Below, in pieces: positions 1 through 49,671 of a stretch of 49,671 nt of DNA (position 1 is its first letter; each line of letters starts with the position of its first letter). A program made the position numbers and the translations under genes. This DNA is from a virus. The stretch lies in IMG/VR virus record IMGVR_UViG_3300045996_001785, positions 1 to 49,671 of that record, one strand, 5' to 3'. The notes beneath the pieces were generated by a model. That model did no database searches. It saw nothing but the letters and a program-made list of their open reading frames with translations, and had not been told where the DNA came from.

Positions 1-1383
1 ACCCGGGCGTGGCCGGACGGTGACGAGCCGGTCGCGACGTTCCTCGACCCGATCGACGCGGCGTTCGCGGTGTCAGCGGTCAACGACGAGCTGCACCGAG
101 AAGGCGCCGAGCAGGCGGGCGGTGAGCTGGACGACGACCTGGAGCCCTCGGACCCCGGGCTGCCCGACATCCCGCCCGACGTGACGCGTCGGTGGCTGCG
201 CGAGCGAGACGAGGCCCGTGCCGAGGTTCGCCGTCTGCGCGCCGAGCAGGCGGCCCGCCCCGCAGGAGACGAGCCGCGGCCGCTGACGATCCTGACGGCC
301 TGCGTGGACCAGTGCGAGCGCATCGTGGACATGTACGCGCACCTGCGGCTCGATACCGCCGAGGACCAGCAGCTGCACGAGCGGGCGACGACGACGGCCC
401 GGACGGCGATCGCGCAGGCCCGTGACTTAGTCGAGCGCGTGCGGGCAGCAGCCGCGCACGTCGGGCAGCGGGACGGCGGGGCAGCCCTGATCGCAGCCGA
501 ACGCCAGCGGCAGGTGTCAGCCGAGGGTTGGACGCCCGAGCACGACGCCGGGCACGTCGGTGACGACCTGGCCGTCGCGGCGTGCTGCTACGCGTTGCCG
601 AACACGATGCGCCGCTGGAAGACGGTCAGGCAGGGTCCTGGCCGGGACGGGCGCTCCGAACTGCGCAGCTACTCGGTGCCGACCCTGTGGCCGTGGGAAG
701 GCCGCGCGTGGAAGCCGTCGGTCGACGACCGCGTGCGCGAGCTGGTCAAGGCGGGCGCTCTCATCGCCGCTGAGATTGACCGGCTGAACGGCACCGAGCG
801 GCACGGCGGGGCAGCAGGAGACGACACCGCGCCGTGCCGGTGCGGCCACCCGCGCTACATGCACCTCAACGGCGGCGACTGGTGCAAGGGCGGCGGCTGG
901 CACGACCGCAACGCCCCAGCCTGCGGCTGCCAGGGTTTCGCGGCTGCTGCCCCCCTGCCGCACGGGCACTTCCCGAACCCGAAGCCTGGCACCTACGAGG
1001 CGAACACCGGCGCCCGAGGCTTCACGGCTGCTGCCCCCCGGGCTGGCGCCGACACCGCCCCGGTGTCGCGTGACGCGAAGGCTGACGCCATCCAGACCGC
1101 CGAGGCGTGGCGGATGCGCGGCGCGCAGTCGATCATCTCCGGGGACCAGAATGTCACCGAGCTGGAGACCGAGCTGGCCCGCGCCCGAGCCCGGATCCGG
1201 GAGCTGGGCGCCGACCTGAGCCTGGCCAAGGACGCGCTGCGCAAGCACGAGGCCACCCGCACCCTCGGCGGCCCGGTCACCGGCAGTCGAGTCCCCGACG
1301 ACGCCTGGAAGAACGCGCCCTCCGCGGGGCCCGTCCAGCACGACTACAGCGGATCCATCGACGAGACAGGAGGCCAGCCGTGA
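1..1383 (+). CDS. Phage protein with GW-HD domain, Cys/His motif and C-terminal coiled coil (5' partial)
   Basis: The frame is open from the first base, so the true start may lie left of the window; an internal GTG at 70 would give 437 aa. The N-terminal third is acidic and probably helical. A central segment holds an ERQRQ-GW-HD pattern followed by a WPW and KAGALI motif, a conserved phage domain of unknown function. It is followed by a Cys/His-rich stretch (CRCGHP, then CGCQGF) that probably binds a metal ion. The last 80 residues are heptad-like with alternating E, R and L. The stop overlaps the GTG of the next gene, so the two are probably co-translated. Function unknown; the domain description is by eye. 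Confidence 0.75.
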   Translation, partial: TRAWPDGDEPVATFLDPIDAAFAVSAVNDELHREGAEQAGGELDDDLEPSDPGLPDIPPDVTRRWLRERDEARAEVRRLRAEQAARPAGDEPRPLTILTACVDQCERIVDMYAHLRLDTAEDQQLHERATTTARTAIAQARDLVERVRAAAAHVGQRDGGAALIAAERQRQVSAEGWTPEHDAGHVGDDLAVAACCYALPNTMRRWKTVRQGPGRDGRSELRSYSVPTLWPWEGRAWKPSVDDRVRELVKAGALIAAEIDRLNGTERHGGAAGDDTAPCRCGHPRYMHLNGGDWCKGGGWHDRNAPACGCQGFAAAAPLPHGHFPNPKPGTYEANTGARGFTAAAPRAGADTAPVSRDAKADAIQTAEAWRMRGAQSIISGDQNVTELETELARARARIRELGADLSLAKDALRKHEATRTLGGPVTGSRVPDDAWKNAPSAGPVQHDYSGSIDETGGQP

Positions 1384-1736
1384 CCGACCGAGACGAAGCG
1401 CTCCGGCGGCTCAACGAGCGCGCGAACGGCGGCGACCCCGGCTTCCGGGTCATCGACGCCTGGCACGTCGAGGCGGAGCTGGCCGCGCTGCGCGACGAGG
1501 TCGAGATCCTCCGGCGCAGCGCACCTGAGTCCGATGACTCCGAGGAGGGCCTGGAGATCTTCGCGACCGGCCCGCTGGACCTCTACGAGCTGTCCCTGGC
1601 TCGCCGCTACGAGGTTCCGCTGCCGACGTCGGCGGGCGAGGACGGGATGGATTACGCCCGCGCCCGCCGCGACATCCGGGACGTGCTCATCGCCTCCGTG
1701 TACCCCACCGGCGACACCCCGGTGGGCGACGAGTGA
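1380..1736 (+). CDS. Hypothetical phage protein
   Basis: This 118-aa protein starts at a GTG overlapping the stop of the previous gene by 4 nt. The N-terminal half is rich in R and E with a helical LAALRDEVEILRR segment that could form a coiled coil. The C-terminal half is acidic. No transmembrane segment or cysteine motif is visible, and I do not recognise a family. Tight packing on both sides and high G/C at third codon positions support it being real. Confidence 0.7.
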   Translation: MTDRDEALRRLNERANGGDPGFRVIDAWHVEAELAALRDEVEILRRSAPESDDSEEGLEIFATGPLDLYELSLARRYEVPLPTSAGEDGMDYARARRDIRDVLIASVYPTGDTPVGDE

Positions 1737-1864
1737 CCGCCTGGGTGCTGGCGTCGGCCGGGTCCCTGGCGTTCGGGATCGCGTTCTGCGCCGGGACGGC
1801 CTGGCTGTTCCGGGTGGCCGACGAACGCGAGCGGGCCCGCCAACCACACGACGAGGAGGCCTGA
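1733..1864 (+). CDS. Single-pass membrane microprotein
   Basis: This 43-aa protein begins at a GTG overlapping the previous stop. One hydrophobic segment (about residues 3-27, VLASAGSLAFGIAF and onward) is followed by an arginine- and glutamate-rich tail, so an N-out, C-in single-pass topology is likely. Function unknown. The strong GAGGAGG Shine-Dalgarno within its last codons serves a downstream reading frame. Confidence 0.6.
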   Translation: MTAWVLASAGSLAFGIAFCAGTAWLFRVADERERARQPHDEEA

Positions 1865-1886
1865 CCCATGGACCAGAGTAGGTCCG

Positions 1887-2105
1887 GTGCTGACCGTGGA
1901 GGGCTTCGTGTGGACGCTGCTGGCGATCGTTCTCATCCCGGCGATGAGCACTGCGGCGGCGGTGCTGCTGGTGGTGGCGGCGAGCGAGGCGTGGACCCGG
2001 TGGAGGACGCGCCGCGCCGGGAGTGGCGCGACGTTCGCCCGCTACGAGCGGCCCTGTCCCGCAACCGTGGAGGACACTCTCCCGTCGACGCGATCGTCGA
2101 CCTGA
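1887..2105 (+). CDS. Small membrane protein
   Basis: A 72-aa frame starts at GTG 1887. It has one long hydrophobic segment (residues about 6-32) and then a basic region. Third codon positions are strongly G/C over the first two thirds, which favours this frame over the competing one that starts at ATG 1868. The ATG at 1868 has the better Shine-Dalgarno (GAGGAGG, 9 nt upstream) but poor third-position composition until about position 1990. The start and even the frame are uncertain. It overlaps the next entry. Confidence 0.5.
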   Translation: MLTVEGFVWTLLAIVLIPAMSTAAAVLLVVAASEAWTRWRTRRAGSGATFARYERPCPATVEDTLPSTRSST

Positions 2106-2152
2106 TCGACAGCCTGCCGGAGATGCGCTGCCCCGACTGGGAGGCCCAGTGA
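2000..2152 (+). CDS. Small acidic hypothetical protein overlapping the upstream membrane gene
   Basis: The frame shows clean G/C third positions from about 2000 to the stop at 2152 and ends in a plausible acidic helix (VDAIVDLIDSLPEM). A GTG at 2000 would give 50 aa. The same frame is open back to ATG 1868, which carries a strong Shine-Dalgarno and would give 94 aa, but the first 40 codons of that version look non-coding. Function unknown. Confidence 0.4.
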   Translation: MEDAPRREWRDVRPLRAALSRNRGGHSPVDAIVDLIDSLPEMRCPDWEAQ

Positions 2153-2162
2153 TCGCACATTG

Positions 2163-2181
2163 TGCTACCGTTAAACCGTAA
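2163..2181 (+). promoter_or_regulatory. Extended -10 promoter-like element with ACCGTTAA/ACCGTAA repeat
   Basis: TGCTACCGT (2163-2171) fits an extended -10 (TGnTAnnnT). It runs into TAAACCGTAA. The same element precedes the genes at 11429 and 11905 with one extra G, and its TGCTACCGT core precedes 8175. No convincing -35 is visible. The ATG at 2248 follows after about 66 nt, with AAAGGTCCACC just before it. Confidence 0.6.
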
Positions 2182-2247
2182 CGACCGAGGGCACGCCGCC
2201 TGACTCAGGCAGTCCACTCTCGACTACAGCCACCCGAAAGGTCCACC

Positions 2248-3744
2248 ATGTCCCGCACCATCGGCATCCTCGTCGCGGCACTCGCCGTGGTGATCGCCCT
2301 GTTCTTCCTGTTCGCCCCCTACTACTCCACCCAGCTGTGGTGGTTCTTCCGGCTGAACTGGTTCTGGTTCGTCCCGATCGTGCTGGTGGTCCTCGCCGGG
2401 CTGGCGGCAGCGTGGGCCTTCGACGAGCGCAACGGCCTTGGCGGGCCGCTCGCGCTGGTCACCGTCGCCGGGGTACTGGCCTGCGCAGCCTGGTTCTTCG
2501 CCTACAACTATGTGCAGGCCAGCTACTACGCCGACACCGTCCAGGTGACCGAGGACCCGCTCCCGACGCAGGCCGTGCGGCCGCCGTTCACGGTCAGCCA
2601 GGCGCAGGTCCGCTCGAACCTCGGTGACGTCCCCGGCGACACCCAGACCACCATGTACGTGCCGGAAGACTCCACGTTCTCCACCCTGGTCGAGCGCCGC
2701 GGCATGTTCACCGGCTACCAGACGCTGCTGGAGCAGAAGGCCACCACCACCGGCCGCCTGGACCCGGCCCGGTGCGACTTCGCCCCACAGGCCGACCGCC
2801 GCCTTGACGGCGTCCTCAGCCACTCCCTGGAGCGGGCGATCAACACCGAGCAGCGGTGGGTGAACTGGTCCTACGACGACGCCTACGGCTGGTGCGACCC
2901 GCAGGGCACCCCGTACGTGGTGGTGCCGCTGGTGGAGCAGGACGGGTTCTGGGTGGTCACCGAGAAGCCCGCCGGGGTGGCGCTGTACAACGGGAAGTCC
3001 GGCGAGCTGACTATCTCCCCCGACGGCCGCACCCCCGACGGCCGGGTCATTCCCGGCCCCACCTACCCGCTGTCGCTGGCCGCCGAGCAGCGCGCCAGCA
3101 CCGAGGCGATGGGCTCCTACTTCGACTACGTGTTCGGCCGGGTCGGCTGGGAGCTGCCCGACGAGGCCGACGCCATCAACTCGTCGGCGTCCTCGGAGTT
3201 CGTGCTCGGCGGGGCCGACGGCCCGAACTTCGTCACCCCGCTGTCCGGGCGCGGCTCGGCCACCGCGATCTCCGCGATCTCCTCGGTCGACGCCCACAAC
3301 ACCGGCGCGCTGAACAAGGTCGTCATCCACAAGCTGGGTACGCAGGCGCACCCGGTGTGGCAGTCCCCCACCGCGATCACCGACAACCTGCGGGCCACCT
3401 TCGGCGACGTGTTCGTCACCAACCCCGGCGCGGAGCTGTCCGAGCTGGCGCCGACCACCTCCGACACGTTCGTCGCGACCCTCGGCCGCCCGCAGAACAT
3501 CGTCTACCGCATCACCGGGCGGGGGGACCTGTCCCAGCCGATGTGCCTGGTCGGCCTGGACGGCGCCACGATCCGCTGCGGCGGCACCGGCCAGTCCGGG
3601 GTGGCGACCAGCCAGCTCGGCGGCGCACAGCCCGCCCCGGCCGCCGCGAACAGCGACCTGGCGAAGTTGACGCCCGAGCAGCTCGCGGACCTGTCCCGGC
3701 GGGCGAACGAGGAGCTGCTGCGCCAGCTGAAGGCCGGGGGCTGA
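2248..3744 (+). CDS. Large membrane-anchored protein with soluble C-terminal domain
   Basis: This 498-aa protein has three hydrophobic helices in the first 90 residues (about 4-24, 36-58 and 67-88). A soluble domain of about 380 residues follows and ends in a charged, probably helical tail (LADLSRRANEELLRQL). The soluble part contains conserved-looking blocks such as YVPEDS, YGWCDPQG and GPTYPLSLAAEQR. It is the largest gene in the left plus-strand region. It has its own promoter-like element and a good Shine-Dalgarno (GAAAGG), and its stop overlaps the next start. I do not recognise a characterised family. A membrane or surface role, for example superinfection exclusion, is only inference. 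Confidence 0.85.
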   Translation: MSRTIGILVAALAVVIALFFLFAPYYSTQLWWFFRLNWFWFVPIVLVVLAGLAAAWAFDERNGLGGPLALVTVAGVLACAAWFFAYNYVQASYYADTVQVTEDPLPTQAVRPPFTVSQAQVRSNLGDVPGDTQTTMYVPEDSTFSTLVERRGMFTGYQTLLEQKATTTGRLDPARCDFAPQADRRLDGVLSHSLERAINTEQRWVNWSYDDAYGWCDPQGTPYVVVPLVEQDGFWVVTEKPAGVALYNGKSGELTISPDGRTPDGRVIPGPTYPLSLAAEQRASTEAMGSYFDYVFGRVGWELPDEADAINSSASSEFVLGGADGPNFVTPLSGRGSATAISAISSVDAHNTGALNKVVIHKLGTQAHPVWQSPTAITDNLRATFGDVFVTNPGAELSELAPTTSDTFVATLGRPQNIVYRITGRGDLSQPMCLVGLDGATIRCGGTGQSGVATSQLGGAQPAPAAANSDLAKLTPEQLADLSRRANEELLRQLKAGG

Positions 3745-4133
3745 TGCGTACCCCCGCGGGCGCGGTCGTTGGGCTGGCCGTGCTGCTCCTGCTGATCGCC
3801 GTGGTGTGGGTGGCGGTGCTGGTTATCCAGCACCGCCCCACCCGGGGCTCCACCGGGCCGAGCTGGTTCGAGAGGTGGACGGCCCACTGGCGGTTCCAGC
3901 GCAGGAAGGCCGCCCGCTGGCGGCCCTACCGCCGCTGCGACCCGGCCACCGGCGACTGGTCGATCGGCATCGAGCTGGCCGACGGTGACGAGATCTTCGA
4001 GACCCACCGGATGTTCCTGTACCGGGGCGTCGAGGCCAACTCGACTCTCACCCAGCGGGCGATGCTCCAGTCTGAGGTCGAGGCGTTCGAGCGGGCCACA
4101 GCAGTGAACGCAGCCCTGGGGGAGGGGTCGTGA
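3744..4133 (+). CDS. Single-pass membrane protein
   Basis: This 129-aa protein starts at an ATG sharing one base with the previous stop. A strong N-terminal transmembrane helix (about residues 6-28, VVGLAVLLLLIAVVWVAVLV) is followed by a very basic, tryptophan-rich segment (FERWTAHWRFQRRKAARWRPY) of 21 residues, quoted here only by its ends FERW and RPY. A mixed soluble tail ends the protein. The positive-inside rule places the tail in the cytoplasm. It probably works with the 498-aa membrane protein upstream, with which it is translationally coupled. Function unknown. Confidence 0.75.
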   Translation: MRTPAGAVVGLAVLLLLIAVVWVAVLVIQHRPTRGSTGPSWFERWTAHWRFQRRKAARWRPYRRCDPATGDWSIGIELADGDEIFETHRMFLYRGVEANSTLTQRAMLQSEVEAFERATAVNAALGEGS

Positions 4134-4393
4134 CCGGCGAGCTACTGCACAAGGACACCGTCGCGACGATCCGTGAGTCCCTGACCTTCATGCCGCCGTC
4201 CTCGATCCGGGCCCGGCTGCGGTCGTGCGCGGACCGGCTGGAGACTGACGCCGAGCGCGAGCGCGAGGCACTGGCCGCCGCCGACGAGATGGCGGATGCG
4301 GCGGAGGAGTTCATGGCGATCTGTCGCCAGTGGGGGTTCCGCCCGCCGGACAAGATCCAGCGGACGGTCGCGGCGTGGCGGGAGTTCGGATGA
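4130..4393 (+). CDS. Small alpha-helical hypothetical protein
   Basis: This 87-aa protein starts at a GTG overlapping the upstream stop by 4 nt. It is predicted almost fully helical, with an acidic, alanine-rich middle (DAEREREALAAADEMADAAE) and a C-terminal WGFRPPDKIQ motif. No cysteine motif or membrane segment is seen. Family not recognised. Confidence 0.7.
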   Translation: MTGELLHKDTVATIRESLTFMPPSSIRARLRSCADRLETDAEREREALAAADEMADAAEEFMAICRQWGFRPPDKIQRTVAAWREFG

Positions 4394-4557
4394 CCAGGTA
4401 CCTGTTCACGGTCGGCGCGTGGGTCCGGGTCCCGGGGGAGTGGGACGAGGACTACATGTGGGAGATCGTGTATCGCGGCTCGAACCCGTTCGTCGCGCTC
4501 CGCCGGGCGGTGCAGGCGAAGCGCACCAGCGGCTGCGTCCGATTCGAGTGGCGATGA
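4390..4557 (+). CDS. Small hypothetical protein
   Basis: This 55-aa protein starts at an ATG that overlaps the previous stop (ATGA). It is rich in aromatic residues (Y, F and W about 18%) and looks like a small alpha/beta fold. No known motif is visible. The translational coupling on both sides supports it being real. Confidence 0.65.
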   Translation: MTRYLFTVGAWVRVPGEWDEDYMWEIVYRGSNPFVALRRAVQAKRTSGCVRFEWR

Positions 4558-4871
4558 CCTTCGACTGGCCGATGATCGTCGTCCGGTGCGAGGCGCTGGC
4601 CCGCGCCTACAACGACCCCTGCGACGACGCCTCCGATACGGTGCTCGGTTCGCTGCTGGGCAGGCTGCTGGCGGCGCTCCCCGCCGAGACGCAGGTCGAG
4701 TGGCGGGTGCGTTGCACCGCGCTCAACGGGCGGGCCTTCATCGACATCGCCTCCGACGAGCAGGACGCTCGACGTCACGCCCGCCGGGTGCAGCGCTGGG
4801 GCTGGACCGACGTGCGCGTCGAGCGCCGGACGGTATCCAGCGTCGAGACAGCCTGGGAGGCGTCCCCGTGA
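4554..4871 (+). CDS. Hypothetical phage protein
   Basis: This 105-aa protein begins at an ATG overlapping the previous stop. It is mixed alpha/beta with a conserved-looking RWGWTDVRVERRTV end. Its composition and third-position G/C match its neighbours. No recognised domain. Confidence 0.7.
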   Translation: MTFDWPMIVVRCEALARAYNDPCDDASDTVLGSLLGRLLAALPAETQVEWRVRCTALNGRAFIDIASDEQDARRHARRVQRWGWTDVRVERRTVSSVETAWEASP

Positions 4872-4933
4872 CAGGCCTGGTGCCGACTACAGTGGAGTTA
4901 CCAGATGGCGGTTCCGACCAGGTGAGGCAGGCT

Positions 4934-5239
4934 ATGCCGAAGCATCTCCCCCCGGCCCCCGGCGAGCCGGACCCCGAAGCCCGGCGGATCATCGAGCTGA
5001 TCTACGGCTACCTCCACGCCGACCGCGACCCGATCGCCGTCGCCGCCGGGCTGCGGCACATCTACTACTGGGCCGAGGTCTACTCCGACGAGGCGATCGA
5101 GCAGGCGAAGACCGCCACCGACCCGGACACCGGGCGGCCGTACACGTTCGACCGGATCCGGGAAGCCACCGGCTTCGTGATCAGCACGGCGCAGGGCCGG
5201 ATCGCGATGGCCCGCCGCCGCCGGAGGGGCGCGGCATGA
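4934..5239 (+). CDS. Hypothetical phage protein
   Basis: The ATG at 4934 has a GAGGCAGG Shine-Dalgarno and gives 101 aa. An in-frame GTG at 4868, overlapping the previous stop, would add 22 residues. A TACAGT hexamer at 4888-4893 could be a -10, which would favour the inner start. The protein is helical, with a YGYLHADRDPIAVAAGLRHIYYW core, and ends in a run of arginines (MARRRRRG) that may bind nucleic acid. Family not recognised. Confidence 0.65.
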   Translation: MPKHLPPAPGEPDPEARRIIELIYGYLHADRDPIAVAAGLRHIYYWAEVYSDEAIEQAKTATDPDTGRPYTFDRIREATGFVISTAQGRIAMARRRRRGAA

Positions 5240-6111
5240 CTGTCGACGCCGCCTGCGAGTCGATCATCGCAGGCTTCAAGGTGATGTTCCTGATCATCCT
5301 GCCCATGCTGGGTCTCGCCCGGCTGATGGAGCTGTACCTGACGAGGCGGAAGGTCCGCGACGAGAAGACGGCGCTCGACGTCACTACCGAGCTGCGCGCC
5401 TGGCAGTCCGAGGTGGCCGTCCGACAGCACCGGTTGCGGAGCCCCGGCTGCGCCTGCGGTCGATGCCAGGAGTGGTCCAGTGTTCGGTCGCCATCACCCC
5501 CGGACATCCTGCCGGACTCCCGCGTGCTGACGATCGAGCCCCGCGACGAGAGCGACCCGTTCGGCACCTGCCCGAAGTGCAAGCTGGCCGGGACTCACGG
5601 CCTGGCGCCGGTGGAGGCCAACGCCGGGTGGACCCGGATGACGCACCCCGTGCTGCAGCGCACCATCGACGTTGCGAAGTCCGCGGTGCCGGAGCACACG
5701 CGGTCCGGCTGGGTCGAGGTGGGAGCGTGGGCGGCACAGCGCACCTGCGTGTTCTGCGGCCACCGCTGGAGGACCAGCCCGGCACCGGCAGGCCCGATCG
5801 TCGGTGCCCCGGACCGGCCGCAGGCCTTGGATCGGCCACAGTCGGAGTCGACGTGTCGGACGTGCGGGGCGGAAGGGCTCTGGGCCTACTCGTGCTACTC
5901 CCCGCCGTCGGGCCACGAGATCGTCCCGGACCCGGCGATCGGCGGCTTCCGGCTGCGTTGCCCGAAGGTGCGACGGGCCGAGGAGTGCCAGGCTCGGGCG
6001 GCCGAACTGACGGCGAAGACGGAGCAGGCCGACGAGACCCTGACTAAGCTGAGCCAGCGCCTGCTCGACGAGCAGGCCGTGCGAGACCTCATCGGGCCGG
6101 GCGACTCCTAG
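5236..6111 (+). CDS. Membrane-anchored zinc-ribbon protein; N-terminus paralogous to a late-operon protein
   Basis: This 291-aa protein starts at ATG 5236, overlapping the previous stop. An N-terminal transmembrane helix (about residues 12-30) leads into a basic segment (LTRRK) and then four CxxC-type knuckles (CACGRC, CPKC, CVFC, CRTC) plus later cysteines, which suggest two zinc ribbons. The C-terminus is a coiled coil. Residues 25-60 (L-R-L-ELYLTRRK to ELRAW) closely match the protein at 15965-16345 in the late operon. The stop codon overlaps the stop of the converging HicA-like gene. Function unknown. Confidence 0.8.
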   Translation: MTVDAACESIIAGFKVMFLIILPMLGLARLMELYLTRRKVRDEKTALDVTTELRAWQSEVAVRQHRLRSPGCACGRCQEWSSVRSPSPPDILPDSRVLTIEPRDESDPFGTCPKCKLAGTHGLAPVEANAGWTRMTHPVLQRTIDVAKSAVPEHTRSGWVEVGAWAAQRTCVFCGHRWRTSPAPAGPIVGAPDRPQALDRPQSESTCRTCGAEGLWAYSCYSPPSGHEIVPDPAIGGFRLRCPKVRRAEECQARAAELTAKTEQADETLTKLSQRLLDEQAVRDLIGPGDS

Positions 6112-6317
6112 AGCTGGGCGCCGGAGCGGCGGAGATCGCGCAGGAGGTTGTCGCGCCAGCGGTGGTCGCCGGGGGAGCAGGGGGCGAACACGGGGCGCTG
6201 GGTCTTGTCCGGTGGGAGACAGCGCCAGTGTCCGCCCTTGGTTCGGCGGCACCGCCAGCGTTGACGGCGCAGCCGCTCTATCAGCTGGTTCATCTCGCGG
6301 GTGTACCCGTTGCTCAT
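6108..6317 (-). CDS. HicA/YcfA-like toxin-family protein
   Basis: This 69-aa protein has the pattern of the small actinophage HicA-like family: an N-terminal helix (LIERLRRQRW), a TKGGHW motif where the family usually has a catalytic or RNA-contacting His, a PPDKTQ strand turn, a hydrophobic strand, a DHR helix start and a final LRRSG. HicA proteins are small double-stranded-RNA-binding-fold mRNA interferases. No HicB-like antitoxin is adjacent; the nearest partner is the XRE regulator 34 nt upstream. A second ATG at 6293 would shorten it by 8 residues. The activity is inferred from fold resemblance. Confidence 0.65.
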   Translation of the reverse strand: MSNGYTREMNQLIERLRRQRWRCRRTKGGHWRCLPPDKTQRPVFAPCSPGDHRWRDNLLRDLRRSGAQL

Positions 6318-6351
6318 ACCTCAGTGTCCCACAAAGGTGGCCGGGGTGGGG

Positions 6352-7179
6352 TCACGAACGCAGCAGATCGAGCAACAGATCCCCGGACACCGCCACCCGC
6401 CGCAGCACCTCGAACGCCGCCGTGTACACGGCCACATCCTCCGGGAGGGTGAGCCGCTGCTCGCCGGTCAACGTCTCCACCTCCGCGATCTCGTCGTCGA
6501 CGACCACGAACCCCGACAGCGGCAGCACCGGCGACGGCCGCGAGAACGGCAGCACCGCCACCTCCACGTTGTCCAGCTCCGCCGCCATCGCCAGCCGGTC
6601 CAGCTGCGACCGCTGCAGCTGCGCCGACCCGAACCGCACCCGCAGCGCCGCCTCCCCCAGCACGAACTGGAACCGGGTGACCCCCGAGTACAGCGACGCC
6701 TGCTGGCGCCGGGCCCGCGCCGCCGCCATGTCCGCCACCTGCTCCGCGTCCACCCCCAACGCCGCCGGGGCCGTCGCCAGCGCCGCCCGGGTGTAGCCGG
6801 GGATCTGCAGCAGCCCCGGCACCAGCGACGGCTGGTACTCCCGCACCAGCTCCGCCGCGGCGTCCCGGGCGACGATCTCGTCCTGCACCTGGGCTGCCTG
6901 CCCCGACGTCCACGCCTCCGCCCACGCCCGGTACCCGAGCCGGGCGTCCGCCGCGAGCCGGTCCAGCTCCTCACTGTCGGCCAGCCCCGCACCGGTCACC
7001 AGCACCCACTGCCGCAGGTCCTCCGGCGACGGCAGCTGCGTGCCCCGTTCCAGCTTCGACACCCGGGTCTGAGTCCAGCCCACCGCCTCGCCGAGCGCGG
7101 TCTGCGACACCCCGCCCCGCACTCGCAGCGCGCGCAGCGCCGCCCCCAGCCGACGGCGCGTCGGCGACACCCCGTTCAC
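6352..7179 (-). CDS. XRE helix-turn-helix regulator, Scr1/DUF5753 family
   Basis: The GTG at 7179 overlaps the stop of the DUF6879 gene and gives 275 aa. Residues 9-65 form an XRE helix-turn-helix (RRRLGAALRALR, then SQTALGEAVGWTQTRVSKLE). The remainder matches DUF5753 with its EYQPSLVPGLLQIPGYTRA hallmark and the later RRQQASLYSG and FVVVDD blocks. Such proteins are abundant on actinomycete chromosomes as WhiJ/Scr1-like regulators paired with small DUF397 or DUF6879 proteins. Here it sits in a phage beside a divergent control region and is the best candidate for a repressor. Confidence 0.9.
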   Translation of the reverse strand: MNGVSPTRRRLGAALRALRVRGGVSQTALGEAVGWTQTRVSKLERGTQLPSPEDLRQWVLVTGAGLADSEELDRLAADARLGYRAWAEAWTSGQAAQVQDEIVARDAAAELVREYQPSLVPGLLQIPGYTRAALATAPAALGVDAEQVADMAAARARRQQASLYSGVTRFQFVLGEAALRVRFGSAQLQRSQLDRLAMAAELDNVEVAVLPFSRPSPVLPLSGFVVVDDEIAEVETLTGEQRLTLPEDVAVYTAAFEVLRRVAVSGDLLLDLLRS

Positions 7180-7745
7180 CGGCGGACGCTCAACGCCCGC
7201 GCGGACAGCTGCGGGCGGGCCGCCAGGAAGACCTCCAGCGGCGTCGACTGCCGGATCGAGGCCAGCACCCACGGGTGCGTCTCACGCCGCCAGCCGCGCG
7301 CGGTCACCCCGAACAGCTGCCCGTCTCGGGAGTAGGCGACGTCGTAGCGGGAGCCGTCGATCACCCAGAAGTCGAACCGGGGCACCCTGTCCGGCCAGCC
7401 CCGGCTGGCGTCGGCGATCCGGATCCGTTCCCCGGCCGCCGCGTTCGGGGGGTACGCCCAACACAGCTCGAACTGCAGGTACGGCGACAGCGGCTCGGTG
7501 ACCACGTGCACCCGCTGGAACAGCACCCCGGCCGCGACCTTCGCCCGGAGCATGGCCTCCCACTCGTCCTGCTCGGGGCAGGCGGGCGGCCACCAGTCGC
7601 CGCGGGTGAACGCCCGCAGCCAGGCCTGCTCGGACGGCTCCCGATACTCCGGCAGCGTCTCCAGCCGGAACACCGCCTGCCGGGCACCGCGCAGGATCCG
7701 CTCGAACTCCCGGCTGGTGATCAGCTGTTCTGCTCCGCTCGCCAC
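7176..7745 (-). CDS. DUF6879 family protein
   Basis: From GTG 7745 this is a 189-aa protein. It shows the DUF6879 pattern: an ARQAVFRLETLPEY block, a W-containing helix, a block ending in FELCWAYPPNAAAGE, then PRFDFWVID and the VAYSRDGQLFG strand pair. These proteins are usually encoded next to DUF5753 XRE regulators in actinomycetes. Their biochemical role is unknown; a regulatory or toxin-antitoxin partner role is usually inferred from gene order. It overlaps the upstream small gene by 25 nt and the downstream regulator by 4 nt, so the three are one operon. Confidence 0.85.
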   Translation of the reverse strand: MASGAEQLITSREFERILRGARQAVFRLETLPEYREPSEQAWLRAFTRGDWWPPACPEQDEWEAMLRAKVAAGVLFQRVHVVTEPLSPYLQFELCWAYPPNAAAGERIRIADASRGWPDRVPRFDFWVIDGSRYDVAYSRDGQLFGVTARGWRRETHPWVLASIRQSTPLEVFLAARPQLSARALSVRR

Positions 7746-7960
7746 TGGTCCACCGCTTCGGCCAACACGTCCATGTTCCGGAAGGTCACGCCACGCTCGC
7801 CGCGCAGCCGGTGCGGTACCCGCAGCCGGGTCCGCCAGCTCAGCCGGTTCGACCACACCACCACCGCCCCCGAGGCGTCGTCGACGAACACCGACGGGCA
7901 GCCGGACCGCCCCGACGACGGGTCCTTCGCCAGCAACCTCAACCGCCCACCGCTTCGCAT
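7721..7960 (-). CDS. Small DUF6879-associated protein
   Basis: This 79-aa protein starts at ATG 7960 behind a near-perfect GGAGG. It shows the KDPSSGRSGCPSVFVDD opening and SGAVVVWSNRL strand of the small proteins that accompany DUF6879 genes in actinomycetes; they may be DUF397-like in role. It is the first gene of the leftward island, so its promoter must lie in 7961-8174. Function unknown. Confidence 0.75.
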   Translation of the reverse strand: MRSGGRLRLLAKDPSSGRSGCPSVFVDDASGAVVVWSNRLSWRTRLRVPHRLRGERGVTFRNMDVLAEAVDQWRAEQNS

Positions 7961-8174
7961 ACCGACCTCCACCGCACGGATCCACGTCACTACTGACTGC
8001 ACATGACATGATGGCCCACTCCACGACCCGTCGGCGACTAGTCGCATCCTAAACCCTGCCCAGGCTGGTCCTAGTGATGGCCCAGTCTCGCCCTAGTGCT
8101 ACCGTTGGTACACGGGGTCGGGCGGTGCGGACCGACCTGGCCGTCCGACCCCGTCCCAACCTATGGGGGTTCCG
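7961..8174. promoter_or_regulatory. Divergent control region between the leftward island and the rightward operon
   Basis: This 214-bp non-coding stretch separates divergent operons. It contains the perfect 12-bp palindrome GCGACTAGTCGC (8034-8045), direct repeats TGATGGCCCA at 8009-8018 and 8075-8084, CTAGTG at 8071-8076 and 8093-8098 (22 bp apart, two helical turns), and the extended -10 TGCTACCGT at 8097-8105. These are plausible operators for the adjacent XRE regulator. No clear leftward promoter could be picked by eye. Confidence 0.6.
8097..8110 (+). promoter_or_regulatory. Extended -10 promoter for the 8175 operon
   Basis: TGCTACCGT at 8097-8105 matches the core seen at 2163, 11384 and 11860. 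The overlapping TACCGTTGGTA (8100-8110) is an imperfect inverted repeat. A transcript starting just downstream would have a leader of about 60 nt before ATG 8175. Confidence 0.5.
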
Positions 8175-8486
8175 ATGAGCAGCGACGCGACCACGGCGGT
8201 GGGCCTGACGCACCCGGAGTGGTGCGACCCGCGCGAGCACTGGGCCTGGACCCCCGACGACCACGATCACCGCGACGAGCCCACGGTCATCGAGCTGCCG
8301 ATCGGCTCGCTCACCACGCAGCGGACCCAGTTCGAGAACCCGGTGGTGCAGGACTCGGACCACGAGCACCTCCGGCTTGTCGCCAACGACGGGGAGGTCA
8401 CCGCCTCGGTGGACCTGCACCTCGGCGACCTGGACACGCTGATCGCGGACCTGATCGAACGACGAGCCATGATCCGGGGGTACTGA
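8175..8486 (+). CDS. DUF6907-like protein
   Basis: The ATG at 8175 follows GGGGG by 5 nt; an in-frame ATG at 8163 lacks a Shine-Dalgarno. The 103-aa product has an HPEWC opening and a DHDHRDEP block resembling actinobacterial DUF6907 proteins, which carry a CPxWC...HRS signature. A mostly beta C-terminal half ends with the VTASVDLHL and LIADLIERRAM segments. It is the first gene of the rightward operon opposite the regulator island. Function unknown; the family assignment rests on the N-terminal signature. Confidence 0.65.
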   Translation: MSSDATTAVGLTHPEWCDPREHWAWTPDDHDHRDEPTVIELPIGSLTTQRTQFENPVVQDSDHEHLRLVANDGEVTASVDLHLGDLDTLIADLIERRAMIRGY

Positions 8487-8572
8487 TGAACCGCTGCTCC
8501 ACCTGCCAGCGGGAGATCCCGCCCGACCAGACCACCTGCGGGAACCTGGTCTGCCTGCGCGGGGGCCGCTGA
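8486..8572 (+). CDS. Zinc-knuckle microprotein
   Basis: This 28-aa product starts at an ATG overlapping the previous stop, and its own stop overlaps the next ATG. It is almost only a zinc knuckle: CSTC, then CGNLVC. Family not recognised. It is one of several tiny cysteine-motif proteins in this operon. Confidence 0.55.
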   Translation: MNRCSTCQREIPPDQTTCGNLVCLRGGR

Positions 8573-8799
8573 TGGCCACCCAGCCGGACCTGTTCAAGAT
8601 CCCGAACATCGCCAAGATCGTCGCCACCGCCCTGGACGAGTACGTCCCGCCGGACACCCCGATGGGCGATACCACCCGCGACATCGTCCAGGAGCAGGCA
8701 GTTCAGCTGCGTGCCTTCCATGGCATCCCGGAGCCGACCCGCGACCGGAACGGCCACGACCCGCACCGGTTCGGCATCGCCGACCTGTCCGAGGCGTAG
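8572..8799 (+). CDS. Hypothetical phage protein
   Basis: This 75-aa protein starts at an ATG overlapping the previous stop (TGATG). It has no membrane segment or cysteine motif. The middle looks helical (IAKIVATALDEYV) and the tail is rich in H, R and D. Function unknown. Confidence 0.65.
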   Translation: MATQPDLFKIPNIAKIVATALDEYVPPDTPMGDTTRDIVQEQAVQLRAFHGIPEPTRDRNGHDPHRFGIADLSEA

Positions 8800-8801
8800 T
8801 C

Positions 8802-9335
8802 ATGCAGTGCCCGACGTGCGAGGGGACGCGCTACGTCGGCGACGAGCTGTGCCGGAAGTGTGGAGGGCGCGGCCAGGTCGCCGACCGACCCCGCCTCGCC
8901 ATGCTCAACGCCTGGCTCGACGCGGCCCGGCCGTGGCAGGAGCACGTCCTGCGCTACGCCTGCACGATCATCCTGGTGTGGTCGGCGTGGGCGTTCTGCG
9001 CCGGGCTCGGCGAGGACAGCGGCTCCACCTCGGTGGGGCTGCTGTTCGCGGTGCTGTTCTCCGCCGTCCCGTCGGGCTGGTTGTGGGGCCGCGAGGTCCA
9101 CGAGGCCCGGATGCGCCACGAGCGCGACCAGAAGACCCCCGGTTCCACTCACTGGATCGCCACCCAGGAGTCCACGAGCGAGACCACGCCGCGGCAGCGG
9201 GATCAGCCGCTCAACCAGGGCGAGTCGTGGCGCCCGCAGCAGCAGCGGGGTCGCGGCCCGGAGTCGTTCGGCTACGACATGCCCGGCTGGGAACAGCAGG
9301 CCGCCGCCGCCGACAACAGCGACAACGACGACTGA
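8802..9335 (+). CDS. Membrane protein with DnaJ-type zinc finger
   Basis: This 177-aa protein begins with two CxxCxG-like repeats (C3, C6, C17, C20) as in the DnaJ cysteine-rich domain. Two transmembrane helices follow (about residues 48-68 and 77-96), then a long polar, glutamine-rich tail. The topology suggests the zinc module and the tail both face the cytoplasm. There is no J domain. It lies directly before the terminase pair. Function unknown. Confidence 0.7.
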   Translation: MQCPTCEGTRYVGDELCRKCGGRGQVADRPRLAMLNAWLDAARPWQEHVLRYACTIILVWSAWAFCAGLGEDSGSTSVGLLFAVLFSAVPSGWLWGREVHEARMRHERDQKTPGSTHWIATQESTSETTPRQRDQPLNQGESWRPQQQRGRGPESFGYDMPGWEQQAAAADNSDNDD

Positions 9336-9359
9336 CTCCGGCACGAAGGGAGAAGGGAG

Positions 9360-9875
9360 GTGTCCGAAGGTCCCGACGATGAGCGGCGCCCGGGAAACGG
9401 ACACAAGGGCGCCGAGCGGCCGAAGCTGATCGGGCAGGCGTGGCGGCTGGCCGTCCAGTACGGCTACACCTACCCGCAGATCGCTCGGGAACTCGGGGTC
9501 AGCGTCCCCACCGCGAAGGAGTACGTGAGGCTCGGCCACGAGGCCGGAGACCACGTGCACCTGATCGACATCGCGAAGCGCCGGGAGATGTCGGTGGCCG
9601 CCCTGGACTACTGGAAGGGCGAGATCACCACCCGCTACATGGCGCGGGCGTTGCCGCTGGAGAAGGCGTTCCCGCTGTGGAAGCTGGCCGACGACGCGCA
9701 AGCCCTGCGGCTCGGGCTCAACGCTCCGATCAAGACCCAGAACGTGCCGGAGGAGCCGGAGATCTCCCCCGAGGTGCTGCAGGAGATGCGGGAGGTCCGG
9801 CGGCTGGTGTGGCAGGAGCAGCAGGAGATCGAGAGGAGGGCGGGCGATGGCAGCGGCAATGGCGGACTCCCCTGA
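9360..9875 (+). CDS. terS: Terminase small subunit-like protein (first module)
   Basis: The GTG at 9360 sits behind an AAGGGAGG-rich tract and gives 171 aa. Residues about 25-60 form a helix-turn-helix (AWRLAVQYGYTYPQIARELG, then SVPTAKEYV), the DNA-binding type found in small terminase subunits. A helical oligomerisation-like centre and an acidic helical tail (SPEVLQEMREVRRLVW) follow. It overlaps the start of a large terminase gene by 29 nt, the normal TerS-TerL order, which is the main support for the call. TerS proteins recognise the packaging site and regulate the large subunit. Confidence 0.75.
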   Translation: MSEGPDDERRPGNGHKGAERPKLIGQAWRLAVQYGYTYPQIARELGVSVPTAKEYVRLGHEAGDHVHLIDIAKRREMSVAALDYWKGEITTRYMARALPLEKAFPLWKLADDAQALRLGLNAPIKTQNVPEEPEISPEVLQEMREVRRLVWQEQQEIERRAGDGSGNGGLP

Positions 9876-11376
9876 CACGCTCATCGTCCCGCGCGGGTTC
9901 AACGCGGACGCGTTGATCGCCCCGATGAACGTCGCCTCCGCCAGCCGCGACCCGCGGATCGGGCACCCGGCGGTGCGCCGCCAGGTCACTCGCGACTCCC
10001 CCGTCCGGTTCGCCCTGATGTACCTGCCGCACCTGCTGCGCTCCCGGGAGACCGGCTGGCAGATGTCGCTGAACTGGCTGCACCTGAAGATGGCCCACGA
10101 CGCCAGCATGTGGGCGGCGAAGAAGGCGCTGGTCCGGCGCTGGCGCCGCGGCTACATCGGACCCCGCGACGTCGGGAAGTCGCTCTGGGGCTTCGAGATC
10201 GACCCGCTGTGGGCGCTGGCGCACGAGCACCGCAACTTCTTCATGGCGTTCTCGAACAACGGCAAGCAGGCCCGCAGGCACCTGGCGAACATCCGCCGAG
10301 AGCTGGAGACCAACGAGCTACTCCTGGGCGACTTCCCGCACCTGCGCCCGAAGCGCCGCCGCGGCTGGTCCGACACCGACGTGGAGGTCAACCGGGGCCC
10401 GGTGACATTCGCGGCCGTCGGGATCGACGAGCAGTCCCAGGGGATCCGCCGCGATCACGACCGGCCGCAGATCCTGTGGGGCGACGACCTGGAGCCGGAC
10501 GCCGCCCGCTACTCCCCGAAGAAGGTCAAGGCCCGGCTCGACACCCTGATCAACTCAGTGTTCGGGATGAACCCGGAGGCCGCGATCGGCCTGACCGGCT
10601 ACACCACGATGCGCGGAACGATCATCCACCAGATGGTGCAGCACGCCCTGGGGGAGAAGACCGCGGACTGGATCGTCGAGCAGGGCTTCGCCGACAACAT
10701 CCACTACTTCCCGCCGGTCATCGAGCACCGGGACGGGACCCGTGAGTCGCTATGGGGGGTCAAGTGGTCGCTGGGCTACCTGGACTCGATGTACGGCACC
10801 CGCTACTACGCGCTGAACTTCCTGAACAACCCGGCGGCCGAAGTGTCTGGTAGCACCTGGTGGACCCGGTCGCTGATCCGCTGGAACCCGGACGCCGAGG
10901 TGCAACGCCCGATCATGTGGGTGGACCCGGCGGTGTCCAATAAGGAGGACTCCGACTACACCGCCATCACGATCGCGGCGCTGACCATGGACTACCGCAA
11001 GGTCGTCATCGCCTACTGCCGCGGGTTCCGCTGCAGCCCCGAGGAACGCAAGCGCAAGATCCACGCGCTAGCGCGGGAGTGGGGGGTGCGCGAGGTGTTC
11101 GTCGAGGTCAACCAGGGCGGCGACCTGTGGCCCGCGCTGCTCGGCCCGATGCCGCCCGGCGTGACCCTGGAGGTGGAGACCGCGACCCGTCCGAAGGAGG
11201 TGCGGATCGAGGAGTTCCTGCACGCGTACGAGAAGCGCGAGGTCGAGCACCTCGGCCCGCTGCCCGACCTGGAGGACCAGCAGGTCGGCTACCCGGACGC
11301 CTCGGTGCACGACGACCTGATCGACTCCGGAGCCGGAGCGACCGACAAGCTGCTGTCGCGACGTGCGCGACGGTAG
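9847..11376 (+). CDS. terL: Terminase large subunit (first module, plus strand)
   Basis: This 509-aa protein is full length for a large terminase. It has a canonical Walker A GPRDVGKS (residues 105-112) and a Walker B-like ILWGDDLE (209-216). The C-terminal RNase H-like nuclease has the acidic triad in WVDPA (D360), VEVN (E420) and HDDLID (D489/D490/D493). It would drive ATP-dependent DNA packaging and cut concatemers. The start ATG follows AGGAGG. It is not next to any portal gene and is only distantly similar by eye to the second large terminase at 45897-47537. It could serve another packaging specificity, be a relic, or be used by a satellite. Confidence 0.88.
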   Translation: MAAAMADSPDTLIVPRGFNADALIAPMNVASASRDPRIGHPAVRRQVTRDSPVRFALMYLPHLLRSRETGWQMSLNWLHLKMAHDASMWAAKKALVRRWRRGYIGPRDVGKSLWGFEIDPLWALAHEHRNFFMAFSNNGKQARRHLANIRRELETNELLLGDFPHLRPKRRRGWSDTDVEVNRGPVTFAAVGIDEQSQGIRRDHDRPQILWGDDLEPDAARYSPKKVKARLDTLINSVFGMNPEAAIGLTGYTTMRGTIIHQMVQHALGEKTADWIVEQGFADNIHYFPPVIEHRDGTRESLWGVKWSLGYLDSMYGTRYYALNFLNNPAAEVSGSTWWTRSLIRWNPDAEVQRPIMWVDPAVSNKEDSDYTAITIAALTMDYRKVVIAYCRGFRCSPEERKRKIHALAREWGVREVFVEVNQGGDLWPALLGPMPPGVTLEVETATRPKEVRIEEFLHAYEKREVEHLGPLPDLEDQQVGYPDASVHDDLIDSGAGATDKLLSRRARR

Positions 11377-11383
11377 CCCCACC

Positions 11384-11431
11384 TGGTACCGTTAAACCGG
11401 TAATCACGAGGAGAGGGGAAGGCCCACCATG
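11384..11431 (+). promoter_or_regulatory. Start cassette copy 2: extended -10, direct repeat and Shine-Dalgarno
   Basis: TGGTACCGT (11384-11392) runs into TAAACCGGTAA, forming the tandem octamers ACCGTTAA and ACCGGTAA. After a few bases come GAGGAGAGGGGAAGG and CCCACC, directly before ATG 11429. The block repeats almost exactly at 11860-11907. Confidence 0.65.
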
Positions 11432-11602
11432 GGAGACCTGCGCAAGGACAGGACGAAGAAGCAGGGGCTGCTCAGCAAGAGCTACGGCCGCAGCGACGGC
11501 CTGAAGGCCAGCGGGAGGGTGCCCACCCGGGACACCGGCCGGGCGGCTGGCGGGATCACCCGCAGGACCCAGTCGCCGAAGAAGATGGGACCGCGGTTCT
11601 GA
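11429..11602 (+). CDS. Small basic protein
   Basis: This 57-aa protein starts at ATG 11429 behind an excellent Shine-Dalgarno. It is strongly basic (K and R about 28%) with many S, T and G, ends in KKMGPRF, and has no predicted fold. It could bind DNA or RNA. It is the first gene after the conserved start cassette, and its stop overlaps the next ATG. Family not recognised. Confidence 0.65.
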   Translation: MGDLRKDRTKKQGLLSKSYGRSDGLKASGRVPTRDTGRAAGGITRRTQSPKKMGPRF

Positions 11603-11715
11603 TGGGCTGGCCGATTCTGCCCCACCCCCACACCTGCACCCGAGACGAGCAGCAGCAGTGCGGCGGGGTCTGGTACTGGTTCTGCCGCTGTGGCGCACGC
11701 CTGGGGCGTGCCTGA
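11602..11715 (+). CDS. Cysteine-rich microprotein
   Basis: This 37-aa protein starts at an ATG overlapping the upstream stop, and its stop overlaps the next ATG. It has C and H residues spaced like a zinc finger (HPHTC, then QQCGG, then FCRCGARLG) with W and Y between them. Function unknown. Confidence 0.5.
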   Translation: MGWPILPHPHTCTRDEQQQCGGVWYWFCRCGARLGRA

Positions 11716-11852
11716 TGGCCCGCCGTCCCACCTGGAAGGACCAGAAGGGCTCCGGCCACGAGGGCGTCAAGCGCCCCGACGGCCAGGGTCCCGACATGCA
11801 CCCGGTCCCGGACTGTCCCCACAAGAAGGCCGCGAAGGGGCGCAGGCGGTAG
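11715..11852 (+). CDS. Small basic protein with HPVPDCPHKK motif
   Basis: The ATG at 11715 overlaps the previous stop and gives 45 aa. The frame is open further upstream, but translational coupling favours this start. The protein is basic, opens ARRPTWKDQKGSGHEG and ends in lysines and arginines. The HPVPDCPH segment could bind a metal ion. Function unknown. Confidence 0.55.
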   Translation: MARRPTWKDQKGSGHEGVKRPDGQGPDMHPVPDCPHKKAAKGRRR

Positions 11853-11859
11853 CTACATC

Positions 11860-11907
11860 TGCTACCGTTAAACCGGTAACCACGGAGAGAGGAAGGCCCA
11901 CCTCATG
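11860..11907 (+). promoter_or_regulatory. Start cassette copy 3: extended -10, direct repeat and Shine-Dalgarno
   Basis: TGCTACCGT (11860-11868) runs into TAAACCGGTAA, then CCACGGAGAGAGGAAGG and CCCACCTC before ATG 11905. The block differs from copy 2 at only a few positions, and the spacing to the start codon is nearly the same. Confidence 0.65.
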
Positions 11908-12108
11908 GCGAAGAAGCTCACCGAGGCCGAGAAGATCGCGCTGCGCGACCGGCATCACCGCGACCAGATCAGCACGGTGTCCCCGCAGGGCCTGCGCAAG
12001 CTGCAGGCGAAGCGGGAACCCGACGGCAGCTACCTGTACGACCGGCGCCAGCGCAGGGAGTACCTCCGCCGCGCCGAGCGGCTGGAGCGCGAGAGCGGGC
12101 AGCGCTGA
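11905..12108 (+). CDS. Small highly charged helical protein
   Basis: This 67-aa protein has K, R, E and D at more than 45% of positions and two helical stretches (EAEKIALRDRHHRDQ and the C-terminal REYLRRAERLERE). It is a candidate nucleic-acid-binding or protein-binding microprotein. It sits directly behind start cassette copy 3, and its stop overlaps the next ATG. Family not recognised. Confidence 0.65.
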   Translation: MAKKLTEAEKIALRDRHHRDQISTVSPQGLRKLQAKREPDGSYLYDRRQRREYLRRAERLERESGQR

Positions 12109-12182
12109 TGACCGACGAGCCCTGCCGTGTACACGGCATCCGCCGCTGCACGATCTGCCTGCGCCCGACCCGGAGGTCCTGA
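12108..12182 (+). CDS. 24-residue Cys/His microprotein
   Basis: The ATG overlaps the previous stop and the stop overlaps the next ATG. The product contains C6, H9, C14 and C17 (CRVH, then CTIC), enough for one zinc site. The size makes it tentative, but stop/start overlaps on both sides favour translation. Confidence 0.45.
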   Translation: MTDEPCRVHGIRRCTICLRPTRRS

Positions 12183-12325
12183 TGGCTAGGTCCTGTCCGA
12201 TCTCCGGCTGCGGCCGGACTGACGACCACAGTCACCCGCAGTCCGAGTATCTCGCCGAGTACCGGCGGCTGACCAGCAGTCAGATCAGCGACACCCGTCG
12301 TCGTCACAACACTCCGAGGCGGTGA
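12182..12325 (+). CDS. Small Cys/His protein
   Basis: This 47-aa protein starts at an ATG overlapping the previous stop. It has CPISGCGRTDDHSH, which fits a CxxxxC-H-H zinc site, and a basic tail. Function unknown. Confidence 0.55.
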   Translation: MARSCPISGCGRTDDHSHPQSEYLAEYRRLTSSQISDTRRRHNTPRR

Positions 12326-12328
12326 CCG

Positions 12329-12421
12329 ATGAGCAAGGGGTGCAACTGCGGGGCCGAGGACTGGGAGAAGGACTCGAACGGGAACTGGGTCTGCGGATCG
12401 TGTGGAACGGGGAGGCTGTGA
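12329..12421 (+). CDS. Minimal zinc-ribbon microprotein
   Basis: This 30-aa protein starts at ATG 12329, just after the previous stop, and its stop overlaps the next ATG. It is nearly a bare zinc ribbon: CNC at residues 5-7 and CGSC at 22-25, separated by a polar hairpin. An alternative GTG at 12322 in the next frame would extend the following gene through this region. Confidence 0.55.
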   Translation: MSKGCNCGAEDWEKDSNGNWVCGSCGTGRL

Positions 12422-12735
12422 TGACCCCCCACGTCTCCCCGATCTGTGCCTGCGGCAGGCGAGCCGTCCTCTACCTGGACGAATGGACGCCGCGGTGCGC
12501 CTGGCATTACGAGGTCTCGCCGGGCGGCAGCACCCTGGACTGGGACCGCGAGCACCACCGGTGGTGGAAGACGGCCGAGGCCGGATCTATCGCCGCATGT
12601 CTCGCGCTCACGTTGATCGGGGGGCTGCTGACCTTCGTGGTCGGGATCCCGGGTGCGGCGAACATGTTCGTCGGCGGCCTGATCGCGACGATCGTCGTCA
12701 GCGCCATTCTCGGCCTCGTGAGACTGATCAGCTGA
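12421..12735 (+). CDS. Membrane protein with N-terminal cysteine motif
   Basis: This 104-aa protein starts at ATG 12421, overlapping the zinc-ribbon stop. An N-terminal C-x-C and a later C-x2-H (ICAC, then RCAWH) could bind zinc. Two transmembrane helices follow (about residues 55-75 and 83-102). It is the last gene of the rightward operon and converges on the late operon across a hairpin terminator. Function unknown; a holin-like role cannot be excluded. Confidence 0.65.
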   Translation: MTPHVSPICACGRRAVLYLDEWTPRCAWHYEVSPGGSTLDWDREHHRWWKTAEAGSIAACLALTLIGGLLTFVVGIPGAANMFVGGLIATIVVSAILGLVRLIS

Positions 12736-12768
12736 GTCCTTGGGACTTGGAACCTCTCACGGAACACG

Positions 12769-12812
12769 AAAAAGGGCCGCCCTTCCCCGGGGACGTGGGG
12801 AAGGGCGGCTCT
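12769..12812 (-). terminator. Rho-independent terminator of the late operon
   Basis: A perfect 13-bp G/C-rich stem (12776-12788 with 12797-12809) closes an 8-nt loop. In the leftward direction it is followed by a TTTTT tract (plus-strand AAAAA at 12769-12773). In the rightward direction it is followed only by a TCTCTCTCC run, so it should act best on the late operon and weakly on the converging one. Confidence 0.9.
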
Positions 12813-12838
12813 CTCTCCGGAGGAGTGGAACTCCGAAG

Positions 12839-13234
12839 CTACTGCTGCTGGCGGATCCGGCGGCGCCGTTCCAGCTCGACCCGGACCTGCTCGGCGACCG
12901 CCTGCTGCAGGAACTCGTCGACGACCTCGGCGACCGTCTCCCGCAGGCCGCCCTTCAGCGGCGACACCCGGGCCCGGGTCATCACCGTCACCACCGCGGA
13001 CACCAGCAGACCGGCGCCGGTCACGAGCAGCTGGATCGTCTGGTCGTCCAGGGTGATCCACCCGGCGGTGACCATCGCCCCGATCAGCACGGTGACGACC
13101 TGCCCGATCACCACCGGCTCGCCGGTGGCGGTGGGCCGCGGCGCCGGGGCGGGGTCCTCGTAGTCGTCGTACTCCGGCTCGTAGCGGACCGGCTGGCTGC
13201 CGCGGCCCCAGTCGCTCCTGCCCGCGTGGGTCAT
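12839..13234 (-). CDS. Holin-like membrane protein
   Basis: From ATG 13234, which overlaps the peptidase stop, this is a 131-aa protein. A polar acidic N-terminus is followed by two hydrophobic helices (about residues 44-62 and 68-88) and a charged, arginine-rich C-terminal helix. Its size, topology and position after amidase and peptidase genes fit a holin that permeabilises the inner membrane. It is the last gene before the late terminator. Confidence 0.75.
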   Translation of the reverse strand: MTHAGRSDWGRGSQPVRYEPEYDDYEDPAPAPRPTATGEPVVIGQVVTVLIGAMVTAGWITLDDQTIQLLVTGAGLLVSAVVTVMTRARVSPLKGGLRETVAEVVDEFLQQAVAEQVRVELERRRRIRQQQ

Positions 13235-14127
13235 CGTGTCCCCTCCTGACGGTCCAGCCAGGCCTGCGCGCGCTCCACGAACGCGGCGAGGTCGGCGGCG
13301 AACAGGTCGTCCTCCGACGGCGCCGGAGGCGGTGGCGGGGCAGGCGGGGCGGGCAGGCTCGGGAACGGGGTGTCGGTGAGCGCCTCGTAGTCGTAGGCCA
13401 GCGCGTCCAGGTCGACACCGTCGAGGAACACCCGCTGCCCGAGCAGCTCCGGCCAGATCACCACCCACGCCTCGTCGAGCTGGCGGGCGAAGAACTCGTC
13501 GGTGCACGGCTGCACCTGACCCCAGGTGATCACCGAGATGTCCGGCTGGCCCCGCTCGACCATGCCGGTGTAGGCCCCGGCCATCACCGCGTGCCCGCCC
13601 CACGCCCGCGACCGGCGCACGTAGTCCCACGGCTGGCCGGTGGCGAACTGCTCGTCCTGGGCGGCGTCGAGGTCCAGCCCGCACAGCACCGACCCGAACA
13701 GGGCGATCGCGGCGTGCACCTCCTCGAAGCTGTCCGGGTCGACCGCGGCGTAGGCGAGCGGCTTCTGCCCGGCGATCCCGTTCTTCAGCAGCGCGGACAG
13801 CAGGTCCGCCATCACCACCCCGTTGTCGTCGGCGCCGGTGGCCGGGTCGAAGCCGGGGTTGAGCAGCTGGTAGAGCCGGAACACGTCGGTGTCGGTGGGC
13901 GGGAACCCGTGGTCGGTGAGGTACTCGGCGACCTGGGCGCGCTGGTGCGCGACGCTGGCCGGGCCGCACGTCCCGAACTGGAAGTTGCCGTAGGGGCTCC
14001 ACTCCGGCACCCGCAGCAGGTAGTTCGCGGTGGACGGGAAGGCGGGCGCGTGCCCGGTGAGGTAGCGGCCCAGCTTCAGGACCGGCCGGTCCGGGTCACG
14101 GGGGAGCCGCCCGAGCGCGCCGCTCAC
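13231..14127 (-). CDS. Papain-like (C39/C1-type) cysteine peptidase, probable lysis protein
   Basis: The GTG at 14127 overlaps the amidase stop and gives 298 aa. Residues FGTCGPASVAHQ put the presumed nucleophile at C54, and WGGHAVMAGAY puts the presumed general base at H179, with an ITWG strand after it, as in papain-like and C39-like peptidases. A proline-rich linker (APPPPPAP) leads to a C-terminal helix. Next to the amidase it may cut peptide cross-links in the cell wall, making a two-gene endolysin. Substrate and role are inferred. Confidence 0.7.
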   Translation of the reverse strand: MSGALGRLPRDPDRPVLKLGRYLTGHAPAFPSTANYLLRVPEWSPYGNFQFGTCGPASVAHQRAQVAEYLTDHGFPPTDTDVFRLYQLLNPGFDPATGADDNGVVMADLLSALLKNGIAGQKPLAYAAVDPDSFEEVHAAIALFGSVLCGLDLDAAQDEQFATGQPWDYVRRSRAWGGHAVMAGAYTGMVERGQPDISVITWGQVQPCTDEFFARQLDEAWVVIWPELLGQRVFLDGVDLDALAYDYEALTDTPFPSLPAPPAPPPPPAPSEDDLFAADLAAFVERAQAWLDRQEGTR

Positions 14128-15044
14128 TTCGGCTCGAATTCGATCGAGATGAACCCGCCCTTGCCCTTCACCGTGACCCAGGCCTCGATGTACTCGGCGC
14201 CGGAGGGGATGGGCTCCCGCACGCGGGAGGCGTTGCGGAAGGTCGTCGGTCCCCATCCCTTGCCCGCGCCGGGCGGCGGGCCGTCACTGGCGGCGTCCTT
14301 CTGGAACAGGACGGTCATGGTCCCGCCACCCTCACCGGAGACGGAGACCCAAGCCCGGCCGTACAGCAGCGAGGCGGTACCGACCATCGCGGGCAGCCGG
14401 ACGTAGTTCGCTCCGGGGACGAGCTTCTCGTGCAGGATCACGGGCTCCACCTTGGAGTCGGGGGTTGTGGAGGTCGAGGGGCTGGAGTGCAGCGCGCCCC
14501 AGATGCCGCCGCGGAAGCCACCCATGTCGATCGTCTTGCCGGGGGCGTAGCCGGGGTCCCACTTGCCGGTGATCGAGGTCTCGGCGTGCGCCCGGCACCA
14601 CTCCGGGTTCGGGCGCTTCAGGATCCCGGACACCACCCCGCACATGATCTGTGCGGAGCGGAACTGGGCGGAGGTCATCGGCCGGGAGCCGGGGTACATG
14701 ATCTCCAGGCCCCAGGCGCGGCGGTTGAACAGGCCGGTCACCGGCAGCGGGCCCATCGACCGGCCGCCGGAGGCCCCGGCGTGGTTCGCCGGGTGCGCCG
14801 CGACCAGGGTCAGGTCACCGTTGGCGTGCCCGGCCATGTTGCACAGCGGCCCGTCGAGGTCGGAGCGGCCGTTGACGAGCAGGTCCATCCCGCCGTCGAA
14901 GGCGCCCGCGGTGTGGTGCACCAGGGCGCCCTCGTAGGCCGAGGTCTGGCCGTTGCCGCGGCTGTAGCAGCCGGGCAGCTCGTGTACACGCAGCCCGTTG
15001 TGGCGGCAGCCCGCCACGACCGCGCGGGCGAAGGCGACGGACAT
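14124..15044 (-). CDS. N-acetylmuramoyl-L-alanine amidase endolysin
   Basis: This 306-aa protein has an amidase_2/PGRP-type zinc hydrolase domain: LVHHTAG (H43/H44) at the first metal-binding position, GPLCNMAGHANG and NRRAWGLEI core strands, and AHAETS...GKWDPG with the second metal ligand region and catalytic Lys/Asp. After residue 205 a serine/threonine linker leads to a beta-rich C-terminal domain, probably a cell-wall or receptor binding sandwich. It cleaves the amide between MurNAc and L-Ala. It has no signal peptide, so it needs a holin. Confidence 0.92.
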   Translation of the reverse strand: MSVAFARAVVAGCRHNGLRVHELPGCYSRGNGQTSAYEGALVHHTAGAFDGGMDLLVNGRSDLDGPLCNMAGHANGDLTLVAAHPANHAGASGGRSMGPLPVTGLFNRRAWGLEIMYPGSRPMTSAQFRSAQIMCGVVSGILKRPNPEWCRAHAETSITGKWDPGYAPGKTIDMGGFRGGIWGALHSSPSTSTTPDSKVEPVILHEKLVPGANYVRLPAMVGTASLLYGRAWVSVSGEGGGTMTVLFQKDAASDGPPPGAGKGWGPTTFRNASRVREPIPSGAEYIEAWVTVKGKGGFISIEFEPK

Positions 15045-15200
15045 CTACCACCACGTCCGTCGGCCGCCGACCGGGTGCCCCACGGCCCCCAGTACCAGCA
15101 GCACCACGCCGATGATCAGCAGCAGGCCGCCGATGTAGTAGAGGATCGACAGCTTCACGAACCAGCCGATCAGGAGCAGCAGAACGCCGAGGATGATCAT
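15045..15200 (-). CDS. Small two-pass membrane protein
   Basis: This 51-aa protein has two hydrophobic stretches (ILGVLLLLIGWFV and YIGGLLLIIGVVLLVLGAVG) and a basic tail. It starts at ATG 15200, overlapping the previous stop, and ends immediately before the amidase start. It is a holin or antiholin candidate by position. Confidence 0.65.
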   Translation of the reverse strand: MIILGVLLLLIGWFVKLSILYYIGGLLLIIGVVLLVLGAVGHPVGGRRTWW

Positions 15201-15487
15201 CAGGTGTCCTCACGGTAGGGGGTGAACCGGGTGCCGTCGTCGTCGAGGTCGGGGTCGTAGCCGGGCCGCAGATACGGCGCGTCCGGCTCCGCGTCCAGCT
15301 CGCCGGTCACCGAGACCAGCAGCGCGTCCCCGTCGACGTGGTCGGACAAGGTGACGATCACCTGACCCCGCCACGGCTGCGGGTCGTCGTCGGGGTGGGC
15401 GACCGAGGCCAGGTGGTCGCGGATGTGCTCCACCTCCGCCGCCAGCCCGACCAGGTCCTCGCGAGGCACGTCGCGGCGGTAACGCAC
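15200..15487 (-). CDS. Hypothetical phage protein
   Basis: The GTG at 15487 follows GGAGATC and gives 95 aa. The protein has an N-terminal helix (VGLAAEVEHIRDHL), a central beta portion and a very acidic tail (DPDLDDDG). Family not recognised. Confidence 0.65.
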   Translation of the reverse strand: MRYRRDVPREDLVGLAAEVEHIRDHLASVAHPDDDPQPWRGQVIVTLSDHVDGDALLVSVTGELDAEPDAPYLRPGYDPDLDDDGTRFTPYREDT

Positions 15488-15497
15488 AGGGGATCTC

Positions 15498-15950
15498 CTA
15501 CGGTCGGCGGTACTTGCGGTACTTGCCCATGGCCTCACTGCGGGCGACCTGCGCGCGGAGCGCGTCCGAGACGACGGCGCCGCCGGTGCGCGGCTCCGAC
15601 GGGCCGCGCTGCGCCGGGACGGCGATGAAGTGCTGCGAGGTGACCTGACGGCGCCGCGGCATCGGCGGCACGGGGCGCGGCGTGAACTCGCTGAGGTGCC
15701 ACAGGTTGTAGTAGAACCGGGCGTCCGACTCGGCCAGCGCGAGCCGCTGCCCGATCGACAGGAACGCGGTGTCGCGAGCGGAGAGCGGAATGAACCGGGG
15801 GCACGTCACCTTCCCGCAGTGCCCGCAGTCCGCGCCGCGCCGGTAGTGGTCGTGCTGCTCGCGGGGGCAGGCGCAGACACAGCGCCCGATCTCCTGGTCC
15901 GTGGCGCGACTCCGCGCAGCCGTGGGTGCGGACGGAGTGCGCTCGGGCAT
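15498..15950 (-). CDS. Hypothetical protein with cysteine-rich zinc motif
   Basis: This 150-aa protein starts at ATG 15950. Residues 24-50 contain CVCAC, then CGHCGK and CPRF with H between, fitting one or two zinc sites. The second half is basic and ends in KYRKYRRP. It lies among membrane proteins of the lysis region. Function unknown. Confidence 0.7.
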   Translation of the reverse strand: MPERTPSAPTAARSRATDQEIGRCVCACPREQHDHYRRGADCGHCGKVTCPRFIPLSARDTAFLSIGQRLALAESDARFYYNLWHLSEFTPRPVPPMPRRRQVTSQHFIAVPAQRGPSEPRTGGAVVSDALRAQVARSEAMGKYRKYRRP

Positions 15951-15964
15951 CTCTTTCTCCTCGG

Positions 15965-16345
15965 TCAGGACTGGACGATAGGCAGGCGCGGGTCGGTGCC
16001 CGAGCTACGTACCGGGCAGGGAGGACCCCCCTGGCAGTGCAGGATCTTCGCCCGGAGGCGGTCGAGCTGGCTCTCGGTCTCGTCCAACTTCGCGGTGATC
16101 TCATCGATACGGGTCGACAGCCGGTTCGAGCGTTCCTCGGCGGCGGAGGCTCGACTGTTGGCTTCCGCGGTCCACGCCCGCAACTCGGAGGAGATCACCG
16201 AGGCGGCGTCGACCTCCAGCTTCGCGCCCTCCCCGCGGGTCTTCCGCCGGGTGATCATCAGCTCCAGCAGCCGCGACAGCCCGACTGCACCGGCGAGGGC
16301 GAGGATGAACTGCGACAGCGCACCCGGCTCCAGCAGGCTGCTCAC
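15965..16345 (-). CDS. Membrane-anchored coiled-coil protein, paralog of the 5236-6111 N-terminus
   Basis: The GTG at 16345 overlaps the upstream stop and gives 126 aa. One transmembrane helix (about residues 10-28) is followed by LELMITRRK and ELRAW blocks that also occur in the plus-strand protein at 5236. A long coiled coil (residues about 55-100, RIDEITAKLDETESQL) and a CxxxxxxC tail follow. It resembles phage membrane-tethered accessory or spanin-like proteins only in layout. Function unknown. Confidence 0.75.
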   Translation of the reverse strand: MSSLLEPGALSQFILALAGAVGLSRLLELMITRRKTRGEGAKLEVDAASVISSELRAWTAEANSRASAAEERSNRLSTRIDEITAKLDETESQLDRLRAKILHCQGGPPCPVRSSGTDPRLPIVQS

Positions 16346-16821
16346 GTATCGCCCTCCGCAGGCTCGGAGTCAGCGCTGGCCAGGATTGCGCGGATCACGT
16401 GCAGGTCGACGGTGATCTGGCGGGTGCGCAGCAGCGCGGCCAGCCCGATCCCGAAGATCAGCGCCCCGGCGATGACCGCGCGCAGCCCGCTGGAGGCGAA
16501 CACCGCCACCGAATAGGCGAAGCACGCCCCGGCGAACACCGGCATCCCGGCCCGCTCGATCTGCATCCCGATCTGCAGCGACTTCGCGTCGTTCTGCGGG
16601 TTCGGCCAGAACCCGCCGACCAGTCCGACCAGCGGCCCCGCGACCAGCGCCAGGTACAGCCATATCGCGCCGGAGCCGAACGCCTCCTCGATGACCTGGC
16701 TACGCTGACCGGGCGGAGAGATCAGTCCGCTCAGCCCGGACAGCACCGACATCAGCAGCAGTACCACCTGGTAGGGGTGTCGCCCCCGGCGCCGGGACCG
16801 GTCCCACTTAAGCGCGTTCAC
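16342..16821 (-). CDS. Multi-pass membrane protein
   Basis: The GTG at 16821 gives 159 aa and overlaps the upstream gene by 14 nt. A basic N-terminus (KWDRSRRRGRH) is followed by about four hydrophobic segments, then a soluble tail. It is part of a run of membrane proteins between the Rpf-like enzyme and the amidase. Function unknown; holin-like by context. Confidence 0.65.
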   Translation of the reverse strand: MNALKWDRSRRRGRHPYQVVLLLMSVLSGLSGLISPPGQRSQVIEEAFGSGAIWLYLALVAGPLVGLVGGFWPNPQNDAKSLQIGMQIERAGMPVFAGACFAYSVAVFASSGLRAVIAGALIFGIGLAALLRTRQITVDLHVIRAILASADSEPAEGDT

Positions 16822-17239
16822 CGGGCACGCCCTCGCGGTAGGCCACGCGGTGCGACACCAAGTGCAGCGCCAGGAACAGGTAGATGACCCCACCGGTCCA
16901 GGAGGCGCGCGGGTCGGAGGCGGCGGCGCTGAAGAACGCGATCGACAGCAGCAGCATCGCGGCCGCGGCGAGGATCATCACCCAGGACACGACCCGCGCC
17001 GACAGCGCCGGGGCGACCAGCAATAGCAGCCCGAGCGCGACGAGCGTGCCGCCGAACACCTCCGGGCCACCCATCGTGTACACGACCCGCCAGGCGGGGG
17101 CGGTAGCGCGGGCCCGACCACCGAGCAGGATCACCGCCCCCAGCGCGAGGGTCACCAGCGCCAGCAGCACGTAGGCCCGTCGGGCGCCGGGCGCGATGTC
17201 CCACACCCGGCGGATGTCCAGATGCGGGCGCGGGGTCAC
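16808..17239 (-). CDS. Multi-pass membrane protein
   Basis: From GTG 17239, which overlaps the upstream stop, this 143-aa protein has four transmembrane helices (ALVTLALGAVILL, VFGGTLVALGLLLLV, SWVMILAAAAMLLLSIAFF and VIYLFLALHLVS). No catalytic motif is visible. The layout is typical of phage membrane proteins in lysis cassettes. Confidence 0.7.
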   Translation of the reverse strand: MTPRPHLDIRRVWDIAPGARRAYVLLALVTLALGAVILLGGRARATAPAWRVVYTMGGPEVFGGTLVALGLLLLVAPALSARVVSWVMILAAAAMLLLSIAFFSAAASDPRASWTGGVIYLFLALHLVSHRVAYREGVPGERA

Positions 17240-17505
17240 CGCGGGCTCGGCCGGATCCCGAGGATCCCGAACCCCAGGTGCACCCCGCACCACGCGCACG
17301 CCGCGAGGATCACGCCACGCCCAACGCGGCCGTGGGCGCAGTACGGCTCCAGACCCGCGACCCGACGCAGGTGTGCCGACAGGGTCGCCGGGACCCCGTC
17401 CCTCACCAGGGCGACGGTCTCCGCTACCGCGAAGCTCCCAGCGGTGGCGAGGATCCATGCGTTCCACACCTTCCCCCACCGTCCCGGGTTGCGGTGGCTG
17501 CACAT
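17236..17505 (-). CDS. Small membrane protein
   Basis: This 89-aa protein starts at ATG 17505, which shares one base with the stop of the Rpf-like gene. It has two hydrophobic segments (AWILATAGSFAVAETVALV and VILAACAWCGVHLGFGILG) and four cysteines spread along its length. Function unknown; holin-like by context. Confidence 0.65.
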   Translation of the reverse strand: MCSHRNPGRWGKVWNAWILATAGSFAVAETVALVRDGVPATLSAHLRRVAGLEPYCAHGRVGRGVILAACAWCGVHLGFGILGIRPSPR

Positions 17506-18137
17506 CAGCGCAGCCCGTCGTAGAGCGGGTACCGGGTCAACTCCCCGATGTTCACCGGGTCGCAGGCCTCGAAGTACAGGGTTTCTGGCCCACAACGGTA
17601 GACGCCTGAGCCATCCCATGCGCGCCCCGCGGTCAACTTCAGCCCGTTCGACCGAGCCTGCGACGGCGCCGCCTTCCGCGCCGTCTTCGGTGCTGTCGTC
17701 TTCGGGACAGCCCGCTTCGTCTTGGGGACAGTCGCCCGTGGCGCCTGCCGCGCGCTCGGGGCCGACCGGGTCACCGTGCCGCCGCCCTTCGACCAGCACG
17801 AGCGCGACGGGTTCCACGGCGTGGTGCCCTGCGCGGCGAGGAGCTTCTCCGCGGCCGCCCGCTGGGTGGCGTAGGAGTAGTTCTTCGCCGAGCCCGGCAG
17901 GCCGGTCACCGACCGCCAGGTCGAGTTGAGGAACTGGAACGCGCCGGAGGCGGTGGAGCGCGGGTTCTGCGCGGTCGGGTTGCCGCCGGACTCGCAGCGC
18001 TCGATGTCATCGAGCACCCCGGCGTGCGCCGGGGCGGTGCTCACCCCGAGCGCCGCGGCGACAGCGCCGACGGCGACCCGGGCGAGCGTCTTCGCGGTGG
18101 AGGAGGGAGCGCGGTGCCTACCACGGGAGCGGGACAA
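17505..18137 (-). CDS. Secreted Rpf-like lytic transglycosylase
   Basis: This 210-aa protein has a classic signal peptide: basic residues 1-20, a hydrophobic core VAVGAVAAALGVS, and an APAHA cleavage site near residue 39. The mature part opens with IERCESGGN, the Rpf-type transglycosylase signature with E49 as catalytic residue and C48 as likely disulfide partner of the later SRSCW cysteine. ASGAFQFLNSTW forms the substrate groove. A basic Lys/Ala/Pro linker then joins a C-terminal domain with two cysteines. It should cut glycan strands outside the membrane without needing a holin. Confidence 0.88.
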   Translation of the reverse strand: MSRSRGRHRAPSSTAKTLARVAVGAVAAALGVSTAPAHAGVLDDIERCESGGNPTAQNPRSTASGAFQFLNSTWRSVTGLPGSAKNYSYATQRAAAEKLLAAQGTTPWNPSRSCWSKGGGTVTRSAPSARQAPRATVPKTKRAVPKTTAPKTARKAAPSQARSNGLKLTAGRAWDGSGVYRCGPETLYFEACDPVNIGELTRYPLYDGLR

Positions 18138-18158
18138 TGCGACCTCGGTTCGTGAGGG

Positions 18159-18407
18159 CTACTTGTCGGTAGCGGGGTCGGTGGTCTTCATCAGATGATC
18201 GACAAGGGGCATGATGATGCCCTGGCCGCCGAGGCGGTATCCCAGGTCTTCCCAGGTCAACAGCTCGCGGGAGACCAGCTCCCCGACCGGGCCGGGGTAG
18301 AGGCGGGTCGCGCGGAACGCGGCCGCCCGGATCCGGGACTTCTCGTGGTGGTCCATCGGGACGGGCCGCTGCGGCGCCGGGCCGGTGATCGGCATCCCCA
18401 CGCTCAC
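18159..18407 (-). CDS. Conserved small actinophage protein
   Basis: The GTG at 18407 overlaps the preceding stop and gives 82 aa. The HHEKSRIRAAAFRATRLYPGPVG block and SRELLTWEDLGYRLG helix match a small protein often found near the lysis or tail end of actinophage operons. It has no membrane segment or known function. It is 21 nt upstream of the Rpf-like gene. Confidence 0.7.
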   Translation of the reverse strand: MSVGMPITGPAPQRPVPMDHHEKSRIRAAAFRATRLYPGPVGELVSRELLTWEDLGYRLGGQGIIMPLVDHLMKTTDPATDK

Positions 18408-18502
18408 GGCAGCACCACGTAGAGCACGACGCTCACGACGAACACGACGGCAGACAGGGCGATGACCCCCGCCCGCAGCAGGCGATCCACGGCGGTGCCC
18501 AT
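18404..18502 (-). CDS. 32-residue single-pass membrane microprotein
   Basis: The ATG at 18502 overlaps the previous TAA, and its stop overlaps the next GTG. The product is a short basic start followed by one transmembrane helix (VIALSAVVFVVSVVLYVV). It could act as a small holin or membrane regulator. It is supported by the double stop/start overlap. Confidence 0.55.
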   Translation of the reverse strand: MGTAVDRLLRAGVIALSAVVFVVSVVLYVVLP

Positions 18503-18819
18503 TACGCGTTCACCTGGGCGAGGGTATTCCACATCGCCTGGATCGCGGAGATGATCTGGGTGTCGGTGACCGCCGACTGGCTGGCCGGTGTCGCCGCCAC
18601 GATCGTCGGGTCGGTCGCAACCATCGCCGCGTAGAGCTGGAACGCCTCCTGGTCGGCGTAGACGATCGAGCGGGCGAACCGCTCCCGGTTCTCGTGGCCG
18701 GTCACCTCGTTGCCCTCGGTGAACACCTGCCGGGCGACGTAGTAGAAGCCCATCGCGACGCGCAGCCGGAACGTCGCGTCGACGGCCAGGGCGCCGCCCT
18801 GCGCGAGACTCAGAGGCAT
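18502..18819 (-). CDS. Conserved small phage protein of the tail/lysis junction
   Basis: This 105-aa alpha-helical protein has a recognisable pattern: DATFRLRVAMGFYYVARQV, then an RERFARSIVYADQ block, then LYAAMVATDPTIVA. Similar short proteins are common downstream of tail-fibre genes in actinophages and other phages. Its role is unknown. It starts 7 nt beyond the fibre-gene stop when read leftward. Confidence 0.7.
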   Translation of the reverse strand: MPLSLAQGGALAVDATFRLRVAMGFYYVARQVFTEGNEVTGHENRERFARSIVYADQEAFQLYAAMVATDPTIVAATPASQSAVTDTQIISAIQAMWNTLAQVNA

Positions 18820-18826
18820 CAGCTGG

Positions 18827-21721
18827 TCAGCCCTTCGGGGTGAGGTAGACGACCTCGATCTCGGTCGGGGTCACGAGGTTGTAGAACACGCTCGACGCCA
18901 CCGAGGCCCAGGTCCCCCAGTACAGGACGTCGTTCGCGTTGAGCGGCACCACCCGGATCGCCTGGCAGGGGGAGTGGTCGCCGGTGCCGAACCGGTTGAA
19001 CCGCCGCGAGTCGCGGGCGACCGAGTTCCCCGCGGAGCGGGCATTGGCGGTCACGAAGCAGGCGGCGTTGTTCACCGGCGGCGCTTCCGCGTTCGCCGAG
19101 AAGTGGACCTTGAAGTTGACGAGATACATCCCCTCCAGGGGGACCGTGATGTTCGAGTAGGTCCCGGCCCCGGTGCTGATCGAGACCATGGTGTAGGGGT
19201 CCTCGGTCGCGGCCCAGTCGCCCTGCGCGTAGATGTCGGTGGTGGCCGGGCTCGTGTAGTCGGCGGTCAGTCGCGCCCGGCAGTAGGGCACCCGCCCCAC
19301 CGGGTAGATGTCCCCGACGTCGTCGATCACGTGCGGGGTGGCGTAGCCGGAGCGCTCCCGGGCGAACAGCCGCAGTGTGCTGTTCCGTGGGGTGGGCGGC
19401 ACCCCGGCCGCCGACATCGGCTTGAACGTCGCGATCAGGCCGGTCCAGGGCTGCGAGTTCGGTAGCGTCGCCGACGACGTCGCCGTCCCCGTGGCGGTGG
19501 TGTTGCGTGTACACGCGACGAAGTGCAGGCCGGTGTAGCTCAGCCCGGCCTGCAGCTGCGCGAACCCGTTCGTGGCTCCGGTGAACTGCTGGGTGGTGAT
19601 CCCCGACGCGGCCCGGCCCGCCCAGATCGCCATCTGCATCTCGTGGGTCTGGGTGGTGGTGCCGGTCGTGCCGGTCGAAGCCGTGGTGCCGGTGCCCGAG
19701 TTCGTCGCCGACACGTCCAGCGCGACCGAGGCCATGTTCCGGAACTCGTAGAGCCCGTTCGTCCAGGCCGCCGCGATGTTCGTGGTGAAGGTGTCGGTGG
19801 TGTGGCTCGTGCCCGCGTTCGGGGTCTGGTAGAGCGATAGCCGCACCGGGCCGTTGGTGACGCTGCCGACCACCGTCCACCCGGCCGGGGCGGTGATCGT
19901 CGGGGCGGTGGAGCCACTCGACGCGAGCACCGCGATCGAGGCCAGCAGCAGGCTGCCCGGCTGGGTCGCCGACACCCACTTCATCGCCACCGAGGTGACG
20001 CCGAGGGAGTTGACCCAGTTGCGGCTCTGCCGCGGGGTCGGCGTCTGGAAGCCGGTCGCGGGCTGCTCGGCCAGGTCGAGGTAGTCGGACTCGATCTGGC
20101 TGCCGTTGCCGAACTCGACCCGACCGCTGAGGTAGACGTTGGCCTGCCCGGTCGCCGGGTCCTTCGACACGGCGAACCCGGTGCTCTCCCCGTTCCAGTA
20201 CAGGATCGGGGTCTCGCTGTCCCCCAACTGCAGGTGCCAGGTGCTCTGATCCCCGGCGATGATCGTGGAGGCGAGGACGAGGATCGCTTCGAGCTTGTCG
20301 GCGGTGATCGCCCCGGCCTGGATGTTGCCGGTGGCGATCGCGTTGGCCGCGATGTGCCCGGCGACGATGCTCAACGCCTGGATCTTGTCGCCGGTGATGG
20401 TGTCCGCGGCGATCAGGCCACCGAAGATGGTCTCGGCGGCGATGTGGATGCCCTGGATCGTCTCGGCGACGATCTTCGCGCCGGTGATCGCGTCGTCGGC
20501 GATCGCGTCCGTGCCGGAGGGCAGCGCCGTCCAGGTCGTGCCGTTCCAGCGGCTGACCTTGTTCCCGTTGTCGGTGTCGTACCACAGGTCCCCGACAGCG
20601 ACGGCGGTCGGCGCGCTGGCCTGGTAGAACGAGACGATCTTCCCGTCGGCGGTGGACTGCGCCGTGGCCGCGTCCGCGATGGCCTGCGCGATGTCCTCGT
20701 CCTGGATGGACTCCCAGGAGTCCCCGTCCCACCGGTAGAGCTTCTTGTCATCCGAGTCGCTCCACAGGTCCCCGGTGTTCATACCGGAGCCCGGGGCGGC
20801 CGACTGGTAGAAGACGGTCACCTTGCCGTCGACCGCCGCCTCCGCGCCCGCAGCGGCGGTGAGCGCGTCCGCCGCGTCCGCCTGGGCAGCGGTGGCCGCG
20901 GCGAGCGCAGCGGCGATGTCGGTGTTGGTCGCCGCCACCCACGACGTGCCGTTGTAGCGGTAGAGCTTGTTCGAGTCGTCGCTGTCCATCCACAACGACC
21001 CGGTCGGGATCGTCCCGGTCGGCGCGGACGCCTGGAAGTAGGTGACGATCGAGCCGAGGTCGGCGGCGGTGAAGGCGATGTGCTCCAGGCCGATCTGGGC
21101 GGCCGCGACCTTCGCGGCGGTGACCGCGTCGTCGGCCAGCGCCAGCGTGTCCACGATCCCGTCGAGCACGGCCTGAGCGACGACCATGCCCGGCGACACC
21201 GGGCCGACCGCGAACGACTCTTCGGAGACCAGCCCGGCCGAGTTCACCGCGACCAGGCGGCACCAGTAGCCCAGCTCGGTGTCCAGCGGCACGTCGTTGA
21301 TCGCGCTGACCGGCAGGATCCCGGCCCCGAGCATCGTCCCGACCCGGTTCGAGTCGTCCAGGATGAACGTGTCCCCCGACGACGACACGTACGCCTGGAC
21401 GTGGGTGAAGTCCGAGGGCCGGACGTCGTTGAACGTGCCGTTCCAGATGATCGCCAGACCGGCGGTGGTCGCGACCAGCTGCGGGGTGTCCGGACGCGGC
21501 GGCGGGTCGGAGTTGACCACGCCCCAGCCGAACTTCCCGTCCGGCTGCGGCCCGGCCTGGCCGCGCACCACCCCGCCGTCGGTGAACAGCAGGTTCCCCT
21601 CGATCGAGGACCGAGGCAGCTGCGCGGCGCGGCTGTTGCGGTGCAGCTGGTCCAGCTCGCGGCGCATCTGCGCCAGCTCGCGCTGCAGTCGCCGGATCTC
21701 GGGGGGCGGGAGAGCAACCAC
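18827..21721 (-). CDS. Modular tail fibre / minor tail protein
   Basis: The GTG at 21721 follows AGGGGG and gives 964 aa. An N-terminal coiled coil (residues 8-30) is followed by a fibronectin-like region and then three copies of a trimerisation-like module marked by YFQAS or FYQSA and LWMDSDD or LWSDSDD or LWYDTDN, then LYRYNGTSW and similar. A hexapeptide-like beta-helix stem (repeated ITGDKI, AAETI, AGAITADKL) comes next. A lectin-like sandwich follows (about residues 560-770), and a C-terminal domain with a receptor-binding layout. It probably forms the distal fibre that contacts the host surface. Confidence 0.85.
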   Translation of the reverse strand: MVALPPPEIRRLQRELAQMRRELDQLHRNSRAAQLPRSSIEGNLLFTDGGVVRGQAGPQPDGKFGWGVVNSDPPPRPDTPQLVATTAGLAIIWNGTFNDVRPSDFTHVQAYVSSSGDTFILDDSNRVGTMLGAGILPVSAINDVPLDTELGYWCRLVAVNSAGLVSEESFAVGPVSPGMVVAQAVLDGIVDTLALADDAVTAAKVAAAQIGLEHIAFTAADLGSIVTYFQASAPTGTIPTGSLWMDSDDSNKLYRYNGTSWVAATNTDIAAALAAATAAQADAADALTAAAGAEAAVDGKVTVFYQSAAPGSGMNTGDLWSDSDDKKLYRWDGDSWESIQDEDIAQAIADAATAQSTADGKIVSFYQASAPTAVAVGDLWYDTDNGNKVSRWNGTTWTALPSGTDAIADDAITGAKIVAETIQGIHIAAETIFGGLIAADTITGDKIQALSIVAGHIAANAIATGNIQAGAITADKLEAILVLASTIIAGDQSTWHLQLGDSETPILYWNGESTGFAVSKDPATGQANVYLSGRVEFGNGSQIESDYLDLAEQPATGFQTPTPRQSRNWVNSLGVTSVAMKWVSATQPGSLLLASIAVLASSGSTAPTITAPAGWTVVGSVTNGPVRLSLYQTPNAGTSHTTDTFTTNIAAAWTNGLYEFRNMASVALDVSATNSGTGTTASTGTTGTTTQTHEMQMAIWAGRAASGITTQQFTGATNGFAQLQAGLSYTGLHFVACTRNTTATGTATSSATLPNSQPWTGLIATFKPMSAAGVPPTPRNSTLRLFARERSGYATPHVIDDVGDIYPVGRVPYCRARLTADYTSPATTDIYAQGDWAATEDPYTMVSISTGAGTYSNITVPLEGMYLVNFKVHFSANAEAPPVNNAACFVTANARSAGNSVARDSRRFNRFGTGDHSPCQAIRVVPLNANDVLYWGTWASVASSVFYNLVTPTEIEVVYLTPKG

Positions 21722-21731
21722 GCAGGGCCCC

Positions 21732-22895
21732 CTAGCCGTTCGTGAACGACGACGTCGCGCGCAGCTTCACCCGCACCACTTCGCCGCCGGGGATGTAGGT
21801 GTATTCCAGGACCCGGTGGAACAGCCGCAGCGTGCCCAGCCAGGGCACCTCCACCTCGACCAGCACGTCGTCCCCGGCCCGGTAGGTGCCGAGGGTGGCG
21901 TTGAGGTGCCGGGCCGGGACGAGCACCTCGGGGATCTCGGTCAAGGACTGGCGGGCGGCCCACTCGACCCGGGCGCGGGCGTTCGCCGCGGTCACGGTGT
22001 CGAGGGTCTTGTCCTCGACCGCGACGATCCGGCGCTGACGGCCCGGGTAGGGCTGCCCGGCGTAGCCGCGGACCCGGGTGACGCCCTCGCCCTTGCCGAG
22101 CACCAGGACCTCGCTGGCGTACCAGTCGTCCGGCTCCTCCGGGCCCGGCGCCTCGATCATGTTCTGGTCGTGGACGAACCGGACGTCCTCCAGCCGGGTC
22201 CCAACCCGCGGCCAGCCGATCTCGATCCAGTGCTCGACGTCGGTCTTGTCGGCGTTCCACTGCTGGCGCTCGACGTAGTCGAAGGGGGTGTCCCGGGCCA
22301 GCGCGTCGATCTCCGAGCCGCAGTCCGGGGCCTCCCACCAGTCCAGCGCCGAGTACGGCCCGGCGATGAAGGAGACCAGCTCGCCCTCGCCGGTGGTGAA
22401 CTCGACCAGCTCGCCGGGGACGCCGACAGTGACGCCGGTGTCGCCGACGACGGTGACGCCGAGGTCGCCGTCCGGGCGGGACTGCAGCTTCGCCCAGATG
22501 TCCCGGACGATGTCGGCCGGGTCGAGGCCCACCCCGACCCCGGACTCCCCGGAGGCGGGGTCGGTGCCGGAGAGGGTGAAGCTGTCGACGTAGACCTGGC
22601 CCTTCGGGTAGCAGCTCGGCCCGAGCGCCTCGAAGGTCATCTCCTCGTGCTCGTTGATCTTCGAGGGCTGCAGGATGCCGGACGCCCGGATCAGTCCCTC
22701 TTCCTCGACGTGGATCCAGGTGCCCCACGCCTGCAGGCCGAGGTCACGCAGGTCGGCCAGCTCCACCCCGAACACCCCGGTGATGACCTGCGGGCCGGAG
22801 AGTACCTCCGGGGTGACCTCCAGCTGCTCCACCGGCAGCTCCATGTGCAGCCACTCGCCGTCGGAGATCCGCTGCGCCATGACATAGGTCGCCAC
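21732..22895 (-). CDS. Tail-associated baseplate hub protein (Tal/gp27-like)
   Basis: This 387-aa protein begins at GTG 22895 behind AAGGGG. It is beta-rich at the N-terminus (VITGVFGVELADLRDLGL) with an LDWWEAP and YVERQQWNADK centre and an ARVEWAARQSL helix near the C-terminus. This matches the siphovirus hub family that follows the distal tail protein. It should form the trimeric base of the central spike or fibre. No catalytic motif is obvious. Confidence 0.75.
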   Translation of the reverse strand: MATYVMAQRISDGEWLHMELPVEQLEVTPEVLSGPQVITGVFGVELADLRDLGLQAWGTWIHVEEEGLIRASGILQPSKINEHEEMTFEALGPSCYPKGQVYVDSFTLSGTDPASGESGVGVGLDPADIVRDIWAKLQSRPDGDLGVTVVGDTGVTVGVPGELVEFTTGEGELVSFIAGPYSALDWWEAPDCGSEIDALARDTPFDYVERQQWNADKTDVEHWIEIGWPRVGTRLEDVRFVHDQNMIEAPGPEEPDDWYASEVLVLGKGEGVTRVRGYAGQPYPGRQRRIVAVEDKTLDTVTAANARARVEWAARQSLTEIPEVLVPARHLNATLGTYRAGDDVLVEVEVPWLGTLRLFHRVLEYTYIPGGEVVRVKLRATSSFTNG

Positions 22896-22917
22896 TGTGT
22901 CCCCTTCTGATCAGTCG

Positions 22918-23976
22918 TTAGGGGACGTCGGGGACTCGCTGGAAGTTCAGGAACAGCCGCGTCTGCACCCCGGACTTCGCGTCGAGCTTGCCGGTGGCGG
23001 TGTAGTAGCTGGCGAACTTCGTCCGGACCGTGGCCACCGTGCCGCGCAGCGCCGAGGGAATGGTGAACGTCCTGCCGTAGGCCACGTTGTGCCGGGACGG
23101 GACGGACACGTAGTCGATCGCGTAGGTCTGGAAGGTGGTCGCGGTCCCGCCGAAGTCGAGCCACATCTTCCCGTACACGTCGCCGGTGATGATCTGTGCG
23201 TTGTAGACCACGAACTCGGCGTCGCAGGACACCGCCCAGGACGGGATCGGTACCTGCCAGGTCGCGGCCGACGGCCAGTTCTTCGTGGCCGTGTCGGCGT
23301 CGAGGTAGTCGTGCACCGTGTCCGAGCCGCCGACGGGATTGCCGTAGTTCGGGTCCGACGCCGACGCCTTGAACTCCATGTAGGACGCCTGCGCGATCGG
23401 CGGCAGCGTGACCTGCTCGATGATCGTGCGGGAACCGCCGATCGCGGCCAGCGAGCGCGCGTCGGTGATGTGGGACTGCTGCACGATGCCGGTGGAGGCG
23501 GGCCGCTCGATCCGGGCCAGCGTGATCGCCGACCAGGTCGAGTCCACCTGGGACACATCCCACACCGTGCTGGCCACGTTCTCGATCACCCGGATGTGCG
23601 CGTACGGGCCGTTCACCTGGTCCGCGGGCGGATCCCAGGCCCCAGAGCCGGTGGTCGAGGAGTCCTCGATCCGCAGGATCACCAGGTCCCGGCGGGTGCT
23701 CCCGGACGGGACCGCGGACACCGCGACCGTCTCGGCGACGTCGAAGGACCCGGCGTAGCCCTCGTAGGAGCCGCCCAGGTGCTTGGCCAGCACGTTGTAC
23801 GCCCCGGGCATCACCTGGATCGAGGCGCCAGGAGTATCGAGCGCCTTCACCGCGCAGTCGGTGTTGCCCAGCACGCCCTGCACCCCGGCCGTGAGCCCGT
23901 AGCTCAGCAACCGGATCTGCGACGGCGCGTGCAGCGCGTCTTCCTCGCCGATGTAGACCGGATTCGGGAGAGCCAC
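22918..23976 (-). CDS. Minor tail / baseplate protein
   Basis: From GTG 23976 with GGAGG 8 nt upstream this is a 352-aa protein. The N-terminal half (LLSYGLTAGVQGVLG, then LVILRIED) resembles the baseplate minor tail proteins that follow Dit in actinophages. The C-terminal half is a beta sandwich that may bind carbohydrate. It lies between Dit and the hub gene. Confidence 0.7.
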   Translation of the reverse strand: MALPNPVYIGEEDALHAPSQIRLLSYGLTAGVQGVLGNTDCAVKALDTPGASIQVMPGAYNVLAKHLGGSYEGYAGSFDVAETVAVSAVPSGSTRRDLVILRIEDSSTTGSGAWDPPADQVNGPYAHIRVIENVASTVWDVSQVDSTWSAITLARIERPASTGIVQQSHITDARSLAAIGGSRTIIEQVTLPPIAQASYMEFKASASDPNYGNPVGGSDTVHDYLDADTATKNWPSAATWQVPIPSWAVSCDAEFVVYNAQIITGDVYGKMWLDFGGTATTFQTYAIDYVSVPSRHNVAYGRTFTIPSALRGTVATVRTKFASYYTATGKLDAKSGVQTRLFLNFQRVPDVP

Positions 23977-23993
23977 TCGCCAATACCTCCGTC

Positions 23994-24893
23994 TTAGTAG
24001 GACGCCCAGACGGAGCGCCAGAACAGGTCGAGCGATGAGGTGCCGGTGCCGTCGACACCGCGCAGCAGCACCTCGGAGGCCCCCGGCGGGACCTGCATCC
24101 GCGACATCCGGATCGAGGAGGTGGAGAACTTCCCGCCCCAGTTCGCGCCGTCGGCGTGGCGGGCGCTGCGGTTCCACGGGGTCGGGTCGACGGTGACCGA
24201 CTTGTCCCCGGCGATGGTGCCGAGCAGCTTCGACGTCCAGCGCTCGGTGACCTCGATCTGCGGGTTCAGGATCGGCCCGTTCACTGTCCAGCCCAGCCAG
24301 GCGGGCAGCTCCCCGCCGACGTCGATCTGCCCGGACCGCACCCCGGACGCCGAGTTGATCCACGGTCCGGTCAGCGGGCCGGTCAGCCCGTTCAGCGAGG
24401 TCGGGATGAACGGCACCGACTCGCTGCCGAGGGTGTCGGAGTAGAAGTACGGGTCGTCGCACTCGAACGCGCAGGCGAGCGGGACGTAACCGACCTTGGT
24501 GTAGGTCAGGGTGGCCGGGGCGAACTTGTCCGGGCGGCCGTAGCAGCGCACCACCTCCCGGCCGGGGCGCTTCGCTCGCAGCACGGCGCGCAGGCCGGGT
24601 TCGCGGCGGACGTTGTCCCCGTTCCAGATCGCCCGCAGCGCGGCCAGCGCGTCGAGCACCGCCGGTTCCGGGTCCGGGTCGGTGGAGCAGTCGATGCCGA
24701 TCTCGAAGCTGGCCGTGGTCTCGCCGAGGTAGTCCCGGCCGCGGTTGCTGCCGTCCTCGCGGGCGCGGGAGGAGCGGTTGGCCTGCACGTCGGACTTCTC
24801 GTGGTTGAACTCGTACACCCGGTACGGAGTCCCCTCACCGAGGAGCACAGTGGACACGCCGTCGTCGATCTCGAACTGCCAGTCCGCGACCAC
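23994..24893 (-). CDS. Distal tail protein (Dit-like)
   Basis: This 299-aa protein starts at GTG 24893 with GGAGG upstream. The N-terminal half has the Dit pattern, with a YRVYEFNHEK strand, an inserted loop and RCYGRPDKF, LTYTKVGYVPLACAFECDDPYFYSD in 24 residues (only its ends LTYTK and DPYFYSD are quoted as landmarks). The C-terminal half is a galectin-like beta sandwich ending in LFWRSVWASY. Dit forms the hexameric ring joining tail tube to baseplate. Confidence 0.8.
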   Translation of the reverse strand: MVADWQFEIDDGVSTVLLGEGTPYRVYEFNHEKSDVQANRSSRAREDGSNRGRDYLGETTASFEIGIDCSTDPDPEPAVLDALAALRAIWNGDNVRREPGLRAVLRAKRPGREVVRCYGRPDKFAPATLTYTKVGYVPLACAFECDDPYFYSDTLGSESVPFIPTSLNGLTGPLTGPWINSASGVRSGQIDVGGELPAWLGWTVNGPILNPQIEVTERWTSKLLGTIAGDKSVTVDPTPWNRSARHADGANWGGKFSTSSIRMSRMQVPPGASEVLLRGVDGTGTSSLDLFWRSVWASY

Positions 24894-24908
24894 TCGCCAC
24901 CTCCTGGA

Positions 24909-27900
24909 TCATGTCGAGCGGATGGTCAGCACGATCCGTCGCTGCGGGGGCCCGGTGCTCCAGCGGCGCGCCGCCGGGGTGGTCCAGCGGCGCGCCGCCG
25001 GGGTGACCGCGGAGATCGTCCGAGTCAGGATCAGTGGCGGGGTGAATAGGGCCGCCGTCGGCGTGGGCAGCTCCGCGACCAGTGCACCGGCGGTGCGCGG
25101 ACCCCCGGTGAGCGTCGATGTCGGGCCCGGGGTCCGGGTGTCCAGCGCGGCGGCGGCGTAGGTGTCGCCGTCGATGTCGGCGTCCGGGCCGGGGAGCTGC
25201 CCAGTCAGGACGACAGCGATGAACCCGTCGCCGGTGAACTGGCCGGTCGGGGCGCCGACCGCGCCCGCCAGCGCGCCGGCCTGGCGGACCGCACCCGCCA
25301 GCGCGCCGTCCACGCCGGACACGGCTCCGGCCAGCGTGCCGGGGGTCCGGGCGGTACCGGTGACGGCGGCAGCGACGTCCGGGGTCTGCCCGGCCAGCGT
25401 GCCGGAGGCAGTGATCTCACCGCTGACGACCTGACCGCTGGCCTCCGGGGTCTGCCCGGCCAACGACCCGGAGACGCGCGCGGCGCCCGCCAGCGCAGCG
25501 TCCGGACCGGGAAGGGTCCCGGAGACGACGCCCGACGCGACAGAGGTCCCGGCCAGCGCTGTGGCGACCCCGCCGGTGGTCCCGGCGAGCGCACCGGACG
25601 CGGTGATCTGCCCGGACGCCAGGTTCGCCAGTACGTCCGGGGTCTGCCCGGCCAGCGTGCCGGAGGCGCGGACACCACCAGCCAGCGCGGCATCCGGGGT
25701 GCCGGTGGCCCCGGCCAGCGCACCCGGCGCCCGGCTCATGCCAGTCAGGGCCCCGTCCGGGCCGCCGGTGGTCGCCGCCAGCGCCGCGGAGGTGCGTGCG
25801 TCCCCGACCAACGCACCGCCGAGGGCGGGCGTACTGGCGACGACCGCGCCGGACGCGGTGATATCACCAGTGGTGAACTGGCCGAGCACCCGGGCGGTGT
25901 CAGCGTCCAGCGCACCGGAGACGGTAGCGCCACCGGTCAGAGTCGCGCTCGGGGCGTTGGTGGACGCGGCCAGCGCGCCGTACGCGGCGGCCCCGGCCAG
26001 CGCCGCGGCCGGGGTGCCGGTGGTGGCGGCCAGCGCTCCGCTGCTGCGGGCGCCACCGACCAGTGCGGCATCCGGGCCGCCGACCGTCCCAGCCAGCGCG
26101 CCGGTGGTCTGCGCGGCGCCGGTCAGGGCGACGGCGGCAGTGCCGGTGGTGGTGGCCAGCGTGCCGTCGACGGTGGCAGCGCCGGAGCTGAACGCCGCGG
26201 TCGCCTGCGGGGCGGTACCCGCGACCGCGCCGGAGATCTGCGCGGTCCCGGCCAGCGAGCCCGTGGCTACCCCGGCGGTGCCGGACAGGGCGCCGGTGGC
26301 CTGCACAGTCCCGGCCAGGGCGGCGGCAGCCGGGGGACCGTCCGCAGCCAGCGCGCCGTTCGCGGACCCGGCCCCGGCCAGCGCCGCCGCTGCTGTCGGG
26401 GCGGACCCGGACAGTGCGCCGGTCTGTCGCACCCCGGCGGCCAGGGAGCCAGCGACATCCGGGGTGGACCCGGCCAACGCGCCGGAGATCCGCACGGTCC
26501 CGGCCAGGGCGCCGGTGGTGTCCGGAGCGGTCGCGGTCAGCCCGCCGGTGGCCCGCACGGTCCCGGCGATCGAGCCGGTCGCGGCGGCGGCGGTACCCGC
26601 GACCGCGCCGGTCTGGCGGACCGCCGCGGTCAGGGCGCTGACGGCGTCCGGGGTGGATCCGCCAATGGCGCCGGTCAGGCGCACGTCACCGACGAGCGCA
26701 CTGGTGACGTCCGGGGTGGACCCGGCCAACGCGCCGGAGGTCGACGTGACGGGCAGTGACGTCGCCCGGACCCGCAGCACGACCCCGACGTTGGTCTCCG
26801 AGGCGTTCGCGGTGCCGGTGGTGGATGCGGTCGCCGAGCCAGACCCGGCGGTGACCGGGACATCCCAGGCGGCGACAGCGAGGTCATTGCCGGTGTTGCT
26901 GGCCGAGGTCCCGGTCGGGGACTGTGTGATCGTCCCCATGGTGCAGCCAGTGATCGACAGCGCGGTCAGGGTCAGGGTGGTCTGGGTGTCGTCCGGGCCG
27001 CCGACGACGACGAGCATCCGGTCCTTCACGGCAGCCTCGACCGCCGTCGCGGTGGTACCGGAGATCGAGGTGGACGCGGTCGCCTTCGAGTAGGAGCTGA
27101 ACGCCTCCTCGAACGACAGCCCCGACCCCGGGGTGTCCGGCCGGTAGGCGATCATCATCGCCTGGGCCGAGTTCCCCGAGGTGATCGTCACCGACTGGGA
27201 CCCGGACAACCCGCCGGAGGGCACCACCCGCTTGAACACGGTGACCCGGGTCTGCCCGGCGCCCACGCCCTGGGTGCCGCCGCCGCCGGTGACCGACAGG
27301 ACCGACGACCAGTTGGCCGGGGTACTCGGGGTGACCGTGTCCGGGCGGTTGTGTACCACCAGGTAGCAGGCGTCGTTCTCCTGCAACCCCGACGGGTGGG
27401 TCGGCGCCACTGAGGTGGTGCCGGTGACCCACGCGGTCGAATCGACCACGGTCAGGTCCAGCGGGGTGGGGCTGACCACGTCCCCGACCAACGCCGCGGT
27501 CGCCGTCGGGGCGGTCGCGGCCAGGGCGCCGGTGGCCCCGGCGGGGGCGGCGGGCGCGATCGCGAGAGTGACCGCGGCGTAGCCGTCGTTGGCGTCGGCG
27601 GTCGCGGTGCGGGTGCCGGTGGCGGTGGACGCGGTCAACGCCTCAGAGGCGACCGCGCCGGTGGACCACCCGCTGTCCTGCTCGACCAGCTCCGTCATGC
27701 CAGCGGGCGGGCTGATGTTCACGTCGGAGAACCGCACCCCGCCGGTCTGCCAGCCGCACAGCAGCAGCGTGTTGGCTACCCCGGGGGTGACGGACGCGGC
27801 GACCAGCGACGTGGTCCCCGTGTTCGAGGTCCCGGTCCCGGCCGCGGCGATCGGGCTAGCGGTGTCAGCCCCCGCGAGCACCACCACGATGCACGTCATG

Positions 27901-28190
27901 GCCGCGTCGTCGCCGCCGGGGACGGTGACGGTCTGCGCCCCGGCCACGGTCACGGTCCGCGTCCAGGCCTTGAGGTGCGGAAAGTTCGTGCCCGCGTCGG
28001 CCACCGCTCGCTGCGTCCACGTCCCGGCCGTCCCGGTCGGCGTGGTCATCGTGCTCGTCGTGTAGTAGTCCTTGCCGTGCAGGCACAGCAGCACGTCCCC
28101 GACGGCGGTGTCGGAAGCGGTGTTGACCGAGATGGACGAGCCCGAGCCGCTGGAGAAGGTGGAGACGACAGAGCGGGTCGTGACGGCCAC
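24909..28190 (-). CDS. Long repetitive tail fibre with two beta-sandwich domains and about 27 repeats of 21 residues
   Basis: The GTG at 28190 follows GGAGG and gives 1093 aa. Two related beta-rich domains (about residues 1-215 and 240-480) are separated by one isolated repeat unit. A long tract (about residues 483-1052) follows, made of units averaging 21 residues of the form GALAG-x6-ALAG-x5, each with two GxLAG half-repeats, suggesting a beta-solenoid or stacked stem. The last 40 residues contain a tandem PAARRW. It sits upstream of Dit in the late operon and probably forms a side or central fibre. No enzymatic motif is seen. Confidence 0.8.
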   Translation of the reverse strand: MAVTTRSVVSTFSSGSGSSISVNTASDTAVGDVLLCLHGKDYYTTSTMTTPTGTAGTWTQRAVADAGTNFPHLKAWTRTVTVAGAQTVTVPGGDDAAMTCIVVVLAGADTASPIAAAGTGTSNTGTTSLVAASVTPGVANTLLLCGWQTGGVRFSDVNISPPAGMTELVEQDSGWSTGAVASEALTASTATGTRTATADANDGYAAVTLAIAPAAPAGATGALAATAPTATAALVGDVVSPTPLDLTVVDSTAWVTGTTSVAPTHPSGLQENDACYLVVHNRPDTVTPSTPANWSSVLSVTGGGGTQGVGAGQTRVTVFKRVVPSGGLSGSQSVTITSGNSAQAMMIAYRPDTPGSGLSFEEAFSSYSKATASTSISGTTATAVEAAVKDRMLVVVGGPDDTQTTLTLTALSITGCTMGTITQSPTGTSASNTGNDLAVAAWDVPVTAGSGSATASTTGTANASETNVGVVLRVRATSLPVTSTSGALAGSTPDVTSALVGDVRLTGAIGGSTPDAVSALTAAVRQTGAVAGTAAAATGSIAGTVRATGGLTATAPDTTGALAGTVRISGALAGSTPDVAGSLAAGVRQTGALSGSAPTAAAALAGAGSANGALAADGPPAAAALAGTVQATGALSGTAGVATGSLAGTAQISGAVAGTAPQATAAFSSGAATVDGTLATTTGTAAVALTGAAQTTGALAGTVGGPDAALVGGARSSGALAATTGTPAAALAGAAAYGALAASTNAPSATLTGGATVSGALDADTARVLGQFTTGDITASGAVVASTPALGGALVGDARTSAALAATTGGPDGALTGMSRAPGALAGATGTPDAALAGGVRASGTLAGQTPDVLANLASGQITASGALAGTTGGVATALAGTSVASGVVSGTLPGPDAALAGAARVSGSLAGQTPEASGQVVSGEITASGTLAGQTPDVAAAVTGTARTPGTLAGAVSGVDGALAGAVRQAGALAGAVGAPTGQFTGDGFIAVVLTGQLPGPDADIDGDTYAAAALDTRTPGPTSTLTGGPRTAGALVAELPTPTAALFTPPLILTRTISAVTPAARRWTTPAARRWSTGPPQRRIVLTIRST
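24959..25005. repeat. 24-bp tandem DNA repeat at the end of the fibre gene
   Basis: Two adjacent copies of a 24-bp unit (24959-24982 and 24983-25005/6) match in 23 of 24 bases. Each contains the GGCGCGCC palindrome. They encode the repeated PAARRW segment of the fibre C-terminus. Confidence 0.85.
25035..26742 (-). repeat. About 27 tandem units of 63 bp encoding 21-residue repeats
   Basis: Units keep the GxLAG or ALAG positions and vary elsewhere; a few are 20 or 22 codons. Sequence divergence between units indicates old expansion by recombination or slippage. The minus-strand gene is uninterrupted through the tract. Confidence 0.85.
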
Positions 28191-28205
28191 GGGTACCGCC
28201 CTCCG

Positions 28206-29087
28206 TCACAGGGTGACGCGTAGCGCGCTCGGGTCGAGCGCCGCGTTCCAGACGTTGCCGCTCGCGGTGACCGGGCCGCAGTTCCCGGCGTCCCAGTAGT
28301 GGTTCTGGGCCCCCGTGGCGTTGCGCCACCACGCCCGGTTGCCGACCACGGCGTGCCCGCTGCACGTCGAGGGCGACTGGTTCCAGATGTAGATCGCGAT
28401 GTTGGAGCCCTTGCGCCGCTCGCCGTAGAGCACGTTGTTCTCCAGGCGGATGTTGACGCCGCCTGGGATCCCGATCCCGACCTGGCCGGGGTTGAGCAGG
28501 ACGTTGTCGCGGGCCACGATGTGCGAGCCGCCGTTGTCGCCGAGCATCAGCCCGGACCCGCTCGTCGAGGTCCAGGTGGTGCCCTCGAAGTGGTTGCGCT
28601 CGATCAACAGCGGGTCGAGCGCGGCGTGCCCGCCCGACCCGTAGATCGAGATGATGTCCTCGGTGTCGCCGCCGACGCCCTTGTTGTCGTGGATCGACCC
28701 ACCCCAGCTGTCCACCCACTGGGTGAAGTTGGCCCGGTTTGATCCGTTCCGCTGGTGCGGGCCGGTGATGTTGCGGTACCGGCACCAGGAGATCTCTACG
28801 TCGGTGCAGTCCTGGACGGTGATGCACTGCGCGATGTCCGCGAAGTCGCACTCGGTGATCAGTACCCGATGGCATCCGGTGAGCCGGATGCAGGACTGGT
28901 CATTCCCGATGCCCTGGAACCGCTTGCCGCTGATCGTCACGTCGGACTGGCCGGTCAGCGAGATCGGCCCGGACGAGGAGCGGGCGAGGAACGGTGTCGC
29001 CCACGGGTCGGCGGGGCCGACCCCGGCGGATGCGGTCGCCGCGGCTGCATCGCCGGACGCGTCGGTCGCGGTGACGGTGACCTGCAT
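28206..29087 (-). CDS. Right-handed beta-helix tail spike-like protein
   Basis: This 293-aa protein has the repeating short strands of a pectate-lyase-type parallel beta-helix: ISLTGQSDVTISG, IRLTGCHRVLITECDF, ITVQDCTDVEISWC, then NIRLENNVLYG and others. Scattered D, H, W and R residues along one face could form a carbohydrate site. It overlaps the preceding gene's stop. In phages such proteins usually bind or degrade surface polysaccharide. Whether it is an active lyase cannot be seen. Confidence 0.8.
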   Translation of the reverse strand: MQVTVTATDASGDAAAATASAGVGPADPWATPFLARSSSGPISLTGQSDVTISGKRFQGIGNDQSCIRLTGCHRVLITECDFADIAQCITVQDCTDVEISWCRYRNITGPHQRNGSNRANFTQWVDSWGGSIHDNKGVGGDTEDIISIYGSGGHAALDPLLIERNHFEGTTWTSTSGSGLMLGDNGGSHIVARDNVLLNPGQVGIGIPGGVNIRLENNVLYGERRKGSNIAIYIWNQSPSTCSGHAVVGNRAWWRNATGAQNHYWDAGNCGPVTASGNVWNAALDPSALRVTL

Positions 29088-29356
29088 CAGGCGACTGCAG
29101 TGAACACCGCGACGGAGCCGGTGTCGGACACCTTCGTCCAGGTGCGCTGGCCGTCGTCGGACACGGCCAGGGTGACCGGGTCGATCAGCGCCGACACCTG
29201 CATCGGCGCGGAGGTGTTCCCGGAACTGTCGCTGGCCTGCACGGTGATCGCGATGGCCTGGCTGTCCGGGTCGGCGTAGGTGACCGTGAGGGTCATCGTG
29301 GCCCCGACGGCGTAAGCAGCGGCGTCGAGGGTGGCGGAGACGGTGGGGGCGGCCAT
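29087..29356 (-). CDS. Small Ig-like beta protein, minor tail component
   Basis: The ATG at 29356 has an AAGGGACC Shine-Dalgarno and gives 89 aa with an Ig-like strand pattern (MTLTVTYADPDSQAITIT-type alternation). A GTG at 29419, 3 nt after the previous stop, would add 21 residues (MLRLARLLALPTP), and its codon use is also acceptable, so the start is open. It precedes the beta-helix spike and likely decorates the tail. Confidence 0.65.
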   Translation of the reverse strand: MAAPTVSATLDAAAYAVGATMTLTVTYADPDSQAIAITVQASDSSGNTSAPMQVSALIDPVTLAVSDDGQRTWTKVSDTGSVAVFTAVA

Positions 29357-29422
29357 GAGGGTGGTCCCTTGTGGTTGGGGGGTGGGGAGCGCGAGGAGGC
29401 GGGCGAGCCGCAGCATCACCGG

Positions 29423-29833
29423 TCAGCTGACCGGCACGGTGATCGTGCCGCCGGTGATGTCGACGGTCAGGCCGACCGAGATGGTGGTGGTGGACAGGGT
29501 GAGGTCACCGCCGCCGCCGGTGGCGGTGACGTCCCCGTCGATGACGGCGGCGTCGGTGGAGTCCAGGCCGCGGAACCAGGTCGCGGTCCCGGCGGCGGCG
29601 CCGGTCACCGAGGCCGGGTCGGCGAGGGTCGCCGCGCCGGAGGACGCCGCGCCGAACGCCGGGTCGATCAGGGTGACGGTGGCGAGCAGGGTGCCGGTGG
29701 CGGCGGTGTTCGGGGTCGCGGGCCGGGAGCCGGACCGGATCTCGATCTTCCCGGCGCCGGAGCCCGCGTCGAACAGGTCGACCAGCGCGTCGCACATGGC
29801 GTTGCGCGCGGACGTGGCGAGACCGATGGCCAT
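29423..29833 (-). CDS. Minor tail protein
   Basis: This 136-aa protein starts at ATG 29833. A helical N-terminus (RNAMCDALVDLFDAG) leads to a beta-rich body rich in T, G and A (IEIRSGSRPATP, then GTLLATVTL). This layout is common in small actinophage proteins located just downstream of the tape measure gene. Precise role unknown. Confidence 0.7.
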   Translation of the reverse strand: MAIGLATSARNAMCDALVDLFDAGSGAGKIEIRSGSRPATPNTAATGTLLATVTLIDPAFGAASSGAATLADPASVTGAAAGTATWFRGLDSTDAAVIDGDVTATGGGGDLTLSTTTISVGLTVDITGGTITVPVS

Positions 29834-29863
29834 GATGGTGCCTCTCTCTGAAGGGGTGGGGAG

Positions 29864-30169
29864 CTACAGGACGCGGACGGTGCCCTTGGCCCAGACCTGG
29901 CTGGTGCCGACGGCGGTCTCGATCAGGCGGGCGTCCCGGCCCGAGCTGTTGATCAGCTCGGCAACCTGGGCGGCGGGCACGTACCAGGTCGCCGAGCCGT
30001 CCGAGACGGTGACGCCCCAGGTGATCAGGACCTCGCCGTCGTTGAGGAACTGCAGCGCCAGCGCCGTCCCGTCCGCGAACACCGGGTCCGACGTCAGCTC
30101 GGCAACGAAGTCGGTGTCCGGGCTGACCGTCACCGTCAGCGGGGCCGGGGTGTTCCCGAGACTGATCAC
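29864..30169 (-). CDS. LtfC/DUF7264-like minor tail protein
   Basis: The GTG at 30169 overlaps the tape-measure stop and gives 101 aa. The pattern TVSPDTDFVAEL, an FLNDGEVLITWGVTV strand pair, then WYVPAAQVAEL matches the LtfC-like beta-sandwich domain found next to tape-measure genes in actinophages. It probably belongs to the tail tip. The family call is by pattern. Confidence 0.65.
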   Translation of the reverse strand: MISLGNTPAPLTVTVSPDTDFVAELTSDPVFADGTALALQFLNDGEVLITWGVTVSDGSATWYVPAAQVAELINSSGRDARLIETAVGTSQVWAKGTVRVL

Positions 30170-33100
30170 CGGTGGACTCCTCCCATCCGGGTCAACCGCA
30201 GCGTGTGGGACACCTCGCGGGCGACGTCGGAGGCGGAGGCCCCCTGCGGCGCCTGCACCGTCAGCGACCCGATCAGCGACCGGTCCCCGCGCAGCTCGGC
30301 GGCGATGACGCGGGCGAGCTTGTCGTACTCGTCGCCGGACCCGGCCCGGCCGCCGGTCTGGCCGCGGACCATGTCCCGCCACTCGCCCGGGGCCAGCGGC
30401 AGGATCGGCTCGCGGTGGCCGGTGCCGTTGTAGGCGAGGTTGTAGCCGGGCTCCAGCCAGCCGCCGCTGTCGTAGTGGTTGTTGCGGTTGTGGAAGTCCA
30501 GCGCCCGCACCGGGTCGCCGTAGCGGCCCCGGATGTAGTTCAACCCCCACGCTGCCTGCCCGGCCGGGGTCGGCTCGACGGCGCCATGCAAGGACGTCAT
30601 CTTCTGGAAGAGGCCTCTGGCTGAACTAGTGGGGTTTGCCGCGTTCGGGTTCCAGCCGGACTCCTTCTGGACCAGCCGCACGATCGCGCCCCAGAACGGC
30701 TCCTTGTCCCAGCCGAACCGGGCCGCGACCTGGCGGACCTGGTCCACGACCGGGCCGGAGATGCCGGAGGTGTCCATCCCGCCGCCGCCCGCACTGGCGT
30801 CGGCCGCGTCGGCCGCGTCGGCCTTGGCGTAGACCCACTCGATGAGCTTGACGCCACCGCCACCACCGGCGCGCATGCCGTAGGCGTTGGCCGGGTTGTC
30901 CCGCATCGCACGCATCCGCCCATGCGGATCTCCGAGTGCCCAGTTGATCGCGTCCAGGGCCTTCCGGCGCAAGTGGAGGTTGATTCCGCCGCCGCCTCCG
31001 CCGCCGGAGGCGAACACGCCGCCGACCTCAGGCAGACTCGCCCGAATCCGGAACTGGCCGTGGTCGGCTCCGACCGCCCCAGCGCCGTACTTCACCCGGC
31101 TGGGGGAGCCGCCCGCCTCGACGTTTACTCCATTCAGAGTACCAGCCATGTGGCCGGGGTTACCCTTGAACGCGCCGACGCCATACCGGCTGGTCAGGCC
31201 TGACCGGAAGCCGCCCCAGGGGAAGGTGGCGGTGGTGCCGATCCGGCGGAACGGCGCCTGGTTGCGCAGCGCGTTCGTGATGATCGACTGGTAGCCGGAG
31301 CAGTCCGCGCCACCCGGCCCGGCACCACCCCAGATGTAGGGCTTGCCGTGCATCGACCGAGCGACGTTGATCGCGCCGCCGAGATCGCGGTTGACCACGT
31401 CGAGGTTCCGGCTGCGGTAGCCGGGCATGGTGGCGCCGCGCCCGCCCGCGGTCTGACGCGCCTTCTCCGAGCCCCGTTCGAGTGCGGCGAGCATCCGGGC
31501 GGGGCCGCCCATCGCGGCGACCGCCCCGGCGGCCTCGGCCTGCCCGTCGGCGACGGCGTTGAGGAACGGCGCGTGCCGCCGCGCGGTCTGCTCCCCGACC
31601 ACCGGGCCGCCCTTGGCGCGCGGGATCACGTCCACCGGGTTGCGGTGCGCGTTGTTGATCGCGGCCATCGTCGCCGAGCCGAGCGCCCGCGACGACGCCC
31701 GGTTGATCACCCACTCGTCGCCCATCAGCATGTAGCGCTGCTGACCGGCCAGGGCGGGCAGGGAGTCGTAGGACTTGCCGGTGCTCGGGAGCTTCCCCCC
31801 GGTGGCGGCATTGATCCCGCCGCCGCCCGCCCGGCGGATGACCTCGCGGCGCTCGATCGTGCCGCCGTCGGCGCGGCCGAGCGCGGCACCGCCGACGGCG
31901 CCGGGGTTGGCGAAGGTGACTCCGCCGGTCGGGCCGCCGCCGGTGACCGGGCCACCCTCGCCGAGCCGGTTGATCCTAAGGTCGATGTTGAACCCGAGGA
32001 GCCCGGCGATCCGGCTGACCGCCCCGGCGAAAACGTTGATCAGATCGATGACGCCGTTGATGCTGTTCCGGAAGACGCCCTTGACGTTGTCCCAGACCCG
32101 CTGCGCGATCCCACTAATGGTCGACCAGATCCGGTCGAACGTGCTGACGATGTTGTTCCAGATGTTGCCCCAGAATGCCTGGAACTGCGCCAAGGCCGCG
32201 TTGTAGAAGGCCTTGATGATGTTCCAGAAGAACTGGACCTGCCCCCAGATCCGGTTCCAGATCCCGGAGAAGAAGTTCGAGATCGCGTTCCACACCGCGC
32301 CCCAGAATGTCTGGAAGATCGTCAACGCGACCGTGAAGAACGCATAGATCACGTTCCAGATCTGCATCGCGAATCCGTAGATCCGGTTCCAGATATTGGA
32401 GAAGGCCGTCGAGACCGCGTTCCATACGAAGTTCCAGAATGTCTGGAAGATCGTCAGCGCGGTCTGGAAGAATGTCGAGATCACAGTCCACACGGCGATC
32501 GCGGTACTGCGAATGGTATTCCAGATCATGCCCCAGACCAGGGACATCGCGTTCCACACGAAGTTCCAGACATTCTGGAAGGCAGTGATCGCAGGCTGAA
32601 GGAACGCGACAATCGCGTTCCAGACCGTAATTGCAGTGCCGCGAATGAGCGCCCACGCCTGGGAGAAGGCGTCCCGAATGGCGCCCCATATCGTGTTCCA
32701 CAGGTTCTGGAAGAACGAGAAAGCCGGACCCCAGAAGGACAGCATCTGGTTCCAGATGACCATCGCGGCGTTACGGATCGTGTCCCAGGCGATCTGGAAC
32801 AGCTGGGTGACGACCCTCCACAGATTCGACCACAGCAGCTGATAGATCGCGAACGCGGCGGCGAAGAACGCGGAGATCGCGTTCCAGATGGTCACGCCGA
32901 CCTGGTAGATCGCGTTCCAGGCGTTGATCACCAGGTTGGTGATCAAGCCCCAGATGCCGCCGACCTGGCCCATGAAGCTCGTGAACCACCCGACCGCGGT
33001 GACCACAAAGTTGATGATCCCGGCGATCACGTTGCTGAGCACCGTGATGATCCCGGACAGCACCGTGCTCAGGAAGTTGATCGCCGGGACGAGCACTGCG

Positions 33101-35427
33101 CTGAGCACGTTCGCCGCGGTCGCCACCGAGTTCGCCAGGATCGGCAGCACGAACTGGGCGATCTGGATCAACGGCGGCAGCAGCGGCATCAGCGCGATCA
33201 CGATCTGCGCGAACGCGTTCGCCAGCGCCACCAGCACCGGCATCAGCGCCATCGTGACCTGCAGCATCGGCGGCAGCAGTGTCTGCACCAGCTGTAGCAG
33301 CGGCGGGATCATCGGCGACAGCGCGTCGAGGATCCGCAGGAGCGCCCCGACGAAGGCCTGCACCACCGGCACCGCGGCCTGGATGATCTGCACCAGGACC
33401 GGCATCAGCATCTGCGCGATCTGCACCAGCGGCGCGACCAGCGGCATCAGCGCGTTCAGCAGCTGCAGCATCAGCCCGGCGATGACCGGCAGGACTGGGG
33501 CCAGCCCGACGATGAACTGCCCGACCAGGGCGGCCACCTGCGGGATCAGCGGCAGCAGCGCGTTGAGGATCTGCTGGAAGCTGGCCACCAACGGCGGGAT
33601 CAGCGGCGTGATGATCGTCAGCGCGGCGGTGAGCGCGTTCCCGAGGATCGTCGCGACCTGACCGAGGATCGGCGCGACCGCGTGCAGCGCCCCGGCCAGC
33701 GCGTTGCCCAGGATCGCCACGACCGGGCCGAGCGAGGCCACGACGGAGCCGAACGCGGCCGCCAGCTGCGGCAGGATCGGCGCCAGCGCGTGGGTCAGCG
33801 CATTGATCACCACCTGCAGCGGCGGGATCAGGATCGACAGCACCTGGATCAGGGCGCCGCCGATCAGCGCGGCCAGCTGAGAGATCAGCGGCATCAGCGG
33901 CATGAACGAGTTGACCAGCGCGGTGACCATCGGGATCACCGGGATCAGCGCGTTCGCGACCGCGGTGAACAGCCCAAGGAACAGCTGCCCCAGCGCCCCG
34001 GCCAGCGGCCCGAGCGCGACGATCAGGTTCCCGGCCGCCTGCAGCGCGGTCACCAGCGGCCCGGCCAGCGTCGCGCCCAGCTGGATCGCCACGAAGATCG
34101 TCTGGTTGAGCACGCCGAACAGCGCGCCCAGCACGTTAACCAGCCCGGCGATCGCCGCCTGGAACTGGCCGGTCTGGATCGAGGCCGCCAGCATCCCCTG
34201 GAACTGCTGCGCCGCCCGCGTGATCACCGTGCCGAGCTGGGCGAACGCCTGCCCGCCGACCGCGGCCATGGTCAGCATGTTCTGCGTGACCACGGCCAGG
34301 CCGGGGGAGAGCTGGTCGATGAACGACCGGATGTTCGCGAAGATCTGCTGGACCTGCGCGACGGCCTGCGCAGAGGTGAGCACCTCGACCTGCGCGCGGG
34401 CCATCCCGACCAGCCCGGTCGCGATCGACTGCAGCCCCGCGGTGACCATCGGGAACAGCGGCAGGACCTGCTGCACCATCGGGGTCAGGCCCTGCTGGAA
34501 GGTCTGCGAGACTGCCAGCTTCATCTGCCCGAACGCGGGCATGATCCCGGCGGCGGCCGCCTGGATGCCATCCAAGCCGACCGCGATCGCCGCGGCCGGA
34601 CCGAGCACCGCGAACATCGCCGCGGGCAGCGCCGCGATCGCCCCGCCGACCACGCCCAGCGCGGGACCGGTCAACCCGGCCACGGCGGTCAGCAGCGAGA
34701 ACGTGCGGATCAGGGCGAACGTGGTCAGCAGGCTGCGGCCCTGGCTTTCCGCAACCGAGTCTGAGGCGGCCTTCACCGCGGTCAGCTCGGCGGCCGCCCT
34801 CCCGGCGCCGTCCACGTGCACCGGGATCCGGACACGCAGCCGGGACAGCCGGTCCGCGATCCGCTCGACGAACGTCAGCTCACGGGCAGCCTGCTGAGTA
34901 CCGGTGGCCTGGACCGGGACCGAGACGACGGTCTGGTCCAGCCGGTGCGCCTCGGCGGAGATCCCGCGCAGCGCCTGCTGAGCCTGCCGGATGTCCGCGG
35001 TGACCTTCGGGTCGGTGGACTGGTTGCCCAGCTCGCGCAGTCGCCGGTTGATCTCGTCGATCCGGCTGATCGCCTCGCGCGGGTCGAGCCCGAGGTGGAT
35101 CTCCTCGTTGATCCCGCGGATCTTGTTCCGGAGCTTGATCAGCTCCAGGTTGAGGCGGCCGTCGTCGAGCCCGATCTCGATGTCATCGAGCGACCGCGCC
35201 GCCGTGGCCAACTTGGTCCGCATGATCGCGGCGAGCCGGTCGATCTGCCGCTCGGCCTGCGCGGTCCGGACGGTGATCTCAGGGTCGACCTTCGTCCGGT
35301 CGAGCCGGTCCAGCTGAGCCTTCAGCGATCGGACCGTCGTCGCGATCTTCGCGAAGGTGCTGGACGCCTTGTCCAAGGCATAGATCGAGAAGCCGAGAGA
35401 ACGGTTGGCGGCCAAGGGGATCGTCAC
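30166..35427 (-). CDS. Tape measure protein with NlpC/P60 and lysozyme-like domains
   Basis: This 1753-aa protein is the largest gene. The N-terminus (to about residue 220) is coiled coil. Residues about 230-800 are hydrophobic, with repeated LMPLLPPLI-type blocks. Residues about 810-1110 are a tryptophan-rich repeat tract (WNAI, IWN, FQTFWN). A C-terminal NlpC/P60-type domain (about 1345-1460) shows GGADCSGYQS with the nucleophile Cys and GHMAGTLNGV with the His. A soluble-lytic-transglycosylase-like domain (about 1560-1660) shows KESGWNPNA with the catalytic Glu and ARGLFQ. It sets tail length and probably digests the cell wall during DNA entry. Confidence 0.95.
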   Translation of the reverse strand: MTIPLAANRSLGFSIYALDKASSTFAKIATTVRSLKAQLDRLDRTKVDPEITVRTAQAERQIDRLAAIMRTKLATAARSLDDIEIGLDDGRLNLELIKLRNKIRGINEEIHLGLDPREAISRIDEINRRLRELGNQSTDPKVTADIRQAQQALRGISAEAHRLDQTVVSVPVQATGTQQAARELTFVERIADRLSRLRVRIPVHVDGAGRAAAELTAVKAASDSVAESQGRSLLTTFALIRTFSLLTAVAGLTGPALGVVGGAIAALPAAMFAVLGPAAAIAVGLDGIQAAAAGIMPAFGQMKLAVSQTFQQGLTPMVQQVLPLFPMVTAGLQSIATGLVGMARAQVEVLTSAQAVAQVQQIFANIRSFIDQLSPGLAVVTQNMLTMAAVGGQAFAQLGTVITRAAQQFQGMLAASIQTGQFQAAIAGLVNVLGALFGVLNQTIFVAIQLGATLAGPLVTALQAAGNLIVALGPLAGALGQLFLGLFTAVANALIPVIPMVTALVNSFMPLMPLISQLAALIGGALIQVLSILIPPLQVVINALTHALAPILPQLAAAFGSVVASLGPVVAILGNALAGALHAVAPILGQVATILGNALTAALTIITPLIPPLVASFQQILNALLPLIPQVAALVGQFIVGLAPVLPVIAGLMLQLLNALMPLVAPLVQIAQMLMPVLVQIIQAAVPVVQAFVGALLRILDALSPMIPPLLQLVQTLLPPMLQVTMALMPVLVALANAFAQIVIALMPLLPPLIQIAQFVLPILANSVATAANVLSAVLVPAINFLSTVLSGIITVLSNVIAGIINFVVTAVGWFTSFMGQVGGIWGLITNLVINAWNAIYQVGVTIWNAISAFFAAAFAIYQLLWSNLWRVVTQLFQIAWDTIRNAAMVIWNQMLSFWGPAFSFFQNLWNTIWGAIRDAFSQAWALIRGTAITVWNAIVAFLQPAITAFQNVWNFVWNAMSLVWGMIWNTIRSTAIAVWTVISTFFQTALTIFQTFWNFVWNAVSTAFSNIWNRIYGFAMQIWNVIYAFFTVALTIFQTFWGAVWNAISNFFSGIWNRIWGQVQFFWNIIKAFYNAALAQFQAFWGNIWNNIVSTFDRIWSTISGIAQRVWDNVKGVFRNSINGVIDLINVFAGAVSRIAGLLGFNIDLRINRLGEGGPVTGGGPTGGVTFANPGAVGGAALGRADGGTIERREVIRRAGGGGINAATGGKLPSTGKSYDSLPALAGQQRYMLMGDEWVINRASSRALGSATMAAINNAHRNPVDVIPRAKGGPVVGEQTARRHAPFLNAVADGQAEAAGAVAAMGGPARMLAALERGSEKARQTAGGRGATMPGYRSRNLDVVNRDLGGAINVARSMHGKPYIWGGAGPGGADCSGYQSIITNALRNQAPFRRIGTTATFPWGGFRSGLTSRYGVGAFKGNPGHMAGTLNGVNVEAGGSPSRVKYGAGAVGADHGQFRIRASLPEVGGVFASGGGGGGGINLHLRRKALDAINWALGDPHGRMRAMRDNPANAYGMRAGGGGGVKLIEWVYAKADAADAADASAGGGGMDTSGISGPVVDQVRQVAARFGWDKEPFWGAIVRLVQKESGWNPNAANPTSSARGLFQKMTSLHGAVEPTPAGQAAWGLNYIRGRYGDPVRALDFHNRNNHYDSGGWLEPGYNLAYNGTGHREPILPLAPGEWRDMVRGQTGGRAGSGDEYDKLARVIAAELRGDRSLIGSLTVQAPQGASASDVAREVSHTLRLTRMGGVHR

Positions 35428-35471
35428 CCCCCGGGAAGCTCAGCTGGACGCGGACAGGACGAGGAGCGGGG

Positions 35472-35822
35472 CTACTTCTTGGCGGTGGGCTTGCGCGGGG
35501 TGGCTCGCGCCCGGCGCGCCTGCCGGTTCTCCGAGTGCAGCGGGGTAACCCCGCCCTGATCGGGCATCTCGTTCTCGCTGGCGATGGAATTTGCCAGGTC
35601 AACGAGATTCATGTCGTCGAGATCGTGCCACTCGATCTCCCCGCCGGAGCGCCGCACGGCCGTGTACACGAGCGCGGCGATGGCGTCCGGGTCGATGTCC
35701 TCCAGGCCCTGCTGCCACTCCTTCAGGGTCATCCCGGCGTGCTTCTTGATCTCGCGGCCTTCGGCCACGGACAGCTGCTCCGGGTCGAGGTCGTAGCGCT
35801 TCTTGTTGTACGTAAACTTCAC
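35472..35822 (-). CDS. Tail assembly chaperone-like protein
   Basis: This 116-aa protein starts at GTG 35822 behind AAGGGG. The pattern of a short strand opening, AEGREIKKHAGMTLKEW and IDPDAIAALVYTAVRRSG is that of small helical chaperone proteins found just upstream of tape-measure genes in actinophages. The C-terminal third is basic and disordered. It is in addition to the frameshifting chaperone pair upstream, so its role could differ. Confidence 0.65.
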   Translation of the reverse strand: MKFTYNKKRYDLDPEQLSVAEGREIKKHAGMTLKEWQQGLEDIDPDAIAALVYTAVRRSGGEIEWHDLDDMNLVDLANSIASENEMPDQGGVTPLHSENRQARRARATPRKPTAKK

Positions 35823-35843
35823 GGTCGTCCCCTTATTGTTGAT

Positions 35844-36365
35844 CTACAGTTCGCTTAGGACCCGGTCCACGGCGCGGCCCACCGCGTCCCGGTAGCGCCG
35901 CTCGTGCCGGTTGATCGTCGCGAAGAACCATGGCTGACCCCGCTGCTGCTGCCACGGGATGTCGTCGCGGCCGAACACCGGGTGCCGCCACCGGATGTAA
36001 CCGGGCAGCGTCGCGTCCAGGTAGCGGGGCAGCGTCGCCCCGTAGATCGCTTCCTGGCCGGGCTCCAGCACCTTCGTGGAGTCCACGATGAACCGGATCC
36101 CGCGCAGCGTGGTGCGGGTGCCGGTGGCGTTCGCGACGCGCGCCCGCAGCTGGCGGGAGTAGTCCGGCGGGACGTGCCCGCCCTTGTCGGAGTACACCTT
36201 CACCGCGAGCGCGGCTTCCTTCAGCTGGGCCAGCGTCGGGCGAGCCGCGACCCGCAGCTGCTCGCGGGCGCGGCGGGTCAGCTTCCCGCCCGCCGCCTCC
36301 TCCAGCGCGGCCGCCAGCCGGGCGAACTGCTCCTCGCCCTGGACGTTGAACACGGCCTCGGCCAT
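35844..36365 (-). CDS. HK97 gp10-like minor tail / neck protein
   Basis: This 173-aa protein begins at an ATG 1 nt from the gpGT stop. A helical N-terminus (EEQFARLAAALEEAAGG) is followed by RAREQLRVAARPTLAQLKEAAL and a C-terminal beta/alpha part with a basic YRDAVGRAVDRVL helix, resembling gp10-like tail completion proteins. The position between chaperones and tape measure is less usual for that family. Role tentative. Confidence 0.6.
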   Translation of the reverse strand: MAEAVFNVQGEEQFARLAAALEEAAGGKLTRRAREQLRVAARPTLAQLKEAALAVKVYSDKGGHVPPDYSRQLRARVANATGTRTTLRGIRFIVDSTKVLEPGQEAIYGATLPRYLDATLPGYIRWRHPVFGRDDIPWQQQRGQPWFFATINRHERRYRDAVGRAVDRVLSEL

Positions 36366-36366
36366 G

Positions 36367-37178
36367 TCAGCCTCCTCTGCGGGCAGTCGGCTTGCTGCTG
36401 GCCAGGGAGCGCGGCGTCAGCACCACCCGCATGCCCTTCGGGTAGTGCTTGCGGTCGTTCTCCAGTGCCTTGTCCGCGGCCTGCTTGACCTCGCAGCCGC
36501 GGCAGTGCTCGTACTTCGCGACGTAGGCGTGGCGGTGTCCGCCGACCTTCTCGTCCCACTCGTCGGGGCGGGTGCCGCACTCCCCGCAGGCCTCACGCTG
36601 GCGGCGCAGCCACCAGATCGCCTTCTCCCGGTCGTCGTCGGTCCAGCGGTTCGGTCCGCCCAGGAAATGGCTGTGGCTGATCTTGAACTCCGCGCAGACG
36701 GACAGCTCCAAGCTCAGCTGTCCGTCTGCGTCGAGTCTTTTCCCAGCAGGGCGCTCGGGCTGCGGTCGTGCAGGACCCAGACGGTCTCGACGAGGTCGCC
36801 GACCTCGGCCGGGGAGACCGGACCGGACTGGATGAACTCCGCCCAGTCCTCTGCGGTCTCCTCGCCCTCGATGCACTCCGCGAGCAGCGCCGGGACGAAC
36901 GCCTCCTGGTTGCACCAGGACTTCGGTTCGGCCTTCAGCTGCTCCGTCGTCGGCGGGTGGGCCTTGATCAGGGCCTCCCACTCGCGCGGCGACAACGCGG
37001 TGATCGTCAGCCACTCGTAGCAGCCGTCGATCTGCTTGCGGGCGGCCTCGATCGCCGCCTCGCTGCCGCTGTTCTCGGCGACCGCGAGCGCCTCCAGCGC
37101 CGCGGCGTCGTCCTCGACCCGCAGCGGATGCAACCGCGTCGGGCGGACCTTGTTCGCCAGTCGTCCCCGGAGTGCCAC
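36367..37178 (-). CDS. Tail assembly chaperone gpGT-like fusion by -1 frameshift
   Basis: A -1 slip on G GGA AAA (36744-36738) changes the frame after codon 147 and joins 123 residues that end at 36367, giving a 270-aa fusion. The extension begins RLDADGQLSLELSV and ends in a cysteine-rich segment (CGECGTRPDEW, then EHCRGCEV) and a basic tail. The downstream frame has no good start of its own. This is the lambda gpG/gpGT arrangement; the heptamer differs from lambda GGGAAAG only in its last base. Confidence 0.85.
36714..37178 (-). CDS. Tail assembly chaperone gpG-like
   Basis: This 154-aa helical protein starts at GTG 37178, following the major tail protein gene. It has the chaperone pattern of an acidic, alanine-rich body with W-rich helices (CYEWLTITALSPREWEALI, then ETAEDWAEF). 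A slippery heptamer close to its end would send part of the ribosomes into the -1 frame. It is expected to guide polymerisation of the major tail protein around the tape measure. Confidence 0.85.
   Translation of the reverse strand: MALRGRLANKVRPTRLHPLRVEDDAAALEALAVAENSGSEAAIEAARKQIDGCYEWLTITALSPREWEALIKAHPPTTEQLKAEPKSWCNQEAFVPALLAECIEGEETAEDWAEFIQSGPVSPAEVGDLVETVWVLHDRSPSALLGKDSTQTDS
36738..36744 (-). other. Programmed -1 ribosomal frameshift slippery site
   Basis: On the minus strand the heptamer reads G GGA AAA in the zero frame of the gpG-like gene, a canonical X XXY YYZ site. It lies 8 codons before the gpG stop, as in most siphovirus tail chaperone genes. Confidence 0.85.
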
Positions 37179-37182
37179 TGGA

Positions 37183-37668
37183 TCAGGCCGGGACCGTGAC
37201 CGACTCGGCGGGCTCGTCGCGCACCGAGAACTGGACCTGGCGGCGGGCGGCGTCGTCGCCGACCGAGCGCATCGCCGAGTTCGAGATGACGGTCACCGGG
37301 AACACGTCGCACTTGTTGCCCGCGACGTCGCCGCCGTCCATCCAGACGATGTAGCCGACGGTGCCGCGGGGCAGCAGCACCCGCACGTCGACCGAGTCCG
37401 ACGAGGCGTACATCGTCAACGAGCAGTCGTCCACACTGGTCCGGCCACCGATCTTGCTCGTGAACCGGGTGCCCAGGTCGGGGGTCTCGATCTCCTCGGA
37501 GGTGACCGTCCAGCCCTCCTGGTCGCCGACGTCGTCGGACAGGTCGGTTCCGGCGTTGAGTTCGGACCGGGTCACGGACGTCTTGGTGGCGATCGTCGGG
37601 ACCCAGTAGACCTTCGTGACCTCGGGGTCGAAGTAACGAACAGCGGGAGTGATCTTCGGGGGGGCCAT
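37183..37668 (-). CDS. Major tail protein
   Basis: This 161-aa protein starts at ATG 37668 behind GAGGAG. It is a beta-rich tube-type protein: VYWVPTI, a LNAGTDLSDDVG loop, VDDCSLTMYAS, GTVGYIVWMDGG and CDVFPVTVISNS. The size and order (after connectors and before chaperones) fit the protein that polymerises as the tail tube. It lacks an added C-terminal Ig domain. Confidence 0.85.
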   Translation of the reverse strand: MAPPKITPAVRYFDPEVTKVYWVPTIATKTSVTRSELNAGTDLSDDVGDQEGWTVTSEEIETPDLGTRFTSKIGGRTSVDDCSLTMYASSDSVDVRVLLPRGTVGYIVWMDGGDVAGNKCDVFPVTVISNSAMRSVGDDAARRQVQFSVRDEPAESVTVPA

Positions 37669-37671
37669 CGG

Positions 37672-38061
37672 TTACTCCTCGGTGACGGCGGGCTGGTCCG
37701 ACCCCTGGGGAGCGGGGGTCGGGCCGGTGGACTGCTGACGGGACTGACGGGGCTTCCGGGTCTGCTCGGGGGTCTGCTCGGGGTTCTGGATGGCGTCCTT
37801 GACGGCGTCGGCCTGGGCCTGGTCGTCCTCGGTACGCACGCCCTCGGCGTCGGTCGCGGCGTCGGCCTGGGCCTGCGCGGAGCGCTCGGCGTGCTCGGTG
37901 GCCTCGGCGACGCGCTGCTCGGCGCGCTCCTGCTGGCGCTGCTCGCTGACCTCGGCGTCCACCGGGGACCAGCCGGAGGCCATGTGGAACGGGACCGCGT
38001 CCTGGGCCACCCAGATCGACTGGCCGGGCAGCTCGGGGTTCTCCATCTCGACCTTGGCCAT
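37672..38061 (-). CDS. Helical accessory protein with disordered C-terminus
   Basis: The ATG at 38061 gives 129 aa; a GTG at 38070 overlapping the previous stop would add three residues. The N-terminus (LPGQSIWVAQDAVPFH) is compact. Residues about 35-85 are a charged coiled coil (ERAEQRVAEATEHAERSAQ) and the rest is rich in Q, P and T. It lies in the head-to-tail gene block. Function unknown; perhaps a neck or assembly factor. Confidence 0.65.
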   Translation of the reverse strand: MAKVEMENPELPGQSIWVAQDAVPFHMASGWSPVDAEVSEQRQQERAEQRVAEATEHAERSAQAQADAATDAEGVRTEDDQAQADAVKDAIQNPEQTPEQTRKPRQSRQQSTGPTPAPQGSDQPAVTEE

Positions 38062-38066
38062 CGCGA

Positions 38067-38396
38067 TCACGCCTGCAGCACGGCGAAGGTCACCGAGGTC
38101 GTGCCCGACCAGGTGATCGACGCGAGGCCGTCGGCGGGGTCCCGGTAGATCGAGGCGGGGACCTTGATGAAGCGCTCGCCGGTGGTCGCCGGGACCGAGA
38201 CGGTGCGGTCGGTGATCGCCAGCGAGTCGACGGTGCCCGGGGTGACCAGGGTGACCGTGACCGGGGAGCCGCCGCCGTTCTTGACGTGCAGGAAGCAGCT
38301 CTCCGAGGGGGCGACCTTGTCGCCTCCCGCGGAGGCCGCGTGGTAGGTCGCAGCGAGACCGTCGGTGTCGACGCTCTCGGTGGCGCGTGTGGCCAT
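38067..38396 (-). CDS. Small structural protein, possible head decoration
   Basis: This 109-aa protein starts at ATG 38396. After a short leader it is an all-beta sandwich (CFLHVKNGGGSPVTVTLVTPG, LAITDRTVSVPATTGERFIKV), quoted here only as strand landmarks, ending in VTFAVLQA. Similar small beta proteins decorate HK97-type capsids or occur in the neck. Its position among connectors supports a structural role. Confidence 0.65.
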   Translation of the reverse strand: MATRATESVDTDGLAATYHAASAGGDKVAPSESCFLHVKNGGGSPVTVTLVTPGTVDSLAITDRTVSVPATTGERFIKVPASIYRDPADGLASITWSGTTSVTFAVLQA

Positions 38397-38440
38397 GAGC
38401 CCTCCCAGGGCTGAGGTGAACAGGAAGGTCCGCTGAGAGG

Positions 38441-38875
38441 TCAGCGGTGCGCGTCGATGCGGACGCGGAACTCGACGACGGCGACTGCACCGGCGTCCAG
38501 GCGGGGGAGGTAGTTCGTGCTCGTCAGGTCGGCGCGCATCACCAGCCCGCCGAGGGTCCGGTCGTCGGCGACCACCTGGCGGGCCCAGGCGACCAGCTCG
38601 AACACCCGGGTCGTGATGCGCTGCATGGCCTGCGGGTCGGCGTCGCCGGTGCGGACGTGGGCGATGCTGACGACGTCGAAGGCGTGCGCGCGCTTCGCGC
38701 CGAGCCCGGCCCGGGTGGAGGTCTGCTCGACCGCGTCGACGTCGCCGGTGGACACGCCGACGGCGAACAGCTCCGGCTCCAGCCACTCGCGGGACGGGCC
38801 GAGGATGGTCTGCACGCCGAGGCGGCCGAATCGCTCGGTGAGCGCGTCGAGCACCTCGGGGATCAGCTCGGCCAT
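38441..38875 (-). CDS. Tail terminator-like / head-tail joining protein
   Basis: This 144-aa protein starts at an ATG overlapping the TAA of the connector gene. It is alpha/beta with VLDALTERFGRLGV, then FDVVSIAHVRTGD and VFELVAWARQVV, and ends in strands VVEFRVRIDA, which fits the tail-terminator or gpU-like fold. In siphovirus order it follows the connector and precedes the major tail protein. Confidence 0.7.
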   Translation of the reverse strand: MAELIPEVLDALTERFGRLGVQTILGPSREWLEPELFAVGVSTGDVDAVEQTSTRAGLGAKRAHAFDVVSIAHVRTGDADPQAMQRITTRVFELVAWARQVVADDRTLGGLVMRADLTSTNYLPRLDAGAVAVVEFRVRIDAHR

Positions 38876-39615
38876 TACGCGACAACCGGCGGGCGGGCGC
38901 CGAGCAGCTGCTCCGCGCGCCGGGGGATGGCGTAGCCCTGCCCGGAGGGCGCGAACGCCTGCACGTCCCCGGCGAGGTTGACCTGCTGGCCGACGGTGGC
39001 GTTGCGCTGGGTCTCGAACAGGTGCGCGGCGATGATCGCGGCGGCGCCGAGGTAGTTCTCCGGCACCTCCCGGTACCCGGCCGTGTACACGATCTCGACG
39101 TCGCCGGTGGTGGTGACCAGCACCTCCCCGAGCGCCGCGTCCACCACAGTCGCGCCGCTCGGGGAGGACACCGCCAGCACGGGGCGCTTGGACAGCAGCA
39201 CCCGCGGGCCGGTGCGGGTCTCGGTGACGCTGCGGCGGGCGATCGTCTCGCCGGTGTGGCGCTCCACCACGCGGGTGGCGGCGGCGATCCAGCCCCGCAG
39301 CTCCTCGTCGTCCACAGTGGCTGCGGACATGTTCAGGTGTGCCTTCACCGCGGCCAGGCTGACCAGCTGCAGGTCCGCCGCCGAGCGCACGTTGAACACG
39401 TCGGAGTAGGCGCGGACGAACGCGCCGGTCGCGGCCCACCGGAACCGGTGCAGCCCGGCCTGGGTGGGGGTGTAGGTCGCGGTGTAGCGGCCCACCCCGG
39501 GGGCGGAGACGGTCGGCGTCGCGGACGTGCCGTCCGGCAGCTCCACGGTCAGCGTGACCGTGGCGGCGCCGGGCAGCTCGAACGCGAACTCGACCGGGTC
39601 ACCGACGTCGTACAT
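38875..39615 (-). CDS. Head-tail connector with N-terminal Ig-like domain
   Basis: This 246-aa protein starts at ATG 39615. Residues 1-78 form an Ig-like sandwich (ATVTLTVELPDGT, then GLHRFRWAATG). Residues about 82-215 match the gp6-like connector fold (SLAAVKAHLNMSAATVDDEELRGWI and the later ENYLGAAAIIAAHLFE), given as landmarks. The connector domain joins the portal to the tail. The added Ig-like domain is not part of the usual short connector and may be exposed on the particle. Confidence 0.8.
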   Translation of the reverse strand: MYDVGDPVEFAFELPGAATVTLTVELPDGTSATPTVSAPGVGRYTATYTPTQAGLHRFRWAATGAFVRAYSDVFNVRSAADLQLVSLAAVKAHLNMSAATVDDEELRGWIAAATRVVERHTGETIARRSVTETRTGPRVLLSKRPVLAVSSPSGATVVDAALGEVLVTTTGDVEIVYTAGYREVPENYLGAAAIIAAHLFETQRNATVGQQVNLAGDVQAFAPSGQGYAIPRRAEQLLGARPPVVA

Positions 39616-39692
39616 GGCTCACCCCCGGTCGTGGTGGCGATGCCCGACCCGGAGTTGCCCAGGTCGGGCGCGGATGGTTCGCTTCCGGGGAC

Positions 39693-39735
39693 GTCGAGGG
39701 GCCCGGTCCTGGGGAGCGGGATCGGACCCCTCGAC
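39693..39735. other. Intergenic hairpin between structural genes
   Basis: The 131-nt gap 39616-39746 contains a 9-bp perfect stem (39693-39701 with 39727-39735), extendable by 3 bp after one mismatch. There is no T tract on the leftward side, so a plain terminator is unlikely. It could be a processing site or attenuator. Nothing else was seen in the gap. Confidence 0.5.
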
Positions 39736-39746
39736 TGACCTTCGGA

Positions 39747-40154
39747 TCAGGTGACCGGCGCGCCGGAGCCCTGGGTCATCAGGATCGCGGCCAGGGTGGT
39801 GCCACCGGTGGTGGCGCTGGCGGTCGTGACCGATGCCCGCAGGTACCGCTTCGAGCCGATGTACGCCTGACGCTGGACGGTGTTCGCCTGCGCCGTCGTG
39901 ATCGGCGTGAGCGTGCCCTGCAGGTCGCCCGCGGCCACCGCCGCCCAGCCGGTGCTGCCGTCGTCGGACTCCTGCAGGGTCACCGTGTGCGTGCCATCGG
40001 TGATCGCAGCAGCGAAGACGAGCATCATGGCGGTCCGGAAGTTGTTCCCGGTACCGGCCATGTCCACGGCCGACCCGTTGACCGTGCCGTTGGTCCGCAG
40101 CCCGGCGTTGAGGGACATCCGGACCGCGGTGTCGTCGTACATGGAGTCACGCAT
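39747..40154 (-). CDS. Phage structural protein (capsid/neck beta protein)
   Basis: This 135-aa protein starts at ATG 40154. The pattern MRDSMYDD, NGSAVDMAG, ITDGTHTVTLQESDDGSTGW and YIGSKRYLRASVT is that of a widespread small phage structural protein found between capsid and connector genes. A decoration or minor capsid role is inferred from position. Confidence 0.75.
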   Translation of the reverse strand: MRDSMYDDTAVRMSLNAGLRTNGTVNGSAVDMAGTGNNFRTAMMLVFAAAITDGTHTVTLQESDDGSTGWAAVAAGDLQGTLTPITTAQANTVQRQAYIGSKRYLRASVTTASATTGGTTLAAILMTQGSGAPVT

Positions 40155-40156
40155 GA

Positions 40157-40402
40157 TCAGTCCTCTCCTCGGCGCGCGGCCTTGGCACGGGTGATCTGGC
40201 GCCGCTCACCGGGCACCGAGGTGGCGGTCTCCATCGGCTCCGGCCGCGCCTGCCGGTCGGTGACCGCGTCCTCGGCCTGCTCGAAGAACGACTCGTGGCC
40301 CTTGACCCACGGGTGGTCGTTCTCGAACAGCTCGCCCGGGGTGACGACCACCGGAACACCCGCGTGGTCGAACGAGAAGCCCTCCCGGGCGCGCAGCACC
40401 AC
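40157..40402 (-). CDS. Small hypothetical head-region protein
   Basis: This 81-aa protein starts at GTG 40402, 3 nt after the previous stop. A compact beta opening (FSFDHAGVPVVVTPGELFE) followed by DHPWVKGHESFFEQAEDA resembles small proteins of unknown role encoded next to capsid genes in actinophages. The C-terminus is basic. Confidence 0.65.
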   Translation of the reverse strand: MVLRAREGFSFDHAGVPVVVTPGELFENDHPWVKGHESFFEQAEDAVTDRQARPEPMETATSVPGERRQITRAKAARRGED

Positions 40403-40405
40403 GGC

Positions 40406-40858
40406 TCACGCCTCCCGGTCGGACTTGTCGGTCTTGTCCGAGTCGTCGCGGTCGGCGCGCTCCTGACGACGCCCGGCCAGGACCTCCCGGGTGTGCTCGA
40501 ACTGCTCCTTCACGCCGGGGCCGTCGACGTGCTGCGGCTTGTCCGCGTACGCCTCCTCGCCCGGCAGCTCCGAGGCCTGCCGGTTGTCCAGGCGCGCGTC
40601 GGCGCCCTCGACACCGGGCACCGAGGTGCGCAGCCGGTGCAGCTGGTCCATCTCGGACTTGATGTCGTCGCCGCCGTGGGTGCGGTCGTAGGAGGTCGAA
40701 CCGGGCGAGACCCGGCCCGCGTCGGCGCCGCTGCTAGCGCTCTGCGAGCCGGAGCGCTGCGGGCGGGCCGCCGAGGTCCGCGCGCCCTGGGGGCCCTGGC
40801 CACCGGGGGCGTTGGTCTGAGCCGCAGAGTTGTCCTTCGGCTCGTTCGGCTGGGACAT
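40406..40858 (-). CDS. Disordered hydrophilic head-region protein
   Basis: From ATG 40858 this is a 150-aa protein. The first 60 residues are rich in Q, S, G, A and P and probably disordered. The rest is highly charged (K, R, E and D above 45%). No fold or family is recognised. Because the HNH gene lies between it and the capsid gene, it may originally have followed the capsid directly. Confidence 0.6.
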   Translation of the reverse strand: MSQPNEPKDNSAAQTNAPGGQGPQGARTSAARPQRSGSQSASSGADAGRVSPGSTSYDRTHGGDDIKSEMDQLHRLRTSVPGVEGADARLDNRQASELPGEEAYADKPQHVDGPGVKEQFEHTREVLAGRRQERADRDDSDKTDKSDREA

Positions 40859-40952
40859 GTCGATCACTGCCTTTCGTGAAGAGGTGTGCCCCACGCCAGC
40901 GGCCCCGCCTCCACGGGGGAGAAGCGGGGCCGCTGAACGGGGGATCGAGCGT

Positions 40953-41657
40953 CTACGTGATGATCTCGGGAGAGACGTCGCCGTAGCGCTCGATGATCTC
41001 CCGTGCGTACGCCAGCTTGTCCGCAACACGCTGACCTGCTGGCTGGAACGACGACCACAGTTCGAGGTTCTCGATCGAGTTGTCGGCCCGATCGCCGTTC
41101 TTGTGGTGCGGGTTCTCGTCGCCCTCCAGCGGGCGGCCGAGCGCCTCGGCCATCACAACCCGGTGCTGCATCTGGGTCTCGCCGTTGAGCCAGCGCCAGA
41201 CGTAACCGTCTGAGTTGACCCGCCACTCGCCAGGACGATGGCGAGATTCCGCCTCGCCCGGGTCGCCGGACCTCTTGACTCGTTCGAGGTGCATGGCGCA
41301 GTACCCGCGCGCGCGGCGCGCCTTGTCGCAACCCTCGACGCTGCACCTCGGAGTGTCCGACCGCTTGTGAACCGGCTGCCAGTCGGCGGGACGTCTCGCC
41401 CTGCTAACGCGGTCCTTGCAGGCGCGCGAGCAGTGATGCCGTCGAGACCCCCAGCGGCGCTGCTGAAAGGTGTTCGTGCAGCCGGGCGCCTCGCACGTCG
41501 TGACCTCGTCTGTGTACTGCACCAGCGGTGTGGGCTCGCGCCCGCGCTGGACTTGCTCGTAGTGCCCGCGACAGTAGCCGCGGGCGTAGTGGCGAGCAGA
41601 GCAGTAGTCGAGTGAGCAGGTCCGGGTAACCGTGGGGGCATGATGCGTCGCAGCCAT
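40953..41657 (-). CDS. HNH homing endonuclease
   Basis: This 234-aa protein has two or three Cys/His zinc clusters (CSLDYC...YCRGHY, CEAPGC...HHCSRAC, CSVEGC...YCAMHL) as target-recognition elements. A C-terminal HNH domain (residues about 145-215) follows: YVWRWLNG, QMQHRVVMAEALGR, NPHHKNGDRADNSIENLEL. The H-H and N residues of the ββα-metal core are present. It is a free-standing mobile element inserted directly after the capsid gene. Confidence 0.92.
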   Translation of the reverse strand: MAATHHAPTVTRTCSLDYCSARHYARGYCRGHYEQVQRGREPTPLVQYTDEVTTCEAPGCTNTFQQRRWGSRRHHCSRACKDRVSRARRPADWQPVHKRSDTPRCSVEGCDKARRARGYCAMHLERVKRSGDPGEAESRHRPGEWRVNSDGYVWRWLNGETQMQHRVVMAEALGRPLEGDENPHHKNGDRADNSIENLELWSSFQPAGQRVADKLAYAREIIERYGDVSPEIIT

Positions 41658-41663
41658 GCCCCC

Positions 41664-41672
41664 ACGGTATCA
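41664..41672 (-). promoter_or_regulatory. Extended -10 element of the HNH gene
   Basis: On the minus strand TGATACCGT matches the phage TGnTACCGT element. Only six bases separate it from ATG 41657, so transcripts from it would be leaderless or nearly so. Confidence 0.4.
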
Positions 41673-41686
41673 CGTACTGGTGCGTA

Positions 41687-43210
41687 CTACGTAACGTTGA
41701 GCATGCGGAACGCGGAGAGGTTCACGGTACCGGCACCGGTCCGGTAGTACGCGTACCAGCCGCGCTGACCCGTCGGGCGGCCGAAGCCGGAGCCCGCGGT
41801 CGTCTGCTGGAACAGGTGCGGGATGAACTCCACCGTCATGCCGATCCGGTCGGCGATGATGTAGTTCGAGAAGTCGCCGAACACCGCCATGTAGTTCTCC
41901 TGGGTGGCGTTGATGACGCCATCCATGTCCTCGGCCTCGTAGATCGGCTTGCCGAGCAGCATCGCCGGGCGGTCCTCGCCCAGCTGAGCCCACAGGCTGG
42001 AGCCGCCCGCGGTGTCGAACTGGCGCGCCCGGTTGTAGAAGGCGTTCGTCGCCAGCCAGGAGGCGTTGGAGCGGTAGCGGGCCGGGAGCGAGCCCTGCAC
42101 GTTGTACAGGTCCGCGACCGCCAGGGTGTCCGCGGTGGCGGAGGTGACGATCGAGCCGGAGCCCACGAGGCTCGTGACGATGCCGGTCGGCTGGCCGGAG
42201 CCGGAGCCGACGGCGAACGCGGCCGCCTCCAGGATCTCGCGGCCCTCGGAGAGCAGCTTCGCGACCTCCTGGGCACCGTTGGCCATGTCCTGCAGCGCCT
42301 CGATGCTGACCGGCACGAACCCGGCGGCCTTGTAGACCGGGATGCTCGGCTGCGCGAACGTGGGCGTGTCGTCGGAGACCTGAGTGGCCTCCGCGTCCCA
42401 GCTCCAGCTCACCGCACCGGCGGTGACGCCGTTCCAGGTGTCACCGGTGGCGACGACCTGGCGGGCGACCCGGCGGATGTCGTTCCGCGAGCCGTTCGCG
42501 GTGACGATCACCGTCGGATCCAACTGAAAGGGCACCAGGTAGCCACCGGCGGAGTCGGTGAGCGACATCGCGCGCACCTGCTCCAGGGCCCGCTGCTCGT
42601 CGGCGGTGATCTCGTGCAGCCGGTTCGTGGACGCCTTCGCGAACGCCCGCAGGTAGGCCGGGGACGAACCGAGCAGCGCCACCCGGGCCAGGGTCGCGTC
42701 CTTGTCGTCGAAGCGCTCGACGATGCCGGTCGCGGCCTCGCGGATCCGGTCGGTCGAGGACGGCATCTTCGAGATGGCGTCCGTCGCGCGGGCCCGCAGC
42801 TCGGCGTTGACCTCCTCCTGGGAGCGGCCGAAGGTCCGCATCTCGGAGAGGTCCCACGGGTTGCGGAACCGGCAGTCCTCGATCGAGTCCGGCTCCAGCA
42901 GCGCGTCCCGGTCGTAGGAGTCGCTGTTGCCCACCGCGCCGCGCTCGACGCGCAGGTGGCGGGTGGCGGACACGCCCGCCGACGCCGAGCGGACCCGGGC
43001 CAGCTCAGCCTGGCGCTCCAGGTGCTTGCGGTGGGCGTCGACCTTGTCGAACTCCTGGCCCAGCTCGCGGAAGTAGTCGTCGTCCTCGGTGTTGGGGTTC
43101 TCCAGCTCGGCGAGCTGGGACATGATCTCGCGGATCTCGTTGAGGCGGTTCACCGACTGCGTGTGCGTCATCCGCAGCTCGGTGCTCTCCTCGTTCTTCT
43201 CGTCGGGCAT
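41687..43210 (-). CDS. HK97-fold major capsid protein with scaffold-like N-terminus
   Basis: This 507-aa protein has a charged coiled-coil N-terminus (residues about 10-75, NRLNEIREIMSQLAELE and onward) like the HK97 delta domain. A linker follows, then the capsid core with the family hallmark GGYLVPFQLDP (about residue 218), the WNGVTAGAVSW and PVSIEALQD blocks, and a KPIYEAEDMDG region. The protease encoded upstream should remove the N-terminal part. It assembles into the icosahedral shell. Confidence 0.95.
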   Translation of the reverse strand: MPDEKNEESTELRMTHTQSVNRLNEIREIMSQLAELENPNTEDDDYFRELGQEFDKVDAHRKHLERQAELARVRSASAGVSATRHLRVERGAVGNSDSYDRDALLEPDSIEDCRFRNPWDLSEMRTFGRSQEEVNAELRARATDAISKMPSSTDRIREAATGIVERFDDKDATLARVALLGSSPAYLRAFAKASTNRLHEITADEQRALEQVRAMSLTDSAGGYLVPFQLDPTVIVTANGSRNDIRRVARQVVATGDTWNGVTAGAVSWSWDAEATQVSDDTPTFAQPSIPVYKAAGFVPVSIEALQDMANGAQEVAKLLSEGREILEAAAFAVGSGSGQPTGIVTSLVGSGSIVTSATADTLAVADLYNVQGSLPARYRSNASWLATNAFYNRARQFDTAGGSSLWAQLGEDRPAMLLGKPIYEAEDMDGVINATQENYMAVFGDFSNYIIADRIGMTVEFIPHLFQQTTAGSGFGRPTGQRGWYAYYRTGAGTVNLSAFRMLNVT

Positions 43211-43224
43211 GACCCGGTTCTCCT

Positions 43225-44169
43225 TCAGTCAGTAGTCGGAATGGCCAGCAGCCGGTCGCGGTAGGCCCGGTAGGACGCGCGGATCTGTTCGCGGCGCTCC
43301 TTCGGGCTGACCGGCCTGCTGGAAACCGAGTGCTGACCGGCCGAGGGGTCGGCCGCGGGCGGCGCGGAGTGGGGCTCCGGGTGCTCGTCGGCGGACCGCT
43401 CGGTGGTGTGCGGCTCGGTGATGTCGGGCGACTCGGGGGCGTCGTCCGGTGCCGCCGCGTCCGCGGCGGGGTCTGCGGAGGAGTCGCGGTCGGCGATGGC
43501 CACCAGTCGGGCCAGGCGCGCGATCTCCAGGGGGTTGTGGTCCTTCAGGCGGCCGAGGTCGAGGGTGACCACGCGGGCGCCGTCGTCGCGGGTGCGGACA
43601 CCGACCTCGGTGTCGGAGTAGGCGGGCCACACGACGGGGCCGACCTCGCTGACCCGGACCTCCTTCAGCGTGCGGCGCAGCGGGCCGCGATCGCCGGGGC
43701 CGCGCCAGAGCAGGTCGAACAGCTCGTCTTCCTTGATCAGCTTCTGGTCCTTGTCGCGCCACTCCTCGCGCACGACCGAGAACCGGAAGCTCATCCCGGA
43801 CACGCCGCCGTCGGCGATGGCGTCGCGGAAGGGCTGGACCAGCCAGTTGTCCGAGAGCCGCCCGACGACGTGCAGGCCGCGGGCGTCCTCCTCGACGGTG
43901 GTGTAGCGACCCATCGGCACCGACCCGAGCAGCGGGTGGCGGCCGTGGTCGAACTGCATGATCGGAGTGCGCTCGCGCAGCGACTTCTTGAACGCGCCGG
44001 GAGCGATGACCTCCTCGAAGGTCCCCTCCCAGGAGTTGATCTCGGTGACGCTGTTGAACAGCGCGCCGTAGCCCTCGATCGTCAGGCCGTCGTCCTCGTC
44101 GGACTCGGCGCGAGTCAGGGTGAAGGCCGCAGAACGGCACAGGTCGGCCCGGTAGATCTCGTTCGGCAT
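43225..44169 (-). CDS. HK97-type prohead protease with charged C-terminal tail
   Basis: This 314-aa protein has the U35-like serine protease core: EGYGALFN, the PGAFKKSL helix, QFDHG with catalytic H75, and GVSGMSFRF with the catalytic Ser (S124 or S127). The core ends near residue 190. The rest is acidic, proline-rich and probably disordered, finishing with a basic helix (KERREQIRASYRAYRDR) that may act as a scaffold. It matures the capsid protein encoded next. Confidence 0.92.
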   Translation of the reverse strand: MPNEIYRADLCRSAAFTLTRAESDEDDGLTIEGYGALFNSVTEINSWEGTFEEVIAPGAFKKSLRERTPIMQFDHGRHPLLGSVPMGRYTTVEEDARGLHVVGRLSDNWLVQPFRDAIADGGVSGMSFRFSVVREEWRDKDQKLIKEDELFDLLWRGPGDRGPLRRTLKEVRVSEVGPVVWPAYSDTEVGVRTRDDGARVVTLDLGRLKDHNPLEIARLARLVAIADRDSSADPAADAAAPDDAPESPDITEPHTTERSADEHPEPHSAPPAADPSAGQHSVSSRPVSPKERREQIRASYRAYRDRLLAIPTTD

Positions 44170-44188
44170 CAGTCTCTCCTCTGCCCCG

Positions 44189-45703
44189 TCAGCTGGGGAT
44201 CACGGGCGCGGGAATCACGGGCAGACTCTCCGACCGCTTCGCGGGTGTCGGCTTCGGCGCGGGCTTCGGTGCGGGCTTCGCGGGTGTCGGCTTCGCCCCG
44301 TTCGGGGTGGGCTTCGCCGGTTCGGTGGGCTTCGCCGGGTTCTTCTCGGCGCCGGGCGGCAGCAGCTGCACGCTCACCAGCCCGGAGTGATCGAGTAGCG
44401 TCCAGTCCGCGGCACCGGCGGCCATGAACCGCGACACCGACTCGGGGGTGTAGCCGCCGTCGACGAGGGTCCGCACCGTGCGGGCCTGGGTCTCGGCGAT
44501 CTCCGCGGCGTCCTTGGAGTCCTCACGCAGGAACGGCACGTCACGGGTGTCGAACCACAGCCGGGCCCCGCCGGGCGCCTTGCGGATCTGCTCCAGCGAC
44601 CCGGCGGCGTTGCCCCACAGCGGGTGCATCGTGCCGTCGGCGAACCGGCGGCGGGCCTGGGCGTAGTTCGAGTAGGTCGCGGCCTGCAGCCCCTCGGAGA
44701 GCCCCACGATGATCGGGGGGACCCCGGCGGCCGCGGCGATGCGGGTCTCGCCGTGTCCCTGGGTGGCGGAGAACTCCAGCTGGGCGAAGTTCGCGCCCAC
44801 CACCACCGGGTCGGCGCCGCCGCCCAGGTGCATCGTGCGGTAGGCGTTGTCGGCTCCGGCGTGGCGCTCGTCGAGGAACGCGGCGAACTGCTCCAGCTGC
44901 TCCTTGGTCACCGCCGGGTCGTGCTTGACCACCAGGTTCGGGGTGGCGGCGTGCTCCAGGAAGCGGCGCTTGTGCCGGATCATCAGGTCGTCCGCGGTCA
45001 CTTCCTTGATCACCGGGGTGAGCCAGGACATGCCCCGGTAGGAGGCCAGCGGGTCCGGGGTCGGCGCGAAATGCGCGACGTCGGAGTAGAGCAGCGGCAC
45101 CGGCTCGGACTCGCCGCGGCCGCCTTCGTGGTAGAGGAAGCCCAGCTTGCGCCAGCCCATCACCTGTGGGCCGCGGTCCGGGCCGCCGGTGGGGCGGGGC
45201 GGCCCGACGACCCGGGGCTCGCAGACGATGTCCACCCAGTCCGGGCGCAGCCGGATCAGCTCGCCCTCGTAGAGCGTCCAGTAGCTGTTCCCGGCCAGGT
45301 CCGCGTCGACGATCATCCGGGCCAGTAGGTCCTGGGTGGTGCCGCCCTCCCAGGGCCGCTCCAGCACCCCGAGGCTCGGGTCCCCGAACAGCTCGCTGGG
45401 CCGTCCCGCGCGCAGCGCCTGGTACTGGAAGCGCGCCGCGGAGAACACCGACAGCCGGGCCGCCATGCACGCGAAGATCACGCTGGAGGACCCGAACATC
45501 TGGGAGGCCATCCCGACGAAGTCGCCCTGGATGCGCTCCGCGGCCTGGTGACCCATCGTCGTCACGAACGGGTCGGAAGTGGCGCCCAGCGGGTAGTAGT
45601 TGCCGTTGAACCCGAAGGTGTTCACCGCGGACAGGTAGTCCTCGACGGTGGAGATGGACCGGGTGTCGTCGGCCTGGCCGAGCAGACGCTGCAGGAGGTT
45701 CAC
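44189..45703 (-). CDS. Portal protein
   Basis: This 504-aa protein starts at GTG 45703. It has the HK97-like portal pattern: FACMAARLSVFSAARFQYQ, LDADLAGNSYW-type block, PVPLLYSDVAHFAP, YRGMSWLTP, NLVVKHDPAVT and AAAAGVPPIIVGLSEG. The last 50 residues are a proline/lysine-rich tail (KPAPKPAPKPTPAK). The portal ring is the DNA entry vertex and docks the terminase encoded upstream. Confidence 0.93.
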   Translation of the reverse strand: MNLLQRLLGQADDTRSISTVEDYLSAVNTFGFNGNYYPLGATSDPFVTTMGHQAAERIQGDFVGMASQMFGSSSVIFACMAARLSVFSAARFQYQALRAGRPSELFGDPSLGVLERPWEGGTTQDLLARMIVDADLAGNSYWTLYEGELIRLRPDWVDIVCEPRVVGPPRPTGGPDRGPQVMGWRKLGFLYHEGGRGESEPVPLLYSDVAHFAPTPDPLASYRGMSWLTPVIKEVTADDLMIRHKRRFLEHAATPNLVVKHDPAVTKEQLEQFAAFLDERHAGADNAYRTMHLGGGADPVVVGANFAQLEFSATQGHGETRIAAAAGVPPIIVGLSEGLQAATYSNYAQARRRFADGTMHPLWGNAAGSLEQIRKAPGGARLWFDTRDVPFLREDSKDAAEIAETQARTVRTLVDGGYTPESVSRFMAAGAADWTLLDHSGLVSVQLLPPGAEKNPAKPTEPAKPTPNGAKPTPAKPAPKPAPKPTPAKRSESLPVIPAPVIPS

Positions 45704-45900
45704 GTACGGGACCCCCTACCGGTCGGGACGGGACGGACGGGCGCGAGCAGGCACAGCGCGGCCAGCGCGCCGCCGCCGAGGATCAGCAGCGCGGCCAGCC
45801 CGAACAGCACCCCCCACAGCAGGGTCGCCAGTAGGAACACCCCGCCCAGCACGAGCAGGCCACCGAGCACCAGCCCGGCGGCGGCCAGGGCGGGGGTCAC
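45700..45900 (-). CDS. Small membrane protein between terminase and portal
   Basis: The GTG at 45900 overlaps the terminase stop and gives 66 aa with two hydrophobic helices (ALAAAGLVLGGLLVLGGVFLL and LFGLAALLILGGGALAALCLL, given as landmarks). Its stop overlaps the portal start. Membrane proteins are unusual between TerL and portal. Function unknown. Confidence 0.65.
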   Translation of the reverse strand: MTPALAAAGLVLGGLLVLGGVFLLATLLWGVLFGLAALLILGGGALAALCLLAPVRPVPTGRGSRT

Positions 45901-47537
45901 CGGCTGAACACCACGATCGGTTCGATGCTGCGGACCTCCAGGGCGCCGTCCTCGATGGCCAGCCCCCGGCCGAAGGTCGCGAGGATCCCCGCCACGAAGT
46001 CGTCGATGAGGGCACCTCGCCGCTTCTTCACGATCCGCTTGTAGTGGTCGCTGACCAGGGGGCCGTCGTCGCGGGGGGCCTTGCGCTTGCCGTAGGCGAC
46101 GGCCGCGTTCAGGGCGTGCTCGGTGCCGGTCGGGTCGCCGTCGTGGGTGAACTCGCCCTCGCCGTGGCGGTAGGCGGTCTCCCACAGGTCGATCGCCTCG
46201 TCCATGCGGTGCTCGGAGTTCGTGGGGAAGTCCACGACCAGCGGCTTGCCCGCCTTGTTCTGCGGGTACTTCCCGGCGAGCCGGTCGAGCACGGTCTGCC
46301 AGTGGTACGGGTCGGCGACCATGTGCCACACCTCGTAGGCACTCATCGCGTCGACCATCGCCTGGTAGACCAGGTCCTCCGGGACCTTCCCGCCGTAGTC
46401 GGCGGGGCTCCAGATCCCGATCCGGAACCAGCGGCCGTCCGAGATCCGGCAGGCCTTCAGCGTGGTCGAGTCCCGGCGGCGGCTGCCGTCGAAGCCGAGC
46501 GCGATCGGGGTGCCCGCGGCCAGCTTCTCGCCGGGGCGGGCCAGTGCCGCCCAGCGGGTCGCGTCGACCGCGTCCCGCTCGCCGACGGTGACCTCGTCGA
46601 GGTAGTAGCGCCGCGACTCGGACTCGCCGGTGGCGGGGTCGCGGATCAGGGCGAGGATGTCGTCGGTGTCGACCCAGCCGCCGCGCTTGCGGCCGGAGTC
46701 CCCGTACTTGATCTCGATCCGCTCGCGGACGATCTCGTCGTCCTCGAACTCCACGTTGGACAGCCGGGGCAGCTCGGGGGCGACGTGATCGAGGTGCACG
46801 CCGGGCGCGTTCGCCTCGGCCTGCTGCTGGGCGGCGGAACGCTGCGACGGGTCCCAGGCGTTGGTGACCTCACCCCAGGTGCCGCCCATGCCGCCGAGGT
46901 TGCGCTTCATGGCCCGGCTCATCTCCAGGCCGCCGCCGGACTCCAGCATCAGGTGCGGCTCGGTGAACGACGCGAAGTTGATCGGGTTGCCGAGGCGGGA
47001 CTTCGCGCTCGCGGTGACCGGCTCGATCCAGCCGTCCCCGTTCGGCAGCTTGATCCGGGTCTCGCCGATGTCCAGGCCGGGCAGGCTCGCCAGTGGCCCC
47101 TCGGAGAGCATCCGGAACAGCGGCCGGAACGTGTTGTCGGTGGCGTCGTCGGAGACCCCGGCGATCTGCACCCACGGTGTGTCCACCGGACGGCCGACCG
47201 GCTGGCCATCGGCGTCCCAGCCGTCGAACTGCACCGGGCCGAGCCCGTGCGCGGCGCAGCGGGCGGCGTAGAGCGGGTCCTTGCCCCACTTCTGCGGGCG
47301 CCGCAGCTGGGCGCCGTAGTAGAGCAGCCCGTCGCGGGGGCGCGGGTACTTCGGGTGCGGCTCGGCGTCCGGGCGCAGCCGGTAGCAGTGCAGCAGGTGC
47401 CGGGCCTGCTCGTCGGTGGGCACGTAGGGCGCGCCGCGCTGCGGCCCGTCCGGGATGACCAGGTGGTCTTCCATCCACTGGATCAGCTCCCACCCGAGGG
47501 TGGGCCACTCGCCGGGTTCCGACGGACGGAACGGCAC
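45897..47537 (-). CDS. terL: Terminase large subunit (second module, late operon)
   Basis: This 546-aa protein belongs to the actinophage HK97-like terminase family: GLLYYGAQLRRPQKWGKDPL with a non-canonical Walker A (RPQKWGKD, residues 80-87, lacking the final S/T), then QIAGVSDDATDNTFRPL, a SFTEPHLM Walker B-like region with the acidic residue, and TNAWDPSQRSAAQQ. The C-terminal nuclease starts with LGFDGSRRRDST (Asp near 347) and includes MVADPYHWQ. It precedes the portal gene directly, so it is the expected virion packaging motor. Confidence 0.92.
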   Translation of the reverse strand: MPFRPSEPGEWPTLGWELIQWMEDHLVIPDGPQRGAPYVPTDEQARHLLHCYRLRPDAEPHPKYPRPRDGLLYYGAQLRRPQKWGKDPLYAARCAAHGLGPVQFDGWDADGQPVGRPVDTPWVQIAGVSDDATDNTFRPLFRMLSEGPLASLPGLDIGETRIKLPNGDGWIEPVTASAKSRLGNPINFASFTEPHLMLESGGGLEMSRAMKRNLGGMGGTWGEVTNAWDPSQRSAAQQQAEANAPGVHLDHVAPELPRLSNVEFEDDEIVRERIEIKYGDSGRKRGGWVDTDDILALIRDPATGESESRRYYLDEVTVGERDAVDATRWAALARPGEKLAAGTPIALGFDGSRRRDSTTLKACRISDGRWFRIGIWSPADYGGKVPEDLVYQAMVDAMSAYEVWHMVADPYHWQTVLDRLAGKYPQNKAGKPLVVDFPTNSEHRMDEAIDLWETAYRHGEGEFTHDGDPTGTEHALNAAVAYGKRKAPRDDGPLVSDHYKRIVKKRRGALIDDFVAGILATFGRGLAIEDGALEVRSIEPIVVFSR

Positions 47538-47540
47538 CGG

Positions 47541-47813
47541 TCAGTCCCTCGCGGGCCAGTGCCAGGTGCCGCCCTCGTGGCCGTAGCCGGTGCACAGGTC
47601 CCAGCCGGGGCCGTCGGGGCGGCCCGAGTCGTAGCCGACGCCGTTCGTCTCCAGGCGCAGGTGGAAGGCCCCGGAGGGGCTGATCACGAACAGCCCGAGG
47701 TGGCCGCCGCGGTCCAGGCCGACCTCGCCGACCTCGGTGACCAGCGCGGCCCAGCAGGCGACCCGGTCGCTCTGCTCAGGACGCGGCACGTAGTGCACGA
47801 TCCGCCCGATCAT
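47541..47813 (-). CDS. Conserved small protein between terminase subunits
   Basis: This 90-aa protein starts at ATG 47813, overlapping the TerS stop. It matches small actinophage proteins usually encoded between the terminase subunits: IVHYVPRPEQSDRVACWAALVTEV (landmark ends IVHYV and LVTEV), GLFVISPSGAFH and a GGTWHWP end. Function unknown. Confidence 0.75.
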   Translation of the reverse strand: MIGRIVHYVPRPEQSDRVACWAALVTEVGEVGLDRGGHLGLFVISPSGAFHLRLETNGVGYDSGRPDGPGWDLCTGYGHEGGTWHWPARD

Positions 47814-48415
47814 CCGGTGCCCTCCTGGTCGTCGACGGCCTTCAGCGAGCGGCGACGCTTCGCCCCGCTGCTGGTGGCCTGCTCGGTGCGGACCTTCGCG
47901 ACCTCGTCCTCGGTGATCTCCCAGCGCAGCCGCAGCAGCGCCATCGGGGTCAGGCCGAGCCGGTCGGAGAGCTGGCGGGCCTCCTGGGCGGCGTCCTTGT
48001 CGCACTGCTCGGCGCGGATCTGCCAGCGCACGAACTGGGCGACGATGCGGTGCCAGCCGAGGCGCTCCCAGGCGACCGCCTGGGGGGTTGTCCACAGCTC
48101 TGTCCACATCTGTGACTCGCGCTCGTTGTAGAGCGTGATCTCCGCGGAGAGGATCTCGGCGTTCTCGCGCAGCTTCCACAGCTTGCGCTCGGCGGCCTTC
48201 GCGGTGGGCTGGTCGTCGGAGTTCGCGAGCAGCGCCTGCTCGTCGATCATCCGGTTGAGCCGCTCCAGCTTCACCGTCTCGGCGACGGAGGCGTCCAGCG
48301 GCCACGGCGGGGCGGGCTCCTGGCGGCCACCGGCGGGCAGCTTGGTCATCGCGACGGTGGCGTTGGTGCGGCGTCGCTGGCCTTCAGGCTTCGGCGGCGG
48401 TCCGTTACCGGGCAT
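47810..48415 (-). CDS. terS: Terminase small subunit (second module, late operon)
   Basis: The ATG at 48415 gives 201 aa with the MPGNGPPPKP opening of the actinophage TerS family; a GTG at 48427 would add four residues. The rest shows PPWPL, a coiled-coil centre (KAAERKLWKLRENAEILSAE), then ELWTTPQAVAWERLGW and VAQFVRWQIRAE. It should bind the packaging site and regulate the large subunit. It starts the late operon. Confidence 0.88.
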   Translation of the reverse strand: MPGNGPPPKPEGQRRRTNATVAMTKLPAGGRQEPAPPWPLDASVAETVKLERLNRMIDEQALLANSDDQPTAKAAERKLWKLRENAEILSAEITLYNERESQMWTELWTTPQAVAWERLGWHRIVAQFVRWQIRAEQCDKDAAQEARQLSDRLGLTPMALLRLRWEITEDEVAKVRTEQATSSGAKRRRSLKAVDDQEGTG

Positions 48416-48427
48416 AAGAATGATCAC

Positions 48428-48489
48428 CTAGTCCCCTGGTGAAGCCAGTCAGGCTGGTTACCCGACTGTCGGTCTGATAGACTGTCCGC
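48428..48489. promoter_or_regulatory. Divergent promoter region of the late operon and the rightward operon
   Basis: This 62-bp gap holds TGATAGACT (48475-48483), an extended -10 for the rightward HTH gene with ATG only six bases further, so a leaderless transcript is likely. GACTGTC direct repeats (48464-48470 and 48480-48486) flank it, and GTCTGATAGAC (48472-48482) is an inverted repeat. A clear leftward promoter could not be picked. Confidence 0.55.
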
Positions 48490-48726
48490 ATGACCAGTCC
48501 GTCGTTGACCTTGAATGATCTGCAGCAGCTCGTGGAGCCCGACGAGATCCTGCGTGGCACGTCGGCCTACCTGGAGCGCCTGAGGGAGTGCGAGGCCGAA
48601 GCGCACAGGCTGCGCCGGATCGCCTACCGATCCCTGGCCGCCGAGTACGGCAGCCCGCACAAGGCGGCCAAGGCCGCCGGGGTCAGCGTCACCACCATCA
48701 AGAACGCCCTACTGAGGGCCGACTGA
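48490..48726 (+). CDS. Small helix-turn-helix protein
   Basis: This 78-aa protein starts at ATG 48490 without a Shine-Dalgarno. A charged helix (YLERLRECEAEAHRLRRIA) is followed by HKAAKAAGVSVTTIKNALLRA, a resolvase/MerR-like helix-turn-helix. With repeats over its promoter it may control itself and perhaps the late operon. Its stop overlaps the next start. Confidence 0.7.
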   Translation: MTSPSLTLNDLQQLVEPDEILRGTSAYLERLRECEAEAHRLRRIAYRSLAAEYGSPHKAAKAAGVSVTTIKNALLRAD

Positions 48727-49286
48727 TGGAGACCACCATCGGCGGGACGCTGATCATCGACGGGGTCGCCCTGCACGCCCTGGACCTGGAGCACGTCGCC
48801 CCCGAGAAGGTGACCCTGGACTGCCAGGTCCCGGACGACGACTGGAAAGACACCGACACCGCCGGGCACACGCACCGGTGGTGGCGCAGCCCGAAGGTCG
48901 AGGATCCGCAGCTGCCGACGCTGACCGAAACGGTCGAGCACCGGGACTGCGACGGGGGCTGCGGCGACGAGGGCTGCGAGGGCTACACGATCTCTGTCTG
49001 GCGCTGCATCGCCTGCGACGAGCAGGTCAAGCCCGGGTTCCGCCTCGGCACGACCACCGTCGAGACGACCTCCGCGCACTGGGAGATCGAGACCGTCGAG
49101 GACGGCTGCACCGGCCCTGTCCAGGTGGACCGCACCCGCCGGGCTGCGACCGTCTCCTGGCCGTCCGGTCCCGGTCAGATGGCCACGATGACCGGCGAGG
49201 CTGTCGAGGTGAACCGGGTCGTCGAGCGGCACGTAGCCAACCCGGTCCGGATGCTGCGCACTTTCCACTTCATGGAGGCGACATGA
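48726..49286 (+). CDS. Hypothetical protein with cysteine-rich zinc motif
   Basis: This 186-aa protein starts at ATG 48726, overlapping the previous stop. A beta-rich N-terminus (TIGGTLIIDGVALHALDL) is followed by CDGGCGDEGC and, after 10 residues, CIACDEQ, fitting two zinc sites. A beta-rich remainder follows. Such proteins are frequent in actinophage small-gene operons. Function unknown. Confidence 0.7.
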   Translation: METTIGGTLIIDGVALHALDLEHVAPEKVTLDCQVPDDDWKDTDTAGHTHRWWRSPKVEDPQLPTLTETVEHRDCDGGCGDEGCEGYTISVWRCIACDEQVKPGFRLGTTTVETTSAHWEIETVEDGCTGPVQVDRTRRAATVSWPSGPGQMATMTGEAVEVNRVVERHVANPVRMLRTFHFMEAT

Positions 49287-49671
49287 CCGACTACGACGAC
49301 GAGCAGCCCACGTCCTGGCTGGAACTGGCCGACGAGTTCGCCGGGCTCGCGGACGGCATCGACCAGGAGATGCGCAGGCGGTACTTCGCCCGCGAGGACC
49401 CGAACCTGTACCAGATCGGCACCTCGAACGGCTACCGCACGGCGGCGGAGCGGATCCGCTACCTGCTGCCCCGGCTGACCTCCGGGCCGGACCCGTGGGA
49501 CATTCCGTCGCTGCAGATCGGTGACGTGGAGGTCCGGAGCGCGAAGTCGCCCAGCGAGGTAGCGGAGGATCTCCGGCGCGCGCTCGGCGAGTACAAGCAC
49601 GACGACTGCGCGACGTGCGGCACGAAGGTGGAGGGCAATCCGGATCTGGTGGACATCCCGCCGCTGGATCC
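49283..49671 (+). CDS. Hypothetical phage protein (3' partial)
   Basis: The frame from ATG 49283 runs off the right end after 129 codons. An acidic helical N-terminus (LELADEFAGLADGIDQEM) is followed by RRYFAREDPNLYQIGTSNGYRTAAERI-like helices, then strands and a CATCGTK zinc knuckle. The join of the right end to the left end does not continue this frame into the first gene. Function unknown. Confidence 0.7.
   Translation, partial: MTDYDDEQPTSWLELADEFAGLADGIDQEMRRRYFAREDPNLYQIGTSNGYRTAAERIRYLLPRLTSGPDPWDIPSLQIGDVEVRSAKSPSEVAEDLRRALGEYKHDDCATCGTKVEGNPDLVDIPPLD

Follow-up and report, generated by a model that had tools for sequence, protein, structure and literature searches.

A second terminase pair without an adjacent portal in a clade of phage genomes

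Two terminase pairs on converging arms

The sequence analysed here, IMG/VR record IMGVR_UViG_3300045996_001785 (the window), is a contig of 49,671 bases and 71% GC from an actinophage-like soil phage. From 48.4 down to about 12.8 kb, its minus strand is occupied by the genes for TerS1, TerL1, portal, protease and capsid, and by tail and lysis genes. The plus-strand arm, from about 1 to 12.7 kb, holds mostly small genes, with a second pair, TerS2 and TerL2, close to its end. A 13-bp GC-rich hairpin with a T-run on the minus strand (12776–12809) lies where the TerL2-side genes converge with the lysis and late genes, among them an endolysin (14124–15044, minus strand; phrog_880, E 5e-31). The original prediction of a plus-strand TerS/TerL pair at 9360–11376 alongside a minus-strand pair is borne out, with profiles recovering both pairs in these places.

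TerS2 (9360–9875, plus strand; phrog_645, E 8e-6) is a small terminase subunit of 171 aa with a helix-turn-helix (HTH) and long helices. It starts with GTG, directly preceded by a purine-rich stretch resembling a ribosome-binding site, and overlaps TerL2 by 29 nt. The AF2 model (pLDDT 88) has an HTH plus a helical body, and a fold search against the PDB gave no significant full-length match. A profile built from the TerS2 proteins of genomes in which TerL2 has no adjacent portal (orphans, described below) retrieves the annotated TerS of phages KimJongPhill and Isperia as well as, in dozens of portal-linked relatives, the gene that precedes TerL. The gene overlap and these profile matches together mark TerS2 as the cognate small subunit of TerL2.

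TerL2 (9847–11376, plus strand; 509 aa) matches phrog_38 (E 1e-55) and Pfam Terminase_6C (31.5 bits, cut-off 22.6). Its AF2 model (pLDDT 87.5, pTM 0.81) predicts an ATPase and RNase H nuclease fold, and Foldseek matches the model to the solved TerLs of PhiV-1, T4 (gp17), Sf6 (gp2), HK97 and D6E, from E 5e-17. The concern that a structure search might show the 9847–11376 product not to be a terminase did not materialize, and a non-terminase identity is ruled out by profile matches and fold. In a 40-sequence alignment, P106, R107 and K111 of the Walker A motif GPRDVGKS (10159–10182, plus strand) are invariant and G110 is nearly so; D213, D214 and E216 of the Walker B block ILWGDDLE (10471–10494, plus strand) are invariant; and the acidic residues D360, D370, E420, D489-D490 and D493 of the RNase H-like nuclease region (10924–11325, plus strand) are conserved or invariant. 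The plus-strand TerL is therefore undecayed, as had been surmised.

Neither a portal nor a capsid gene was found beside TerL2 in the window, and no portal lies within 6 kb downstream of it. Just upstream of TerS2 is a gene for a Cys-rich, probably membrane-spanning small protein with a weak DnaJ CXXCXGXG match (8802–9335, plus strand). A DUF5753 HTH regulator and a DUF6879 gene, which commonly occur together in actinobacterial chromosomes, sit on the minus strand within the plus-strand arm (6352–7745). A CTACCGTTAAACCG-type motif occurs on the plus strand at 2165–2178, 11386–11399 and 11862–11875, 30–70 nt before plus-strand start codons; it flanks the TerL2 gene on both sides, and its last two copies are extended to CCGGTAA. 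It may be a start-associated or regulatory sequence, and its count of 4 at up to three mismatches is barely over chance (4 of 100 shuffles reach 4).

The minus-strand pair heads an ordinary late block of TerS1 (47810–48415; Pfam Terminase_7, E 1e-8), TerL1 (45897–47537; phrog_19179, E 7e-53; phrog_9, E 3e-37), portal (44189–45703; Phage_portal, E 3e-37), prohead protease (43225–44169; Peptidase_S78, E 4e-28) and HK97-type major capsid protein (41687–43210; Phage_capsid, E 2e-46). This portal is the sole one found in the window, giving the single PF04860 match in the record. About 2,000 phage-isolate records are related to TerL1, an ordinary actinophage TerL, which shows no meaningful sequence similarity to TerL2 (best E 0.012). 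The GKD in its P-loop, RRPQKWGKD, had been singled out as odd, yet it is normal for the lineage: in an alignment of 11 TerL1 proteins it is common to L004, G006, G411, G417 and the single-terminase prophage G001, whose TerL1 is 75% identical to that of the window. Decay of TerL1 on account of GKD is ruled out, since G001 carries the same motif with one terminase. Further along the late arm, 25300–27560 contains many degenerate repeats, often with 63-nt spacing, within a 1093-aa tail-region ORF.

The window is a partial genome, since a sister contig (L002) that matches its right, TerL1 end at 99.8% identity over 5.5 kb extends 678 bases beyond it. One alternative is a chimera joining two phages. 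The left arm has little kinship to anything, and no independent near-identical contig covers the point where the lysis and TerL2 sides meet; a sister contig spanning it was found neither with the membrane protein at 2248–3744 nor with the endolysin as query. We nevertheless consider a chimera extremely unlikely, because eight other contigs from separate samples also have two terminases. The layout in which TerL2 converges with the lysis genes is seen again in independent assemblies, some with the end overlap of closed genomes, the sister contig backs the TerL1 end, and GC is uniform along the window. Related small proteins are also found on both arms: those encoded at 5236–6111 (plus strand) and 15965–16345 (minus strand) have in common a 53-aa N-terminal stretch that is 42% identical (E 2e-9), a hint that the two arms come from one genome. 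An assembly error, a possibility flagged together with the prediction, is thus very unlikely to account for the second pair, as is a decaying remnant.

An old clade of second terminases

The closest phage relatives of TerL2 are the annotated terminases of Streptomyces phages PHTowN and Zuko/KimJongPhill and Microbacterium phages Isperia/OscarSo, together with those of the Streptomyces satellites MiniFlayer and Mulchroom. In all five records examined (PHTowN, KimJongPhill, Isperia, MiniFlayer and Mulchroom), a portal comes after TerL, with one small gene between the two in Isperia. Profile scans added about 100 further family members, nearly all with a portal directly downstream. L041, L044, L052, L054 and L062 were considered as portal-less TerLs and rejected, as a divergent portal adjoins each. 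When three different TerL2s were compared with phage isolates by tblastn, the close matches listed were annotated terminases of ordinary phages or satellites, with no orphan TerL2 among them. A search of genome contigs gave no match with the window TerL2 protein alone and 16 relatives with the TerL2 profile, every one portal-linked; the sole match in 396 Actinomycetota genomes was the query centre's own, known portal-linked TerL. Because related TerLs nearly always lie beside a portal, the ancestor of TerL2 was probably a packaging terminase. One family member (L030) comes from a MAG labelled as a Nitrososphaeria archaeon, in a family that is otherwise actinobacterial; the label is possibly a binning error.

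The adjacent cognate portal that nearly all relatives have is missing in at least nine genomes from separate samples, the window and G005, G006, G007, G410, G411, G416, G417 and G419. Each of the nine has a second TerL of phrog_9 or phrog_2 type alongside the orphan TerL2, compared with 0 of 29 portal-linked relatives scanned with these two profiles (Fisher p 6e-9, a value that ignores shared ancestry). Weak phrog_2 matches in G014, G439 and G440 fall on their own TerL2 and were excluded from this count. The earlier view that such a second pair, far from the portal, is unusual holds. A portal or portal-like gene comes after the other TerL in eight of the dual genomes (all but G419; called by eye in G006, G411 and G007), and a TerS lies beside TerL2 in all nine (by eye in G419). 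Three of the assemblies (G005, G007 and G417) have a 127-bp end overlap and are read as closed.

In an unrooted tree made with the tail columns removed, a branch supported at 100/98 (UFBoot/SH-aLRT) separates the nine orphans, together with a fragment (L219), from all other sequences, and the branches within this orphan clade are long. TerS2–TerL2 is an old, divergent clade of second terminases in phages that already have a head-module terminase. The suggestion of a recently acquired replacement fits poorly with such a clade, spread over nine genomes with different head modules.

The head modules themselves are diverse. G005 and G410 combine a phrog_2 TerL with a portal of 926–941 aa, G006 and G411 a phrog_9 TerL with another portal type, the window, G416 and G417 have an HK97-type head block, and G007 has yet another; the orphan pair thus occurs beside at least four head modules with no sequence link between them. 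G005 and G411 share TerL2 (64%) and TerS2, and near these also lysis genes, a small membrane protein and a Cys-rich protein, whereas their TerL1s, portals and capsids are not shared, which indicates that the pair outlived a head-module swap. The Cys-rich protein near TerL2 (about 120 aa; for example L120:10259–10639) is conserved in G005, G410 and G411, and the small membrane protein upstream of TerS2 (about 100 aa) in these three and also in G006; neither of the G005 proteins has a Pfam match. These neighbours in other dual genomes resemble the product of 8802–9335 in the window in general character.

This distribution also bears on whether the pair is a leftover of recombination with a PHTowN/Zuko-type phage, either a functionless captured fragment or an incoming replacement. 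The long branches of the orphan clade and a probable origin from a portal-adjoining packaging terminase would suit such a leftover. However, the pair forms one old clade across nine genomes, TerS accompanies TerL2 throughout and the catalytic residues are conserved. In addition, dN/dS between G005 and G410 is 0.46 for TerL2, resembling portal (0.46) and capsid (0.42), with TerL1 at 0.81; these are Nei-Gojobori estimates and are rough at 70% GC. We regard a leftover as very improbable and this explanation as mostly refuted.

A shortened C-terminal tail

Past the last nuclease motif, the C-terminal end of TerL2 (11326–11373, plus strand) is shortened and has no Tyr motif. Measured from the nuclease DDxxD motif to the stop, the window tail is 21 aa long, whereas the tails of portal-linked members span 28–40 residues (about 106 distinct tails), most of them ending in an S-x-Y-like motif. 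Eight of the nine orphan tails have 17–24 residues; that of G419 has 32, minus only the Tyr end. A Tyr within the last nine residues is found in none of the nine orphans and in about 83 of 106 portal-linked tails, so that about 23 of the latter likewise do without it; one duplicate was left out, which reduced the set from 107 tails and the Tyr count from 84. The shortening is probably largely one inherited event, so the tail statistics are not independent, and the Mann-Whitney and Fisher values for tails ignore this shared ancestry.

In lambda, the C-terminus of TerL is a portal-binding tether (PMC9026076). By analogy, the tail of the TerL2 family may be a portal tether too, a reading helped by relatives that use a divergent portal, which carry a different tail as well. 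With this role carried over from lambda, TerL2 would lack the C-terminal portal tether of its relatives.

Possible roles and known systems

We propose, with a probability of roughly 45%, that TerS2–TerL2 is a TerS-guided ATPase-nuclease uncoupled from its ancestral portal and acting on intracellular DNA. The second terminase seems to have been retained in these phages for another job, as the catalytic residues are kept and the ancestral portal and capsid partners are absent around TerL2. In our model, TerS2 would bind a DNA site and load TerL2 onto the bound DNA, and TerL2 would translocate along it, driven by ATP, and cut it, no longer docking on the ancestral portal. The likeliest targets would be competing phage, satellite or host DNA, or the phage's own replication intermediates. 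In seven of the nine dual genomes, TerL2 and TerL1 occupy opposite strands. Genes for an SF2 helicase, a C5 methylase and a RuvC-like resolvase are found upstream on the TerL2 strand of G006, and in G419 a primase-polymerase-like gene (named from sequence) follows TerL2, on the same strand as TerL1. The usually opposite strand and the DNA-metabolism genes near some relatives make intracellular DNA a probable substrate, rather than late capsid filling. More tentatively, TerS2–TerL2 may be a sequence-addressed DNA-cutting motor that does not package at all and, for example, destroys or processes competitor, satellite or host DNA early in infection. A retained TerS2 and full motor and nuclease motifs would be equally needed by a working packaging enzyme.

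The main rival is packaging through the phage's own, unrelated portal. TerL2 would dock there by another contact and package different DNA, be it host DNA, a satellite or, starting at a second pac site, the phage genome. Retention of both TerS2 and TerL2 with intact motor and nuclease motifs is compatible with this, as is the ownership of TerL2 relatives by MiniFlayer and Mulchroom. In G007, moreover, TerS2–TerL2 lies within the virion operon, downstream of the portal, a position that fits a packaging-linked role. The missing tail end and the absence of a second portal weigh against simple dual packaging, however, and with at least four unlinked head modules and a head swap, the portal contacts would need repeated rebuilding. 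We consider dual packaging unlikely, if less so than the other alternatives.

It is also conceivable, but improbable, that the pair interferes without cutting or packaging, with TerL2 or TerS2 occupying the portal or pac site of a rival or satellite or dampening terminase-sensing immunity (Avs). The terminases nearest to it belong to other actinophages and to Streptomyces satellites, potential co-infectors, and the PhiV-1 terminase bound to Avs3 is the top structural match, albeit one that any TerL might give. Yet ATPase and nuclease residues, needless for a decoy, are kept across divergent orphans, and a portal blocker would be expected to retain the portal tether. An embedded satellite is ruled out, as no portal, capsid or repeats accompany TerL2. 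The pair lacks the portal and capsid found beside the terminase in MiniFlayer-like elements and capsid-forming PICIs, and resides not in a small separate genome with terminal repeats or an integrase but in phage contigs of about 50–74 kb. Scans of eight dual genomes, three of them apparently closed, revealed no tyrosine or large-serine integrase; the relative G001 has one.

Among known systems, the TerLs of PHTowN/Zuko/KimJongPhill and Isperia/OscarSo resemble TerL2 in family (33–36% identity over about 90%) and in catalytic residues, and the TerS of KimJongPhill and Isperia is related to TerS2 at profile level. In these phages, though, the terminase is annotated as the head-module one, with portal, scaffold and capsid following, and the tails are 31–32 aa in the records examined; the window TerL2 is a second copy with a 21-aa tail and no portal. 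MiniFlayer and Mulchroom (PMC10690885) offer a TerL of the TerL2 family as an extra terminase in a two-phage setting, but these are separate genomes of 15–17 kb with their own portal, capsid and terminal repeats, none of which TerS2–TerL2 has within its full phage. Capsid-forming PICIs and TerS redirection by SaPIs (PMC10690885) likewise set a second, element-specific terminase function beside that of the phage; there, satellites redirect or supply packaging, whereas TerS2–TerL2 belongs to the phage's own genome. In reports of phages with two large terminases (PMC10773633, PMC11512304, PMC11273794), each genome has two TerL annotations, as does the window, but theirs are a single TerL divided between two ORFs or tandem homologues, unlike two unrelated, complete TerS–TerL pairs far apart. 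In one paper a second, distant terminase subunit was termed "unheard of" and then shown to be probably misannotated. Searches of open-access literature turned up split genes, tandem homologues or misannotations. The parts are known; the clade-wide arrangement is one for which we could not find a description in that literature.

TerL is regarded as the late packaging motor, with normally one per phage. This one-terminase rule is broken by a stable clade in which two complete, unrelated pairs coexist and in whose portal-less pair the terminase motor-nuclease is naturally set apart from the portal. Should the second pair indeed cut without packaging, it would be a new kind of phage-encoded DNA-targeting enzyme. 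TerL also serves as a single-copy marker in tailed-phage phylogeny (for example, PMC8626947), and phages with two TerLs can mislead such classification. On a smaller point of annotation, the PHROG labels of phrog_645 ("RNase E"), which contains TerS proteins, and of phrog_226 ("minor tail protein"), which matches TerS1, both look wrong.
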